This document shows positions 1 through 64,000 of a DNA stretch of 64,000 nucleotides, piece after piece (position 1 is the stretch's first letter; each line of letters opens with the position of its first letter). The notes beneath the pieces were generated by a model. The model saw only the letters and a list, made by a program, of their open reading frames with translations, was not told the DNA's origin and made no database searches. A program made the translations under genes and the position numbers. The stretch is from positions 434,001 through 498,000 of the forward strand of contig CANXME010001279.1 in the NCBI GenBank assembly GCA_948144175.1. Direction: 5' to 3'. Source of the stretch: Closterium sp. NIES-65 (lineage: Eukaryota; Streptophyta; Zygnematophyceae; Desmidiales; Closteriaceae).

Positions 1-87
1 AAACCCTTCGATGACAAAAAAACGATTGGGATGGAGTACTCGACGTTCGACGTCGACGTAAGTGTGAGTGCACTTTTTTAATGGCAG

Positions 88-232
88 CCCCCACATCTCT
101 GCCCTTCCACGCACTATCCCACATCTCTGCCCTTCCAAGCACTCCCCCACATCTCTGCCCTTCCAAGCACCCCCCCACATCTCTGCCCTTCCAAGCACCC
201 CCCCACATCTCTGCACTTTTACGCACTCCTCA
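88..232. repeat. short minisatellite, about 28 bp x 5
   Basis: About five head-to-tail copies of a roughly 28-bp C-rich unit containing 'ccacatctctgcccttcc'. It lies just upstream of the first recognisable exon of the transposase gene and is probably intronic. It is open in one frame only because it is repetitive; I do not regard it as coding. Confidence 0.8.
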
Positions 233-321
233 ACCTCACTGCCATTAGCCTCCAATACATTGCTTCATTGGTATCCTGGTTCCACCTCATAAGAGTCACC
301 CTAACCCTTTTATGCGTGCAG

Positions 322-3300
322 TGTTCCCTGTGGCTATGGGACGTTTTTGACAAACCGTGGGGAAATCCGTACCGCGTCATCATGCCGGACATCATGCATC
401 AAGCGGATCTCGGGATCCTCGGGCACATTGTCACCGCCATCCATTGCACTCAGGGGAAGTGGCTTCCCTTGTTTGATGCGTAAGTTTGGGTGGGTTATGT
501 TCTGTCTCATGTAGGTTGGCATTGCTATCTCCTCTCTCTTGTGTTGCGAATTCGTGGTTTCTTGTGCAAAGCATCATTCAATTCATGAATGGAGTGTATG
601 TCATCCCTACTTCTTCTACCATGCTCAGGCGTTTGAAATCACTGAGAGCAGACATCCGCATGACACATATGCGGCTCCCTAATTCGACGTACTTCGTGTC
701 CGACGCCCAGGTTGCCGCATTCGAGCACCGATCTGTTCTGCAGGTTAGTGACAACCGTAAATGAGGCATTGCTTGGCACGAGCAGCACTCTATCCTCCCT
801 TACCCTCTGTCCCACACCCACCACTCCCCTCCCCCCCCTCTGCCCCTCTTTCTGAGGCAGCCCACACCCTACTGTTCTCTCTCTCCATGAATCTGTCATA
901 GCGACTTCTCTAGTCAGAATTTTCATACCCCTTTTTTAATCCCCAAATTCACAGGTGTTGATTTTTGTGGTCGCGGACAAGCTCGGGGATGCGCAGTTGA
1001 GCGCCATTCGAGCATACCTCGAGTGGTATCTTTACTGCGCCCGGCTCCCAGGTCACACGGAGGGCACGCTTCGGCATTTGCAGGAATTGACCGTCGAGTG
1101 AGCCCTCAACTTCTCCCACTTATGCATATCTTATTACCTTAATACCATATCTTTGTTTTGGATGGGGCCGGATAGGGTCTTCTTTCGTTTACACGACTCT
1201 TTGTTGAGCTCTCCAAGCCTCACCCCCCCACCTGCACCCTCGTGTCAGCCCCTTCTTTTAGCCGTTCTTGCCCTGTCACTGAACCGAGACAGGAGAGGGG
1301 GCAGAGGCATGCTCGAGCCTCTGTTTTGCGCTCCATGCCTCAACCACCCACCCATACCCTCATTTCAGCCCCTTCTCGGGCCTTTCTATCCCTGTTACTG
1401 ACAGGAGTGACTAAACCGAGATGGGAGAGAGAGCAGAGGCATGCTCGAGTCTGTGTTTTGCGCTCCAAGCCTCGACCACCCACCCATACCCTCATTTCAG
1501 CCCCTTCTCTGGCCTTTCTTTCCCTGCCACTGACAGGAGCGACTGAACAGAGATGGGAGAGAGGGCAGAGGCATGCTCGAGTCTCTGTTTTGCGCTCCAA
1601 GCCTCAACCACCCACCCATACCCACATTTCAGCCCCTTCTCGGGCCTTTCTTTCCCTGTTACTGGCAGGAGGTCTGAACCGAGATGGGAGAGAGGGCAGA
1701 GGCATGCTCGAGTCTCTGTTTTTCTCCCCAAGCCTCATCCTCCACGCATCCCCTCATTTCAGCCCCTTCTCTGGACTTTCGTTCCCTGCCACTGACAGGA
1801 GCGACTGAAAAGAGATGGGAGAGAGGGCAGAGGCATGCTCAAGTCTCTGCTTTGCGCTCCAAGCCTCGACCACCCACCCATACCCTCATTTCAGCCCCTT
1901 CTCCGGCCTTTCTATCCCTGTTACTGACAGGAGTGACTAAACCGAGATGGGAGAGAGATCAGAGGCATGCTCGAGTCTGTGTTTTGCGCTCCAAGCCTCA
2001 ACCACCCACCCATACCCTCATTTCAGCCCCTTCTCTGGCCTTTCTATCCCTGTTACTGACAGGAGTGACTAAACCGAGATGGGAGAGAGAGCAGAGGCAT
2101 GCTCGAGTATGTGTTTTGCGCTCCAAGCCTCGACCACCCACCCATACCCTCATTTCAGCCCCTTCTCTGGCCTTTCTTTCCCTTCCACTGACAGGAGCGA
2201 CTGAACAGAGATGGGAGAGAGGGCAGAGGCATGCTCGAGTCTCTGTTTTGCGCTCCAAGCCTCAACCACCCACCCATACCCACATTTCAGCCCCTTCTAT
2301 GGCCTTTCTTTCCCTGTTACTGGCAGGAGGTCTGAACCGAGATGGGAGAGAGGGCAGAGGCATGCTCGAGTCTCTGTTTTTCTCCCCAAGCCTCATCCTC
2401 CACGCATCCCCTCATTTCAGCCCCTTCTCTGGACTTTCGTTCCCTGCCACTGACAGGAGCGACTGAAAAGAGATGGGAGAGAGGGCAGAGGCATGCTCAA
2501 GTCTCTGCTTTGCGCTCCAAGCCTCAACCACCCACCCATACCCTCATTTCAGCCCCTTCTATGGTCTTTCTTTCCCTGTTACTGGCAGGAGCGACCGAAC
2601 CGAGATGAGAGAGAGAGCAAGGCATGCTCGAGTCTCTGGTTTGCTCCCCAAGCCTCATCCCCCACCCATCCCCTCATTTCAGCCCCTTCTCTGGCCTTTC
2701 TTTCCCTGCCACTGATAGGAGTGGCTGAACCGAGATGGGAGAGAGAGAGGGCAGAGGCATGCTCGAGTCTCTGTCCTGCTCTCCAAGCCTCAGCCCCCCC
2801 ACCCATACCCTCATTCCAGCCCCTTCTCTGGCCTTTCTTTCCATGCCACTGACAGGAGTGGCTGAACCGAGATGGGAGAGAGAGAGGGCAGAGGCAATGC
2901 TGGAGTCTCCTTTCTGCTCTCCAAGCCTCACCCCCCGACCCATACTATCAACGTAGTCCGTTACCTGCCACTGGTGGGTAGAGGCAGAGCAGAGAGAGGG
3001 AGGGGCAGAGGAATGCATGGGGCAAACCTCTGCTCAATTCAATTCCAAGCTACTATCCCTAATCCAGCCCATTATCTCCCGTACGGTCCCATCATACACC
3101 CCATTTTCCCCGCAACCTGGCTCTAGACAGTCTCGTGGCGAAGTTGCAAGTGGCGTTTCCCACCCAAAAATCTGAGTGGTGCATCATCAAGACTCATCTC
3201 CTGTCGCATTACGTTCACGCTATCCGGAGGGCGGGTCATGTGTCAGAATTCTCGACAAACATGTGGGAGCACTTGCACGGCCCCCTCTTGAAGAGAATTT

Positions 3301-4232
3301 ACCGCCGCTCGAACAAGCGCAACGTCAAAGCGCAAATCATGAAACATCACGAGAAGAGTGCTGCTTTTATCACACTGGAGGACGAGGACGGGGCTCGCTA
3401 CACCATCATGCAGCAGGTAACTCAACTCTTTAGAAGCGCTAGACTGAGTTACTTACATTTGCAATTTTTATGTGACGCCCCTCCCTCCGCCACCCCTGCC
3501 CCCCTTGCTCCGTCCCCCTGCCCCCCATGCTTCTCCCCCTCTTCCCCCTTCTAACCCCCCCCGTAGGCGATGGACACCGGACGACCAGTCTTGACGAGGG
3601 AATCCGAGCCACTTGCTGTTTTGCCAGCAAGTGACCCCACCTCTGCTAAGTTCTTTGCGTCTCGGTGGTCGCAGCAGCACCCGAGTGCACACAGAGCGTT
3701 GTCGCACGCTTTGGCGGCATATGGCATTACCGTGCAAACCATTCAGGTATGGTTTTTGCCATGATATAACACTTGTGGCCATATTTGCTACAATCAACTA
3801 ATAGAAGATGTATTCATATTAACTTGATTTCATTCACCGTTTTGGCAGACCCATACAACAATGGCGATGCCAGCAACAACTGAAACGCACGCATCGCGGG
3901 TGGCACATTTCGTGAGAGCAACCCCTGAGTGCCACAAAAGACCCTGGTTTTCAGATATTGCTGCTTGGTGCGAGGGGGAGAGTGTGGCCTATGCAAAGTT
4001 GCTGCTATTGTTCCATTGCACTCATGGAGGAGAGCGTCATGATCTTGCGTACGTGAAGTTCTATAGGACCGCAGGCGTGCATGCAAAGACCGGCTGCGTG
4101 CGCCTATCTTCTTTCATCCCCGACGCATTTACCGTTATCCCTATAACTTCTATTCTATGCCATGTCCATGTAGTGAAGTCGTTTGACGAGACTGAGGTCA
4201 ATGTATACTTTATGAATAAATATTTTATGTAG
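322..4232 (+). CDS. Plavaka-like (CACTA-superfamily) transposase, copy 1, 3' exons
   Basis: Six exons can be read: 322-479, 629-743, 955-1097, 3131-3416, 3567-3746 and 3849-4232. All have GT-AG borders and matching phases, giving 421 codons and a TAG stop at 4230-4232; the 5' part lies left of the window. Exon 1 carries WGNPY...DIMHQADLGILGHIV, resembling the 'PDLLHQ' segment of Plavaka transposases. Exon 4 carries HYVHAIRRAG, then WEHLHGPLLKRIYRRSNKRN, resembling the 'HY..AIR..G ... ERLH..YRASNKRD' block of the same proteins. The last exon (WFSDIAAW...LLLFHCTHG) is shared with two other copies in this window. The expected role is DNA transposition in the nucleus. Family assignment is from remembered motifs. 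The exon structure is seen directly and shows no stop, so this end may be intact. A host gene derived from the family is an alternative. Confidence 0.6.
1240..2960. repeat. 131-bp satellite array with higher-order repeat, in an intron
   Basis: About 13 tandem copies of a unit near 131 bp, recognised by 'gagatgggagagagggcag' followed by 'aggcatgctcgagtctctg'. A block of five units is itself duplicated: the sequence from about 1553 recurs almost unchanged at about 2211, an offset of 658 bp. The array sits in the intron between exons 3 and 4 of the transposase-like gene. The long open frames crossing it on both strands arise because 131 is not a multiple of three and the unit lacks stops; I do not call them genes. 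Confidence 0.9.
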
Positions 4233-5193
4233 TTAAGTATATGTTAAATCTATTATAGTGGGTTATTCAATATAAAATTTCATGCCAACAAACTCTGGTG
4301 TTGTTACATGTACCAACAATGACTTAAATATTCATCATCAGCATAAAGTTGGATAAATACATTTTCGTTTGTGCTTTCTTCTATTTGTAGTTTTATAAAA
4401 CTACAAGAGTTACTCAAAAACTGTACATGACGTAGGAAATACATGTTAAATAGGATGTATTCCTTATCCCGCAGCCTCCAGCCACGCGCCCAGCTGAAAT
4501 CTGTCAGAAAACCGAAGCGTCGGAAACGGTGTTGAAATCCGCCTGAAATAGAATTGTTGGGCGAAACAAACATCTGGTTACCCCGTTTCCGACAGAAATC
4601 CGACAGTTTCATGTCGGAAAACAGTGGGAAATCGGGGACAGGCAAAATTCGTCAAACACAAGGTTCGAAACCCCGAAAACCAACTCGGTTGAACTCCGGG
4701 TTTTTTGTGATGTGGCTGCCAAATGGTTAAGTCCCGTGTAGCAGCCGGGCATGGGTCGGATTGGACATTTGCGCGTCGACCTGCCCAATATGCCGAGCCG
4801 CGCGCAGAACAGTATACATTCGAGACGCGGCGCGGCAGTCAGGTGTTCCGTTACGTTGCATCTAGAGCAGTTCCGATATTCACTTTCGTGCAGCCACTGT
4901 GAAGTGCAACCAACACGTATCCACACAGGAAAATCAATTACATTTCACCAACATTTTTCCATAACCTGCTCTATGCAAACACCACTCACACTCAGAATCC
5001 TCCAGAATAAAACATCTCATTCGCAACACAGCGACATGTATGCGTATGCATCACAAAACCCGCCAGACTCATGTCACCTAAGCTAACCCACTCAACTCAC
5101 AGCCGTGCGCTGCACCTAACTCACATCCCACGCCAAGAAAAAAAAAGCCACACATATGGAACAACCGAAGAACAACCGTAACACATTAGACCG
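4233..5193. other. gene-free spacer between convergent genes
   Basis: No gene is recognised. The first 250 bp are AT-rich and follow the stop of the upstream gene. About 4480-4640 holds degenerate repeats of a motif like 'gaaatccgtcagaaaac' in both orientations. The remainder, up to the stop of the minus-strand pogo-like gene, is unremarkable. Confidence 0.6.
4480..4640. repeat. degenerate direct and inverted short repeats, possible DNA-transposon subterminal region
   Basis: Motifs such as 'gaaatctgtcagaaaacc', 'gaaatccgcctgaaat' and 'cagaaatccgacag' recur within 160 bp. Close relatives, in both orientations, occur again at 25640-25830. CACTA-type elements often carry such short repeats next to their ends, so this may be one edge of the transposon that held copy 2. 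No terminal inverted repeat or 3-bp target duplication was found, so this is inference. Confidence 0.35.
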
Positions 5194-6557
5194 TTAGACC
5201 ACACGGACAACGCTATCTTTGTCATCCTCCATTGGGAACAACACCCTCGCCGCCTGAACGTGTACTTCCTCCTCCGATCCGTCAGAGGTAACCCCTTCAG
5301 AGCTTGTACTGCCCCCCCGAGTGCGCTTAGTAGGCGTGCGGCGAAGGCGGCTCACCACCTCCTCATTGACAACACCGACCTCTTCTGGAACGTTGCGCGG
5401 ATGTATTCCCAACCTCTCCGCCTCCATTACAAAGCCGCCATGCACCATGCGTCCCACACGGCGACAAATGCGACTTTCTCGCATCAGAGGCCCCTCGGGG
5501 ATGCAGAAGTATGCGGGGATCTCCTCCCCCGGCCCGCTGTCCCCTGCGCCTACCGGCATCCACTTCTCCAGGAGGTCTTCGTCGCACCCTACGAAATCCC
5601 ACGCCGTCATGAACGCCCTGCTGCTGCACTTGCTCTTAAACTCCTCGATGACCAGCTGCAAATGCGTTAGATCCAACACCAGACATTTGAACATGCCGGC
5701 CGCTGCTTTCCCCTTCAAGCAGTCCATACGCGCCAACCACCCCTTCGGAACACACCCGGCTCTCCACCAGCTCCTCTGTATTGTTCCCGGCATCGTCAAC
5801 TTGCCCGCCATGAACAGCTTATACAGGACATCGTGCAGCGGAGGCCGTGGAAACACACCATACCGGATCCACTCGGTGCTGCTGACCGCGTCGCGCATGA
5901 ACCACGTCCGAAACACTGCTTTCAGCGCGTCCACCACCCCATTAATGGCTGTGAACGTACACGCCGGCACCACACCAAACGTCTGCACAACTCGCACTCG
6001 GGTTAACTCATCCACCACGAACCCCGCCACGTGGCTAGTCCGTTTCACACATCCGGTCAGCACGTGCGCAGGGTTGTGTACGACCACCACCGCTTTCTCG
6101 TTCTTGGCGTGCAGTTCCGCGTTGAAATCGTCGATGTACTGCGTAAACAACTGCGCACACAACATCACCTATGCCTTACTGCGGTATTACATGTGCGTCG
6201 TGATTTCACATAGGAACGACGAACACGGCATTGAATAACGGATGCCCACATCACCTACCTCGGGCGAGAAACGGCCATTCTTAGCGTAGCGGACTTGCGC
6301 ATCATGACTCTGCTTGCGGCCCTCATGTAGGGCCTCTTGTCATCCCGTCGAAGAACCACGAGCGGTGGCATGCGAATACTTCTGGTCGCGTTGTAATAAA
6401 AGCACACCGGCATATGCCACTCGCGCGACACCTGCCCATGCTCGTCCTGCGACACTCCCAACGGAACCCGTGTTGGGATGAGCGGAAACTCGGTGAAAGC
6501 GAACACCTTTTCAGGTGGTGCCTTCAGCGCCTCCAGAACTGTCACCAGGGAAGCCAT
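5194..6557 (-). CDS. pogo/Tigger-like DDE_1 transposase-derived protein, catalytic residues replaced
   Basis: There are two open segments. Exon 1 (6557 down to about 6259, ATG start) reads VFAFTEFPLIPTRVP, then REWHMPVCFYYNA and MPPLVVL. This matches the DDE_1 pattern 'NMDETGL ... T.L...NA.G...PPL.I'. Exon 2 (from about 6150 to a TAA at 5194) reads LFTQYIDDFN, AVVVVHNPAHVL, VRVVQTFGVVPACTF, ALKAVFRTWFMR and PGTIQRSWWRAG. These match the 'LF..WF..F', 'LLLIDNAPGH', 'V.FMPANTTS', 'GVI.TFK..Y' and 'ETI.NCWRHAG' blocks. The three acids expected in an active enzyme are Thr, His and Ile/Asn here, so no cutting activity is expected. The frame is nevertheless open for over 400 codons. The N-terminal CENP-B-type DNA-binding part was not found. 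A GT donor is visible at 6258, but the simplest splice does not keep phase, so the exact junction is unresolved. An acidic C-terminal tail follows. This is either a domesticated gene or a decayed transposon. Confidence 0.6.
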
Positions 6558-7247
6558 GGCGAGAGTATGCAGAACACAAACGGTATACGCAGTCCCTGCA
6601 CATAACTCGAACTCGCCCCAATAGCATCACGACGGAATAGAGGAACCTCGGCGAACGAGGCCCACAATGTGCCACCTCAGCATCTTAATGGAGCACACAC
6701 CCCCAAACGCAATCGCCCAATCTGCATTCACCACCAGTATCCACCAATGGGACGACCGTTCCCACCAATTGGTGCGTGGTGTTTGGATTGCAACATCGGT
6801 TGTACCGAACACCATCCACCAACCCCAATACTCGTACCGTCACATCACCGCATCCTCAGATGACAACGTGCGGGTACATTGAACGTCTTTCTAGCACACA
6901 CCCTACCTTGAACAGCGTGTACTCGAGATGGTATGCTTTGACTACATACCAATCGATAATGTCAAGCCTGCACTGTACTGGCATATGTCGTCTACACCAA
7001 ACTGGCTTACACAATAGTTTTCGCCCTACCACCTCTAGCATCGTCCTACGCCCATGCATTGTGGTTAGTCTCTGGAAGCAATGTCGCTGTCATCTATGAA
7101 CACAACGCCAGAGGTTTCTGACACACCATAATCGTCCCTCTCATTCAACCCTGTAAAGGTCTACTGACGTGGTTTCACCCACCAAACGCCAAAGGACACG
7201 GCCTCCCACTCATTCTGTCTGTGGCTCTTCAACCTCCAGCCCACAAT
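6558..7247. other. spacer without recognised gene
   Basis: The stretch between the pogo-like gene and the end of Plavaka-like copy 2. Only short open frames are present, none with a recognisable motif. It could hold the missing 5' exons of the pogo-like gene, but I cannot support any. Confidence 0.5.
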
Positions 7248-9353
7248 TCACTCGCACAATAAGAACTTGTTGAGAAGCATCACCCGTGGGTTGCTGAAAG
7301 AGCGGCAGATGTGCACTATCTGCTCGATGCTCTCCAGTGCAACCACAGCATGCCTGGTGTCCAACCGGGACGATGTGAGCTGCACGCATGTGGTGAGTGG
7401 GCAGACCCCCCCCTATTCATACCACCGCACGTACACAAACCCCCTCCGTTCCCCCTCAGCCGTAACTGCCTTAAAAATACAGAGCGCCTTGGCGTACCAC
7501 TCTTCCTTCATCTTGTTCGACTTCACAGCAAAGTCTGTGAACCAGTTCTCCTTGGGGCTTGCCTTGATGAACGCTCCCTTCGAGACAAGTGCTCCACCCT
7601 TTGTGCGTGGAATCGCCACCGCCGTGTGGGCCTGCATTGGTGGGGCAAGGGAAGACGAGGGTTTGCGTCTGATAAGTACGTGTCCTCAAGATGCATTCGC
7701 ACCCCGCATTACACAGCATCGCGAATATACCACACATGTCCACAGCCTAGGGCTTCACCTCACGTACCACAATCTCTGATGCCGTGATGTTCGCAGCCAC
7801 CATGCACCCAAGCAGCGAGTCCATGAGTTCTCCTAGCGCGGTACGGTAGGTGGACATCACAGCGTCGCCCTCCACCTCTGGTCGCATCGTTCGGCCCTTC
7901 CTCGTGAGCACGAGCTTCATCGTCTCCACCGCCTGCCGTGGTGGGCATGCAAGCGTATACAATGAGTACGACTGGCCCATGCACCGAGAACGCGGCGTGT
8001 CAAGTTGGCTCAGGTCAAAGTGCAAGAACAACAACACTGTGAAGCCCCCGACACACTGGCTCACCTCGCGCAGAGCTGTCGCATACTGACGCCCACCACC
8101 CGCGTCCTGTGCCACCTCCCTGTATATCTCTTTCTGCACCTCCTCCTCGAAGATCCGCCTGGGGATGTCCTTCCAGTTGCTGCCCCTGACCAGTATCTTG
8201 ACTGTCCCCTTGTGGGTATGCTCCCACATCTCCATGCTGTAGTGGTGCAGCATCCCGCGCATAATCACATTGTCCAGCAAGTGGACAATCATGTGAATCT
8301 TGGGAAAGCGACAGTTCGAGGCGTGGTCCGGGTAGGCCTGCGGCAAAATCTCCACCAGCCTATGGAGCAGCACATCGCACGAGGAGGATGGTGACTCCGT
8401 GCATGCCATGGCCAGACACTGCAACCAACCCCTATCGATGCATTCAGCGCCGCCCCCAACCCCCAAACCATATCCCCCAAGTCTCACCTACTTGATTGCA
8501 TGTGCACGTGCGAGTGCTAGAGAGGCCTCCGTGTGTCCGCTGACCCCCAGAAACGCCTTGTCGAACGTGGCATACATCCTGAACGCCCGGACGCGGAGCG
8601 CGGCCAGCTCCCCATCCTTTCCCTTCTGTAGCGCTGACTTGTCGGCCACTAGGATGGGCATCATCTGCATCATGCTGCGGTGTTCGAACGCTGCATAGTT
8701 TGCACCGCTCAGGAAGTAGGAGCTCCCTCCAGGCAGGCGCAACAGGACACTCGGGGTCTCTCCTTTGGTTGTCTTCTTGCGCCTGTTGGGATAGGGTGCT
8801 CGGGGATATGCACATAGACGAGATTGCGTGGAACACTAATCCCCAAGCCAACGCCAATGCATTCACCAAACGGTGTTTCCATTGCTTGCTTTCCTGTCTT
8901 ATGTCCGTATGCAGGAAACCCGAGCTACTCACCTCTCAACTTCTCGCCTCTCTGGCTTGCTTAGTACCGCGATGTGGTTCTCCAGCATGTGCAATGCCAT
9001 TCCCGAATCCAGCACATGCATGATGTCAGCAACGCAAGCACCAAACGGGTTTCCCCACGTCGTGTGTGAAAAGTTCCACCGCGATAACACGCACTGCATG
9101 GTGGGGTGTAAAGTATGTGAGGGGTTCTAGTCTTGGTGTGCAGCAGCGATCAACTGTGATTCCCGCGCCCAGCCCAAATACCACTAGACCCATATCTCCA
9201 CAGGATGGGTTGACCACTCGGTCAGTATCGCTTCCGCCTCTTTCACCGTCTTGCACGCAAGCATGTTGCGCAGCACATGCATCTCGGGGTCTACTGTCCG
9301 CGGCGTGGCCTAGTGCTCAAGGTCTCAAAGGAGCTCGTCCGGAACGTAGCATG

Positions 9354-9491
9354 TGTCAGAATCCCAACCACTAGACCATTGGGATAAAAGGGCTTGTTAA
9401 GTAGCGGGTCAGGGCGCCCATAACCCCCCAGGCCAACGTGCCTCTAACCCTTCCCTAGGATCAATCGGGGATCACCAGTGGACCTCTGACA
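9354..9491 (-). repeat. TRIM LTR 3
   Basis: 138-bp 3'-most LTR of the TRIM, abutting the GCATG target duplication. Confidence 0.85.
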
Positions 9492-9561
9492 CCCCTCCCG
9501 CACTGGGATGCCCGAAGTGCATACACCGGGATTCGAATCCGAGACCTTCGCTCTGATACCA

Positions 9562-9699
9562 TGTCAGAATCCCAACCACTAGACCATTGGGATAAAAGGG
9601 CTTGTTAAGTAGCGGGTCAGTGCGCCCATAACCCCCCAGGCCAGCATGTCTGTAACCCTTCCCTAGGATCAATCGGGGATCACCAGTGGACCTCTGACA
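9562..9699 (-). repeat. TRIM LTR 2
   Basis: 138-bp middle LTR of the TRIM, shared by the two tandem units. Confidence 0.85.
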
Positions 9700-9735
9700 C
9701 CCCCCCGCATTGGGATGCCCGAAGTGCACACATCG

Positions 9736-9793
9736 GGATTCGAACCCGAGACCTTCGCTCTGATGCCATGTCAGAATCCCAACCACTAGACCA
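9736..9793 (-). promoter_or_regulatory. tRNA-like split promoter (A box and B box) in TRIM
   Basis: On the minus strand an A-box match 'tggtctagtggtt' (9793-9781) lies near the LTR end. After 33 bp, past the primer site, comes a B-box match 'gggttcgaatcc' (9747-9736). Spacing and sequence are those of a tRNA-Glu/Asp-like internal RNA polymerase III promoter. The same pair recurs in the next unit. A TTTT run lies just before each A box, so a transcript begun in one LTR would end in the next after about 207 nt. The boxes are seen directly; polymerase III use is inferred. Confidence 0.55.
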
Positions 9794-9906
9794 TTGGGAT
9801 AAAAGGGCTTGTTAAGTAGCGGGCCTGTGCGCCCATAACCCCCCAGGCCAACGTGCCTGTAACCCTACACTAGGATCAATCTGGGATCACCACTGGACCT
9901 CTGACA
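9769..9906 (-). repeat. TRIM LTR 1
   Basis: 138 bp, TGTCAGA...TCTGACA in minus orientation. It is the 5'-most LTR of the TRIM and slightly more diverged from the other two than they are from each other. Confidence 0.85.
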
Positions 9907-11149
9907 GCATGCGCAGCATGGCCGCTTTGTGCCTATTTGCAGCGTCGCAGTGACTCTGCATTGTTTGATAAAGTCGTTAGGGTAACCAAAGAAGCATGGC
10001 ACGGCCTTAACCGGCTCACCGTTCGCGTCTGTGACATAGAAGACTCTCAAAGGCGCACTGCATGAGCCGACGTAAAGAGTAGGGGATTGACACCGTCTCT
10101 TTCCACCGCAACATCCAAACAAACGCTCCATATGGAGGGTACATGCAGCATGAAATGGCAGTCATACATACGTGGCGGACTCCCACATGAGTGGCGCCAG
10201 GATGATCCGAATTGCCTCTTGAAACACTCTAGCCTTCTCGGTAGATGTTACCCACTCGAGGGGGAAAGGCAGCACAACAGCCAGTGCGTGGCCACGTTCC
10301 ATCTTCCTCAGCTCTTCCGGTAAGTTGAGCAGCGTTATGAGGACGGGCCATGCCTGGCGGCACCCGTTGCGCGTGGCGTTGGTGCCATCGCTGTAGACAA
10401 TGACGCCAAGCACCCAGGCGGATGGGTCGTTCACGTCCTTCTGCTACACATTAGCTCAAGCTTAAGAGTGCAAATGGAGACACGCCAGCCCACCCGAGCA
10501 TTGCAGTATGTGATGTTTCTCGTACCTGAGCCTCTTCAAGCCATTTAGCAGTCCCAGGGTCGGTGTAAATACGCTCGTCGGTCTTGGGGTCCACCTCTGT
10601 TCGCGGTTTTGTGACGAACCCTTTAACTCCCGCAAAGATACGCACGATCTTCTTAACGATCTAGAAAGGCACAAGGCTACCTTAGAACACGCGTAATGAG
10701 AGTAAATGCGTGCTCCCAACAATCCCTAGACTGTGAAGGCAACTGGAGACATGGGCGTACCTCCTCCGTGTTCCGGTAGTGCAGCGGGAGCTTCTGAGTT
10801 TGACCGCGCGGACCTCTGACAACTATCTCCTCGCACAACCACGGGACCATGTCCGGGGGCGCCCTTGCTTCCCCCCATTGCCTCACGTCCAGCCAATTGC
10901 GCCACCGTCACAATGCACGCACGTTGAATCTCGGATTTTTGAAGATATGCAACAAGCGGTTGACTTCCCGGCGCGAGAGGTCCGAGTCTCCGATGAATAG
11001 ATATATCGCAGTGAGGGTGTCAAAGATCTCACCGCCCGAACTCTGCTCGCTACATGCAAAGTGATCGTCACCATCGCTATGCTCTACCTCGGCGGCTGTC
11101 GGATGACGCCACGCGGGTCCCGCAGGGGCGTTGCGAGGCACAGGAGCCG

Positions 11150-11942
11150 CGCCTCGCGGGTCCCGCAGGGGCGTCGCGACGAGGCGGGGGCGACGCGGCG
11201 GGGCCGCGACTGGCGACGGGGCGGGGCTGCGACTGGCGACGGGGCGGGGCCGTGACTGGCGACGGGGCGAGGCCGCAACTGGCGACGGGGCGGGGCCGAG
11301 ATTGGCGACAGGGCAGGGCCGCTACGGGCAGTGGGGCAAAGCCGCGAAGGGGCCGCGAAGGGAGCCGCGAGGGGGGCTATGAGGGGGCCGTGAAGGGGCC
11401 GCGAAGGGGCCGCGAAGGGGCCGTGAAGGGGCCGCGAAGGGGCCGCGAGGGGGCCGCGAAGGTGCCGCGAAGGGGCCGTGAAGGGGCCGCGAAGGGGGCG
11501 TGAAGGGGCCGCGAAGGGGCCGTGAAGGTGCCGCAAAGGGGCCGTGAAGGGGCCGCGAAGGGGCCGCGAAGGGAGGCTGTTAAGGGGCCACGAGGGGCCT
11601 GAAGGGGCCACGAAGGGGCCACGAAGGGGCCGTGAGAGGGGCCGTGAGAGGCCGTGAGAGGGGCCGCTACGGAGCCGTAAGGGAGCGCGACGGGCCACTA
11701 AGGGCAGGGGACACGACGGAAGGGTAGGCACACGGGGCGCGACTCGGGCAGGGGCGAAGCGCGCTCCGGGCAGGAAAACAAAAATCGATATTTGGTGGGC
11801 CCTAGGAAACGTTCCCACTAGGGAACCTGCTCTATACCATGTGAAAGAACGAGGATCGTGTGCACTAGGAAACAGGTGGGTACAAGTAGGAAAACCTAAA
11901 AGTGTTGTATGTCTACCCCACTACAGCCTACACAGACTATAG
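11150..11942 (-). mobile_element. copia remnant C: 5' LTR part, primer site and GC-rich leader
   Basis: Minus-strand remnant. The LTR starts at 11840 and its outer end is found at 25501-25515, beyond inserted element A. Next to it is a primer-site match 'tggtatagagcaggttcc' (11822-11839), followed by about 650 bp of GC-rich 'gccgcgaaggggcc' minisatellite leader. No gag or pol is present; the leader runs into Plavaka-like copy 2 near 11100-11150. LTR and leader resemble element D. It is a fossil and the oldest layer of this copia stack. Confidence 0.7.
11840..11942 (-). repeat. LTR of remnant C (inner part)
   Basis: Begins 'tgtgaaag' beside the primer site and is split by element A, with target duplication TATAG at 11938-11942 and 25496-25500. 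The remaining 15 bp, ending 'gtttgaca', are at 25501-25515. Confidence 0.75.
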
Positions 11943-12059
11943 TGAAAAGAAACGAGAATGAATGACTAAGGAATGAAAGTGATACAAGTATGCAACCTTA
12001 GAATTGTGTACCCCATATAGGCTACCCCACTACAGCCTACACAACATTATAATTTGACA
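11943..12059 (-). repeat. element A 3' LTR
   Basis: 117 bp; in minus orientation it begins TGTCAAAT and ends TTTTCA. The adjoining 'cacccccataggcaaagtgg' is the complement of the polypurine tract. Confidence 0.85.
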
Positions 12060-12299
12060 CACCCCCATAGGCAAAGTGGGGGAGAACAAGGGGTCACAAG
12101 ACCAGTCAAGCAGAGCAAAGCAAGCTCAGGGTGGATCACAAAGTCACCACACATTCCGAGCACAAGTTCAAGGCCATGAGGCCAGTTCACATGCAGGAGT
12201 ACATATATATATAGAAGGCTAGAAAAGAAAGAGCAGGGGTATATATATGTAACAGTACAAACAAGGTCAAGAGGTGAGCAAGTGAGGCAAAACAGGCAC

Positions 12300-13900
12300 A
12301 AGACCAAGCTGAGTGCAGAAGCGCTGATGATCACAAGGCGCAAGTGCCTTGGTGAAGACATCAGCAGTGTTGGCCTCAGAGGCCACGTAAGCAAGACGGA
12401 GCTAACCACGCTGCTGCAGCTCACGACCAAGGAAGTAGCGAAGAGCAATGTGCTTCGTTCTGTGCTCTAGTCTCTACTCTGGACACAAGGCCAGCATGGC
12501 CTTGTTGTCTACGTACAGCACTGGAGGAGAGCGAGGCACCTCGCCAAGGTCAGTCAGCAGGTAGGTGAGCCAGCGAAGCTCCTGTGCAGCCATGGCCCCG
12601 GCGTAGATCTCAGCCTCACAACTGGAAACGAGAACAGAAGACGAGCGGGTAGCCCGCCACGAGACAGAGCCCGAACCAAGGCTGAAGGTGTAACCCTGTG
12701 ACGACCGCTGCGTAGCCTGGTCGTCCGCCCAAGAAGCGTCTGCGTGCCCAGCGAGGACCACTTGACACCGCCCTCCAAGCACAAGCCCCATGCCCGACGT
12801 ACTGCACAAGTAGCGCAACACCCTCTTCGCTGCAGCCATGTGCTCCGGTCTGTGTCTCCCAGGAGCAACATAGTGTGCGAGAATGCTAAGAGGGTATGCA
12901 AGGTCAGGTCGAGTGCAGGTCATCAGGTACATGAGGCAGCCAACAAGCTCTGGGTACGGGCCACTCGACTCTACGGAGTCATCCGAAGGCAGAGCTTAGA
13001 GCGAGTGACGAGTAGGCAGAGGAGTGGCCTGAGGCGAGGAGTACGTGAAGCCGAAGCGCTGAAGGACCTGCTGCACCATGTGTGACTGAGTCAGGGTAAT
13101 GGTGCGCTGTGCTCTGTCCCGGGTGATCTGCAAGCCAAGGTAGCTGCGCAGTTCACCCAGGTCTGTGCACGTGTGTCTCTTCTGCAGCTCGGACTTCACG
13201 TGGGCGAGTCCAGCAGTGTCAGCTGTGGCAAAGACCAGGTCGTCGACGTACACGAGGATGTAGAACGGCCACAAAGAAGTGTCGGTGCGCAAAAACTCGA
13301 CGGGTCAGCAGTAGAGGGAGCAAACCCAAGAGCCGCAAGCGTAGTCCTCAGTGTGTCGTGCCACTCACGCGGTGCTTGGCGGAGACCGTAGACTGGCCGC
13401 AGGAGGCTCCACTAGGTGCTAGGAGGAAAAGTCCCAGTGAAGCCAGGTGTGCGGCGCAGCCAGATCTCCTCGTACAGGCTACCCTGCAAGAAAGCAGTGC
13501 TGAAGTCAAGAGAGTGAAGCTTGTAGTCACGCTGAGCGGCTATGTGCAGCAGCACGCGAAGAGTGGTCATCTTCGGGGTGGGAGAGAAGGTATGAAAGTA
13601 GTCAACTCCCTGCCGCTGACTGAAGCCACGAGCCACGTACCGCGCCTTGAAGACAGGTGGAGAGCCCGGCGGCCGCTTCACCCTGAAAATCCACATGCCA
13701 CTGACGATGTTCGCCCCAGGTGGGGGAACCTTGTCAACGTAGGTGCTAGTGGACTTCCAGGAAGCCATCTCTGCGTCCATAGCTGCCTGCCACTGAGAGG
13801 AGTAGGGACCCTCTATCGCCTCCGCGTAAGAGCGCGGAGTCGGGATGTCAAGTGCATCCGGGTCTCCCTCAGGGGTAAGCAGTACGGACACGAGATGAGG
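12300..13900 (-). pseudogene. element A RT and RNase H region
   Basis: Fossil copia reverse transcriptase and RNase H. The RT shows WIFRVKRPPGSPP, ARGFSQRQGVDYF and YVDDLVFA; the RNase H shows SCEAEIYAG and YVDNKAML. Order and spacing are as in other copia elements. Broken. Confidence 0.8.
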
Positions 13901-14099
13901 TGAAGCAGCAGCCAGACACTGGAACTCTTCCTGCCTGTCCTCAAGGACGTCCGTGCCAAGGGCACACTCACCCCCGATGGACAGAGGACAGATAGACTCA
14001 AACTCAGCGACAAGACTAGCAGCGTAGTCTAGACGACAGCGAGCAGCAAAGTCGACGAGCTCAGCAACTAGGGCAGACGCAGTAGTGGACTCAAAAGAG

Positions 14100-14830
14100 G
14101 GTGAGTGACGACAGTAGCAAGGAGACGCGTGACAGTAGGACTGGCAGCACGAAGAGAGTCCGACTCAGGGTCGGCAAGAGCAGGAAGAGAGGACTCAGGA
14201 GGAGAAGGCAACGGGGCACGCAGAGGAGTAGTGGATGGACGCAGAGACATCCGGTGCGTGCCAGGGACAGGAGGAGGACGCTGACGAGAACCGCGACCAC
14301 TAGTGCGAGCAGCACGGACCGGTGACGGAGGGCGAGACGCAGGCTCACGACGCTCAGCAAGACCTCCAGTAGGACCAGTGTAGGGAGACGGAGCAGGCAG
14401 TGGGGAGGCCGGTTGTAACTGTAACTGCGACGGGACACGCTGTGGACACTCTAAGTGAGGAGGAGGACCAGTAGAAGACGAGAGACCAAGAACCTGCTGA
14501 AGGAGCGGAAGGAAGTACGGCCAAGGCCGCGCGGCGACTCCACACACAGCAGGGAGAGCACCAGCACCCCCGGTGGCAGCACGAGCACCACTAGTTGCTC
14601 CAGCTCCCGTACCTCCAGCAGCACCAGTAGTACCCCCAGCAGGACCGCCTCCAGGACCGACAGCAGTAGCCTCCGCGCCAACACCCACAGCAGCTCAAGC
14701 TCCAGAAGGACCCACAGGTCCAGCAGCTCCAGTACTCCTAGTACGAGCACCTCCGGGACCCGTGGCACTTGCTCCTTCAGCAGCTGACCAGACGCAGGGA
14801 CTGGAGGAGACGCAGTGGTCAGTGTGTACT
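14100..14830 (-). pseudogene. element A repetitive linker
   Basis: Low-complexity Gly/Ala/Pro-rich linker that in sister copies joins integrase to RT. Here it directly follows the protease-side sequence and no integrase core is visible. Fossil. Confidence 0.6.
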
Positions 14831-14999
14831 GGCTCGACCCCGGCCGACGTGTAAACGTGGCCAGGTGTCGGCCTGTCCGAGCGTCCGTGCAGTGGGTCAC
14901 CCGCTGACTCGCAGGAGTGAACTAGTGAACCCCCGCATCCTGTAGGTCAGCACCACTCACCAAGTTCGTAGAGAACGAGGGGAGGTAAAGACCAGACAG

Positions 15000-16695
15000 G
15001 GTGCCAGAGGGGGATGCCGGACATGGGAGGATAGTGGAGAAGTGAGCAAGGACAGGACCCCCAGAGGGGTCTGCCAGGGAGACTGCAACTGGCCGACCAA
15101 GCGGCGTGAGTGTGGTGCGGTCTAGAGAGAAGGAGCGAGAAGCCCGCGAGTCAAGTGTGAAGGTGTGGGAGGCCAAAGCCGATGCAGTACCTGAGAGCGC
15201 AGACTCACCAGTACCGGAGGAAGCAGACGCACAAGCACCTAGAGCAGCAGCCTTGCTAGCACTAAGAGCAACAGCCTCACCAGCACCTAGAGCAGCAGTC
15301 GCAATGCCCGGGTCGGGCGGGAAACACCGGTAACAGTCACCCTCCTCACTAATAGACACAATATACATAGCAGCAAGAATAGCATCAAAGTCAAGGTCAA
15401 AGATAGCTACCCCTGCCCTAGACAACTCGCCCCAGCGAGGGATCTCAGTGGCCTCAGGGAACTGGTGACGCCAAGCGTCTGTCACGCGGCCAAAGCAGCG
15501 CTGGGTGGGGTGCGCACCCCCACATTGCTCACCCGCAGGGTCGCCGGTGCGCAGGACGTAGGTGCACGGACCAGTACCTCCACCCCGCTGGCGTGCAGAG
15601 TACCACTCACGGAGTTGCTGAGGGGACAGGGTCTCCCGATTGCGCTGCTGCTGCTGACGCTGACCACCACCGGAGCCACTCCTCTGCGAAGAGCCACGAC
15701 CTCCTCCTCCTCCTCCTCCGCCACGACCTCCTCCACCTCCGCCACCTCCACCACCTCCGCTCCCACCGCCACCCCCGCCGCCGCCTCCGCCTCCACTGCC
15801 GCCGCCGACACCTCCACCCCCGCCACCACTCCCACCACCAACCCCACCCCCTCTACTGCCTCCACCGCCGCCTCCACCGCCCCCGCTAGCTCCTCCTACG
15901 CCCCTGCCCCCCTTGCCCTTGCCAGAGCGACGCTTCCCACTAGGTGTAGACGCCGCACCGACCGACTCCAGACCAACAAGGTCGGCCGTAGCAGCAGAGG
16001 CAATAGAGGGCAAGAGAGGGGAGGGGGAACACCCCTCAAAGATGGGGGTGCGCGGGTCACCACGAGAGGCCCCTACAGCGACTATGCTCTTCTCCGCTGC
16101 TAGGAGGGTCTTCTCGAGGAGGTCAACAGTGAGAGTGGTGGGACAGACTAAGAGAAAGTGGTCCCTGACTACGCGAAGGGAGTCAGGGAGGCGGGTGACT
16201 ATGTAGTAGAGAGTGATGTACATGGGGGGGGGTTCTTGGCGTAGAACTCAGCAGGAAGCGCAGCGCGGTAGCGAGTGTCACTAGTGCGGAGGTGCGTAAT
16301 GAGGTCAGCGAGTGTGGGAAAGGCAGCAAGGTCAGGGAAGAGGTACGGTAGCATGAGGCGGCTCAGTGCAGCAGTGGCAGGGGAGGAGTGGCGTGCAACT
16401 ACAACATCGTACAAGGTCTGAGCACTCTTGTACTGGCTAAAGTGCGCACGCTCAGAGGTGGGAAGGTGGCGACGCACAGCAAGACCTGCAGCAGCATCGC
16501 GCGTGGCCCACTGTGAGCGAAGAGTGGCGTCAGCATCAGCAGCAGGGGCAGGAGAGGCACCAGAGGTGAGGTCAAAGAGAGAGAGAGTCCGTCTGCCCTA
16601 TCGCACTGTAAGAAAAGCTGAAGGTCATCTATCCAGACGTCAAAGTCAATGGCCCTACCCTCAGCGTCAAAAGCGAGGACACTAGGGGTGGCCAT
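15000..16695 (-). pseudogene. element A gag and protease region
   Basis: Gag starts at 16695 with MATPSVLAFDAEGRA and continues through a long poly-glycine tract (about 15670-15900) and a Cys/His box of the form C-x13-C-x3-H-x4-C near 15500. The protease motif region lies near 15150. It is the same plan as element B. Fossil. Confidence 0.75.
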
Positions 16696-16699
16696 GACA

Positions 16700-17932
16700 G
16701 AAGTAGATTAGCAGCGCAAACAGTAGGGTAAGGGCGGTGCGGAGAAAGAGGCGCTGCTCTTACCGGAGAGGGCGGCTCGAGCGAATGGGCGGTGCGGGCG
16801 GCTCGGCTGCTGGGCGGCTCGGCGCTGGGCGGCTCGGCTGCTGGGCGACTCGGCGGTGCGGGCGGCTCGGCTGCTGGGTGGCTCGGCTGCTAGGCGGCTT
16901 GGCTGCTGGGCGGCTCGGCTGCTGGGCGGCTCGGCTTCTGGGCGGCTCGGCGGCTCGGCGGCTGGGTGGCTCTGCAGCTCGGCTGCTGGGCGGCTGGGCT
17001 GCTCGGCGGTTTGGGTGCAGGGCTGCGCGGCTGCCGGCTGCTCGGCTGGGTATGGCGGCTGGGGCAGCTCGGGTGGCGGGCGGCGCTGCAGCAGGCGACG
17101 GGGCCGCAGGTAAGGGCGGCGGGGCCGCAGGTAAGGTGGCGGGGCTGCAGGTAAGGTGGCAGGGCCGCAGCGAAGGGCGGCAAGGCCGCAGGTAAGGTGG
17201 CAGGGCCGCAGGTAAGGTGGCGGGGCCGCAGCGAAGGGCGGCAGGGCCGTAGGTAAGGTGGCGGGGCCGCAGCGAAGGGCAGCGGGGCTGCAGGTAAGGT
17301 GGCGGGGCCGCAGGTAAGGTGGCGGGGCCGCAGCAGCAGGCGACGGGGCCACAGGTAAGGGCGACGGGGCCGTAGGTAAGGGCAGCGGGGCCGCAGTGAA
17401 GGGCGGCGGGGCCGTAGCAAGGTGGCGGGGCCGCAGCGAAGGGCGGCGGGGCCGCAGCAAGGTGACGGGGCCGCAGCGAAGGGCGGCGGGGCCGCGGTAA
17501 GGGCGGCGGGGCCGCAGGTAAGGGCGGCGGGGCCGCAGGTAAGGGCGGCGGGGCCGCAGGTAAGGGCGGCGGGGCTGCTAGTAGGGTGGCGCGCCCGCAG
17601 GTAGGTGGCAGGGCCGCGGGTGAGGGCGGCGCGAGGGGCCGCGGAGGTCGGCGGCGTGCCGTTACGGGCGGCGCAAGGGCGGCGACGGGCCGCTGAGGGT
17701 GGCGACGGGCCGAGTAGGGCGGCGTCAGGCCGCGAAGGGCGGCAGCGGGCCGAGTAAGGGCGGCGCGAGGGAGGCCGCTAGGGGCGACGCGACGGGGCCG
17801 AAGGAGGCCTAGGACGGGCGCGACGGTAGAGAGGGCACACGAGGCGCGACTCGGGCCTAAGCGAAGTGCGCTCCGGGCAGGAAAAAAAAAATTCGACTTG
17901 GTGGGCCCTAGGAACAGTTCCCACGAGGAAAC
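16700..17932 (-). repeat. element A GC-rich leader minisatellite
   Basis: Between gag and primer site lie many short GC-rich repeats: 'ggcggggccgcaggtaag' types and, nearer gag, 'gcggctcggctgctgg' types. Frames are open on both strands because of composition. I do not call proteins here. Confidence 0.85.
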
Positions 17933-18063
17933 TGTCAGAACATTATAGCTTATGCTTTTGTGTAGGCTATAGTGGGGTATCCCATAGGGGGTACAACCCA
18001 ATTAGGGTTAGTACTTGTACCCACTTCACTCATAGTTCATTCATTCTCGTTCTATTCTTCTCA
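17933..18063 (+). repeat. element B 5' LTR
   Basis: 131 bp, TGTCAGAAC...TTCTCA, followed at once by the primer site. Confidence 0.9.
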
Positions 18064-18081
18064 TGGTATCGAGCAGGTTCC
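18064..18081 (+). other. element B primer-binding site
   Basis: 'tggtatcgagcaggttcc', beginning directly after the LTR. It resembles the initiator tRNA-Met primer site (TGGTATCAGAGC type) used by many plant copia elements. Confidence 0.75.
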
Positions 18082-19063
18082 CCTGTGGGAACTGCGCCTA
18101 GGGCCCACCACTCAATTTTTTTTTCTTGCCCGAAGCGCACTCATCCCGAGTCGCGCCTCGGGCCATTCTCTTACCGAGCCGCCCTAGCGGCCGACCCTAC
18201 GATCGCGGCCCCGCCGCCCCTTGATCGCGGCCCCGTCGCCCTTACCTTGCGGCCCCGCCGCCCTTATATCGCGGCCCCGCCGCCCCTGCTCTCGCGGCCC
18301 CGCCGCCCTTACCTCGCGGCCCCGTCGCCCTGCTGTCGCGGCCCCGCCGCCCTTACGTCGCGGCCCCGCCGCCCTTACATCGCGGCCCCGCCGCCCCTGC
18401 ACTCGTGGCCCCGCCGCCCTTACGTCGCGGCCCCGCCGCCCTTACATTGCGGCCCCGCCGCCCTTTGATCGCGGCCCCGTCGCCCTGCGGTCGCGGCCCC
18501 GCCACCCTTACATCGCGGCCCCATCGCTCTGCTCTTGCGGCCCCGCCGCCCTCCTATCGCGGCCTCGCCGCCCTGAGCTGTGCGGCCTCGCCGCCCTCTC
18601 CTACGCGGCCCCGCCGCCCTCACCAACGCGGCCCCACCGCCTTCACCTGAGCGGCCCCTGCCGCCTTCACCTACGCGGCCCCGCCACCTTCACCTACGCG
18701 GCCTCGCCGCCCTCACCTACGCGGCCCCGCCGCCCACGCACCCGACCGCCACGCCGCCCGGTACCGGAGCAGCCGAGTCGCCCAGCAGCAGCCGCTGCAC
18801 CGCCGAACCACCGAGCCGCAGTGCAACCGAGCCGCCCCGCCCCCGAGCCGCCCTGCACCCGAGCCGCCCGGCAGCCGAGCCGCCCCGCCCCCGAGCCGCC
18901 CTGCACCCGAGCCGCCCAGCCGCCGAGCCGCCCGGGAGCCGAGCCGCCCAGCAGCCGAGCCGCCGAGTCGCCGAGCCGCCCGACCTGCCCTGCCCGGTGA
19001 GCACCGTACCACTGTCACTGCGTGCCCTTCCCCTACTACTTGCACTGCTCCACTGTCGTCGTC
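18082..19063 (+). repeat. element B GC-rich leader minisatellite
   Basis: About 1 kb of roughly 24-bp units such as 'gcggccccgccgccctta', passing into 'gagccgcccagcagcc' units just before gag. It separates primer site and Gag start, as in every sister copy, but unit sequences differ between copies. Confidence 0.85.
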
Positions 19064-20290
19064 ATGGCTACCCCTAGTGTCCTCACTTTTGACGCTGAGG
19101 GTCGAGCCATTGACTTTGAGGTGTGGGTCGACGACCTGCAGCTGTTCTTACAGTGCGATAGGGCGGACGGCCTTTCCCTCTTTGACCTCACCTTTGGCGC
19201 CTCTCCTGCCCCTGCTGCTGATGCTGACCCCATTGTTCGCTCTCAGTGGGCCACCCGCGATGCTGCTGCACGTCTTGCTGTGCGTCGCCACTTGCCCACC
19301 ACTGAGCGCGCGCACTTTAGTCAGTACAAGAGTGCTCAGACCTTGTACGACGCTGTAGTTGCGCGCTACTCTTCCCCTGCCACTGCTGCACTGAGCCGTC
19401 TCATGCTACCGTACCTCTTTCCTGATCTCACCGCCTTTCCCACTGACGCTGACCTCATTACGCACCTCCGCACTAGTGACACTCGCTACCGCGCCGCCCT
19501 TCCTGCTGAGTTCTGCGCCAAGAACCCCCCCCCATGTACATCACTCTCTACTACATAGTCACACGCCTCCCTGACTCCCTTCGCTTAGTCAGGGACCACT
19601 TCCTCTCAGTCTGTCCCACCACTCTCACTGTCGACCTCCTCGAGAAGGCCCTCCTAGCGGCGGAGAAGAGCATCGTCGCCGTCGGAGCCTCTCGTGGTGA
19701 CCCTCGCACCCCCATCTTTGAGGGGTGTTCTCCTTCCCCCCTACTGCCCTCTGTTGCCTCTGCTGCTGCTGCCGACCTGCTTGGTCTTGAGTCGGTCGGT
19801 GTGGCGTCTGCCCCTAGCGGGAGACGCCGCCCTGGCAAGGGCAAGGGGGGCAAGGGCGCGGGTGGAGCTGGAGGGGGCGGTGGAGGTGGCGGTGGAGGCG
19901 GCGGAGGGAGTGGGGGTGGCGGTGGGAGTAGTGGCGGAGGCGGTGGTGGTGGTGGCAGCGGCGGAGGAGGCGGCGGTGGCGGCGGCAGCGGTGGGAGTGG
20001 AGGCGGCGGTGGTGGCGGAGGTGGAGGCGGCGGTGGCAGAGGGGGTGGAGCTGGTCGGGGTGGTGCCCCGCAGCAGAGCTGCTCTGCTAGTGGTCCGCGC
20101 CAACAGCAGCAGCAGCAGCGTTCGCGGGACATCCCCCCGCCCCAGCAGCTCCGTGAGTGGTACACGCAGCGTCAGAGGGGTGGGGGTACTGGTCTGTGCG
20201 CCTACGTTCTTCGTTCCGGCGACCGCGCTGGTGAGCAGTGTGGGGGTGCCCACCCCACCTAGCGCTGCTTTGGCCGCCTGACGGACGCTT
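19064..20290 (+). pseudogene. element B gag region
   Basis: Starts MATPSVLTFDAEGRA. An alpha-type Gag core (VDDLQLFLQC, YLFPDL, LRTSDTRY, VTRLPDSLR) is followed by a poly-glycine tract (about 19860-20050), a Gln-rich stretch and a Cys/His box C-x13-C-x3-H-x4-C. Fossil; part of a broken element. Confidence 0.75.
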
Positions 20291-20394
20291 GGCGTCAGCA
20301 GTTCCCCGAGGCTAGTGAGATTCCCCGCTGGGGAGAGCTGTCTAGGGCTGGTGTAGCTATCTTTGATCTTGACTTTGATGCTATCCTTGCTGCC

Positions 20395-21700
20395 ATGTAT
20401 GCTGTGACTATTAGTGAGGAGGGTGACTGTTACCGGTGTTTCCCGCCCGACCCGGGCATTGGTACTGCTGCGCTAGGTGCTTGTGAGGCTGCTGCTCTAG
20501 GTGCTAGTGCGTCTGCGCTCTCAGGTACTGGTGAGGCTGCGCTCCCAGGTACTGCGTCGGCTTCGGCCTCCCTCACTTTCACACTTGACTCAGGGGCTTC
20601 TCGCTCCTTCTTTCGAGACCGCACCAAACTCACGCCGCTTGGTCGGCCGGTTGCAGTCTCCCTGGCTGACCCCTCTGGGGGTCCTGTCCTCTCTCACTTC
20701 TCCACTGTCCTCCCGTGTCCGGCTGCCCCCTCGGGCACCCTGTCTGGTCTGTACCTCCCCTCGTTCTCGACGAACTTGGTGAGTGGTGCTGACCTACAGG
20801 ATATGGGGGTTCACCACTTTACTCCTGCGAATCAGCGGATGACCCACTGCACGGACGCACGCACAGGCCGGCACCTGGCCACGTTCTCGCGTCGGCCAGG
20901 GTCGAGCCTCTAAACCCTGACCACTAAGTCTCCTCCTGTCCCTGCGTCTGGCCAGGTAGCTGCGTCGGGTCAGGTGTTTGCTGCTGCGTCCCGGTCTGGT
21001 CCTGAGTCTGCCCCCTGTTCATGTTGCCTCCTGTCTCACGAGACTCTCTTGTGGCACCACCGTCTTGGCCACCCCTCCTTGCCTCGTCTTCGGGGCATGG
21101 CTTCCCGTGTCCTTGTCTCTGGTCTCCCCCAGTCTCTCCCTCCCCTTCCTTCGGGACCAATACCTTCCTGTGTCCCCTGTGTCGAGGGGCGCCTCCCGGC
21201 TGCTCCTCACTCCTCCCAGTTTCCCCCGACAGAGGCTCCTCTGCAGACACTTCACATGGACGTGTGGGGCCCGGCCCGCATCCGTGGGCAGGGTCACGAG
21301 CGCTACTTCGTGCTGGTGGTTGAGGACTACTCGCGTTACACCATAGTCTTCCCCTTGCGCAGCAAGGGTGATGTCACTGAGGTGCTGATCGACTGGATCC
21401 GCGCAGCTCGTCTCCAGCTCAGGAGGAGCTTCGGCTCGGACTTTCCTGTTCTGCGTCTGCACTCTGACCGAGGTGGGGAGTTCTCCTCTGGCCTTCTGCG
21501 GGCCTACTGTCGTGCACGGGGGGTTCGCCAGACCTTTACGCTTCCGGACTCTCCACAGCAAAATGGGATTGCTGAGCGCCGCATTGGCATGGTCATGGAC
21601 GTCGCTCGTACGTCCATGATGCATGCGGCTGCCCCCCATTTTCTGTGGCCGTTTGCGGTTCGGTACGCGGCGCATCAGCTCAACCTTCACCCCAGGGTCT
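20395..21700 (+). pseudogene. element B protease and integrase region
   Basis: Protease motif LDSGASRSFF near 20587. A GAG-pre-integrase zinc region with HHRLGHPS and CVPC follows, then an integrase core with MDVWGPA, VEDYSRYT, LHSDRGGEF and SPQQNGIAERRIG, the D-D-E pattern of copia integrases. Fossil. Confidence 0.85.
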
Positions 21701-22079
21701 CCCGGCCGGAGACCTCCCTAGCTCTGCTGTGGACAGGGAAGGTCGGCGATGCATCTGCGTTCCGTGTCTGGGGATCTCGGGCGTTTGTCCGCGACTTGTC
21801 TGCGGACAAGCTATCCCCTCGTGCTGCTCCCTGTGTCTTCCTGGGCTTCCCCCTTGACGCCCCAGGGTGGCAGTTCTACCACCCCTCCTCTCGCCGTGTT
21901 CTGTCCTCCCAGGACGTCACGTTCGACGAGTCGGTCCCCTTCTACCGCCTCTTCCCCCACCGCACTCCTTCTCTCCCGCCGCCGCCGCACTTCCTTGTGC
22001 CAGGTCCCCCCCCGGTAGATCCCCTTCCCCCTCAGGGTCCTGCCCCTTCAGGTGTGTCCCAGGTCGATGCAGTCCAGCC

Positions 22080-22390
22080 GGTCGAGGTTGCTGGTGACTC
22101 AGGTACTGCTAAGGGTGCTGAGCCTAGGGGTGCTGAGCCTGGGGGTGCTGACTCTGGGGGTGCTGAGTCTTGGGGTGCTGAGCCTGGGGGTGTTGAGCCT
22201 GGAGGTGCTGAGCCTAGGGGTGCTGCCTCTGGGGGTGCTGAGCCTGGGGGTGCTGACTCTGAGAGTGCTGCGCGCGTGGGTGCTGAGCCTGGGGGTGCTG
22301 AGCCTGGGGGTACTGCGCCTAGGGGTGCTGAGCCTGGGGGTGCTGTGTCTGGAGCTGCTGAGCCTGGAGGTGTGGAGCCTGCGGCCACTG
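22080..22390 (+). repeat. element B 15-bp minisatellite in pol linker
   Basis: Tandem 15-bp units such as 'gagcctgggggtgct' encode a Gly-Gly-Ala-Glu-Pro-like pentapeptide repeat between integrase and RT. The same repeat lies in the linkers of E (about 30090-30250), F (about 34100-34330) and G (about 51040-51210). Confidence 0.85.
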
Positions 22391-23419
22391 GACCTCCCCT
22401 TGTGGCGCGTGGCGGTACTGGACCTGGAGGTTCTCCGGGTGTTTCGTCTCGGCGGGAGCCACTCTCTCCACAGGAGCTGCGTGAGTGTTTTGCTCGCCGA
22501 TGGAGGCCTACTGCTGGAGCTGGCGCTTCTTCGGCCGCTGAGGGTGCTGGTGCCGCCGGTCCCGGAGCTGCTGGGCCTGCGGGTCCGCCTGGAGCTGGAG
22601 CTGCTGAGGGTGTTGGTTTTGAGACTACTACTGTACGTCCTAGTGGTGGTCTTGCTGCGGGTGCTACTAGCGCTGCTGGAGGTCGTGCTGCTGGAGGTGC
22701 TGTTGGCGCTGGTGCTGCCGGAGGTGCTGAGGATGCTGGTGCTGTCCCTGCTGTGTCTGGTGCCGCCGCGCGGCCTCGGCCGTACTTCGTTCCTCTCCTT
22801 CAGCAGGTTCTTGGTCTTCCTCCTCTCTTAGAGGGTCCACCGCCTGTCCAGTCGCAGTCGCAGTTACCGCCGGCCTCCCCACTGCCTTCTCCCTCTCCCT
22901 ACACTGGTCCTACTGGAGGTCTTGCTGAGCATCGTGAGCCTGCGTCTCGTCCTGCGTCGCCTGTTCGTGCTGCTCGCACTAGTGGTCGCAGTTCGCGTCA
23001 GCGTCCTTCTCCTGTCCCTGGCATGCACCGGATGTCTCTACGTCCGTCCACTGCTCCTCTGCGTGCCCCTCTGCCCTCTCCTCCTGAGTCCTCTCTTCCT
23101 GCGCTTGCCGACCCTGAGTCGGACTCTCTTCGTGCTGCCAGTCCTACTGTCACGCGTCTCCTTGCTACTGTCGTCACTGACCCCTCCTTTGAGTCCACTA
23201 CTGCGTCTGCTCTTGTTGCTGAGCTCGTGGACTTTGCTGCTCGCTGTCGTCTAGACTACGCTGCCAGTCTTGTTGCTGAGTCTGCGTCTGTCTGTCCTCC
23301 GTCCGTCGGGGGTGAGTGTGCCTTTGGCACAAACGTCCTTGAGGACAGGCAGGAGGAGTTTCAGTGTCTGGCTGCTGCTTCACCTCATCTCGCGTCTGTA
23401 CTGCTTGCCCCTGAGGGAG

Positions 23420-25016
23420 ACCCGGATGCACTAGACATCCCGACTCCGCGCTCTTACGCGGAGGCCGTAGAGGGTCCCTACTCCTCTCAGTGGCAGGCAG
23501 CTATGGATGCAGAGATGGCTTCCTGGAAGTCCACAGGCACCTACGTTGACGCGGTTCCCCCTCCTGGGGCGAACATCGTCAGTGGCATGTGGATCTTCAG
23601 GGTGAAGCGGCCGCCGGGCTCTCCACCTGTCTTCAAGGCACGGTACGTTGCTCGTGGCTTCAGTCAGCGGCAGGGAGTTGACTACTTTCAGACCTTCTCT
23701 CCCACCCCGAAGATGACCACTCTTCGGGTGCTGCTGCACATAGCCGCTCAGCACGACTACGAGCTCCACTCTCTTGACTTCAGCACTGCTTTCTTGTAGG
23801 GTAGCCTGCACGAGGAGATCTGGCTGCGCCGTCCACCTGGCTTCACTGGGACTTTCCCTCCTGGCACCCAGTGGAGCCTCCGACGGCCAGTCTACGGTCT
23901 CCGCCAGGCACCGCGTGAGTGGCACGACACACTGAGGACTACGCTCGCGGCTCTTGGGTTTGCTCCCTCTACTGCTGACCCGTCGTTGTTTCTGCGCACC
24001 GACACTTCTCTGCCGCCGTTCTACATCCTCGTGTACGTCGACGACTTGGTCTTTGCCACAGCGGACACTGCTGGACTCGCCTACGTGAATTCCGAGCTGC
24101 AGAAGAGACACACGTGCACAGACCTGGGTGAACTGCGCAGCTACCTTGGCTTGCAGATCACTCGGGACAGAGCACGCCGCACCATTACCTTGACTCAGTC
24201 ACACATGGTGCAGCAGGTCCTTCAGCGCTTCGGCTTCACGTACTCCTCGCCTCAGGCCACTCCTCTGTCTACTCGCCACTCGCTCTAAGCTCTGCCTTCG
24301 GATGAGTCCGTAGAGTCGAGTGGCCCGTACCCAGAGCTTGTTGGCTGCCTCATGTACCTGATGACCTGCACACGACCTGACCTTGCATACCCTCTTAGCA
24401 TCTTGGCACGCTATGTTGCTCCTGGGAGACACCGACCAGAGCACATGGCTGCAGCGAAGAGGGTGTTGCGCTACTTGTGCAGTACGTTGGGCATAGGGCT
24501 AGTGCTTGGAGGGCGGAGTCCAGTGGTCCTCACTGGGCACGCGGACGCTTCTTGGGCTGACGACCAGGCTACGCAGCGGTCGTCGCAGGGTTACACCTTC
24601 AGTCTTGGTTCTGGCTCTGTTTCGTGGCGGGCTACTCGCTCGTCTTCTGTTCTCGGCTCCAGTTGTGAGGCTGAGATCTACGCCGGGGCCATGGCTTCTC
24701 AGGAGCTTCGCTGGCTCACCTACCTGCTGACTGACCTTGGAGAGCCGCCTCGTTCTTCTTTAGTGCTGTACGTAGACAACAAGGCCATGCTGGCCTTGTG
24801 TCGAGAGCAGCGCCTGGAGCACAGAACGAAGCACATTGCTCTCCGCTACTTTCTTGCTCGTGAGCTGCAGCAGCGTGGTCAGTTGCGACTTGCGTACGTG
24901 GCCTCTGAGGCCAACACTGCTGATGTTTTCACCAAGGCACTTCTGCCTTGTGATCATCAGCGCTTCTGCACTCAGCTGGGACTTGTACCTGTCTTACCTC
25001 ACTTGCTCACCTCCTG
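23420..25016 (+). pseudogene. element B RT and RNase H region
   Basis: Copia RT with GMWIFRVKRPPG, LDFSTAFL and YVDDLVFATA, then RNase H with SSCEAEIYAG, YVDNKAML and HIALRYFLARE. A purine-rich 'ctatgggggtg' lies before the 3' LTR. Fossil. Confidence 0.85.
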
Positions 25017-25231
25017 ATCTTACTTGTACTCTTGCACATATATTTATACCTGCTCTTGCTTGTTTAGTATTATATATGTATGTGCACTCCTGCATGTGAA
25101 CTGGCCTTGTGGCCTTGACCTTGTGCTCGGACTGTGTGGTGACGTTGTGATCCACCCTGAGCTTGCTTTGCTTTGCTTTACTTGACTGGTCTTGTGACCC
25201 CTTGTTCTCCCCCACTTTGCCTATGGGGGTG

Positions 25232-25362
25232 TGTCAGAACATTATAGCTTATGCTTTTGTGTAGGCTATAGTGGGGTATCCCATAGGGGGTACAACCCAA
25301 TTAGGGTTAGTACTTGTACCTACTTCACTCATAGTCCATTCATTCTCGTTCTATTCTTCTCA
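25232..25362 (+). repeat. element B 3' LTR
   Basis: 131 bp, two differences from the 5' LTR by eye. Confidence 0.9.
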
Positions 25363-25380
25363 GGAACCTGCTCGATACCA
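25363..25380 (-). other. element A primer-binding site
   Basis: On the minus strand 'tggtatcgagcaggttcc' adjoins the 5' LTR of A. It is now separated from A's leader by element B. Confidence 0.75.
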
Positions 25381-25495
25381 TGAAAAGAAACGAGAATGAA
25401 TGACTAAGGAATGAAAGTGATACAAGTATGCAACCTTAGAATTGTGTACCCCATATAGGCTACCACTACAGCCTACACAACATTATAATTTGACA
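25381..25495 (-). repeat. element A 5' LTR
   Basis: 115 bp, matching the LTR at 11943-12059 except for a 2-bp length difference; flanked by TATAG. Confidence 0.85.
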
Positions 25496-25500
25496 TATAG

Positions 25501-25515
25501 CATATGAGTTTGACA
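25501..25515 (-). repeat. outer end of remnant C LTR
   Basis: 'catatgagtttgaca' completes the LTR begun at 11840, after removal of element A and one TATAG copy. Confidence 0.65.
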
Positions 25516-25639
25516 AGCGCGCCTCGCTTGCAACTCAGCCTCTCACCGTCACTCTCACCCCCATACTTTCACCCCATACTCCCTCCCCTCTCTCCCCATC
25601 ACAAAAAACCGGGCCTGAGAACAGGCGGTTTTGGTTCGG

Positions 25640-25830
25640 TTTTCTGTCCAACCAATTGAAATCCGTCAGAAAACGCTCAACTTGTTCCGACGGATTTCCA
25701 ACGAGTGGCGCACAGGTATTGTCACTGAATTTTCCTGCGGTTTTCCATCTCGGAGAGGTTTGATGATTTCCGGCAGAAAAAAGACAAGGTTTCCGGCGGA
25801 TTTCCACCACCATCGCGCTTCGGTCGAAAC
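25640..25830. repeat. degenerate short repeats related to 4480-4640
   Basis: 'gaaatccgtcagaaaac', 'ccgacggatttcc' and 'ccggcggatttcc' occur in both orientations. They may mark the far side of the DNA transposon that holds Plavaka-like copy 2, now pushed away by the copia stack. This is inference. Confidence 0.35.
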
Positions 25831-26158
25831 GAGCTTCCCCAACAATAAATCAGATAAATGAATCAACTGTAGACGCAGTACACTTTGTAATTAGCTCTGT
25901 TGCAATTTTGCCATACACAAATTTTGATTTTCCTGAATTTGAATTACATGCTGCTTTACCAAATATATCATCATTTCTTAAAAAGAGTTCTAGATTTGTT
26001 TTTCCAAATAGATGCATTAATCGTTGGGCAACTTGCAGGATTTACAGAATCATTAGAAATACTTCAGTACAAACAATGATAAATTGCTTCTCAAGCATAC
26101 ACATTGAACTCCATGAAGCACAAAATAGGGAAACGTTGCTGCAGAATAAACTGCAGTC

Positions 26159-26236
26159 CTAGCTGCTGCTGCTGATGCTGCTTTAGCTGCTGCTGCTGAT
26201 GTTGCTTTAGCTGCTGCTGCAACTGTTGCTGCTGGA
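26159..26236. repeat. CTG/GCT trinucleotide repeat
   Basis: Imperfect 'gctgctgctgatgctgcttta' units. The minus-strand alanine-rich frame over it has no other support. Confidence 0.85.
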
Positions 26237-27024
26237 AAAGCAGAATGTAAGCAAGGAGAACCTCGATTCACAGTTAACAATTAGAATTCATCCCTACACA
26301 AGCAAAATCTAGGAGAAACTCTTACGTGCATTCGCATCACCAAATATCACTCGATACTTTATGCAGTTCGAAACGATGGTCTGCAAAATCAACAAACAAT
26401 GAGAGGTTACACAACTATTTGATATGCGAATTGCGAAAAAAAACACGAAGATGACAGGTTAAAACACGAAAAAAACGACCAACACGCTGGGGGTGTTGCG
26501 GAACTTTCTCGCTTTTCTTAGTTCTGCATCAGAAAAAACACAACGCCAAAGAGTACATCAAGAGCGCTCCCAGAATCAGATGACAAACACCAACATGAAA
26601 TAATAACGATTGTGAATCAATAAATAGCTATCAACCGTCGTAGAAGCGAGTGGATAAGTTACGAGTTACGTAAGCGAGTGAAGCTGACATTGAGAAACCC
26701 GTAAAGGAACGAGATGAAAGGCGAGTTACTTGAGTCTAGGGAGGCTGACTAAGGCAAACTGAACAGACTTGTGGCAGATGAGTGCCATGAAAGAGGATGA
26801 GGGGAGGGAACGTTGAGCATCGTGCGCCACGTGTTGTTGCTGCTCGTGTTGCGAGGAGGAGTTGTGCTTGCACAACACTTTTGTCGAAATTTGGTTGGTT
26901 GGGAAACCTGCTACGCAGTTGCGCTGGAGGCAGTTCCAGTAACTGCGCGCAGGTGGTTGCAGCAATTGCGTTGCTGGCGCTGCTGTACAGCAGCTCCGCC
27001 GTTGGCAATTGCGCAGCTCGACTG

Positions 27025-27152
27025 TGTGAGAATTACGAGGCATGAATGACTAAGGAAAGAGTGTGATACAAAATGTGAAACCCAAGAAATTGTGTACCCC
27101 TTAGTATCTAACCCGCTACAGCCTACACAGGCTAGATCATATATGTCTGACA
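27025..27152 (-). repeat. E-type 3' LTR
   Basis: About 128 bp, TGTCAGAC...TCTCACA in minus orientation; the start could be 2 bp either side. A polypurine-tract complement 'cacccccataggcaaagtgg' adjoins it. Confidence 0.75.
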
Positions 27153-27493
27153 CACCCCCATAGGCAAAGTGGGGGAGAACAAGGGGTCACAAGACCAGTC
27201 AAGCAAAGCAAAGTAAGCTCAGGGTGGATCACAACGTCACCACACATTCCGAGCACAAGTTCAAGGCCACAAGGCCAGTTCACATGCAAGATCATATATA
27301 AAGGTAAACAAGCAAGTGCAGGTATAGAAAGATCACAGTACAAGCAAGGTCAAGAAGTGAGCAAGTGAGGCCAAGTAGGCACAAGACCTAACATCGTGCA
27401 GCAGCGCTGATGATCACAAGGCGGAAGTGCCTTGGTAAAGATATCAGCAGTGTTGGCCTCAGAGGCCACGTAAGCAAGGCGCAGCTGACCATG

Positions 27494-28870
27494 CTACTGC
27501 AGCTCACGAGCAAGGAAGTAGCGAAGAGCAATGTGCTTCGTTCTGTGCTCCAGTCTGTGCTCCCGACACAAGGCCAGCATGGCCTTGTTGTCGACGTACA
27601 GAACTGGAGGAGAACGAGGCGGCTCTCCTAGGTCAGTCAGCAGGTAGGTGAGCCAGCGTAGCTCCTGTGCAGCCATGGCCCCCGCGTAGATCTCAGCCTC
27701 ACAGCAGGAGCCGAGACCAGAAGACGAGCGGGTAGACCGCCACGAAATAGAGCCGGAACCAAGGCTGAAGGTGTAACCTTGTGACGACCGCTGCGTAGCC
27801 TGGTCGTCAGCCCAAGAAGCGTCTGCGTGACCTGTGAGGACCACTAAACGCCGCCCTCCAAGCACTAGCCCCATGCCCGATGTACTGCATAAGTAGCGCA
27901 ACACCCTCTTCGCTGCAACCATGTGCTCTGGTCGGTGTCTCCCAGGAGCAACATAGCGTGCCAAGATGCTAAGAGGGTATGCAAGGTCAGGTCGAGTGCA
28001 GGTCATCAGGTACATGAGGCAGTCAACAAGCTCTGGGTACGGGCCACTCCGCTCTACGGACTCATCCGAAGGCAGAGCTGAGAGCGATTGGCGAGTAGAC
28101 AGAGGAGTGGCCTGAGGCGAGGAGTACGTGAAGTCGAAGCGCTGAAGGACCTGCTGCACCATGTGTGACTGAGTCAGGGTAATGGCGCGCTGTGCTCTGT
28201 CCCGGGTGATCTGCAAGCAAAGGTAGTTGCGCAGTTCACCCAGGTCTAAGCACGTGTGTCTCTTCTGCAGCTCGGACTTCATGTGGGCGAGTCCAACAGT
28301 ATCAGTAGTGGCAAAGACCAAGTCGTCGACGTACACGAGGATGTAGAACGGCGCCAAAGAGGTGTCGGTGCGCAGAAACAGCGACGGGTCGGCAGTAGAA
28401 GGAGCAAACCCAAGAGCCGCAAGTGTAGTCCTCAGTGTGTCGTGCCACTCACGGGGCGCATGGCAGAGACCGTAGACTGGCCGCCAGAGGCTCCAATGGG
28501 TACCAGGAGGAAACGACCTAGTGAAGCCAGGTGGGCAGCGCAGCCAGATCTCCTCGTGCAGGCTGCCCTAGAAGAAAGCTGTGCTGAAGTCAAGAGAGTG
28601 AAGCTCGTAGTCGCAATGAGCGGCTATGTGCAGCAGCACCCGAAGAGTGGTCATCTTCGGAGTGGGAGAGAAGGTCTAAAAGTAGTAAACTCCCTGCCGC
28701 TGACTGAAGCCTCGAGCCACGTAACGCGCCTTGAAGACAGGCGGAGAACCCGACGGCCGCTTCACCCTCAAAATCCACATGCCACTGACGATGTTCACCC
28801 CAGGTGGGGGAACCTCGTCGACGTAGGTGCCTGTGGACTTCTAGGAAGCCATCTCTGTGTCCATGGCTGA
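27494..28870 (-). pseudogene. E RT and RNase H region
   Basis: YVDDLVFATTD in RT; CCEAEIYAG and YVDNKAML in RNase H; WIL/WIF-type RT start near 28780. Fossil copia pol. Confidence 0.8.
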
Positions 28871-29109
28871 CTGCCACTGAGAGGAGTAGGGACCCTCGAT
28901 CGCCTCAGCGTACGATCGAGGAGTCGGGATGTCTGGTGCATCCGGGTCTCCCTCAGGGGCAATCAACATGGACACGAGATGAGGCAAAGCAGCAGCAAAA
29001 CACTGGAACTCCTCGTGCCTGTCCTTAAGGACGTCCGTGCTAAGAGCACACTCACCCCCGACGGACGGAGGACAGACAGACTCAGACTCAGCAACGAGAC
29101 TAGCAGTTT

Positions 29110-31315
29110 AGTCTAGACGATAATGAGCAGCGAAGTCGACAAGCTCAGCAAGTAAGGCAAACGCAGTAGTGGACTCAAAGGAAGGGTCAGTGACAATAGT
29201 AGCCAGTAGACACATGACAGTAGGAGTGGCAGCACGAAGGGAGTCAGACTTCGGGTCAGCAAGAGCAGGAAGAGAGGACGCATGAGGAGACGGCAAAGGG
29301 ACACCCAGTGGAGCAATGGAAGGACGCAATGCCATCTGGTGCGTGCCTTGGACCGCAGGAGGACGCTGGCGTGGAACACGACGACTAGTGCGACCAGCAC
29401 GAACATGTGACGCAGGACGAGACTCAGGCTCACGACGCTCAACAAGACCGCCAGTAGGACCAGTGTAGGGAGGAGGAGCAGGCAGTGGGGAGGCGAGCTG
29501 TAACTGTGACTCGGACTGGACAGGCGGCGGACACTCTAAGGAAGGAGCAGGACCAGTAGAAGGCGGGAGACTAAGAACCTGCTGAAGCACCAGTAGGAGC
29601 GGAACGAAGTACGGCCGCGGCCGCGCAGCGCCTTCAGAATTAGCAGGGACAGCACCAGCACCCCCAGCGTCAGCACCAACGCCAGTAGCACCACCAGCTC
29701 CAACAGCACCCCCAGTAGCTCCAGCAGCGCCAACTCCAGCACCCCCAGAAGCACCAGCTCTAGCAGCACCTCCAGCGCCAACACCCCCAGCGGCTCCAGC
29801 TCCAGCCGGACCACCGGAAGACTCAACAGCCCCAGCTCTAGCACCTCCAGCAGCACCTGCTCTAGAAGCACCGCCAGCTCCAGCACCAGGAGCATCCCCA
29901 GGCCCAGCAGCTCCAGTACCTCCAGTACGAGCACCTTCGGGACCCGTGGCACCAACACCCGCAGCAGCAGCACCTCCAGCTCCAGCAGCACGGCTCCAGC
30001 GCCGCGCAAACCACTCACGCAGCTCTTGTGGAGAGGGTAGCTCCTGCCGAGACGAAGCACCCAAAGGACCCCCAGACCCAGCACCACCAGATGCCACACG
30101 AGCAGACCCAGCACCCTCAGGCTCTGCACCCCCAGGCTTTGCACCCCCAGGCGCAGCACCCCCAGCCTCCGCACCCCCAGACTCAGCACCCCGAGACTCA
30201 GCACCCCCAGGCTCAGCACCCCCAGAACCCGCATCTGCAAGCTCAGTACCCCTAGCAGCACCAGAGTCAACAGCTACCTCGACAGGCTCGACTGCGTCTA
30301 CCTGGGACACACCTGACGGGGCAGGACCCTGAGGAGGGAGAGGGTCTACCGGGGGGGGGGACCTGGCGCGAGGAAGAGCGGCGGCGGGTGGAGGGGCGCA
30401 GTGCGGTAGGGGAAGAGACGGTAATAAGGAACCGAATCGTCAAAGGTGACGTCCTGGGAGGAAAGAACACGGCGCGAGGTGGGGTGGTAAAACTGCCAAC
30501 CAGGCGCGTCAAGGGGGAAGCCAAGGAAGACGCAGGGAACAGCACGGGGGGACAGCTTGTCCGCAGACAAGTCGCGGACAAACGACCAAATCCCCAGACA
30601 CGAAACGCAGACGCATCGCCAACCTTCCCCGTCCACCGCAAGGTGGGGTAAGTCTCTAGCAAGGAGACCCGGGGCTGACGGTTGATCTGATGCGCTGCGT
30701 ACCGAACCACAAACGGCCACAGAAAATGGGGAGCACCCGCATGGATCATGTACGTACGAGCGACGTCCATGACCATGCCAATGCGACGCTCAGCAATCCC
30801 TTTTTGCTGTGGAGAGGCCGGAAGCGTGAACGTCTGGCGGATGCCCTGTGCACGACAGAAGGCTCCGAGAAGGCCAGAGGAAAACTCTTCGCCTCTGTCA
30901 TAGTGCAGACGCCGAAACTCTCTCTGAGCTGGAGACGAGCTGCGCGGATCCAGTCGATCAACACCTCAGTGACATCACCCTTGCTGTGCAAGGGGAACAC
31001 CGTGGTGTAACGCGAGTAGTCGTCAACCACCAACAGGAAGTAACGCTTGTGACCCTGGCCACGGGCGCGGGCGGGGCCCCACACGTCCATGTGAAGAGTC
31101 TGCAGTGGAGCCTCTGTCGGATGAAACTCAGAGGAGTGAGGAGCAGTGCGCTGCCGCCCCTCGACGCAGGGATCGCAGGTAGGGGCAGGCCCCGGAGGAA
31201 GGGGAGGGAGGGACCGGGGGAGACGTAAGACAAGGTAACGGGAGGCCATGCCTCGGAGACGAGGCAGGGAGGGGTGACCAAGGCGGTGGTGCCAGAGGAG
31301 AGTCTGGTGGGTCAA
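29110..31315 (-). pseudogene. E integrase and linker region
   Basis: Integrase blocks HHRLGHPS, MDVWGPA and VDDYSRYTT (about 30900-31300), then the Gly-Ala-Glu-Pro-rich linker with 15-bp repeats. Fossil, broken. Confidence 0.75.
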
Positions 31316-33125
31316 GAGACGACACGAGCAGGGAGCAGACCTGGACCTGACCTGGACGGTGCAGCAAACACCTGACCCGATGCAGCTACCTGACCAGACT
31401 CAGCAACCTGAGGAGACGCAGTAGTAAGTGTGTACAGGCTCGACCCCGGCTGATGGGTAAACGTGGCCAAGTGTCGGCCCGTCCGAGCACACGTACAGTG
31501 GGTCACTCGCTGACTCGCAGGAGTGAACTGGTCAACCCCCCCATCCTGTAGATCAGCACCAGTCACCAAGTTCGTAGAGAACGAGGGGAGATAGAGACCT
31601 GACAGGGTGCCAGAGGGGGCCGCCGGACACGGTAGGATAGTGGAGAAGTGTGCAAGGACAGGACCCCAAGAGGGGTCCGCGAGGGAGACCGCAACCGGCC
31701 GACTAAGCAGCGTAAGCGTGGTGCGGTCTCGAAAAAAGGAGCGGGAAGCACCCGAGTCAAGGGTGAAGGTGTGTAAGGCCTGAGCCGACGTGGTACCTGA
31801 GAGAGCAGACGCACCAACACCTGGGACAGCAGACGCACTAGCACCTAGAGCAGCAGCGTCACCAGCACCTAGAGCAGCAGCCTCAATGCCCGGGTCAGGC
31901 GGAACACACAGGTAACAGTCACCCTCATCACTAGTAGATACAACATACATGGCAGCAAGAATAGCATCATAATCCAGATCAAAGATAGCAACCCCCGACC
32001 TAAGCAGCTCGCCCCAGCGGGGGATCTCAGTGGCGTGAGGGAACTGGAGACGCGAAGCGTCCGTCAGGCGGCCAAAGTAGCGCTGGGTGGTGTGCGGGCC
32101 ACCGCACGGCTCACCAGTGCGGTCGCCGGTAAGCAGGACGTAGGTACAAGGACCAGCACCCCCACCCCGCTGACGCGCAGCGTACCACTCACGAAGCTGC
32201 TGGGGGGGTGGGGTCTCACGAGTGCGCTGTTGCTGCTGGCCTTGACCGCCACCGAAGCCGCCCCGCTGCGCAGAGCCAACCCGACCAGCTCCACCTCCGC
32301 CGCCGCCACCTCCACCACCGCCGCCACCGCCTCCTCCTCGGCTCCCACCGCCACCTCCGCCGCCGCCTCCGCCTCCACCGCTGCCACCGAAGCCCCCACC
32401 CCCGCCACCACTCCCACCGCCACCCCCACTCCCGCTGCCGCCTCCACCGCCACCTCCACCTCCCCCGCCAGCCCCTCCAGCGCCCTTGCCCCCCTTGCCC
32501 TTGCCGGTGCGGCGTCGCTCGCTAGGGGCAGACGCAGCGCCGACCGACTCGGTGCCAACGAAGTTGAGGACAGTAGCAGAGGCAACAAAGGGCAAAAGGG
32601 GGGAGGGGGAGCACCCCTCAAAGAAGGGGGCACGAGGGTCACCACGAGAGGCTCCTACACCGACTATACTCTTCTCAGCTGCCAGGAGGCGCTCCTCGAG
32701 GAGGTCAACGGTGAGTGTGGTGGGGCAAACAGAGAGGAAGTGGTCCCTGACCGAGAGAAGGGAGTCAGGGAGCCGGGTGACTATGTAGTAGAGGGTGATG
32801 TACATGGGGGGGGGGGGGTTCTTGGCGCAGAACTCAGCAGAAAGCGCAGCGCAGTAGCGGGTGTCACTAGTGCGAAGGTGCGTAATGAGGTCAGTGACTG
32901 TGGGAAAGGCGGCGAGGTCAGGGAACAGGTATGGCAGCATGAGGCGGCTAAGGGCAGCAGTGGCAGGGGAAGAGTAGCGTGCGACTACAGCGTCGTACAA
33001 GGTCTTAGCACTCTTGTACTGACTAAAGTGCGCGCGCTCAGAGGACGGGAAGTGACTATGCACAGCAAGACAGGCAGCAGCATCGCGTGTGGCCCACTGT
33101 GAGCGAACAGTGCTGTCAGCATCGA
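31316..33125 (-). pseudogene. E (second) gag and protease region of the chimera
   Basis: Gag core (FSQYKSAKTLYDAVVARYSS, YYIVTRLPDSL), poly-glycine tract (about 32280-32490), Cys/His-like box (about 32080-32170) and protease motif LDSGASRSFF (about 31730). It lies downstream of a complete F-type integrase, so one element holds two gag/protease sets. Fossil. Confidence 0.8.
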
Positions 33126-35770
33126 CAGTAGGACTGGCAGCACGAAGAGAGTCCGACCCCGGGTCGCGAAGAGCATGAAGAGAGGACTCAGGAGGAGAAG
33201 GCAAAGGTGCACGAAGAGGAGTAGTGGACGGACGCAGAGACATCCGGTGCGTGCCAGGGACAGGAGGAGGACGCTGACGTGAACCGCAACCACTAGTGCA
33301 AGCAGTACGGACAGGCAACGCAGGGCGAGACGTAGGCTCACGACGCTCAGCAAGACCTCCAGTAGGACCAGTGTAGGGAGAAGGAGCAAGCAGTGGGGAG
33401 GCGGGCTGTAACTGTAACTGTGACTGGACAGGCTGTGGACACTCTAAGGGAGGAGGAGGACCGAGAGAAGGCGGGAGACCAAGAACCTGCTGAAGGAGCG
33501 GAAAGAAGTACGGCCGCTGCCGTGCAGCGACTCCAGAACCAGCAGAGACACCAGCGTCAGGGTCCTCCGCACCAGCAGCAGCTCCAACGCCCGACTCCAC
33601 AGCACTAGCAGCAGCACCAGCTCCAGGGTCCTCAACACCAGCTGTTGCTCCAACGCCCGGGTCCTCAGTACCAGCAGCAGCTCCAACGCCCGGGTCCTCA
33701 GCACCAGCAGCAGCACCAGCGCCCGGGTCCGCAGCACCGGCCGTAGCTCCAACGCCCGGGTCCGCAGCACCAGAAACAGCTCCAACCTCAGGGGCAGCAG
33801 CAATAGCAGAACCAGTAGAGTCTCCAGCACCAGTAGCACCACCAGCAGCAGCGGGGTCCGCGACACCAGGCGCGCCACTCCGAAGAGTGCAGCGCCACTC
33901 GTACCACTCACGGATCCGCTCACGGGAGGGGAGCTCCCGGCTAGGAGGAGAAGCACTAGCACCAGTCCCAGTAGTAAACCTGGCTTCAGAGGTACCTCTC
34001 CTGAGGCTGCAGTACTGGAAGTACCACTCACGCAGCTGCTCCGAGGAGAGGGCTCCGCCAGGTGAAGGACCCTCAGGCTCAGGACCTCCAGACTCAGAAC
34101 CCCCAGACTTCAGACTCTGCAGCTTAGCACTCCGAGGCTCAGTACTCCCAGGCTCACCACCCCCAGGCTCCGCACCCCAAGGCTCAGTACCCCCAGGCTC
34201 CGCACCCCCAGGCTCGGCACCCCCAGGCTCCGCACCCCCAGGCTCCGCACCCCCAGGCTCCGCACCCCCAGGCTCCGCACCCCCAGGCTCCGCACCCCAA
34301 GGCTCAGCACCCCCAGGCTCCGCACCCACAGCAGGACGAGAGTCGATAGCTGCCTCAACAGGCTCAACCGGGTCTACCTGAGACACACCTGAGGGAGCGG
34401 CACCCTGAGGGGGGAAGGGGTCTATGACAGCAGCACCTGGCGCAAGGAAGAGAGGCGGGGGGGGGAGCGCGGGAGTGCGGTAGGGGAAGAGGCGGTAGTA
34501 GGGGACGGACTCGTCAAAAGTGACGTCCTGAGAGGGCAAGACTCGGCGTGAGGTGGCGTGGTAAAACTGCCAACCAGGCGCGTCCGGGACAAAGCCGAGG
34601 AAGACGTAGGGAACAGCATGGGAGGAGAGCTTGTCCGCAGACGTATCGCGGACAAAAGCTCGAGATCCCCAGACCCGGAAACGCGACGCATCGCCAACCT
34701 CCCCCGTCCACAGCAGTGTGGGCGAGGTCTCCGAGAAGGAGACATGGGGCCAGAGGTTGAGCTGATGCGCAGCGTACCGGACCGCAAACGACCACAGAAA
34801 GTGGGGGGCAGCCGCATGGATCAAGGAGGTACGGGCGACCTCCATGAGCAGGCCAATGCGGCGCTCCGCAACCCCATTCTGCTGTGGTGAGGCCGGAAGC
34901 GTGAACGACTGCTCAATGCCGTGTTCAGCACAGTAGGCTGCCAAGAGGTCGGAGGAGAACTCACCACCTCTGTCAGAGTGCAAGCGCATGACAGGAAAGT
35001 CCGAGTGGAAACGCTCGCTGAGCTGGAGACGGGCAATGCGGATCCAAGGGATCAAGACATCAGGGACCTCACCCTTGGTGCGCAAGGGGAAGACCGTGGT
35101 GTAGCGCGAGTAGTCGTCAACAACTATCAGGAAGTACCTCTCCTGACCCTGACCACGGACGCGGGCTGGGCCCCACACGTCCATGTGGAGCGTCTGCAAG
35201 GGAGCAGTCGTCGGGGGAAACGAGGAGGAGTGAGGAGCGGCGCGCTGCTGCCCCTCGACGCAGGGAAGACAGGGAGGAGCAGGCGAGGGTGGGAGGGGAG
35301 GGAGGATCCTGGGAAGACCGGAGACAAGGTACCGGGAGTGCATGGCACGAAGGCGCTGCACAGACGGGTGGCCAAGTCGGTGGTGCCAGAGGACAGTCTC
35401 GTGCGCCAGAGAGCAACACGAGCAGGGGGCAGACAGTTGACCTGACGCGGACGCAGACGCAGACGCAACGACCTGAGGGGACTCAGTGGTCAGTGTGTAC
35501 AGGCCCGACCCCGGCTGCCGAGTGAAGGTAGCCAAGTGGCGGCCCGTACGAGCACACGTGCAGTGTGTCACGCGCTCGTAGGCAGGGGTGAACTGGTGAA
35601 CACCCCTGTCCTGGAGTGCACTACCTGCCACCAAGTTCGTAGAGAACGAGGGGAGGTGGAGACCTGACAGTGTGCCCGACGGGACCACAGGACAGGGAAG
35701 GACAGTGGAGGAGGTCGAAATGACCGGACCCCCAGAGGGGTCAGCGAGGGAGACAGCAACTGGCCAAGCA
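33126..35770 (-). pseudogene. F integrase and linker region
   Basis: HHRLGHPSVQ, MDVWGPARV, VVDDYSRYTT, LHSDRGGEFS and SPQQNGVAERR mark the integrase (about 34700-35420). The linker has GGAEP-type repeats (about 34100-34330) and a second repetitive 'GAEDPGVGA' stretch (about 33550-33790). Most similar to element G. Confidence 0.8.
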
Positions 35771-36150
35771 AGCAGGAAAGAGGCTAAGTCCGGGAACAGG
35801 TAGGGAAGAGAGAGACGGCCTAGTGCGGCAGAGGCCGGTGAGGAGTAGCAGGCAACGACAGCAGTGTACAGTGCCTGTGCAGTCTTGTGCTGCCCAAAGT
35901 GCTTGCGCTCATCTATCGGCAGGGAGTTGCGAATAGCAAAGCGAGCGTGGGCGTCACGATTCTGCCACTGTGAGTGGGCAGTGCTGTCATTAGTAGCAGC
36001 AGGAGCAGGAGCATGGCCTAGGGCGTGATCGTGCAATGAGATGTCCTCCTTGGCAGTGAGCTAAAGGAAGAGGTGTAGGTCATCTAGCCAGGTTTCGAAC
36101 TTCACTGGGCGGCCCTCAGCATCGAAAGCTAGTACAGGAGGGATAGCCAT
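35770..36150 (-). pseudogene. F gag portion
   Basis: FDAEGRPVKFETWLDDLHLF and HDHALGHAPAP identify the same Gag type as element G. Only part of Gag is present. Fossil. Confidence 0.7.
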
Positions 36151-36164
36151 AGTAGTAGTAGGAG

Positions 36165-36780
36165 TAATAGCAGTAGGGGCACCCCAAAAACAGTAGGCAG
36201 TGCGACTCAGGTAGGGCGGCTCGGTCCTGTACGGGCGGCGCGGCTCGGTTCAGGTAGGGCGGCGCGGCTCGGGAAGGGCGGCGCGGCTCGGTTTGGGCTG
36301 GGCGGCTCGGTTCGGGCGGCTCCGTTCGGGCTGGGCGGCTTGGTTCGGGCGGCTCCGTTCGGGCTGGGTGGCTTGGTTCGGGCTGGGTGGCTCGGTTCGG
36401 GCTGCTCAGGTAGGGCGGCTCGTTCTGGGGGGGGGGCGTTCGGGGCCTCTAGGGGCAAGCGCGGGGCCGTAAGGGGCCGCTAAGGGCGAGCGCGGGGCCG
36501 TTCGGGGCCTCTAGGGGCGAGCGCGGGGCCGTAAGGGGCCGCTAAGGGCGAGCGCGGGGCCGACGGGGGCCTCTAGGGAGGTGAGCGCGGGGCCGACGGG
36601 GCCGTTAGGAGCGATCGCGGGGCCGTCGGGGCCTTAAGGGGCGGCGCGCGAGTCGCTAAGGGGCGGGTCGTTCGCGGGGCCTTAGAGGGCCGTGAAATCC
36701 GAGGTGCCCTATGGCGCAGGTAGGTAGGTAGGTAGGTAGGTAGGTAGTGGTGGGCCCTAAAAAAAATCGGTCCTAGGAAG
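36165..36780 (-). repeat. F leader minisatellites and (GGTA)n
   Basis: GC-rich units ('gcggctcggttcgggc', then 'gggccgctaagggcgagcgc') followed by a (GGTA)n tract at 36719-36748. The same order occurs in element G (54240-54940), which confirms the shared subfamily. Confidence 0.85.
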
Positions 36781-36796
36781 GACCTGCTCTATACCA

Positions 36797-36930
36797 TGTT
36801 GAAATGAATGAACAGGAAAATGGTTGAACTAACAGTGAAATCAGTACAAGTACCTAACCCTAGAATTGTGTACCCCCTATAGGCTAACCCACTGTAGCCT
36901 AAACAAGCACAACATATATAATGTTTGACA
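36797..36930 (-). repeat. F-type 5' LTR
   Basis: 134 bp, very similar to the element G LTRs. The primer-site complement 'gacctgctctatacca' adjoins it at 36781-36796. Confidence 0.85.
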
Positions 36931-37656
36931 CGCTGGGTGTAAAGTAAAGTCCAGCCACATGTTGTCCAGCGCGCAACGGCGACTGGGGACCAATCACATG
37001 AGACGATTTCACCAACAATTTTGATAACGCAGAGTTAGCCAACAAGAGAACACTTCAAAGATGACGTGTTCTCATACAAGACCAGCACAATATTGAGATG
37101 ACGTGCAACAGCAATGCGTTGGAAGGACAAATCACGTCTCTCCGCTGCTTCCAAAAGGTGAACAGTACATGCGATACAATTTGACGTTCCGATACTAACC
37201 TCTATTGCATTGCAAACCAACTTCTTGTTCCCATAAGTATCACAAATTGTTACAATCATATGCGATTTTATCCTTGTGGACACGATTTTCTCCAAGAACG
37301 TTAACATATTTCACTTTCATTTTCTGCTAGTGATTTCCTACGTTGTAAAAAAATGTCTTAATCAATCAAAATCATACTACACGAGGAAGATAAAAGGTCA
37401 TTATTGGTTTTCATATGCCACTATTTTCTTGAACGTAAAATACATAACTTCTTGTGGTATCTATGGCCACCTAATTATACGACAAGTACTAACATTTATA
37501 TGGTGACAACCCATATTTTAATATGGAAGGATATGTGTGGACGATCTGTATTGTTGATAATTTTGCAGCATCATGCCTATTACTTGTCATCAGGATCATC
37601 GAAACAATAATGTATGTCATGCATGACTATCCATGTATATATTTCCCTACTCAATT
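36931..37656. other. AT-rich spacer, no recognised gene
   Basis: AT-rich DNA between two LTR elements. A 90-codon minus-strand frame (37307-37035) has ordinary amino-acid composition but no motif I recognise, so I do not call it. Confidence 0.5.
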
Positions 37657-37837
37657 TGTGAAAATGAGCGGTAGGATTAGGAGCCATAGCTAGGAAAGCC
37701 CTAGCTAGGCAAGAGACAGTTTAGGCAAAAGAGGAGGATTGCACTAGCAAGAATGAGGATACAAATAGCAAACCCTAGAAGGGTTGTACTCGCTATAGAG
37801 CACCCCACTACAGGCTAGAGCATAACATTCTGAGACA
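37657..37837 (-). repeat. element K 3' LTR
   Basis: 181 bp; polypurine-tract complement 'cccccatagccaaagtgggg' follows at its right edge. Confidence 0.85.
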
Positions 37838-38955
37838 CCCCCATAGCCAAAGTGGGGTGTAATTAGCAGAGCAAGCAAAGCAGTACAAGCTCAGGGTGGA
37901 TCACAATGTCACCACACATTCTGAGCACAAGTTCAAGAAGCAATAGTTTAAAGTTCACAATTATGAGCAAAGCTAGTGGTAGTCACAACGGGCAAGTGAG
38001 GAGGAGGATGGACAGTGAGAGGAGAGGAGATAGGAGGCGACGGCTGAAGCTGCAGACACACGGGCAACAGGAGGCACACTGGCACAGCGGCTACCGGAAC
38101 AACGCTCCGGACTACTGGAGTAACTGGCCCCGCGGCTAAAAGTAGCGGCAGACGAGCAACGGACCCACGGGCGACTGGTACAGGTGGCTGCAACTGGGCT
38201 ACCGGAGCAACTCCCCGGACTACAGGTGCTGCTGGCGACACGACGGCAACCTCCGTTCAGCTTCCCAAACAGTACCCACCCCCCTGACACACACCCCCTG
38301 CTTCACCCGTAGCTCCACTCCCCCTTCACCCCCCCTTAGTACCACTCCGACGGCTCCAACAGGTCCACCCCCCCTCAGCGGCAGCTGCATCACAGGGAGA
38401 CGGAGGAGGAGGAGGAGCAGGGAACGGCACACAAAAGCTGCACCCCCATACCCCTCACCCCCAAACCCTAATCCAGGAGACGGGCAGAAGGAGGGGTGGG
38501 GCGCCTTCAGAAGCACGGGGGACAGCGGGGAGGGCAGTGGCAGCAAAGAACGGGCCGCCCACGGGCCTGGCACAGCCTCCCGAGCCGCGCGCAGGCGGCC
38601 CGAGCCGCGCGCGGGCCTGGCGCAGCCCGTACGGGCCGCGCGCAGCCTGTACGGGCCGCGCGCAGGCCACGACGGGCGACGGGGGGCGACGCACGGGTCC
38701 CCGTCGCCCGTCGCAGCGCCTCTTGGGGGCGACGCGCCGAGTGACGGGGCAGAAACCCGTCGCGCGCCTCGGGGCGCACGGCGGGCAGCAAACCGCCGCG
38801 CGCCTCGGGGCGCACGGCGGGCAGGGCGCACGGCGGGCTGAAAACCCTAATTTCGACGCCGCGCACCACGGGGCGCGCGACAGACAGGGAGTAGCAGTAG
38901 CAGCGGAAGCAGTGAGGTGGGGCCCACAGGCCAGGAGCATATCGCTCTAATACCA

Positions 38956-39134
38956 TGTGAAAATGAGCGGTAGGATTAGGAGCCATAGCTAGGAAAGCCC
39001 TAGCTAGGCAAGAGACAGTTTAGGCAAAAGAGGAGGATTGCACTAGCAAGAATGAGGATACAAAGAGCAAACCCTAGAAGGGTTGTACTCGCTATAGAGC
39101 ACCCCACTACAGGCTAGAGCATATCATTCTAACA
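38956..39134 (-). repeat. element K 5' LTR
   Basis: 179 bp, near-identical to the left LTR apart from a 2-bp length difference and a few substitutions. Confidence 0.85.
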
Positions 39135-39677
39135 CAATTGTTTGCAACAGCACAACTTCTTATGTGGTGCGAATTGTTTGTCCTTGCCGTCGCGGTGTAC
39201 TTGTCAAGTTAAAGGTCGCTGACCTTTGACCTTCGCGTAACCTCTAGCAGTTGTTTTTTTTGTCAACCTCTGGTGGTTGACTCACCGTTGTTTATTTGTA
39301 GTTCGCCTTGTTTGTGGTTTGGTGTCATGACACACAAGAAGCGTTTAATCAGTTGTTTCCTACAACAAGAAGGCGTTGAAATGACAACATGTCTAGCTCA
39401 TGCCTATCCTTGCACAATTTTCCCAATTCAATTGTTTAAAACATTATATCTTCATATCACGAGGTGCGAATGGTACCAAACTTGTCTAGCATGCTTGCAA
39501 CGTACTAAACGTTTGTAGTATCAAAAGAAACCCAGCTAGAAATAACTATAAGATGTCTAAACGAAACCGCATAAAGCTGAGACCTATCCTTGCACAGTTG
39601 TCCCTGCTCAATCGTTTTGAACATCATATCTTCCCAGTGCGTAGTGCGAATGGCACCAAACTTGTCTAGCATGTTTG
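39135..39677. repeat. spacer with a diverged 180-bp tandem duplication
   Basis: The block near 39395-39498 recurs near 39575-39677: 'cctatccttgcaca' ... 'gcgaatgg.accaaacttg' ... 'tctagcatg'. The two copies are diverged. No gene is recognised. Confidence 0.7.
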
Positions 39678-39802
39678 TGTCAAACTCATATCATATAGCT
39701 TGCCAAGGCTATAGTGGGGTAGACACTATGGGGTACAGTTTCCTAGGGTTTCCTACTTGTACCCAACCTTGTGCTAGTTCATTCATTCCTCATTCTTTCA
39801 CA
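39678..39802 (+). repeat. element D 5' LTR
   Basis: 125 bp, TGTCAAACTC...CTTTCACA, followed by a primer-site-like 'tagtatagagcaggttcc'. Confidence 0.8.
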
Positions 39803-39820
39803 TAGTATAGAGCAGGTTCC

Positions 39821-40787
39821 CTAGTGGGAACGCTTCCTTGGGCCCACCACTGATTTTTTTTTCTGACCGGAGCGCGAGTCGCTTCTGCCCGAGGCGCGCC
39901 TTGTGGGCCGCCCTTCCGTCGAGGTCCCTTAGAGGCCCCTCCCACGGCCCCCCGTGCTGCCCCTCGCGGCCCCTAGCGGCCCCGTCGCCGCCCCTACGCG
40001 GCCCCGTAGCCGCCCCTAGCGGCCCCGTCGCCGCCCCTACGCGGCCCCGTCGCCGCCCCTAGCGGCCCCGTCGCCGCCCCTAGCGGCCCCGTCGCCGCGT
40101 CTCCACCTACGCGGCCCCGTCGCCGCCCCTAAGCGGCCCCGTCGCCGCCCCTACGCGGCCCCGTCGGCGCCTCTAGCGGCCCCGCCGCCACCTCCCTACC
40201 TACGCGGCCCCGTCGCCGCCCCTACGCAGCCCCGTCGCCGCCCCTACGCGGCCCCGTCGCCGCCTCTAGCGGCCCCGACGCCGCCCCTAGCGGCCCCGTC
40301 GCCGCCTCCCTACCTACGCGGCCCTGTCGGCGCCCCTACGCGACCCCGTCGCCGCCCCTAGCGGCCCCATCGCCGCCCTCAGCGGCCCCGTCGTTGCCTC
40401 CCTACCTACGTGGCCCCCTCGCCGCCCCTAGCGGCCCCGTCGCCGCTCCCCTCCCTACGCGGCCTCGTCGCCGCCCCTAGCGGCCCCTTCAGCCACCGAG
40501 CCGCCCAACAGCTGAGCCGCCCAGCAGCCGAGCCGCCGAGCAGCCGAGCCGCCCAGCCACCGAGCCGCCCAGCAGCCGAGCCGCCGAGCAGCCGAGCCGC
40601 CCAGCAACCGACCCGCCGAGCCGCCCAGCAACCGAGCCGCCGAGCCGCCCAGCGGCCGAGCCGCCGAGCCGCCCAGCAGCTGAGCCGCCGAGCCGCCCTG
40701 CCGTCGAGCCCCTACTGCTCCTACCGGCACGCCCCGGCCCTACTTACTCGGACAAGTGAGATCACTCCCTGCTAGGCCACTGCAGTC
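39821..40787 (+). repeat. element D GC-rich leader minisatellite
   Basis: Units such as 'ggccccgtcgccgcccctac' followed by 'gccgagccgcccagcag' units before gag, the same two-part order as in element B. Confidence 0.85.
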
Positions 40788-42940
40788 ATGGCTACCCCCA
40801 GTGTCCTTACCTTTGATGCTGAGGGTCGTGCGGTTGACTTTGAGGTCTGGGTCGATGACCTCCAGCTGTTCCTACAGTGCGATAGGGCAGACGGACTCTC
40901 TCTATTTGATCTCACCTCTGGTGTCTCTCCTGCCCCGCTTGCTACTGCTGACAGCACTGTTCGCTCACAGTGGGCCACACGCGATGCTGCTGCCCGCCTT
41001 GCTGTGCGTCGCCACTTACCGACCACTGAGCGTGCGCACTTTAGCCAGTACAAGAGTGCTAAGACCTTGTACGACGCTGTAGTTGCACGCTACTCCTCCC
41101 CTGCCACCGCTGCGCTTAGCCGCCTCATGCTGCCGTACCTGTTCCGTGACCTTGCTGCCTTTCCCACAGTCGCTGACCTCATTACGCACCTTCGCACGAG
41201 TGACACTCGCTACCTCGCTGCGCTTCCTGCTGAGTTCTGTGCCAAGAACCCCCCCCCCCCCCCCCCCCCCCCATGTACATCGCCCTCTACTACATAGTCA
41301 CCCGGCTCCCTGACTCCCTTCGCTTAGTCACGGACCACTTCCTCTCAGTTTGCCCCACCACACTCACCGTTGACCTCCTCGAAGAGCGCCTCCTAGCAGC
41401 AGAGAAGAGCATAGTCGCTGTAGGAGCCTCTCGTGGTGACCCTCGCACCCACGTCTTTGAGGGGTGTACTCCCTCCCCCCTCTTGCCCTCTGTTGCTTCT
41501 GCTGCTGCGGCCGGCCTCGTTGGTTTCGAGTCGGTCGGCGCTGCGTCTGCCCCTAGCGGGAGACGCAACACCGGCAAAGGCAAGGGGGGCAAGGGCGCTG
41601 GAGGGGCTGGCGGGGGCGGTGGAGGTGGTGGTGGAAGCAGTGGGGGGGGTGGGGGTGGTGGTGGGAGTGGTGGCGGGGGTGGAGGTGTCGGTGGCAGCAG
41701 TGGAGGCGGTGGAGGCGGCGGCGGTGGCGGAGGGAGCGGAGGCGGCGGAGGTGGCGGAGGCGGCGGAGGTGGCGGATGCGGCGGAGGTGGCGGAGGCGGC
41801 GGCGGCAGCGGTGGAGCTGGTCGCGGCTCTGCGCCGAGGAGTGGCTCCGGTGGTGGTCCGCGCCAGCAGTAGCAGCGCAGTCGTGAGACCCTGTCCCCTC
41901 AGCAGCTTCGTGAGTGGTACGCTGCGCGTCAGCGCGGTGGGGGTACTGGTCCATGCACCTACGTCCTCCGTACCGGCGACCGCGCTGGTGAGCAGTGCGG
42001 GGGCCCGCTCTCCACTTAGCGCTGCTTCGGCCGCCTGACTGACGCGTGGCGTCACCAGTTCCCTGAGGCCTCTGAGATCCCTCGCTGGGGAGAGCTGTCT
42101 AGGGCGGGGGTTGCTATCTTTGATCTTGACTATGATGCTATTCTTGCTACCATGTATGCTGTGTCTGATAGTGATGAGGGTGACTAGTACCTGTGTGTTC
42201 CGCCTGACCCGGGCATTGAGGCTGCTGCTCTAGGTGCTGGTGAGGCTGCTGCTCTAGGTGCTAGTGCGTGTGCTGCCCCAGGTGCTGGTGAGTCTGCTCT
42301 CTCAGGTACTACGTCGGCTTCGGCCTTACACACCTTCACCGTTGACTTGGGTGCTTCCCGCTCCTTCTTTCGAGACCGCACCACGCTTACGCCACTTAGT
42401 CGGCCGGTTGCAATCTCCCTGGCGGACCCCTCTGGGGGTCCTGTCCGTGCTAGCTTCTCCACTGTCTTACCGTGCCCGGCAACCCCCTCTGGCACCCTGT
42501 TCGGTCTCTACCTCCCCTCGTTCTCTACGAACTTGGTGAGTGGAGCTGATCTACAGGATGGGGGGTTTGACCAGTTCACTCCTGCGAGTCAACGGGTGAC
42601 CCACTGTACGTGTGCTCGGACAGGCCGACACTTGGCCACGTTCACCCGTCGGCCGGGGTTGAGCTTGTACACACTTACTACTGAGTCTCCTTCGACTGCT
42701 GAGCCTGGTTAGGTAGCTGCGTCGAGTCAGGTGTTTGCTGCAGCGTCCAGGTCTGGTCCCTGCTCGTGTCGTCTCCTGTCCCACCAGACTCTCCACTGGC
42801 ACCACCGCCTTGGTCACCCCTCCCTGCCTCGTCTCCGAGGCATGGCCTCGCGTGTCCTTGTCTCTGGTCTCCCCCGGTCCCTCCCTCCCCTTCCCCCGGG
42901 GCCTGCCCCTACCTGCGTTCCCTGCGTCGAGGGGCGGCAG
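40788..42940 (+). pseudogene. element D gag, protease and start of integrase
   Basis: MATPSVLTFDAEGRAVDFEV at 40788. A C homopolymer of more than 20 bases lies near 41250, a poly-glycine tract at about 41600-41820, the Cys/His box near 41955-42020, the protease region near 42350, and HHRLGHPSLPRLRG near 42800. Fossil. Confidence 0.75.
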
Positions 42941-42949
42941 CGCGCCGCT

Positions 42950-43006
42950 TATACCATATAGTATACCCCACTACAGCCTACACAGACTATAGCATATAAG
43001 TTTGAC
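42950..43006 (-). repeat. copia LTR fragment, inverted relative to D
   Basis: In minus orientation 'tgtcaaacttatatgctata' and onward resembles the LTR of remnant C. It abuts element D head to tail in the wrong sense, so it is a separate fragment or a rearrangement product. Confidence 0.65.
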
Positions 43007-45422
43007 ATTTCAATCTCCTCCAGGCTACGGGCTTAGCGAGCAAACCTAGATACGAAACGTGGGAATGCACAGCAAATAGCGAGACACGTGGAAGCAACGG
43101 ACGTCACGGGGTGCTTGCCGAATCTAGCGGAATCACGCGACGAAATTCACCGTAGGATTGTGATCTACATATCAGGTTCACTCGTTTTGGACTACTACTG
43201 TGTAGTGGTGGTCCTTTCCTTACGTAGAGAAGAGCGTGCAATCGAAGCTACTTCCTCACCGCCATTTTTGAGCGTGAACGAAATCACGCTAGAGGCCTAA
43301 CACGAGCAAACCCTCGTACTGATTCCCCCCCCTCCAATCTGCGCCAGCTCCCCATGGCGCAGGGTTTTCGCGGAACAGTCAACCCAGGGTCGAAATTCGT
43401 TGACCCTGGTTTGACGCGAGCCTCACCTTCCCATAACCTTCCTACAAAATTGCTTCCCCCTGGCTGCCGAACTGGGCCCTGAGATATACAGTGAAGTGTT
43501 CTACAGACTCCCCAATTGACGGGCGGCGTCAACAGTATTGACGGCCATCACTTTCCGATGGCTTCGCGAACCGAAGGACCGTCAGATGTCATCACCAGAT
43601 GTGTCGCACAGTGTCCTGCCGCTATCGGCGTTCAAAACGTGACGACCGTCATTGGTTGAGATTCATCTGATCAGCGCACGCACAGCCCGCCAACGGTTGG
43701 ATTCGGTACTGGAGCTGATAGGATTTGGGGCCCTCTTACTCGGAAGACCAGTTAGCTGGAGTTGGTCTTTCAGTAAGGGTGCGTCAACCATGTCAGTCTT
43801 TTTTATCAGTGTCAGCTGGAAAGGTACTCTTACTCTTCAGTGTACACATTTTTTTCACCCTTTCATGCTTAGATTAAAGCGGTACATATAAAGGAAGGCA
43901 CAAACTAACAGAGCAGCTAGAGCACCAGCGCCTAGTTTTAACAGAATAAGCTGAGCAGTGAGCACACAAGTTAGTACGGTACAGGAACTCATGAGTGGGC
44001 CCTTCTTGCTAGCATTGAACATTGCTATGCACGAGCCCCGCGAGTGAAACTCGACTCTGGTTGCCGCCACTTCTTCAGTGCCTAAGCGGAAACAGATTTC
44101 AGCTTCTTGGCATCAGAGTCGTCAGCAGCAGCAGTATATGTTACATGTGTCGTCGCTTTTCGTGGTGCCAGTTCAGACGTCGTGGTGCAGGTCACGCCCC
44201 ACTCCATCCAGCCCGGTCTCAGCCTCCAGTACAGGCGACTACGGGCTCTAGCTCAAGCAGCCGCTTAGTAGGCCCTGTTAAAAGCTAAGGCTCGTTTGCG
44301 AGGGTAAGTGCTGGACCAGACGACGCCTTGTCGTCATCTTCACCGCTGGCGTCAACAGCCATGACGAGGGACTTGGAGGTAGATGCTGGAGCTAGGCCTA
44401 TGATATCAGCAGAAAGGCGTGGTGTGCAAACCCTAGACGAGACCACGAGGAGGAAAACTGGATGAGAGAAATTAACTCACTGGGTTGGGGTTGGGTGAGA
44501 GTGGCTGGGGGAGGGAGGAAGGGACCAAGAAGAACTCTCCTGCACGATGCACATCTGCGTGGCGCTGCGCGTCACCGCCAGGCAGGCAAAATGCAGGTGA
44601 TACGGGTACAGTTGGCGATACTGTGGCTATGACGACGCGAACGGTCTTGGCGACGCGCAACTCTTGTGACTCGGGCAAATCACCGCTAATCGCGACAAAA
44701 ATCACGTCGGTGAACCCCCCCAACCCCCCCCCCCCCCCAAAAGAAAACTCGCTTCAGTGTTGTACCCAACACTACCTTTAGTCATTAGGGCAAGTACACC
44801 AGGTCGGTCTGAAATATCAGTGTTACACAAAAATTCATTTTTTCGTGTAAGGGCGCCCTAAAATACAACTCTGCAAAATAAGGGTGAACACCTAAACCCA
44901 CCCTTATAGTAAGGGTTATAAGGGTGATTTACCCTGATATCCAGAGGCCTGTGGTGCGTGTATGACATCTAAAAAATGTCGGGTCTATTTCCGGGCGTTA
45001 ACAACCATACTCAGGTTGTAAACAATGTATCTATGCCCAATGATTGCCCGGCTGTAAATAAGGCAGACTTTAGCCGTATTGGGGTCGATAATTGCCGGAC
45101 CGTTAATTACCCGGGATGGCCCTTATTGGCTGTAAATCAGCATGGCGCCGGGGTCAGAGTTCTCCACTTACTGGGGTTGAAATGGCAGTGAACCAGAGGG
45201 CCATTCACAGCTGTTTCTAGTTCTGATAAAAATAGCCAAACTGTCCTTGTTTACAGTCACTCAAAAGCCACCATAACTAGGTCTTCACTTCCTGGAAACA
45301 CCCAATCATTAACTAGTGGTAGAACCCTAATAATAGTAATAAAACACAATGTGATTATCAACTAACTGTAGAAAATTTGAGCATACATTAGACCAGCAAA
45401 ACTACAATTAGAAAACCTGGGT
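43007..45422. other. gene-free region
   Basis: Mixed-composition DNA without a frame I can assign. 44730-44750 is C-rich. 44870-44940 contains repeated 'aagggtg' and 'caccctta' motifs. No tRNA, rRNA or coding motif was seen. Confidence 0.5.
44899..44926. repeat. small inverted repeat
   Basis: 'cacccttat' and 'ataagggtg' form a perfect 9-bp inverted repeat around a 10-base loop, among other 'aagggt' motifs. Possibly the edge of a lost DNA element. Confidence 0.4.
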
Positions 45423-47918
45423 TTATGGCAGCAACCCAGCAAACTCGTCCCCAAACCCTGCGATCACATTGCGCACTAACGGGTTTGCTCCCATCTGAAA
45501 GCCTGCAGGGGTAGTGTTGCGATAGATATTATCCCCACGGGATAACCTATCCTTAATCCAATCAATAATCACCCCCACTTTCGGCTGCACTTCCCTCATG
45601 TTGTTGGAGTCACTGCCATCTAGGGCAGGCGTGTCACGACTCCCCGCATTTGCCATGGGCCATTCAACCTGCAGGGTACATTTGAAAATATATGGGAAAA
45701 TGGGGAGCAGGGATAGAGAGGGTGTGTCAGAAAAAATCAGGACGGTGAGGGACAGGTGCATAGCAGAATGGGGAGCAGAAAGAGAGAGGGTGTGCTCGAG
45801 CAAAAACTGGATCGTTCGCAAGGGAAACAAACATTGCAAGGGAAACAAACTCACCACATGGCAAAGCGTTGCCACCACTGGGATCTTGGCAAACATCGTC
45901 TTACCCCTGTTACCGCCAAGTCCCTTGCAGAGCGCCATATCAAACACCTTGTTGGCGAACGGGCGCCCCGTGTCAGGATCGAAGTGCCACTTGCTGCCAT
46001 AAACGGCTGCAAGCACAGAAATCCGCTCGATGTAAGCACAATACATGCGGATCTCAGGAAATAACGTCTGGAAGTGCTCGGGGCATGCAACGTTAAAAAC
46101 GAGGCGAGTACTTACGATCGAAATAGAAAAGGTGCCACTGCTGGACGTTGCGGCGCTACACCGGCGCCATTATCTCAGCAGCCAGCATGGGAATCTTCGA
46201 TTCCCTAACGAACCCGCCTGGCCCATGTGCCCACGTCTTGACCTGCGTGAAGAGGTTGCCCTGACGCTCGCCGACCTTGTCTTTAAGAATCCTCTCCCGT
46301 TCCGGGTGAGAGTTCATGACAAGGTTGAACGTTTCCTCGGAAACGTTCACCAGCCGATACGTACGGATGAGTTGCTGCCTCAACTCCTGCGGCTCAGGCC
46401 AGAAGTTCATCTCCCTCGGAGGAGCCTCAGCAATGAAGTAAAGAACCGCTTGGTTCCACTTTGCCTGCCATGCACAAGACGGAAATGCAAAGTGCAAGAT
46501 ATCGGTTGAAGGCAAGCATGTATGGATCCATGGCTCTACCAACCAAGCATCGATTGCGACGGTGGGTGGGTGGGAATACGAGGTTACGAGCATAGAATCA
46601 AGGTACATAAGGTACCGGGGTGGGTGGGTGGGAATACGAGGTTGAGCGCGGAACATTGAGGGTATAAACGAAAGCTAGGCGGCGGGTATTCAGAATCAAT
46701 GCGCACGATTTACCGTGAAAAAGGTGAGCTGGGTAAGCGATTCCGGAAGCTTGGTCGAAGGTTCACGAGCATCCGGTCGAGGTGCTAGGGATCCCGGATG
46801 AGCGAGGGGGGAGCCAAGTGAGCGACAGGTGTTTGGCGCGAGCGGCACAGGAATCGCGGAGGTTGTCAGTGATCGTCCGACCGCCCCAGGTGCGACCGCA
46901 GGCGCCAGAGTTGAACAAACCACATTGTGGCCCCGTGAAGTACTTGCAACGTTGACCTCAGTGTTGGGGCTACGGCTCGCTGAGGGCAGCGCGAAACTTG
47001 GGGCGGAGCTGCTCGCCCGGAGCAGTTGATTCGCCTGCTAGCTCTCCTCCAGTTGCCGCCGAATGTTCGCCAATGTCTCCTGCTGTAACTCGACCGTGCG
47101 ATGGTGATCAGAAGCTTCAGCCTGTGCTCTGTCAACTTCCTGAACAACTTCTGCAAAACACCATGCATTTCACATCCATACCACATCACAATCACACGAG
47201 GAACATCCACCACGAACACAGCAACGGGTAAGGACTAGTCATGCGCATAAAACAAAACAGCAACAACACAGTATCAGCAAGGAATCCTTACCTTAGCAAG
47301 AAATCAGCAACGGGTGTATGTATCCTTACCTTCTGGTTTTTTCTGGCGTTTACCCTTCCGCTTCGAGGTGGGGTTAGAAGATCCGGCATGCATAGCGACA
47401 ACAGAACCTTTCCTGCGCCGAGGAAAGGCGCGGCCGTCGTCACCGCTGTCGTCGTCGTCCTCGCTAGCACCGGGTTCATTTTCGTCCACATCGTCCGCTG
47501 CTTCTAACGCCGACGACAATGTCTGTCACTGGATCCGCCTCAGGCGCTAATGGAAGGTTGAAAACTACGCCAGGCTCGTCCACATCAGCCTCCTCAGACG
47601 ACAGTTGCTGATCAACGAGATCTGGCGTAAGCAGGTTGGCAGACTCAGAACTGGAGGAGCTCTTGCGGGTGAACTCCGCACTGACTTAAGACATAAAAAA
47701 CCTGAAGCTGCTCAGGCGACATTCCATGTTGGTTTAGTGTCGAATTGTCGGTTTGGTTACCGACAAAAACCTCATTCGCAGCTGTAACACTAGCCTTTCG
47801 CCCACGTAAGGTAACACCAAGTGTACCAGTGTTGTACCTTGCAGACACCACTGCTGGTCTCTGAGGGCGGCCCGTAGGAGGCTCACTTCCAGGACGGGGA
47901 TGAGGGCGTGGGGTCACC
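45423..47918 (-). pseudogene. unrecognised multi-exon gene M, damaged and interrupted by element G
   Basis: Exons on the minus strand: about 47918-47700 (PRPHPRPGSEPPTGRPQRP), about 47600-47330 (acidic DDDDSGDD run then basic KRKGKRQKK), 47150-46714 (coiled-coil-like VVQEVDRAQAEASDHH, then Ser/Pro-rich), 46464-46116 (AKWNQAVLYFIAEAPPRE; ERQGNLFTQVKTWAHGPGG), 46076-45855 (CAYIERISVLAAVYGSKWHF; GLGGNRGKTMF) and 45668-45423 (IIDWIKDRLSRGDNIYRN; stop TAA). Borders are mostly GT-AG, and the last two exons match in phase. In-frame TAG codons in the 47150 and 46464 exons, and a phase clash between the 46116 and 46076 borders, suggest decay. I do not recognise the family. The order of blocks faintly recalls the DUF6532 proteins of mushroom-forming fungi, which is a weak impression. 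Acidic and basic tracts suggest a nuclear protein. Confidence 0.45.
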
Positions 47919-48050
47919 TGTTGAAATGAATGAACAGGAATGATTGAATTAACAGTGAAATCAGTACAAGTACCTAACCCTAGAATTGTGTACCCCCTAT
48001 AGGCTAACCCACCGTAGCCTAAACAAGCACAACATATATAATGTTTGACA
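47919..48050 (-). repeat. element G 3' LTR
   Basis: 132 bp. In minus orientation it begins TGTCAAACATTATATATG, with a TATA-like stretch near its start, and ends CAACA. Confidence 0.9.
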
Positions 48051-48264
48051 CACCCCCATAGGCGAAGTGGGGGAGAACTAGGGGTCACAAGACCAGTCAA
48101 GTAAAGCAAAGCAAAGCAAGCTCAGGGTGGATCACAAAGTCACCACACATTCCGAGCACAAGTTCAAGGCCACAAGGCCAGTTCACATGCAGGGGTACAT
48201 ATATATATAAGGCTAGACAAGCAAGAGCAGGTATATATATATATATGTAACTGAACAAGCAAGG

Positions 48265-49912
48265 TCAAGAGGTGAGCAAGTGAGGCAAGACATGTACAAG
48301 ACCCAGCTGGGTGCAGAAGCACTGATGATCACAAGGCGCAAGTGCCTTGGTGAAGACATCAACAGTGTTGGCCTCAGAGGCCACGTACGCAAGCCGCAAC
48401 TGACCACGCTGCTGTAGCTCACGAGCAAGGAAGTAGCGGAGAGCAATGTGCTTTGTTCTGTGCTCCAGTCTCTGCTCTCGACACAAGGCCAGCATGGCCT
48501 TGTTGTCTACGTACAGAACTAGAGGAGAACGAGGCGGCTCTCCAAGGCCGGTCAGTAGGTAGGTGAGCCAGCGAAGCTCCTGAGCAGCCATGGCCCCTGC
48601 GTAGATCTCAGCCTCACAACTGGAGCCGAGAACAGAAGACGAGCGAGTAGCCCGCCACGAAACAGAGCCGGAACCAAGGCTCAAGGTGTAACCCTGTGAC
48701 GACCGCTGCGTAGCCTGGTCGTCAGCCTAAGAAGCGTTTGCGTGACTAGTGAAGACCACTGGACTCCGCCCTCCAAGCACTAGCCCCATGCCCGACGTAC
48801 TGCACAAGTAGCGCAACACCCTCTTCGCTGCAGCCATGTGCTCTGGTCGGTGTCTCCCAGGAGCAACATAGCGTGCGAGAATGCTAAGAGGGTATGCAAG
48901 GTCAGGTCGTGTGCAGGTCATCAGGTACATGAGGCAGCCAACAAGCTCTGGGTACGGGCCACTCGACTCTACGGACTCATCCGAAGGCAGAGCTGAGAGC
49001 GAGTAGCGAGTAGGCAGAAGAGTGGCCTGAGGCGAGGAGTACGTGAAGCCGAAGCGCTGAAGGACCTGCTGCACCAGGTGTGACTGAGTCAGGGTGATGG
49101 TGCGGCGTGCTCTGTCCCGGGTGATCTGCAAGCCAAGGTAGCTGCGCAGTTCACCCAGGTCTGTGCACGTGTGTCTCTTCTGCAGCTCGGACTTCACGTA
49201 GGCGAGTCCAGCAATGTCAGCTGTGGCAAAGACCAAGTCGTCGACGTACACGAGGATGTAGAACGGCGGCTGAGAAGTGTCGGTGCGTAGAACCAGCGAC
49301 GGGTCTGCAGTAGAGGGAGCAAACCCAAGAGCCGCAAGCGTAGTCCTCAGTGTGTCGTGCCACTCACGCGGTGCCTGGCGGAGACCGTAGACTGGCCGCC
49401 GGAGGCTCCACTGGGTGCCAGGAGGAAAAGTCCCAGTGAAGCCAAGTGGGCGGCGCAGCCATCTCCTCGTGCAGGCTGCCCTGCAGGAAAGCAGTGCTGA
49501 AGTCAAGAGAGTGTAGCTCGTAGTTACGGTGAGCAGCTACGTGCAGTAGTACCCGAAGAGTGGTCATCTTCGGGGTGGGAGAGAAGGTCTGAAAGTAGTC
49601 AACTCCCTGCCGCTGACTGAAGCCACGAGCCACGTAACGCGCCTTGAAGACAGGCGGGGAACCCGGCGGCCGCTTCACCCTAAAAATCCACATGCCACTG
49701 ACGATATTCGCCTCAGGAGGGGGGACAGCGTCAACGTAGGTGCCTGTGGACTTCCAGGAAGCCATCTCTGCATCCATAGCTGCCTGCCACTGAGAAGAGT
49801 AGGGACCCTCTATCGCCTCCGTGTAAGAGCGCGGAGTCGGGATGTCAAGTGCATCCGGGTCTCCCTCAGGGGTAAGCAGTACGGACACGAGATGAGGTGA
49901 AGCAGCGGCCAA
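48265..49912 (-). pseudogene. element G RT and RNase H region
   Basis: GMWIFRVKRPPGSPP, LHSLDFSTAFLQGSL and YVDDLVFATAD in RT; SSCEAEIYAG and YVDNKAMLAL in RNase H. Fossil. Confidence 0.85.
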
Positions 49913-50259
49913 GCACTAGAACTCCTCCTGCCTGTCCTCAAGGTCGTCCGTGCCAAGGGCACACTCACCCCCGACGGACGGAGGACAGACAGACTCAGAC
50001 TCTGAGACAAGACTAGCAGCGTAGTCTAGACGACAGCGAGCAGCAAAGTCGACGAGCTCAACAACTAGGGCAGACGCAGCAGTGGACTCAAAAGAAGGGT
50101 GAGTGACGACAGTAGCAAGGAGACGCGTGACAGTAGGACTGGCAGCACGAAGAGAGTCCGACTTCGGGTCGGGAAGAACAGGAAGAGAGGACTCAGGAGG
50201 AGAAGGCAAAGGGGCACGCAGAGGAGCAGTGGACAGACGCAGAGACATCCGGTGCGTGC

Positions 50260-51270
50260 CAAGGACAGGAGGAGGACGCTGACGCGAACCGCAACCACTA
50301 GTGCGAGCAGTACGGACAGGCGAAGCAGGGCGAGACGCAGGCTCACGACGCTCAGCAAGACCTCTAGTAGGACCAGTGTAGGGAGAAGGAGCAGGCAGTG
50401 GAGAGGCGGGCTGTAGCTGTAACTGTGACTGGACAGGCTGTGGACACTCTAAGGGAGGAGGAGGACCAAGAGAAGGCGGGAGACCAAGAACCTACTGAAG
50501 GAGCGGAACGAAGTACGGCCGCTGCCGTGCACCGACTCCAGAACCAGTAGAGACACCAGCGCCAGGGTCCTCCGCACCAGCAGCAGCTCCAACGCCCGGG
50601 TCCTCTGTACCAGCAGCAGCTCCAACGCCCGGGTCCTCAGCATCAGCAGCAGCACCAGCGCATCGGGTCCGCAGCACCAGCCGTAGCTCCAACGCCCGGG
50701 TCCGCAGCACCTGAAACAGCTCCAACCTCTGGGGCCGCAGCACCAGTAGAACCAGTAGAGTCTCCAGCACCAGCAGCACCACCAGCAGCAGCGGGGTCCG
50801 CGATACCAGGCGCGCCACTCCGAAGAGTGCAGCGCCGCTCGTACCACTCACGGATCCGCTCACGGGAGGAGAGCTCTCGGCTAGGAGGAGAAGCACTAGC
50901 ACCAGTCCCAGTAGTACGCCTGGCTCCAGAGGTACCTCTTCTGAGGCTGCAGTACGGGAAGTACCACTCACGCAGCTGCTCCGAGGAGAGGGCTCCGCCA
51001 GGTGTAGGACCCTCAGGCTCAGGACCTCCAGACTCAGAACCCCCAGACTCCGGTCTCTGCGGCTCAGCACCCCCAGGCTCAGTACTCCCAGGCTCAGCAT
51101 CCCCAGGCTCCGCACCCCCACGCTCCGCACCCCCAGGCTCCGCACCCCCAGGCTCAGCACCCCCAGGCTCCGCACCCCCAGGCCCAGCACCCCCAGGCTC
51201 CGCACCCATAGCAGGGTGAGAGTCGACAGCTACCTCAACAGGCTCAACCGGGTCTACCTGAAACACACCT
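50260..51270 (-). pseudogene. element G linker
   Basis: Repetitive Gly-Gly-Ala-Glu-Pro units (about 51040-51210), then 'REWYEWR/REWYF'-type segments and a GAEDPGVGA repeat, ending in RQRPYFVPLLQ before the RT side. Function unknown; the layout matches F. Confidence 0.7.
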
Positions 51271-51399
51271 GAGGGAGCGGCACCCTGAGGGGGGAGGGGG
51301 TCTACGACAGTAGCACCTGGCGCAAGGAAGAGAGGCGGGGGGGGGGGAGCGGGGCAGTGCGGTAGGGGAAGAGGCGGTAGTAGGGGACGGACTCGTCAA

Positions 51400-53110
51400 A
51401 GGTGACGTCCTAAGAGGGCAAGACTCGGCGCGAGGTGGCGTGGTAAAACTGCCAACCAGGCGCGTCCGGGACAAAGCCGAGGAAGACGTAGGGAACAGCA
51501 CGGGAGGAGAGCTTGTCCGTAGACGTATCGCGGACAAAAGCTCGAGATCCCCAGACCCGGAAACGCGACGCATCGCCAACCTCCCCCGTCCACAGCAGTG
51601 TGGGCGAGGTCTCCGAGAAGGAGACACGGGGCCAGAGGTTGAGCTGATGCGCAGCTACCGGACTGCAAACGGCCACAGAAAGTGGGGGGCAGCCGCATGG
51701 ATCAAGGAGGTACGGGCGACCTCCATGAGCAGGCCAATGCGGCGCTCTGCAATCCTATTCTGCTCTGGAGAGGCCGGAAGCGTGAACGACTGCTCAATGC
51801 CATGCTCAGCACAGTAGGCTGCCAAGAGGTCGGAGGAGAACTCACCACCTCTGTCAGAGTGCAAGCGCAGGACAGGAAAGTCCGAGTGGAAACGCTCGCT
51901 GAGCTGGAGACAGGCTCTGCGTATCCAAGGGATCAGGACATCAGGGACCTCACCCTTGGTGCGCAAGGGGAAGACCGTGGTGTAGCGCGAGTAGTCGTCA
52001 ACAACTATCAGGAAGTACCTCTCCTGACCCTGACCACGGACGCGGGCTGGGCCCCACACGTCCATGTGGAGCGTCTGCAAGGGAGCAGTCGTCGGGGGAA
52101 ACGAGGAGGAGTGAGGAGCGGGGCGCTGCCGCCCCTCGATGCAGGGAAGATAGGGAGGAGCAGGCGAGGGTGGGAGGGAAGGGAGGACTCTTGGAAGACC
52201 GGAGACAAGGTACCGGGAGTGCATGGCACGAAGGCGCTGCACAGACGGGTGGCCAAGTCGGTGGTGCCAGAGGACAGTCTCGTGCGCCAGAGAGCGACAC
52301 AAGCAGGGGGGAGACAGCTGACCTGACGCGGACGCAGACGCAGACGCAGCAACTTGAGGGGACTCAGTGGTCAGTGTGTACAGGTCCGACCCTGGCTGCC
52401 GAGTGAAGGTAGCCAAGTGGCGGCCCGTACGAGCACACGTACAGTGTGTCACGCGCTCGTAGGCAGGGGTGAACTGGTGAACACCCCCGTCCTGGAGTGC
52501 ACTACCTGCCACCAGGTTCGTAGAGAACGAGGGGAGGTGGAGACCTGACAGTGTGCCCGACGGGACCGCAGGACAGGGAAGGACAGTGGAGGAGGTCGCA
52601 ATGACCGGACCCCCAGAGGGGTCAGCGAGGGAGACAGCAACTGGCAGAGCAAGCGGCTCAAGGGCAGTGCGGTCACAAAAGAAGCAGCGAGAAGCACCTG
52701 AGTCTAGTGTGAAGGTGTGCACTGCTGCCGTCGACTCAGTACCAGGGGGGGCAGACGCACAAGCACCTAGAGCAGCCGCCTCACCAGCATCTGGGGTAGC
52801 AGACACGCGAGTACCTGGAGCGGCAGACACACTAGTCCTAATGCCCGGGTCGGGCGGCACACACAGGTACTCAGCACTCTCTCCACTAGTAGACATCACA
52901 TACATAGCAGTGAGAATAGCATCAAAGTCTAGAGCATAGATATCAATCCCCTTCTTCAGGAGATCAACCCAGCGGGGCAGCTTTGTGGCCTGAGGGAACT
53001 GAACACACCAAGCGTCGTTGAGACGAGCGAAGCAGCGCTGTGTGGTGTGCGGTTCCCCACACGGCTGACCAGTGCAGTCACCAGTGCGAATGACGTACGT
53101 GCAGCTAAAG
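51400..53110 (-). pseudogene. element G protease and integrase region
   Basis: Protease LDSGASRCFF (about 52680), then HHRLGHPSVQRLRAM, MDVWGPARVRGQG, VVDDYSRYTT, LHSDRGGEFSSD and AERRIGLLMEV (about 51720-52290). Fossil. Confidence 0.85.
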
Positions 53111-54203
53111 CCACCCCCCCCCCCCCGTGCTGAGAGTACCACTCACGGACCTCCTGGGGCGATGGAGTGAGCTGCTGGCTCTGGCCACCGCCAGCGCCTC
53201 CACGACCACCACCACCGCCGCCACCTCCTCGACCACCCCAACCTCCGCCGCCGCCGCGTCCACCGCCACCCCCACCACCGCCTCCGCCCCTGCCACCTAC
53301 CCCGCCACTGCCGCCACCACCCCCACCGCTGCCACTAGCCCCTCCAGTCGCGCCACCACCCCCACCGCCGCCACCGCCCCCACCACCGCCTCCCCCGCTG
53401 TCACCGCCACCGCCCTTGCCCCCTTTGCCCTTGCCGCTACGGCGCCCGCTCGAAGCAGACGCAGTCCCAACCTTCTCAGCACGAAGGAGGTTGACAGCAG
53501 CAGCAGAGGCGACAGAGGGAAGAAGGGGGGAAGGAGAGCACCCCTCAAAGAACGGGGTACGGGGGTCGCCACGAGAGCCACCTACAGCGACTATGCTAGC
53601 CTCAGCTGCAAGGAGTTCCTTCTTGAGGAGGGCAATGGTGAGTTCAGTGGGGCAGCGAGCTAGGAAGTGGTCCCTGACTGAGCGGAGAGTGTCAGGGAGG
53701 CGGGTGACTAGGTGGTAGAGAGTGAGCCAGAGTGGGGGTGGGTTCTTGGCAAGGAACTCATTAGGCATGGCGGCGCGGAAGCAAGCCTCACTAGAGCGGA
53801 GGTGCGTAATGAGGTCAGCGACTGTGTGCAAAGAGGCTAAGTCGGGGAACAGGTAGGGAAGAGAGAGACGGCCTAGTGCGGCAGAGGCCGGTGAGGAGTA
53901 GCAGGCAACGACAGCAGTGTACAGTGCCTGTGCAGTCTTGTGCTGCCCAAAGTGCTTGCGCTCATCTATCGGCACGGAGTTGCGAATAGCGAAGCGAGCG
54001 TGGGCGTCACGAGTCTGCCACTGTGAGCGCGCAGTGCTGTCAGCAGTAGCAGCAGGAGCAGGAGCATGGCCTAGGGCGTGATCGTACAGTGAGATGTCCT
54101 CCTTGGCAGTGAGCTGTAGGAAGAGGTGTAGGTCATCTAGCCAGGTTTCGAACTTCACTGGGCGGCCCTCAGCATCGAAAGCTACCACTGGAGGGCTAGC
54201 CAT
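53010..54203 (-). pseudogene. element G gag
   Basis: MASPPVVAFDAEGRPVKFE at 54203. Gag core with HFGQHKTAQALYTAVVACYS and YHLVTRLPDTLRSV, poly-glycine tract (about 53180-53410), and a Cys/His box that can also be read as C-x4-C-x3-H-x4-C. Same Gag type as F and distinct from A, B, D and E. Fossil. Confidence 0.8.
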
Positions 54204-54969
54204 AGCAGTAGTAGGAGTAATAGCAGTAGGGGCACCCCAAAAACAGTAGGCAGTGCGACTCAGGTAGGGCGGCTCGGTCCTGTACGGGCGGCGCGGCTCG
54301 GTTCAGGTAGGGCGGCGCGGCTCGGGAAGGGCGGCGCGGCTAGGTTCGGGCGGCGCGGCTCGGTTTGGGCTGGGCGGCTCGGTTCGGGCGGCTCGGTTCG
54401 GGCTGGGCGGCTCGGTTCGGGCTGCTCGGGTTGGGCAGCTCGTTCTGGGGGGGGGGCCGTTCGGGGCCTCTAGGGGCAAGCACGGGACCGAACGGGGCCT
54501 CTAGGGGCGAGCGCGGGGCCGTAAGGGGCCGCTAAGGGCGAGCGCGGGGCCGTTCGGGGCCTCTAGGGGCGAGCGCGGGGCCGTAAGGGGCCGCTAAGGG
54601 CAAGCGCGGGGCCGTTCGGGGCCTCTAGGGGCGAGCGCGGGGCCGTAAGGGGCCGCTAAGGGCGAGCGCGGGGCCGACGGGGGCCTCTAGGGAGGTGAGC
54701 GCGGGGCCGACGGGGCAGTTAGGGGCGATCGCGGGGCCGACAGGGTCGCTAAGGGGCGAGCGCGGGGCTGTAAGGGGCGAGCGCGTGGGCCGACGGGGCC
54801 TTAAGGGGCGGCGCGCGAGTCGCTAAGGGCCGGGTCGCGAGTCGCTAAGGGCCGGGTCGCGGGTCGCGGGGCCTTAGGGGGCCGTGAAAAAACGAGGCGC
54901 CCTAGGGCGCAGCTAGGTAGGTAGGTAGGTAGGTAGTGGTGGGCCCTAAAAAAAACGGTCCTAGCGAAG
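54204..54969 (-). repeat. element G leader minisatellites and (GGTA)n
   Basis: GC-rich units as in F ('ggggccgctaagggcgagcg', 'ggttcgggctgggcggctc') and a (GGTA)n tract near 54913-54938. Confidence 0.85.
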
Positions 54970-54985
54970 GACCTGCTCTATACCA
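54970..54985 (-). other. element G primer-binding site
   Basis: On the minus strand 'tggtatagagcaggtc' directly follows the LTR end; initiator tRNA-Met type. Confidence 0.75.
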
Positions 54986-55117
54986 TGTTGAAATGAACGA
55001 ACAGGAATGATTGAACTTACAGTGAAATCAGTACAAGTACCTAACCCTAGAATTGTGTACCCCCTATAGGCTAACCCACTGTAGCCTAAACAAGCACGAC
55101 ATATATAATGTTTGACA
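54986..55117 (-). repeat. element G 5' LTR
   Basis: 132 bp, partner of 47919-48050. Confidence 0.9.
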
Positions 55118-55510
55118 TCACCATCTTGGGAGAAACAAAGACAGCGCTGTGAGCTGAAGTGTCGCACATCCCCATTTCTATTGTCGTTTACAGCTGAAAA
55201 ATGTTGACGGGGAGCTCCTGATTGGTGTACGAGAATGGTTGAGACACCTTTGTTTTTGCCAGGGGACGCCGTGGGCTCGCGACGAATCGCGCAACCGTAC
55301 TGCGACGATGACCACGGAACAGCCGCCACGTGGTCTGGGACGATGTAATCCAACAAACATGGCGACATCCACACTATTATAAGAACAAAATATAGCGCGC
55401 ACGACTCTCCCTTCTCCCACCAAGTAGATACACAAATCAGGAGCCTAGAATTCAAATGCAACTGTATACTAATGAGTGCTCAATATATACATATTTGTAC
55501 AACACTGCCA
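55118..55510. other. flank of element G
   Basis: DNA that adjoined 47918 before element G inserted. A minus-strand frame runs through it toward the insertion point, so it may hold a 5' exon of gene M, but I could not define one. Confidence 0.4.
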
Positions 55511-56666
55511 TCAAAACAGAAAATGGTTAAGGAACCACGTCTCGCCTGCTGACTCAAGCTGCACAAATTGTACAACTCTAAGAATGGAATCTGTCTCCAC
55601 TACACTGTACCTTTGAGATTCCCCCTCTAAACTGAATTGTCGGCAACCAATGAACTCATCTATCCCATCATGCTCGATATGATACCTCACGAATGCGAAT
55701 TCGCGTCGATCAGTACCATGGCCGACATGGAATAGTAGCAGAACTTTGCCGTACCACTCTGTTCCTGTACCTTGGATTGCAACATCACTGAACCAAACCT
55801 TCTTGTGGAATAGGGGAACCGCTCGGATACGGTGTGGGGTGCTTGAAAATGCCTCATCCGTCGCGGGTGGCATGGCCAACTCAACATGGACCTGTACAAC
55901 ATTTACGTGCCACATATCCCATCATTTGTAAATGCTTAAAGTATTTGTTTCAACGGGTGCTACAAAAAGAGTGTCAACAGAAACGTACGTAAATTGTGTC
56001 GATGTTGAGGCCGTTGGGTATGTCGCGATCAATGGAAGGACGAAGAAATTGGAGGTCGTTATGTAGGGCATCCAAGTACGACTTGTCTCGCTTCGGACCA
56101 GCCTTTGTGAATCCGACGTATGGGTGCTCGCGACGTCTCGCATGAACGATCAACCCCCATGAACTCTTGGAGAGTGTATGCCTGTAGGAGGTTTAGCAAA
56201 ACGTTAGGATGGTACCATCATTTACACAAAGAGGAAGGCATGTAAGTCAATTGAAAATATGCGTACCTCACGCATTGAATATTCGCGTGTAGTGTCCAAG
56301 TCGGCTTGAGGTAGCGAATCCAATTGCAAGCGTACCTCCTCCGCTTGGATAATTTGTCCACCCGCGTCATGCTTGTTGGATGCGCGGTAGGGCCTCTTAA
56401 TATGGTCCTTGTGAAAGTGCTCAAACATGCTTGTATCATAGTGGAGTGTAGGACCCGCACGGCAAATTGCGTCGATGTAGTGACTCATCAAGTGGGTATT
56501 GATGAATCCCCATTTGTAGTTCGGAAAGCTGCTTTTCAAAAGCTCAATTAGGCTGCAAATACAATCACACAAGTTGTAGTCAGGCTGAGGGTCGTATTAC
56601 AATGATATAATTGCATTGAAGAAATCATACGTACCTCTTGGATCTTTCCTCAAGTTTTGTCAAGGT
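55511..56666 (-). pseudogene. Plavaka-like transposase, copy 3, 3' exons only
   Basis: Exons on the minus strand: 56666-56635 (cut by the gypsy LTR), 56553-56267 (HLMSHYIDAICRAG; MFEHFHKDHIKRPYRASNKHD), 56176 to about 55989 (SSWGLIVHARRREHPYVGF; DRDIPNGLNIDTIY) and about 55893-55511 with a stop (ELAMPPATDEAF; VWFSDVAIQ; KVLLLFHVGHG; WFLNHFLF). The RASNKHD block is the closest of the three copies to the remembered fungal Plavaka-type 'YRASNKRD'. The visible exons are open. The 5' part is missing because gypsy element I begins at 56667. Confidence 0.6.
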
Positions 56667-57045
56667 TGTGAGAGTACGACGGCTTATGCCAGCTATGCTT
56701 GCTTGCCTTTACTTTATCATGCTATTTCTAGCATAGGATAATCATATGCATGCATGAATTGCTTGATTTCCTAGGCTAGGTGCTTTCCTATATTTTATCA
56801 TTGTTATAGCACCGAGCTAGGTTACGTGCACCGAATTCTGGCCTTTTCGGTTGCCACCGAATTGCCTTCTACCGAATTTGGTAAGGATCTGTTCGGGACG
56901 CTACGCGACCCGCGGAACCTTCGCGTAACACCTGGTTACGGGGCCTTGTGTCGAGCCTATATATAGCCTCGTGTTGTACCCAGGTGAGCATTCAATTCGA
57001 CTCAATTCTCATTCTCTTTTCTGAGCTCGATCCTAGATCCTCACA
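56667..57045 (+). repeat. element I 5' LTR
   Basis: 379 bp, with short inverted ends TGTGAG...CTCACA. A TATATATA box lies at 56958-56965. The end is set by the primer-site-like 'tggtaatcagagctcg' two bases downstream. Confidence 0.7.
56958..56965 (+). promoter_or_regulatory. TATA box in the gypsy LTR
   Basis: 'tatatata' about 90 bp before the LTR end; likely core promoter of element I. Inference from position and sequence. Confidence 0.5.
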
Positions 57046-57200
57046 CTTGGTAATCAGAGCTCGTTTACACGCGAAGTTCTTTCGACCGCTAAAAACCAGT
57101 CTTCAAAAACCGCGGGGGCGACGTAGTCAAACATCGATTTCGGGTACGTAAAACCGGTTCCGTATTTTTCGCTCCCCCTCGATTCGGTTTTTCGGACGCG

Positions 57201-57700
57201 TTGATGTCAGGCATGGAGGGCCAAGGCGACAACTACGCGACTACGAGCGACATCGCGAGCCTCCGCATCGACATGCAGCAGACGCAGGCGACGCTTCGTG
57301 GACTCGAGGCTTTTCTGACAAGCCAACGAGGGTTCGCCACCGCAGCAGCAGCGACCGCAGCGACTGCAGCACCGACAACTCCAGCAGCAGTAAAACACCG
57401 ACATTTCACGGACCAATGGCACCACTGTCGCAACCGAGAAAATTGAAGAGAAGGCGGAAGAGACCCAGTTTTCAGCAACCATGGTGGACGGTACGGAGCT
57501 TCCTATCCACGGCGAAGCATCACTGCAGCTGCATATAGGTGCGTTGAGGTGAAAGACGAAGCTACCAGCCACCAGCATCAAAGGATTAGATTTTATCTTG
57601 GGGCAAGATTTCCTGAAGCGGTTCAACCCCGAGATCGATTGGGTCAACAGTAAGGTGTGCATCTGCAACAACGGGAAGCGGATAGCACTGCGAAGCTGGA
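57201..57700 (+). pseudogene. element I gag remnant and protease
   Basis: A short N-terminal Gag-like stretch (SLRIDMQQTQATLRGLEAF, coiled-coil-like) is followed by a protease region whose GLDFILGQDFLKRFNPEIDW matches the gypsy 'D.ILGMDWL' segment. Fossil. Confidence 0.65.
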
Positions 57701-57784
57701 CGGATACAGGGGACGTACCTGAAACGACACTGGCCCGGTTCGAACAGACGATAAACGAGAGTAACACGGGTTACCTAGCACTGG

Positions 57785-60108
57785 TCATGACAGCAGCAGA
57801 GGAGGAGAAGCCGAGTTCCGAGCTCCCTGCAGTAGTAAAGGAGGTCTTGGAGCAATACAAGGATATAATGCCCGACGACCTACCTGCAAGCGTACCTCCA
57901 GCACGCACCCACAAGCACGAGATCGTGGAGGAACCAGGTGCGAAACCCGTCTCACGTGCACCATACCGTCTGAGTCCGACTGAACTGAAGACATGAAAAA
58001 ACAGATAGAGTATCTAATGGACAGACAACTGATCCGCCCATCCACCTCTCCCTACGGTGCACCAGTTCTCTTCACTCCAAAACCAGACGGCAGTCTACGG
58101 ATGTGCATCGACTACCGCGCACTGAACAAACAAACAGTTAAAAACAAATACCCCATTCCGCGCATCGACGACTTACTGGACCAACTACGTGGTGCAACAG
58201 TCTTCTCGAAGCTGGACCTACGATCAGGTTACTAGCAAATGAAGATGGCGGACAACTCTATCCACAAGACGGCGTTCCGTACCAGATACGGCTCCTACGA
58301 ATACTTGGTGATGCCGTTCGGACTCTGCAACGCACCAGCAACGTTTCGAGCGGAGATGAACCACATCTTACGACCCCTGCTGGACGAGTGCGTGGTGGTG
58401 TACCTGGACGACATTCTCATCTACTCCAAGAACATGAAGGGGCACGTGGAGCATCTACGGAAGGTGTTTGAGATCCTGCGGAAAAACAAGTTCTACGTGA
58501 AGCTGTCGAAGAGCGACTTCGCCCTGAAGAAGGTGCAGTTTCTCGGGCACATGGTGAGTGCCGAGGGCGTACACGTGGACCCGCGGAAAATCGAAGCCGT
58601 CAAGAAGTGGAAAGTAGCGGAGAACGTGAAGGAGTTGCAGCAGTTCCTAGGCTTCGCCAACTACTACAACAGGTTCGTGCCGCAGTATGCTAAGATAGCA
58701 GCGCCACTGACCGACCTACTGAAAAAGGATACGCCCTACAAATGGGATACCCCTCATCAGCAAGCCATGGAGCAGCTACAGATAGCACTGACTACAGCGC
58801 CAGTACTCATCTTACCGGATCCAGACAAGGACTACGTGGTGGAATCAGACGCTAGTGACCAAGCAGTCGGTGCAGTACTGATGCAGGATCACAGACGCGG
58901 TTTACAGCATATCGCCTACCTCAGTAAGAAACTACACGGAGCAGAACTAAACTACCCCATTCAGGACAAGGAAGCCTTAGCGATAGTCATAGCCTTCAAG
59001 GCATGGAGGTGTTACCTAGAGGGAGCCAAGACTACAGTCTATACTGACCACTGCAGTCTCAAATACCTGAAGTCGCAGCCGGCGCTCTCACGACGACAGG
59101 TGCGGTGGGTGGACTTCCTGGAAACTCACTTCCACTACGACATTGTCTACAAGCCCGGGCTACATAAGAAGGCAGACGCATTGAGCCGCCCCGGACATGT
59201 AGTAGGCATCCAGCTCGACGGGATGAACCCTCTGCTCAAACGTCTATTCCAACATGGATACTCCGTGGACGCAGAAATCGCTACAGCACAGACCAAGAAG
59301 TTGTTACAGTGGGAGAAAGACTTAGCTGTAAGGAAGGGTTCAGGAAAGTTTTGGGTACCGAATTACGCCCCGCTACGGCAGATCCTATTGAAGGAGTTTC
59401 ACGACGTACCATACGCGGGACATTTCGGGAGCAACAAAACGTTAGCAGGGATAGCGAAGTATTACTACTGGCCCGGGATGGCAGCAGACGTGCAGCAGTT
59501 CGTCACCTCTTGCGACACGTGCCAGCGGATGAAGAGTAGCAAGCAGAAAAATGCAGGATTACTTCAGCCTCTACCCGTACCGGAGCAGCCATGGCAGGTT
59601 GTTAGCCTCGACTTTATCACAAGACTTCCTTCAACCTCACGGGGGCACGATTCCCTCTTCTTCGACCGCATCATCACCATCCACGGCATCCCCGCTACAC
59701 TCATCTCAGACAGAGACCCCAAATTCACGAGAAAGTTCTGGAAGGAGCTCATGAGATTATTGGGGACCAAACTTGCGATGTCCTCAGCATACCACCCACA
59801 GACTAACGGACAGACCGAGCGACTCAATCAAGTGGTTGAACAGTTATTGCGCACAGCTTGTAAGGACGACATCAGCCACTGGGACACACAGTTACCGACC
59901 CCAGAGTTCGCTTATAACAACGCATCACATGCGGCCACAGGGAAAACTCCTTTCTTCCTGTGTTACCGACGGGAACCACTCACACCACTGCAGCCAATCA
60001 CACCGGAACACTTCCAAGCCGCACATGACTTTGTCACCACCATGCAGCAGCTATGGGAAAAGACTCAGCGACGAATCACCACGATGCAGACCTCCCAGAA
60101 GCAGTATG
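57785..60108 (+). pseudogene. element I RT, RNase H and integrase
   Basis: [43 protein letters not shown]. RNase H: VESDASDQAVGAVL and YTDHCSLKYL. Integrase: zinc region with HFGSNKTL and CDTCQRMK, then LISDRDPKFTRKFW and AYHPQTNGQTERLNQ. Typical order for Ty3/gypsy. Fossil, broken. Confidence 0.85.
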
Positions 60109-60240
60109 TGTGAAAACAAAGAACGAGAATGAAATGACTATGAACGAAGTGAGTACAAATAGGAAACCCTAATTGGGTTGTACCCCCTATGGGATACCCC
60201 ACTATAGCCTACAGAAACAAGTAAGCTATAAGTTCTGACA
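60109..60240 (-). repeat. element H 3' LTR
   Basis: 132 bp, identical to 63427-63558. Confidence 0.9.
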
Positions 60241-60437
60241 CACCCCCATAGGCAAAGTGGGGGAGAACAAGGGGTCACAAGACCAGTCAAGCAAAGCAAA
60301 GCAAAGCTCAGGGTGGATCACAAAGTCACCACGCATTCCGAGCACAAGTTCAGAGGCCACAAGGCCAGTTCACATGCAAGATCATATATAGAGATATACA
60401 AGAACAAGAGTATATATATGCGAAAGTACAAGCAAGG

Positions 60438-63338
60438 TCAAGAGGAGAGCAAGTGAGGCAAGACAGGCACAAGACCCAACTGCGTGCAGCAACGCTGATG
60501 ATCACAAGGCGCAAGTGCCTTGGTGAAGACATCAGCAGTGTTGGCCTCAGAGGCCACGTACGCAAGTCGCAGCTGTCCACGCTGCTGTAGCTCACGAGCA
60601 AGAAAGTAACGAAGAGCAATGTGCTTCGTTCTGTGCTCCAGTCGCTGCTCTCGACACAAGGCCAGCATGGCCTTGTTGTCTACGTACAGGACTGGAGGAG
60701 AACGAGGCTGCTCTCCAAGGTCGGTCAGCAGGTAGGTGAGCCAGCGTAACTCCTGTGCAGCCATAGCCCCAGCGTAGATCTCAGCCTCACAACTGGAGCC
60801 GAGAACAGAAGACGAGCGGGTAGCCCGCCACGAGACAGAGCCGGAACCAAGGCTGAAGGTGTAACCCTGTGACGACCGCTGCGTAGCCTGGTCGTCAGCC
60901 CAAGAAGCGTCTGCGTGCCCAGTGAGGACCACTGGACTGCGCCCTCCAAGCACTAGCCCCATGCCCGACGTACTGCACAAGTAGCGCAACACCCTCTTCG
61001 CTGCAGCCATGTGCTCTGGTCGGTGTCTCCCAGGAGCAACAAAGCGTGCGAGAATGCTAAGAGGGTATGCGAGGTCAGGTCGTGTGCAGGTCATCAGGTA
61101 CATGAGGCAGCCAACAAGCTCTGCAAACGGGCCACTCGACTCTACGGACTCATCCGAAGGCAGAGCTGAGAGCGAGTGGCGAGTAGGCAGAGGAGTGGCC
61201 TGAGGCGAGGAGTACGTGAAGCCGAAGCGCTGAAGGACCTGCTGCACCATGTGTGACTGAGTCAGGGTAATGGTGCGGCGTGCTCTGTCCCGGGTGATCT
61301 GCAAGCCAAGGTAGCTGCGCAGTTCACCCAGGTCAGTGCACGTGTGTCTCTTCTGCAGCTCGGACTTCACGTAGGCGAGTCCAGCAGTGTCAGCTGTGGC
61401 AAAGACCAAGTCGTCGACGTACACGAGGATGTAGAACGGCGGCAGAGAGGTGTCGGTGCGCAGAAACAGCGACGGGTCGGCAGTGGAAGGAGCAAACCCA
61501 AGTGCCGCGAGCGTAGTCCTCAGTGTGTCGTGCCACTCACGTGGCGCCTGGCGGAGACCGTAGACTGGACGCCGGAGACTCCACTGGGTACCAGGAGGGA
61601 AAGACCCAGTGAAGCCAGGTGGGCGACGCAGCCAGATCTCCTCGTGCAGGCTGCCCTGCAAGAAAGCTGTGCTGAAGTCGAGAGAGTGCAGCTCGTAGTC
61701 ACGGTGAGCAGCAACGTGTAGCAGAACCCGAAGAGTGGTCATCTTCGGGGTGGGGGAGAAGGTCTGAAAGTAGTCAACCCCCTGCCGCTGACTGAAGCCA
61801 CGAGCCACGTAACGCGCCTTGAAGACAGGCGGAGAACCCGGCGGCCGCTTCACCCTGAAAATCCACATGCCACTGACGATGTTCGCCTCAGGAGGGGGAA
61901 CAGCGTCAACGTAGGTGCCTGTGGACTTCCAGGAAGCCATCTCTGCATCCATAGCTGCCTGCCACTGAGAGGAGTAGGGACCCTCTATCGCCTCCGCGTA
62001 AGAGCGCGGAGTCGGGATGTCTGGTGCATCCGGGTCTCCCTCAGGGGCTAGCAGTACAGACGCGAGACGAGGTGAAGCGGCGGCCAGACACTGGAACTCC
62101 TCCTGCCTGTCCTCAAGGACGTCCGTGCCAAGGGCACACTCACCCCCGACGGACGGAGGACAGGCGGACTCAGACTCAGTGACAAGACGAGCAGCGTAGT
62201 CTAGACGACAGCGCGCAGCAAAGTCGACAAGCTCAGTGACAAGGGCAGACGCAGCAGACGACTCGAAGGAGGGGTCAGTGACAGCAGTAGCCAGGAGACG
62301 CGTGACAGTAGGACTGGCAGCACGAAGGGCGTCCGACTCCGGGTCGGCAAGAGCAGGAAGAGAGGAAGCAGGAGGAGAAGGCAAAGGGGCACGCAGAGGA
62401 GCAGTGGACGGACGCAGTGACATCCGGTGCGTGCCAGGGACAGGAGGAGGACGCTGACGCGACCCGCGACCACTAGCGCGCTCAGTACGAACAGGCGACA
62501 CAGGACGAGACGCAGGCTCACGACGCTCAGTAAGACCTCCAGTCGGACCAGCGTAGGGAGAAGGAGCAGGCAAAGGGGAGGCAGGCTGTAGCTGTGGCTG
62601 TGACCGGACAGGCTGCGGACCCTCTAAGGGAGGAGGAGGAGGTGTAAGACCAAGAACCTGCTGCAGGAGCGGAACGAAGTACGGTCGGGGCCGCGCGGCG
62701 ACGCTAGAAACAGCAGGAACAGCACCAGCAGCCCCGGCAGGAGCACCCACTCCAGTAGCACCTCCAGCAGCACCACCAGAAGCTCCAGAACCTCCAGGCG
62801 CAGCACCAGGAGCACTGTCAGTCGGGCCGCCAACGGCAGGCTCAGGACCAACACCCTCAGCAGGACCAGCTCCAGGAGAACTCTCAGACTCAGCAGCTCC
62901 AGCACCCACAGTACGAGCGCCGGCGGGGCGCGCATAGCAGGGGGCGGCGGGGCCGCGTAGCAGAGGGCGGCGAGGCCGCGTAGCAGAGGGCGGCGGGGCC
63001 GCGATCGAAGGGCGGCGGGGCCGCGTAGCAGAGGGCGGCGGGGCCGCGTAGTAGAGGGCGGCGGGGCCGCGTGGCAAAGGGCGGCGGGGCCGCGATCGAA
63101 GGGCGGCGGGGCCGCGTAGCAGAGGGCGGCGGGGCCGCGTAGCAGAGGGCGGCGGGGCCGCGAGGCAGAGGGCGGCGGGGCCGCGTAGCCGAGGGCGGCG
63201 GGGCCGCGATCGAAGGGCGGCGGCGGGGCCGCGTAGCAGAGGGCGGCGGGGCCGCGATCGAAGGGCGGCGGGGCCGCTAGGGAAGGGCGGCGGAGCCGCG
63301 AGGGGAAGGGCGGCGCAACGGTCCGCTAGGGGCGACAC
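60438..63338 (-). pseudogene. element H leader-linker-RT-RNase H reading frame
   Basis: A single open frame of 966 codons. Its first quarter is translated leader minisatellite (Arg/Pro/Ala repeats such as GPAALRSRPRRP) and is unlikely to be functional. It continues with linker sequence and the copia RT (GMWIFRVKRPPG, LDFSTAFLQG, YVDDLVFATADT) and RNase H (SSCEAEIYAG, YVDNKAMLAL). Whether it is translated is unknown. It belongs to a deletion derivative and is treated as a fossil. Confidence 0.7.
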
Positions 63339-63340
63339 GA
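62935..63340 (-). repeat. element H GC-rich leader minisatellite
   Basis: Roughly 24-27-bp units such as 'gcggcggggccgcgtagcag', in continuity with the coding frame on the RT side. Confidence 0.85.
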
Positions 63341-63426
63341 CGGGTCGCTAAAAAAAAAACGCGCCTCGGGGCGCAGTTCGGTGGGCCCTAGAAGCAGTCC
63401 CTAGGAGGGAACCTGCTCTGATTCCA

Positions 63427-63558
63427 TGTGAAAACAAAGAACGAGAATGAAATGACTATGAACGAAGTGAGTACAAATAGGAAACCCTAATTGGGTTGTA
63501 CCCCCTATGGGATACCCCACTATAGCCTACAGAAACAAGTAAGCTATAAGTTCTGACA
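63427..63558 (-). repeat. element H 5' LTR
   Basis: 132 bp, preceded on its left by the primer-site complement. Confidence 0.9.
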
Positions 63559-64000
63559 GTATGCCGATCGTCAGCGACGTGATCACTCAGTAGCAGTCGG
63601 AGATCAGGTGCTTCTTGACACGCGCAACTTGAACGTGTCTCACCTCCCATCCAAACTCCGACCTCGCTTCTGTGGTCCTTTTCTCGTAGAGGCACAGGTG
63701 ACACCAGTTACATTCCGCTTGCGCTTACCTACTACTTGGAAGCTTCACAATGCTTTCCATGTGCAGCTACTGAAACCCTACAAGGACCCCAACCAACAGT
63801 TCCAGGGACGCCAGCTACCGCCACCACCACCTGTTCTTGTGCAGGATGAACCCGAGTACGAGATCAAGCGCGTTCTCTCTCATCGGCGCCGCGGCGGCAA
63901 GACCCTCGAGTTCCTGATACGCTGCAAGGGATACGACCCCACTGAGGACAGTTGGGTTGCAGAAGCTGATATGGGCAACGCACGCCGTGCTCTCAAGGAC
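63559..64000 (+). mobile_element. gypsy element I, second part with chromodomain, continues off window
   Basis: Resumes after element H and the GTATG duplication. It contains an integrase C-terminal 'HNAFHVQLLKPY' block and then a chromodomain: EYEIKRVLSHRRR, LIRCKGYDPTEDSW. This places I among the chromoviruses, whose chromodomain steers integration to marked chromatin. It is open to the window edge. Confidence 0.85.

Follow-up and report, generated by a model that had tools for sequence, protein, structure and literature searches.

Organization of the element at positions 9354-9906

The window, that is, the whole stretch of 64,000 nucleotides that was analyzed, contains near its left end a short tandem repeat that Tandem Repeats Finder reported as 2.7 copies of a 207-bp unit spanning exactly 9354-9906. 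A BLAST chain resolved this interval on the minus strand into an LTR-interior-LTR-interior-LTR arrangement with LTRs of 138 bp and interiors of 69 and 70 bp. The LTRs have TG...CA ends, with the sequence TGTCAGAG...TCTGACA in the window element, and both here and in sampled genomic copies a polypurine tract of the GCGGGGGGG type directly abuts the TGTCAG of the 3' LTR. The parts of the element are listed below in its own 5' to 3' order, with the basis of each assignment in brackets.

9907..9911, target-site duplication GCATG, right copy (sequence)
9769..9906, minus strand, LTR 1, the 5' LTR, TGTCAGAG...TCTGACA (BLAST chain)
9700..9768, minus strand, interior 1, with primer site, B box and polypurine tract (BLAST chain)
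9757..9768, minus strand, primer-binding site 1, TGGCATCAGAGC, one mismatch to the 3' end of the host initiator tRNA-Met (sequence)
9700..9708, minus strand, polypurine tract before LTR 2, GCGGGGGGG (sequence)
9562..9699, minus strand, LTR 2, the middle, shared LTR (BLAST chain)
9492..9561, minus strand, interior 2 (69 bp aligned plus one base before the LTR)
9550..9561, minus strand, primer-binding site 2, TGGTATCAGAGC, with complementarity of up to 14 nt (TGGTATCAGAGCGA) (sequence)
9492..9501, minus strand, polypurine tract before LTR 3, GCGGGAGGGG (sequence)
9354..9491, minus strand, LTR 3, the 3' LTR (BLAST chain)
9349..9353, target-site duplication GCATG, left copy (sequence)

A sequence-only reading of this DNA had described a miniature LTR element with a primer site, and the LTR chain, the TG...CA ends, the GCATG duplication and the polypurine tract confirm that description. 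The longest ORF within the element, of 104 aa, runs through the repeats at 9472-9786, and a single 345-bp copy is, judged by its length, too short for a reverse transcriptase or integrase and thus without mobility genes. By these sequence features the window element is a TRIM, a non-autonomous miniature LTR retrotransposon, in a three-LTR tandem form.

The window also holds a second small LTR element of ~1.48 kb at 37657-39134 on the minus strand, with 181-nt direct repeats that are 98% identical; by eye, it has a primer site TGGTATTAGAGC (38955-38944, minus strand) and a CAATT duplication at 37652-37656 and 39135-39139. Among the ORFs at 20974-23799, 58239-60113 and 60438-63338, two carry Copia-type domains (RVT_2) and one carries Gypsy-type domains, and the first of these Copia-type ORFs also has an integrase core and a GAG-pre-integrase domain. 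The ORFs at 31312-36036 and 51655-54203 resemble the 20974-23799 ORF by eye. A minisatellite at 1278-2945 was reported by Tandem Repeats Finder as ~12.6 copies of a 132-bp unit with 88% matches.

Polymerase III-type boxes at the LTR/interior junction

The element carries sequences resembling a tRNA-type RNA polymerase III (Pol III) promoter on the same strand as its LTRs. Their positions are as follows.

9809..9811, minus strand, CAA in LTR 1, proposed transcription start, which would give R = AAGCCCTTTT (sequence)
9801..9804, minus strand, TTTT in LTR 1, putative Pol III terminator (sequence; spacing genome-wide)
9781..9793, minus strand, A box TGGTCTAGTGGTT in LTR 1 (sequence and pattern match)
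9736..9746, minus strand, B box GGTTCGAATCC in interior 1, perfect (pattern match)
9594..9597, minus strand, TTTT in LTR 2, putative Pol III terminator (sequence; spacing genome-wide)
9574..9586, minus strand, A box TGGTCTAGTGGTT in LTR 2 (sequence)
9529..9539, minus strand, B box GATTCGAATCC in interior 2, one mismatch (sequence)
9386..9389, minus strand, TTTT in LTR 3, putative Pol III terminator (sequence; spacing genome-wide)
9366..9378, minus strand, A box TGGTCTAGTGGTT in LTR 3; LTR 3 has no B box after it because no interior follows (sequence)

The 13-mer A box is common to all three LTRs and TTTT lies 7 bp upstream of it in each, as expected from the earlier description of a T run just before every A box. 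That description had also given each unit a good A box and a good B box 33 bp apart. The A box is indeed present in all LTRs, but the B box is perfect only in interior 1 and the measured gap is 34 bp. The A-box consensus by itself matches 13 places in the window and is therefore weak evidence, whereas the B-box consensus has a single exact match. An A...B pair 20-60 bp apart occurs once in the window and in 0 of 200 first-order Markov copies of it.

Copies in the genome and marks of insertion

The genome searched comprises 874 Mb, and 40 of 244 candidates were scored and 30 matches fetched. Over the unit, identity in these 30 was 95-100%. In the genome the element usually takes the form LTR-interior-LTR, with a length of ~345 bp, and three-LTR and four-LTR tandems are also present. 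Of the 30 best matches, 27 lie between exact 5-bp duplications, or 24 of 27 after setting aside three rows that duplicate the flanks of another row. Two pairs of loci share nearly identical flanks (L001/L002 and L016/L017); the assembly therefore seems to hold duplicate haplotypes, by which copy counts are inflated. With counts read in this way, the genome search with the LTR that the sequence-only reading had proposed gave thousands of copies, a mid-LTR 18-mer being found at 7,577 places. The A-box 20-mer was found at 7,815 places genome-wide and a pattern of A plus B box with the second B base free at 1,734, each against 0 for the reversed control, and primer site plus B box at 2,646 places. 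No blastn match to the element was obtained in plasmids, and a 32-base pattern running from A box to primer site had no exact match in viral contigs or prokaryote genome contigs.

A second sample consisted of 60 stretches, corresponding to the first 87 of 100 listed places of the mid-LTR 18-mer. It comprised 38 two-LTR, 3 three-LTR and 19 one-LTR loci, some of the last arising from the edges of the fetched stretches. Exact adjacent 5-bp duplications were present in 33 of the 60 loci, 8 of these being solo LTRs; among the 27 remaining, several differ at one base and some are cut by the fetched stretch. Two subfamilies were seen among the copies, with units of 207 and 235 bp; the differences between them lie in U3 and the 3' half of the interior. 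In one 235-type interior (L034, ~1570-1800) a solo-LTR-like insert of another family (TGTCAGAA...TTTTGACA) was seen, with a 5-bp duplication TGCAC and a resulting unit of 464 bp.

An A box, a B box, a length of ~207 nt and a terminal TTTT are also SINE-like, and the element might accordingly be a tRNA-derived SINE in tandem arrays, with the LTR reading a mere effect of the frame chosen. The insertion ends, however, are the TG...CA ends of the LTRs and not the start of the A box or the T run, the 5-bp duplications are constant and also flank solo LTRs, and the element has both a polypurine tract and a primer site of 13-14 nt. We consider a SINE extremely improbable and rejected it on the grounds that the insertion ends and duplications contradict it. 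By these marks, the insertions look like the work of an LTR-retrotransposon integrase and not of the SINE type.

Primer site and initiator tRNA

Genes for the host initiator tRNA-Met were located at 29 places, and all five that were read (L081-L085) were called tRNA-Met by ARAGORN. They end ...CTCGCTCTGATA (longer form ...CCTCGCTCTGATA), and the complement of this 3' end with CCA added is TGGTATCAGAGCGAGG. The gap-free match of the primer site is 14 nt in unit 2 of the window and 13 nt in 235-type copies (TGGTATCAGAGCGGTC...). The sequence TGGTATCAGAGC occurs at 17,425 places genome-wide versus 8 for the reversed control, so the initiator-tRNA primer is widely used and LTR elements primed by it are very common in this genome.

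The specificity of the promoter boxes was examined at the first 30 TGGTATCAGAGC sites in contig order. Both boxes are present at 2 of the 30, and these two are copies of this TRIM. The 28 others have no A box between 70 bp before and 10 bp after the start of the primer site and no B box in the 80 bp that follow it, although at least 11 of them are copies of one family, so that the independent families are fewer than 28. Because these non-TRIM primer sites lack the two boxes, the boxes are not a by-product of having a primer site.

A related possibility is that an extension of the primer site accounts for the B-box-like stretch, which would then be complementary to the nearly self-complementary T arm of the primer tRNA. 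The complement of the initiator tRNA-Met, ...GCGAGGTTTCGATCCTCGG, does contain a B-like GGTTTCGATCC, but gap-free complementarity ends at 13-14 nt and an offset of 5-8 nt with several gaps would be needed to reach it. In addition, AGGTCTCGGGTTCGAATCCCGG reads as the variable loop and T arm of a tRNA in the sense orientation, which counts against this origin, and the A box would be left unexplained. We regard it as improbable, and an extended primer site was rejected as the source of the B box for its poor fit to the tRNA complement.

Likeness to tRNA and predicted folds

An Rfam search with 4,227 families, in which the tRNA model has a gathering score of 29 bits, ranked the tRNA model first in window 9300-9950 (21.2 bits, E = 0.088), with the match running from the leader to beyond the B box. 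It also ranked first in two genomic copies searched alone, L109 (15.9 bits, E = 2.5) and L097 (16.4 bits, E = 1.5); all three scores lie below the gathering score, and those of L109 and L097, taken singly, are at chance level. A pooled search of 20 loci gave no tRNA match up to E = 10, and 5S rRNA was absent among the four Rfam matches up to E = 10 in 9300-9950. An intact tRNA gene in the window was rejected, as ARAGORN finds none.

The minimum-energy folds of both window blocks and of L109 contain a D-side hairpin and a 5-bp/7-nt hairpin formed by the LTR end and the primer site. The latter, for example TCTGA-CATGGTA-TCAGA, appears in three of the four LTR-plus-interior blocks folded, L097 being different. 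A T arm of 5 bp and 7 nt is also predicted in the first window unit and in L109. The fold energy from A to B box in the two window units is no better than that of dinucleotide shuffles (z 0.12 and 0.34). We take the A-box region to resemble tRNA-Glu. One pattern was used to look for a tRNA or SINE of the host that could have donated both boxes, and in each of its 14 matches sequence resembling the primer site of the TRIM separates A from B. We read the anticodon region of a tRNA-derived promoter as now holding the LTR/primer-site junction.

Conservation of the boxes

The layout described by the sequence-only reading, with an A box near the LTR end and a B box beyond the primer site, recurs across the genome and in two subfamilies, and the spacing of TTTT, A box and B box, which it had proposed to compare across copies, is kept in both. 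Genome-wide, TTTT lies exactly 7 bp upstream at 7,283 of the 7,815 A-box 20-mers, against 6,992 for the adjacent control word GCCC. When the 207- and 235-bp subfamilies were compared using 19 sampled units each, the block bounded by the CAA and the B box, with TTTT, A box, LTR end and primer site between them, showed 0 substitutions over 75 aligned positions, with a 3-bp gap between the primer site and the B box, while the rest of the unit showed 10 substitutions over 128 aligned positions and one gap. As evidence for the boxes, this block is weakened because the primer site, which is kept for other reasons, lies inside it.

A second base in at least four copies was seen in 19 of 442 columns (7 of 207 and 12 of 235). 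Two of these columns fall within the stretch from CAA to the B box, namely column 137 of the 207 unit, at the LTR end, and B-box position 8 in the 235 group, where 12 of 19 copies have A and 7 have T. No other position of either box has a second base in at least four copies, and this one corresponds to the free N of GGTTCGANTCC, the B-box consensus. One widespread box variant proves little, because about two would be expected in 44 box columns at the overall rate, and its occurrence at the free position alone is suggestive at most.

Within each subfamily, a perfect A and B box are kept in 11 of 20 (207) and 16 of 18 (235) sampled units. In the 207 unit, 140 of 196 11-base windows are kept at least as well as the A box and 36 of 196 at least as well as the B box; the corresponding figures in the 235 unit are 28 of 224 and 127 of 224. 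In the sampled copies of either subfamily, conservation of the boxes thus does not clearly exceed that of the remaining unit. Such decay is what dead copies would show, and the argument from conservation therefore rests on the two subfamilies. The sampled units carry the CAA in 19 of 20 and 15 of 18 cases, 36 of 38 contain exactly one T4 run, and no TATA[A/T] occurs in the most frequent bases of the 207 or 235 unit.

These data bear on whether the element is instead an ordinary Pol II TRIM whose A and B boxes are an unused remnant of a captured tRNA or SINE fragment, copied passively. The decay of the boxes at about the same rate as the rest in sampled copies and the weak tRNA-model scores would fit this explanation, and the accessible part of PMC10853983 treats the other TRIMs known as transcribed by Pol II. 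The order and spacing of the boxes and the TTTT are nevertheless kept in both subfamilies, the most frequent bases of either unit lack TATA[A/T], and the sole widespread box variant falls at a free B-box position. On balance, we find a Pol II element with idle boxes unlikely, and the element is probably a TRIM transcribed by Pol III from a tRNA-type promoter that straddles the LTR/primer-site junction.

Proposed transcription and mobilization

In the Pol III model, the two parts of a tRNA-derived type-2 promoter would be an A box within the U5 end of the 5' LTR and, beyond the primer site, a B box belonging to the interior, and Pol III with TFIIIC would bind the two boxes across 34 bp, which is a normal A-to-B box distance. 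Because such a promoter straddles the junction, it would be whole only where a 5' LTR joins an interior. More tentatively, and as a possibility somewhat short of even, the LTR end and primer site may have replaced the anticodon arm of a tRNA-like sequence, leaving a promoter that is complete only at 5' LTR plus interior, solo and 3' LTRs that are silent, and a primer tRNA that binds within a tRNA-like fold.

Transcription would begin a short way upstream of the A box, the best guess being the CAA 9-11 bp before the tRNA-like +1; CAA is a plant Pol III start motif. It would terminate at the TTTT of the following LTR and yield an RNA of ~210 nt with a short R repeat AAGCCCUUUU. The sequence-only reading had proposed a transcript covering exactly one unit, but reverse transcription of LTR elements needs repeated RNA ends. 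A start at the tRNA-like +1 would have the TTTT upstream of it and leave no R repeat, which counts against the model, whereas the proposed start at the CAA would provide an R region of 10 nt. Among the flanks of the initiator-tRNA genes, three of which are distinct among the five loci, two have exactly four T just downstream and the third, as printed, has none; by this comparison T4 may be sufficient as a terminator in the host.

Initiator tRNA-Met would then prime at TGGTATCAGAGC, and the reverse transcriptase and integrase would come from a helper, most likely a Copia LTR element, with integration producing the 5-bp duplications. We take 5-bp duplications together with initiator-tRNA priming to fit Copia. 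Four of the primer-site loci (L073, L074, L076 and L077) encode protein that is 61-65% identical, over the matched stretches, to the window ORF 52956-54203, which we interpret as a Copia Gag because Copia-like ORFs lie next to it. A chimera was found at 1890-2260 of L046 (contig C10, ~184 kb), in which a TRIM interior and LTR are flanked by other LTR-element sequence. At its joins, the LTR end of another family meets the primer site and a second primer site leads into the interior of another element, and the foreign sequence on the left side of the chimera shares, in part, 91-92% identity with the repeats of the window element at 37657-39134. This single case suggests, from the positions of the joins, template switching between RNAs packaged together in a shared particle.

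If the model is true, transcription would be tied to an intact 5' end, solo and 3' LTRs would be silent and the RNA would be one unit long. The thousands of copies would then offer a good natural system for asking how LTR-type reverse transcription is completed on a Pol III RNA whose ends hardly repeat, and whether LTR elements driven by Pol III have arisen more than once from pieces of tRNA.

Comparison with known elements

Among elements with a Pol III promoter, tRNA-derived SINEs share the A and B boxes and the terminal T run. They are mobilized by LINEs and are not known to have LTRs, a primer site or a constant 5-bp duplication.

The TRIM/SMART elements, including the tandem TA-TRIMs (Gao 2016, PMC4717578), are in the accessible text likewise small, with LTRs, without mobility genes and with L3I2 tandems, L3I2 being the most frequent tandem TRIM in maize. 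The same source reports TRIMs in Chlamydomonas, Volvox and Chondrus, and the term 'Polymerase III' is absent from its main text. Cassandra is likewise a TRIM with a Pol III promoter (a predicted one here), an LTR-to-LTR transcript with an 18-bp terminal repeat (accessible part of PMC10886601) and three-LTR tandems (accessible part of PMC7215508). It differs in having a 5S rRNA promoter inside the LTR, not a tRNA-type one, and a length of 565-860 bp.

The earlier suggestion that a tRNA-type counterpart of Cassandra would perhaps be new is not borne out, since Helenus, the tRNA-type TRIMp3, was published in 2024 (Kojima 2024, PMC10886601) and comprises TRIMs with tRNA-derived sequence in the LTR. 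According to the accessible part of that paper, Helenus is similarly an LTR element that lacks mobility genes and has a primer site, a polypurine tract and boxes A and B like those of a tRNA. Its fungal and plant families make 5-bp duplications, the number of LTRs can reach thousands and one family forms tandem arrays; its size is 311-1263 bp compared with 345 bp here, and in plants it is reported there only from Selaginella. Both boxes of Helenus lie in the LTR, whereas in the present element only the A box does, the B box being located in the interior beyond the primer site. A promoter split in this way was not found described in open-licence literature, including the accessible parts of PMC10886601, PMC7215508, PMC10853983 and PMC12477816. 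The tRNA-type Pol III TRIM is thus a kind known since 2024, and the split between LTR and interior looks new as far as the open-licence literature shows.
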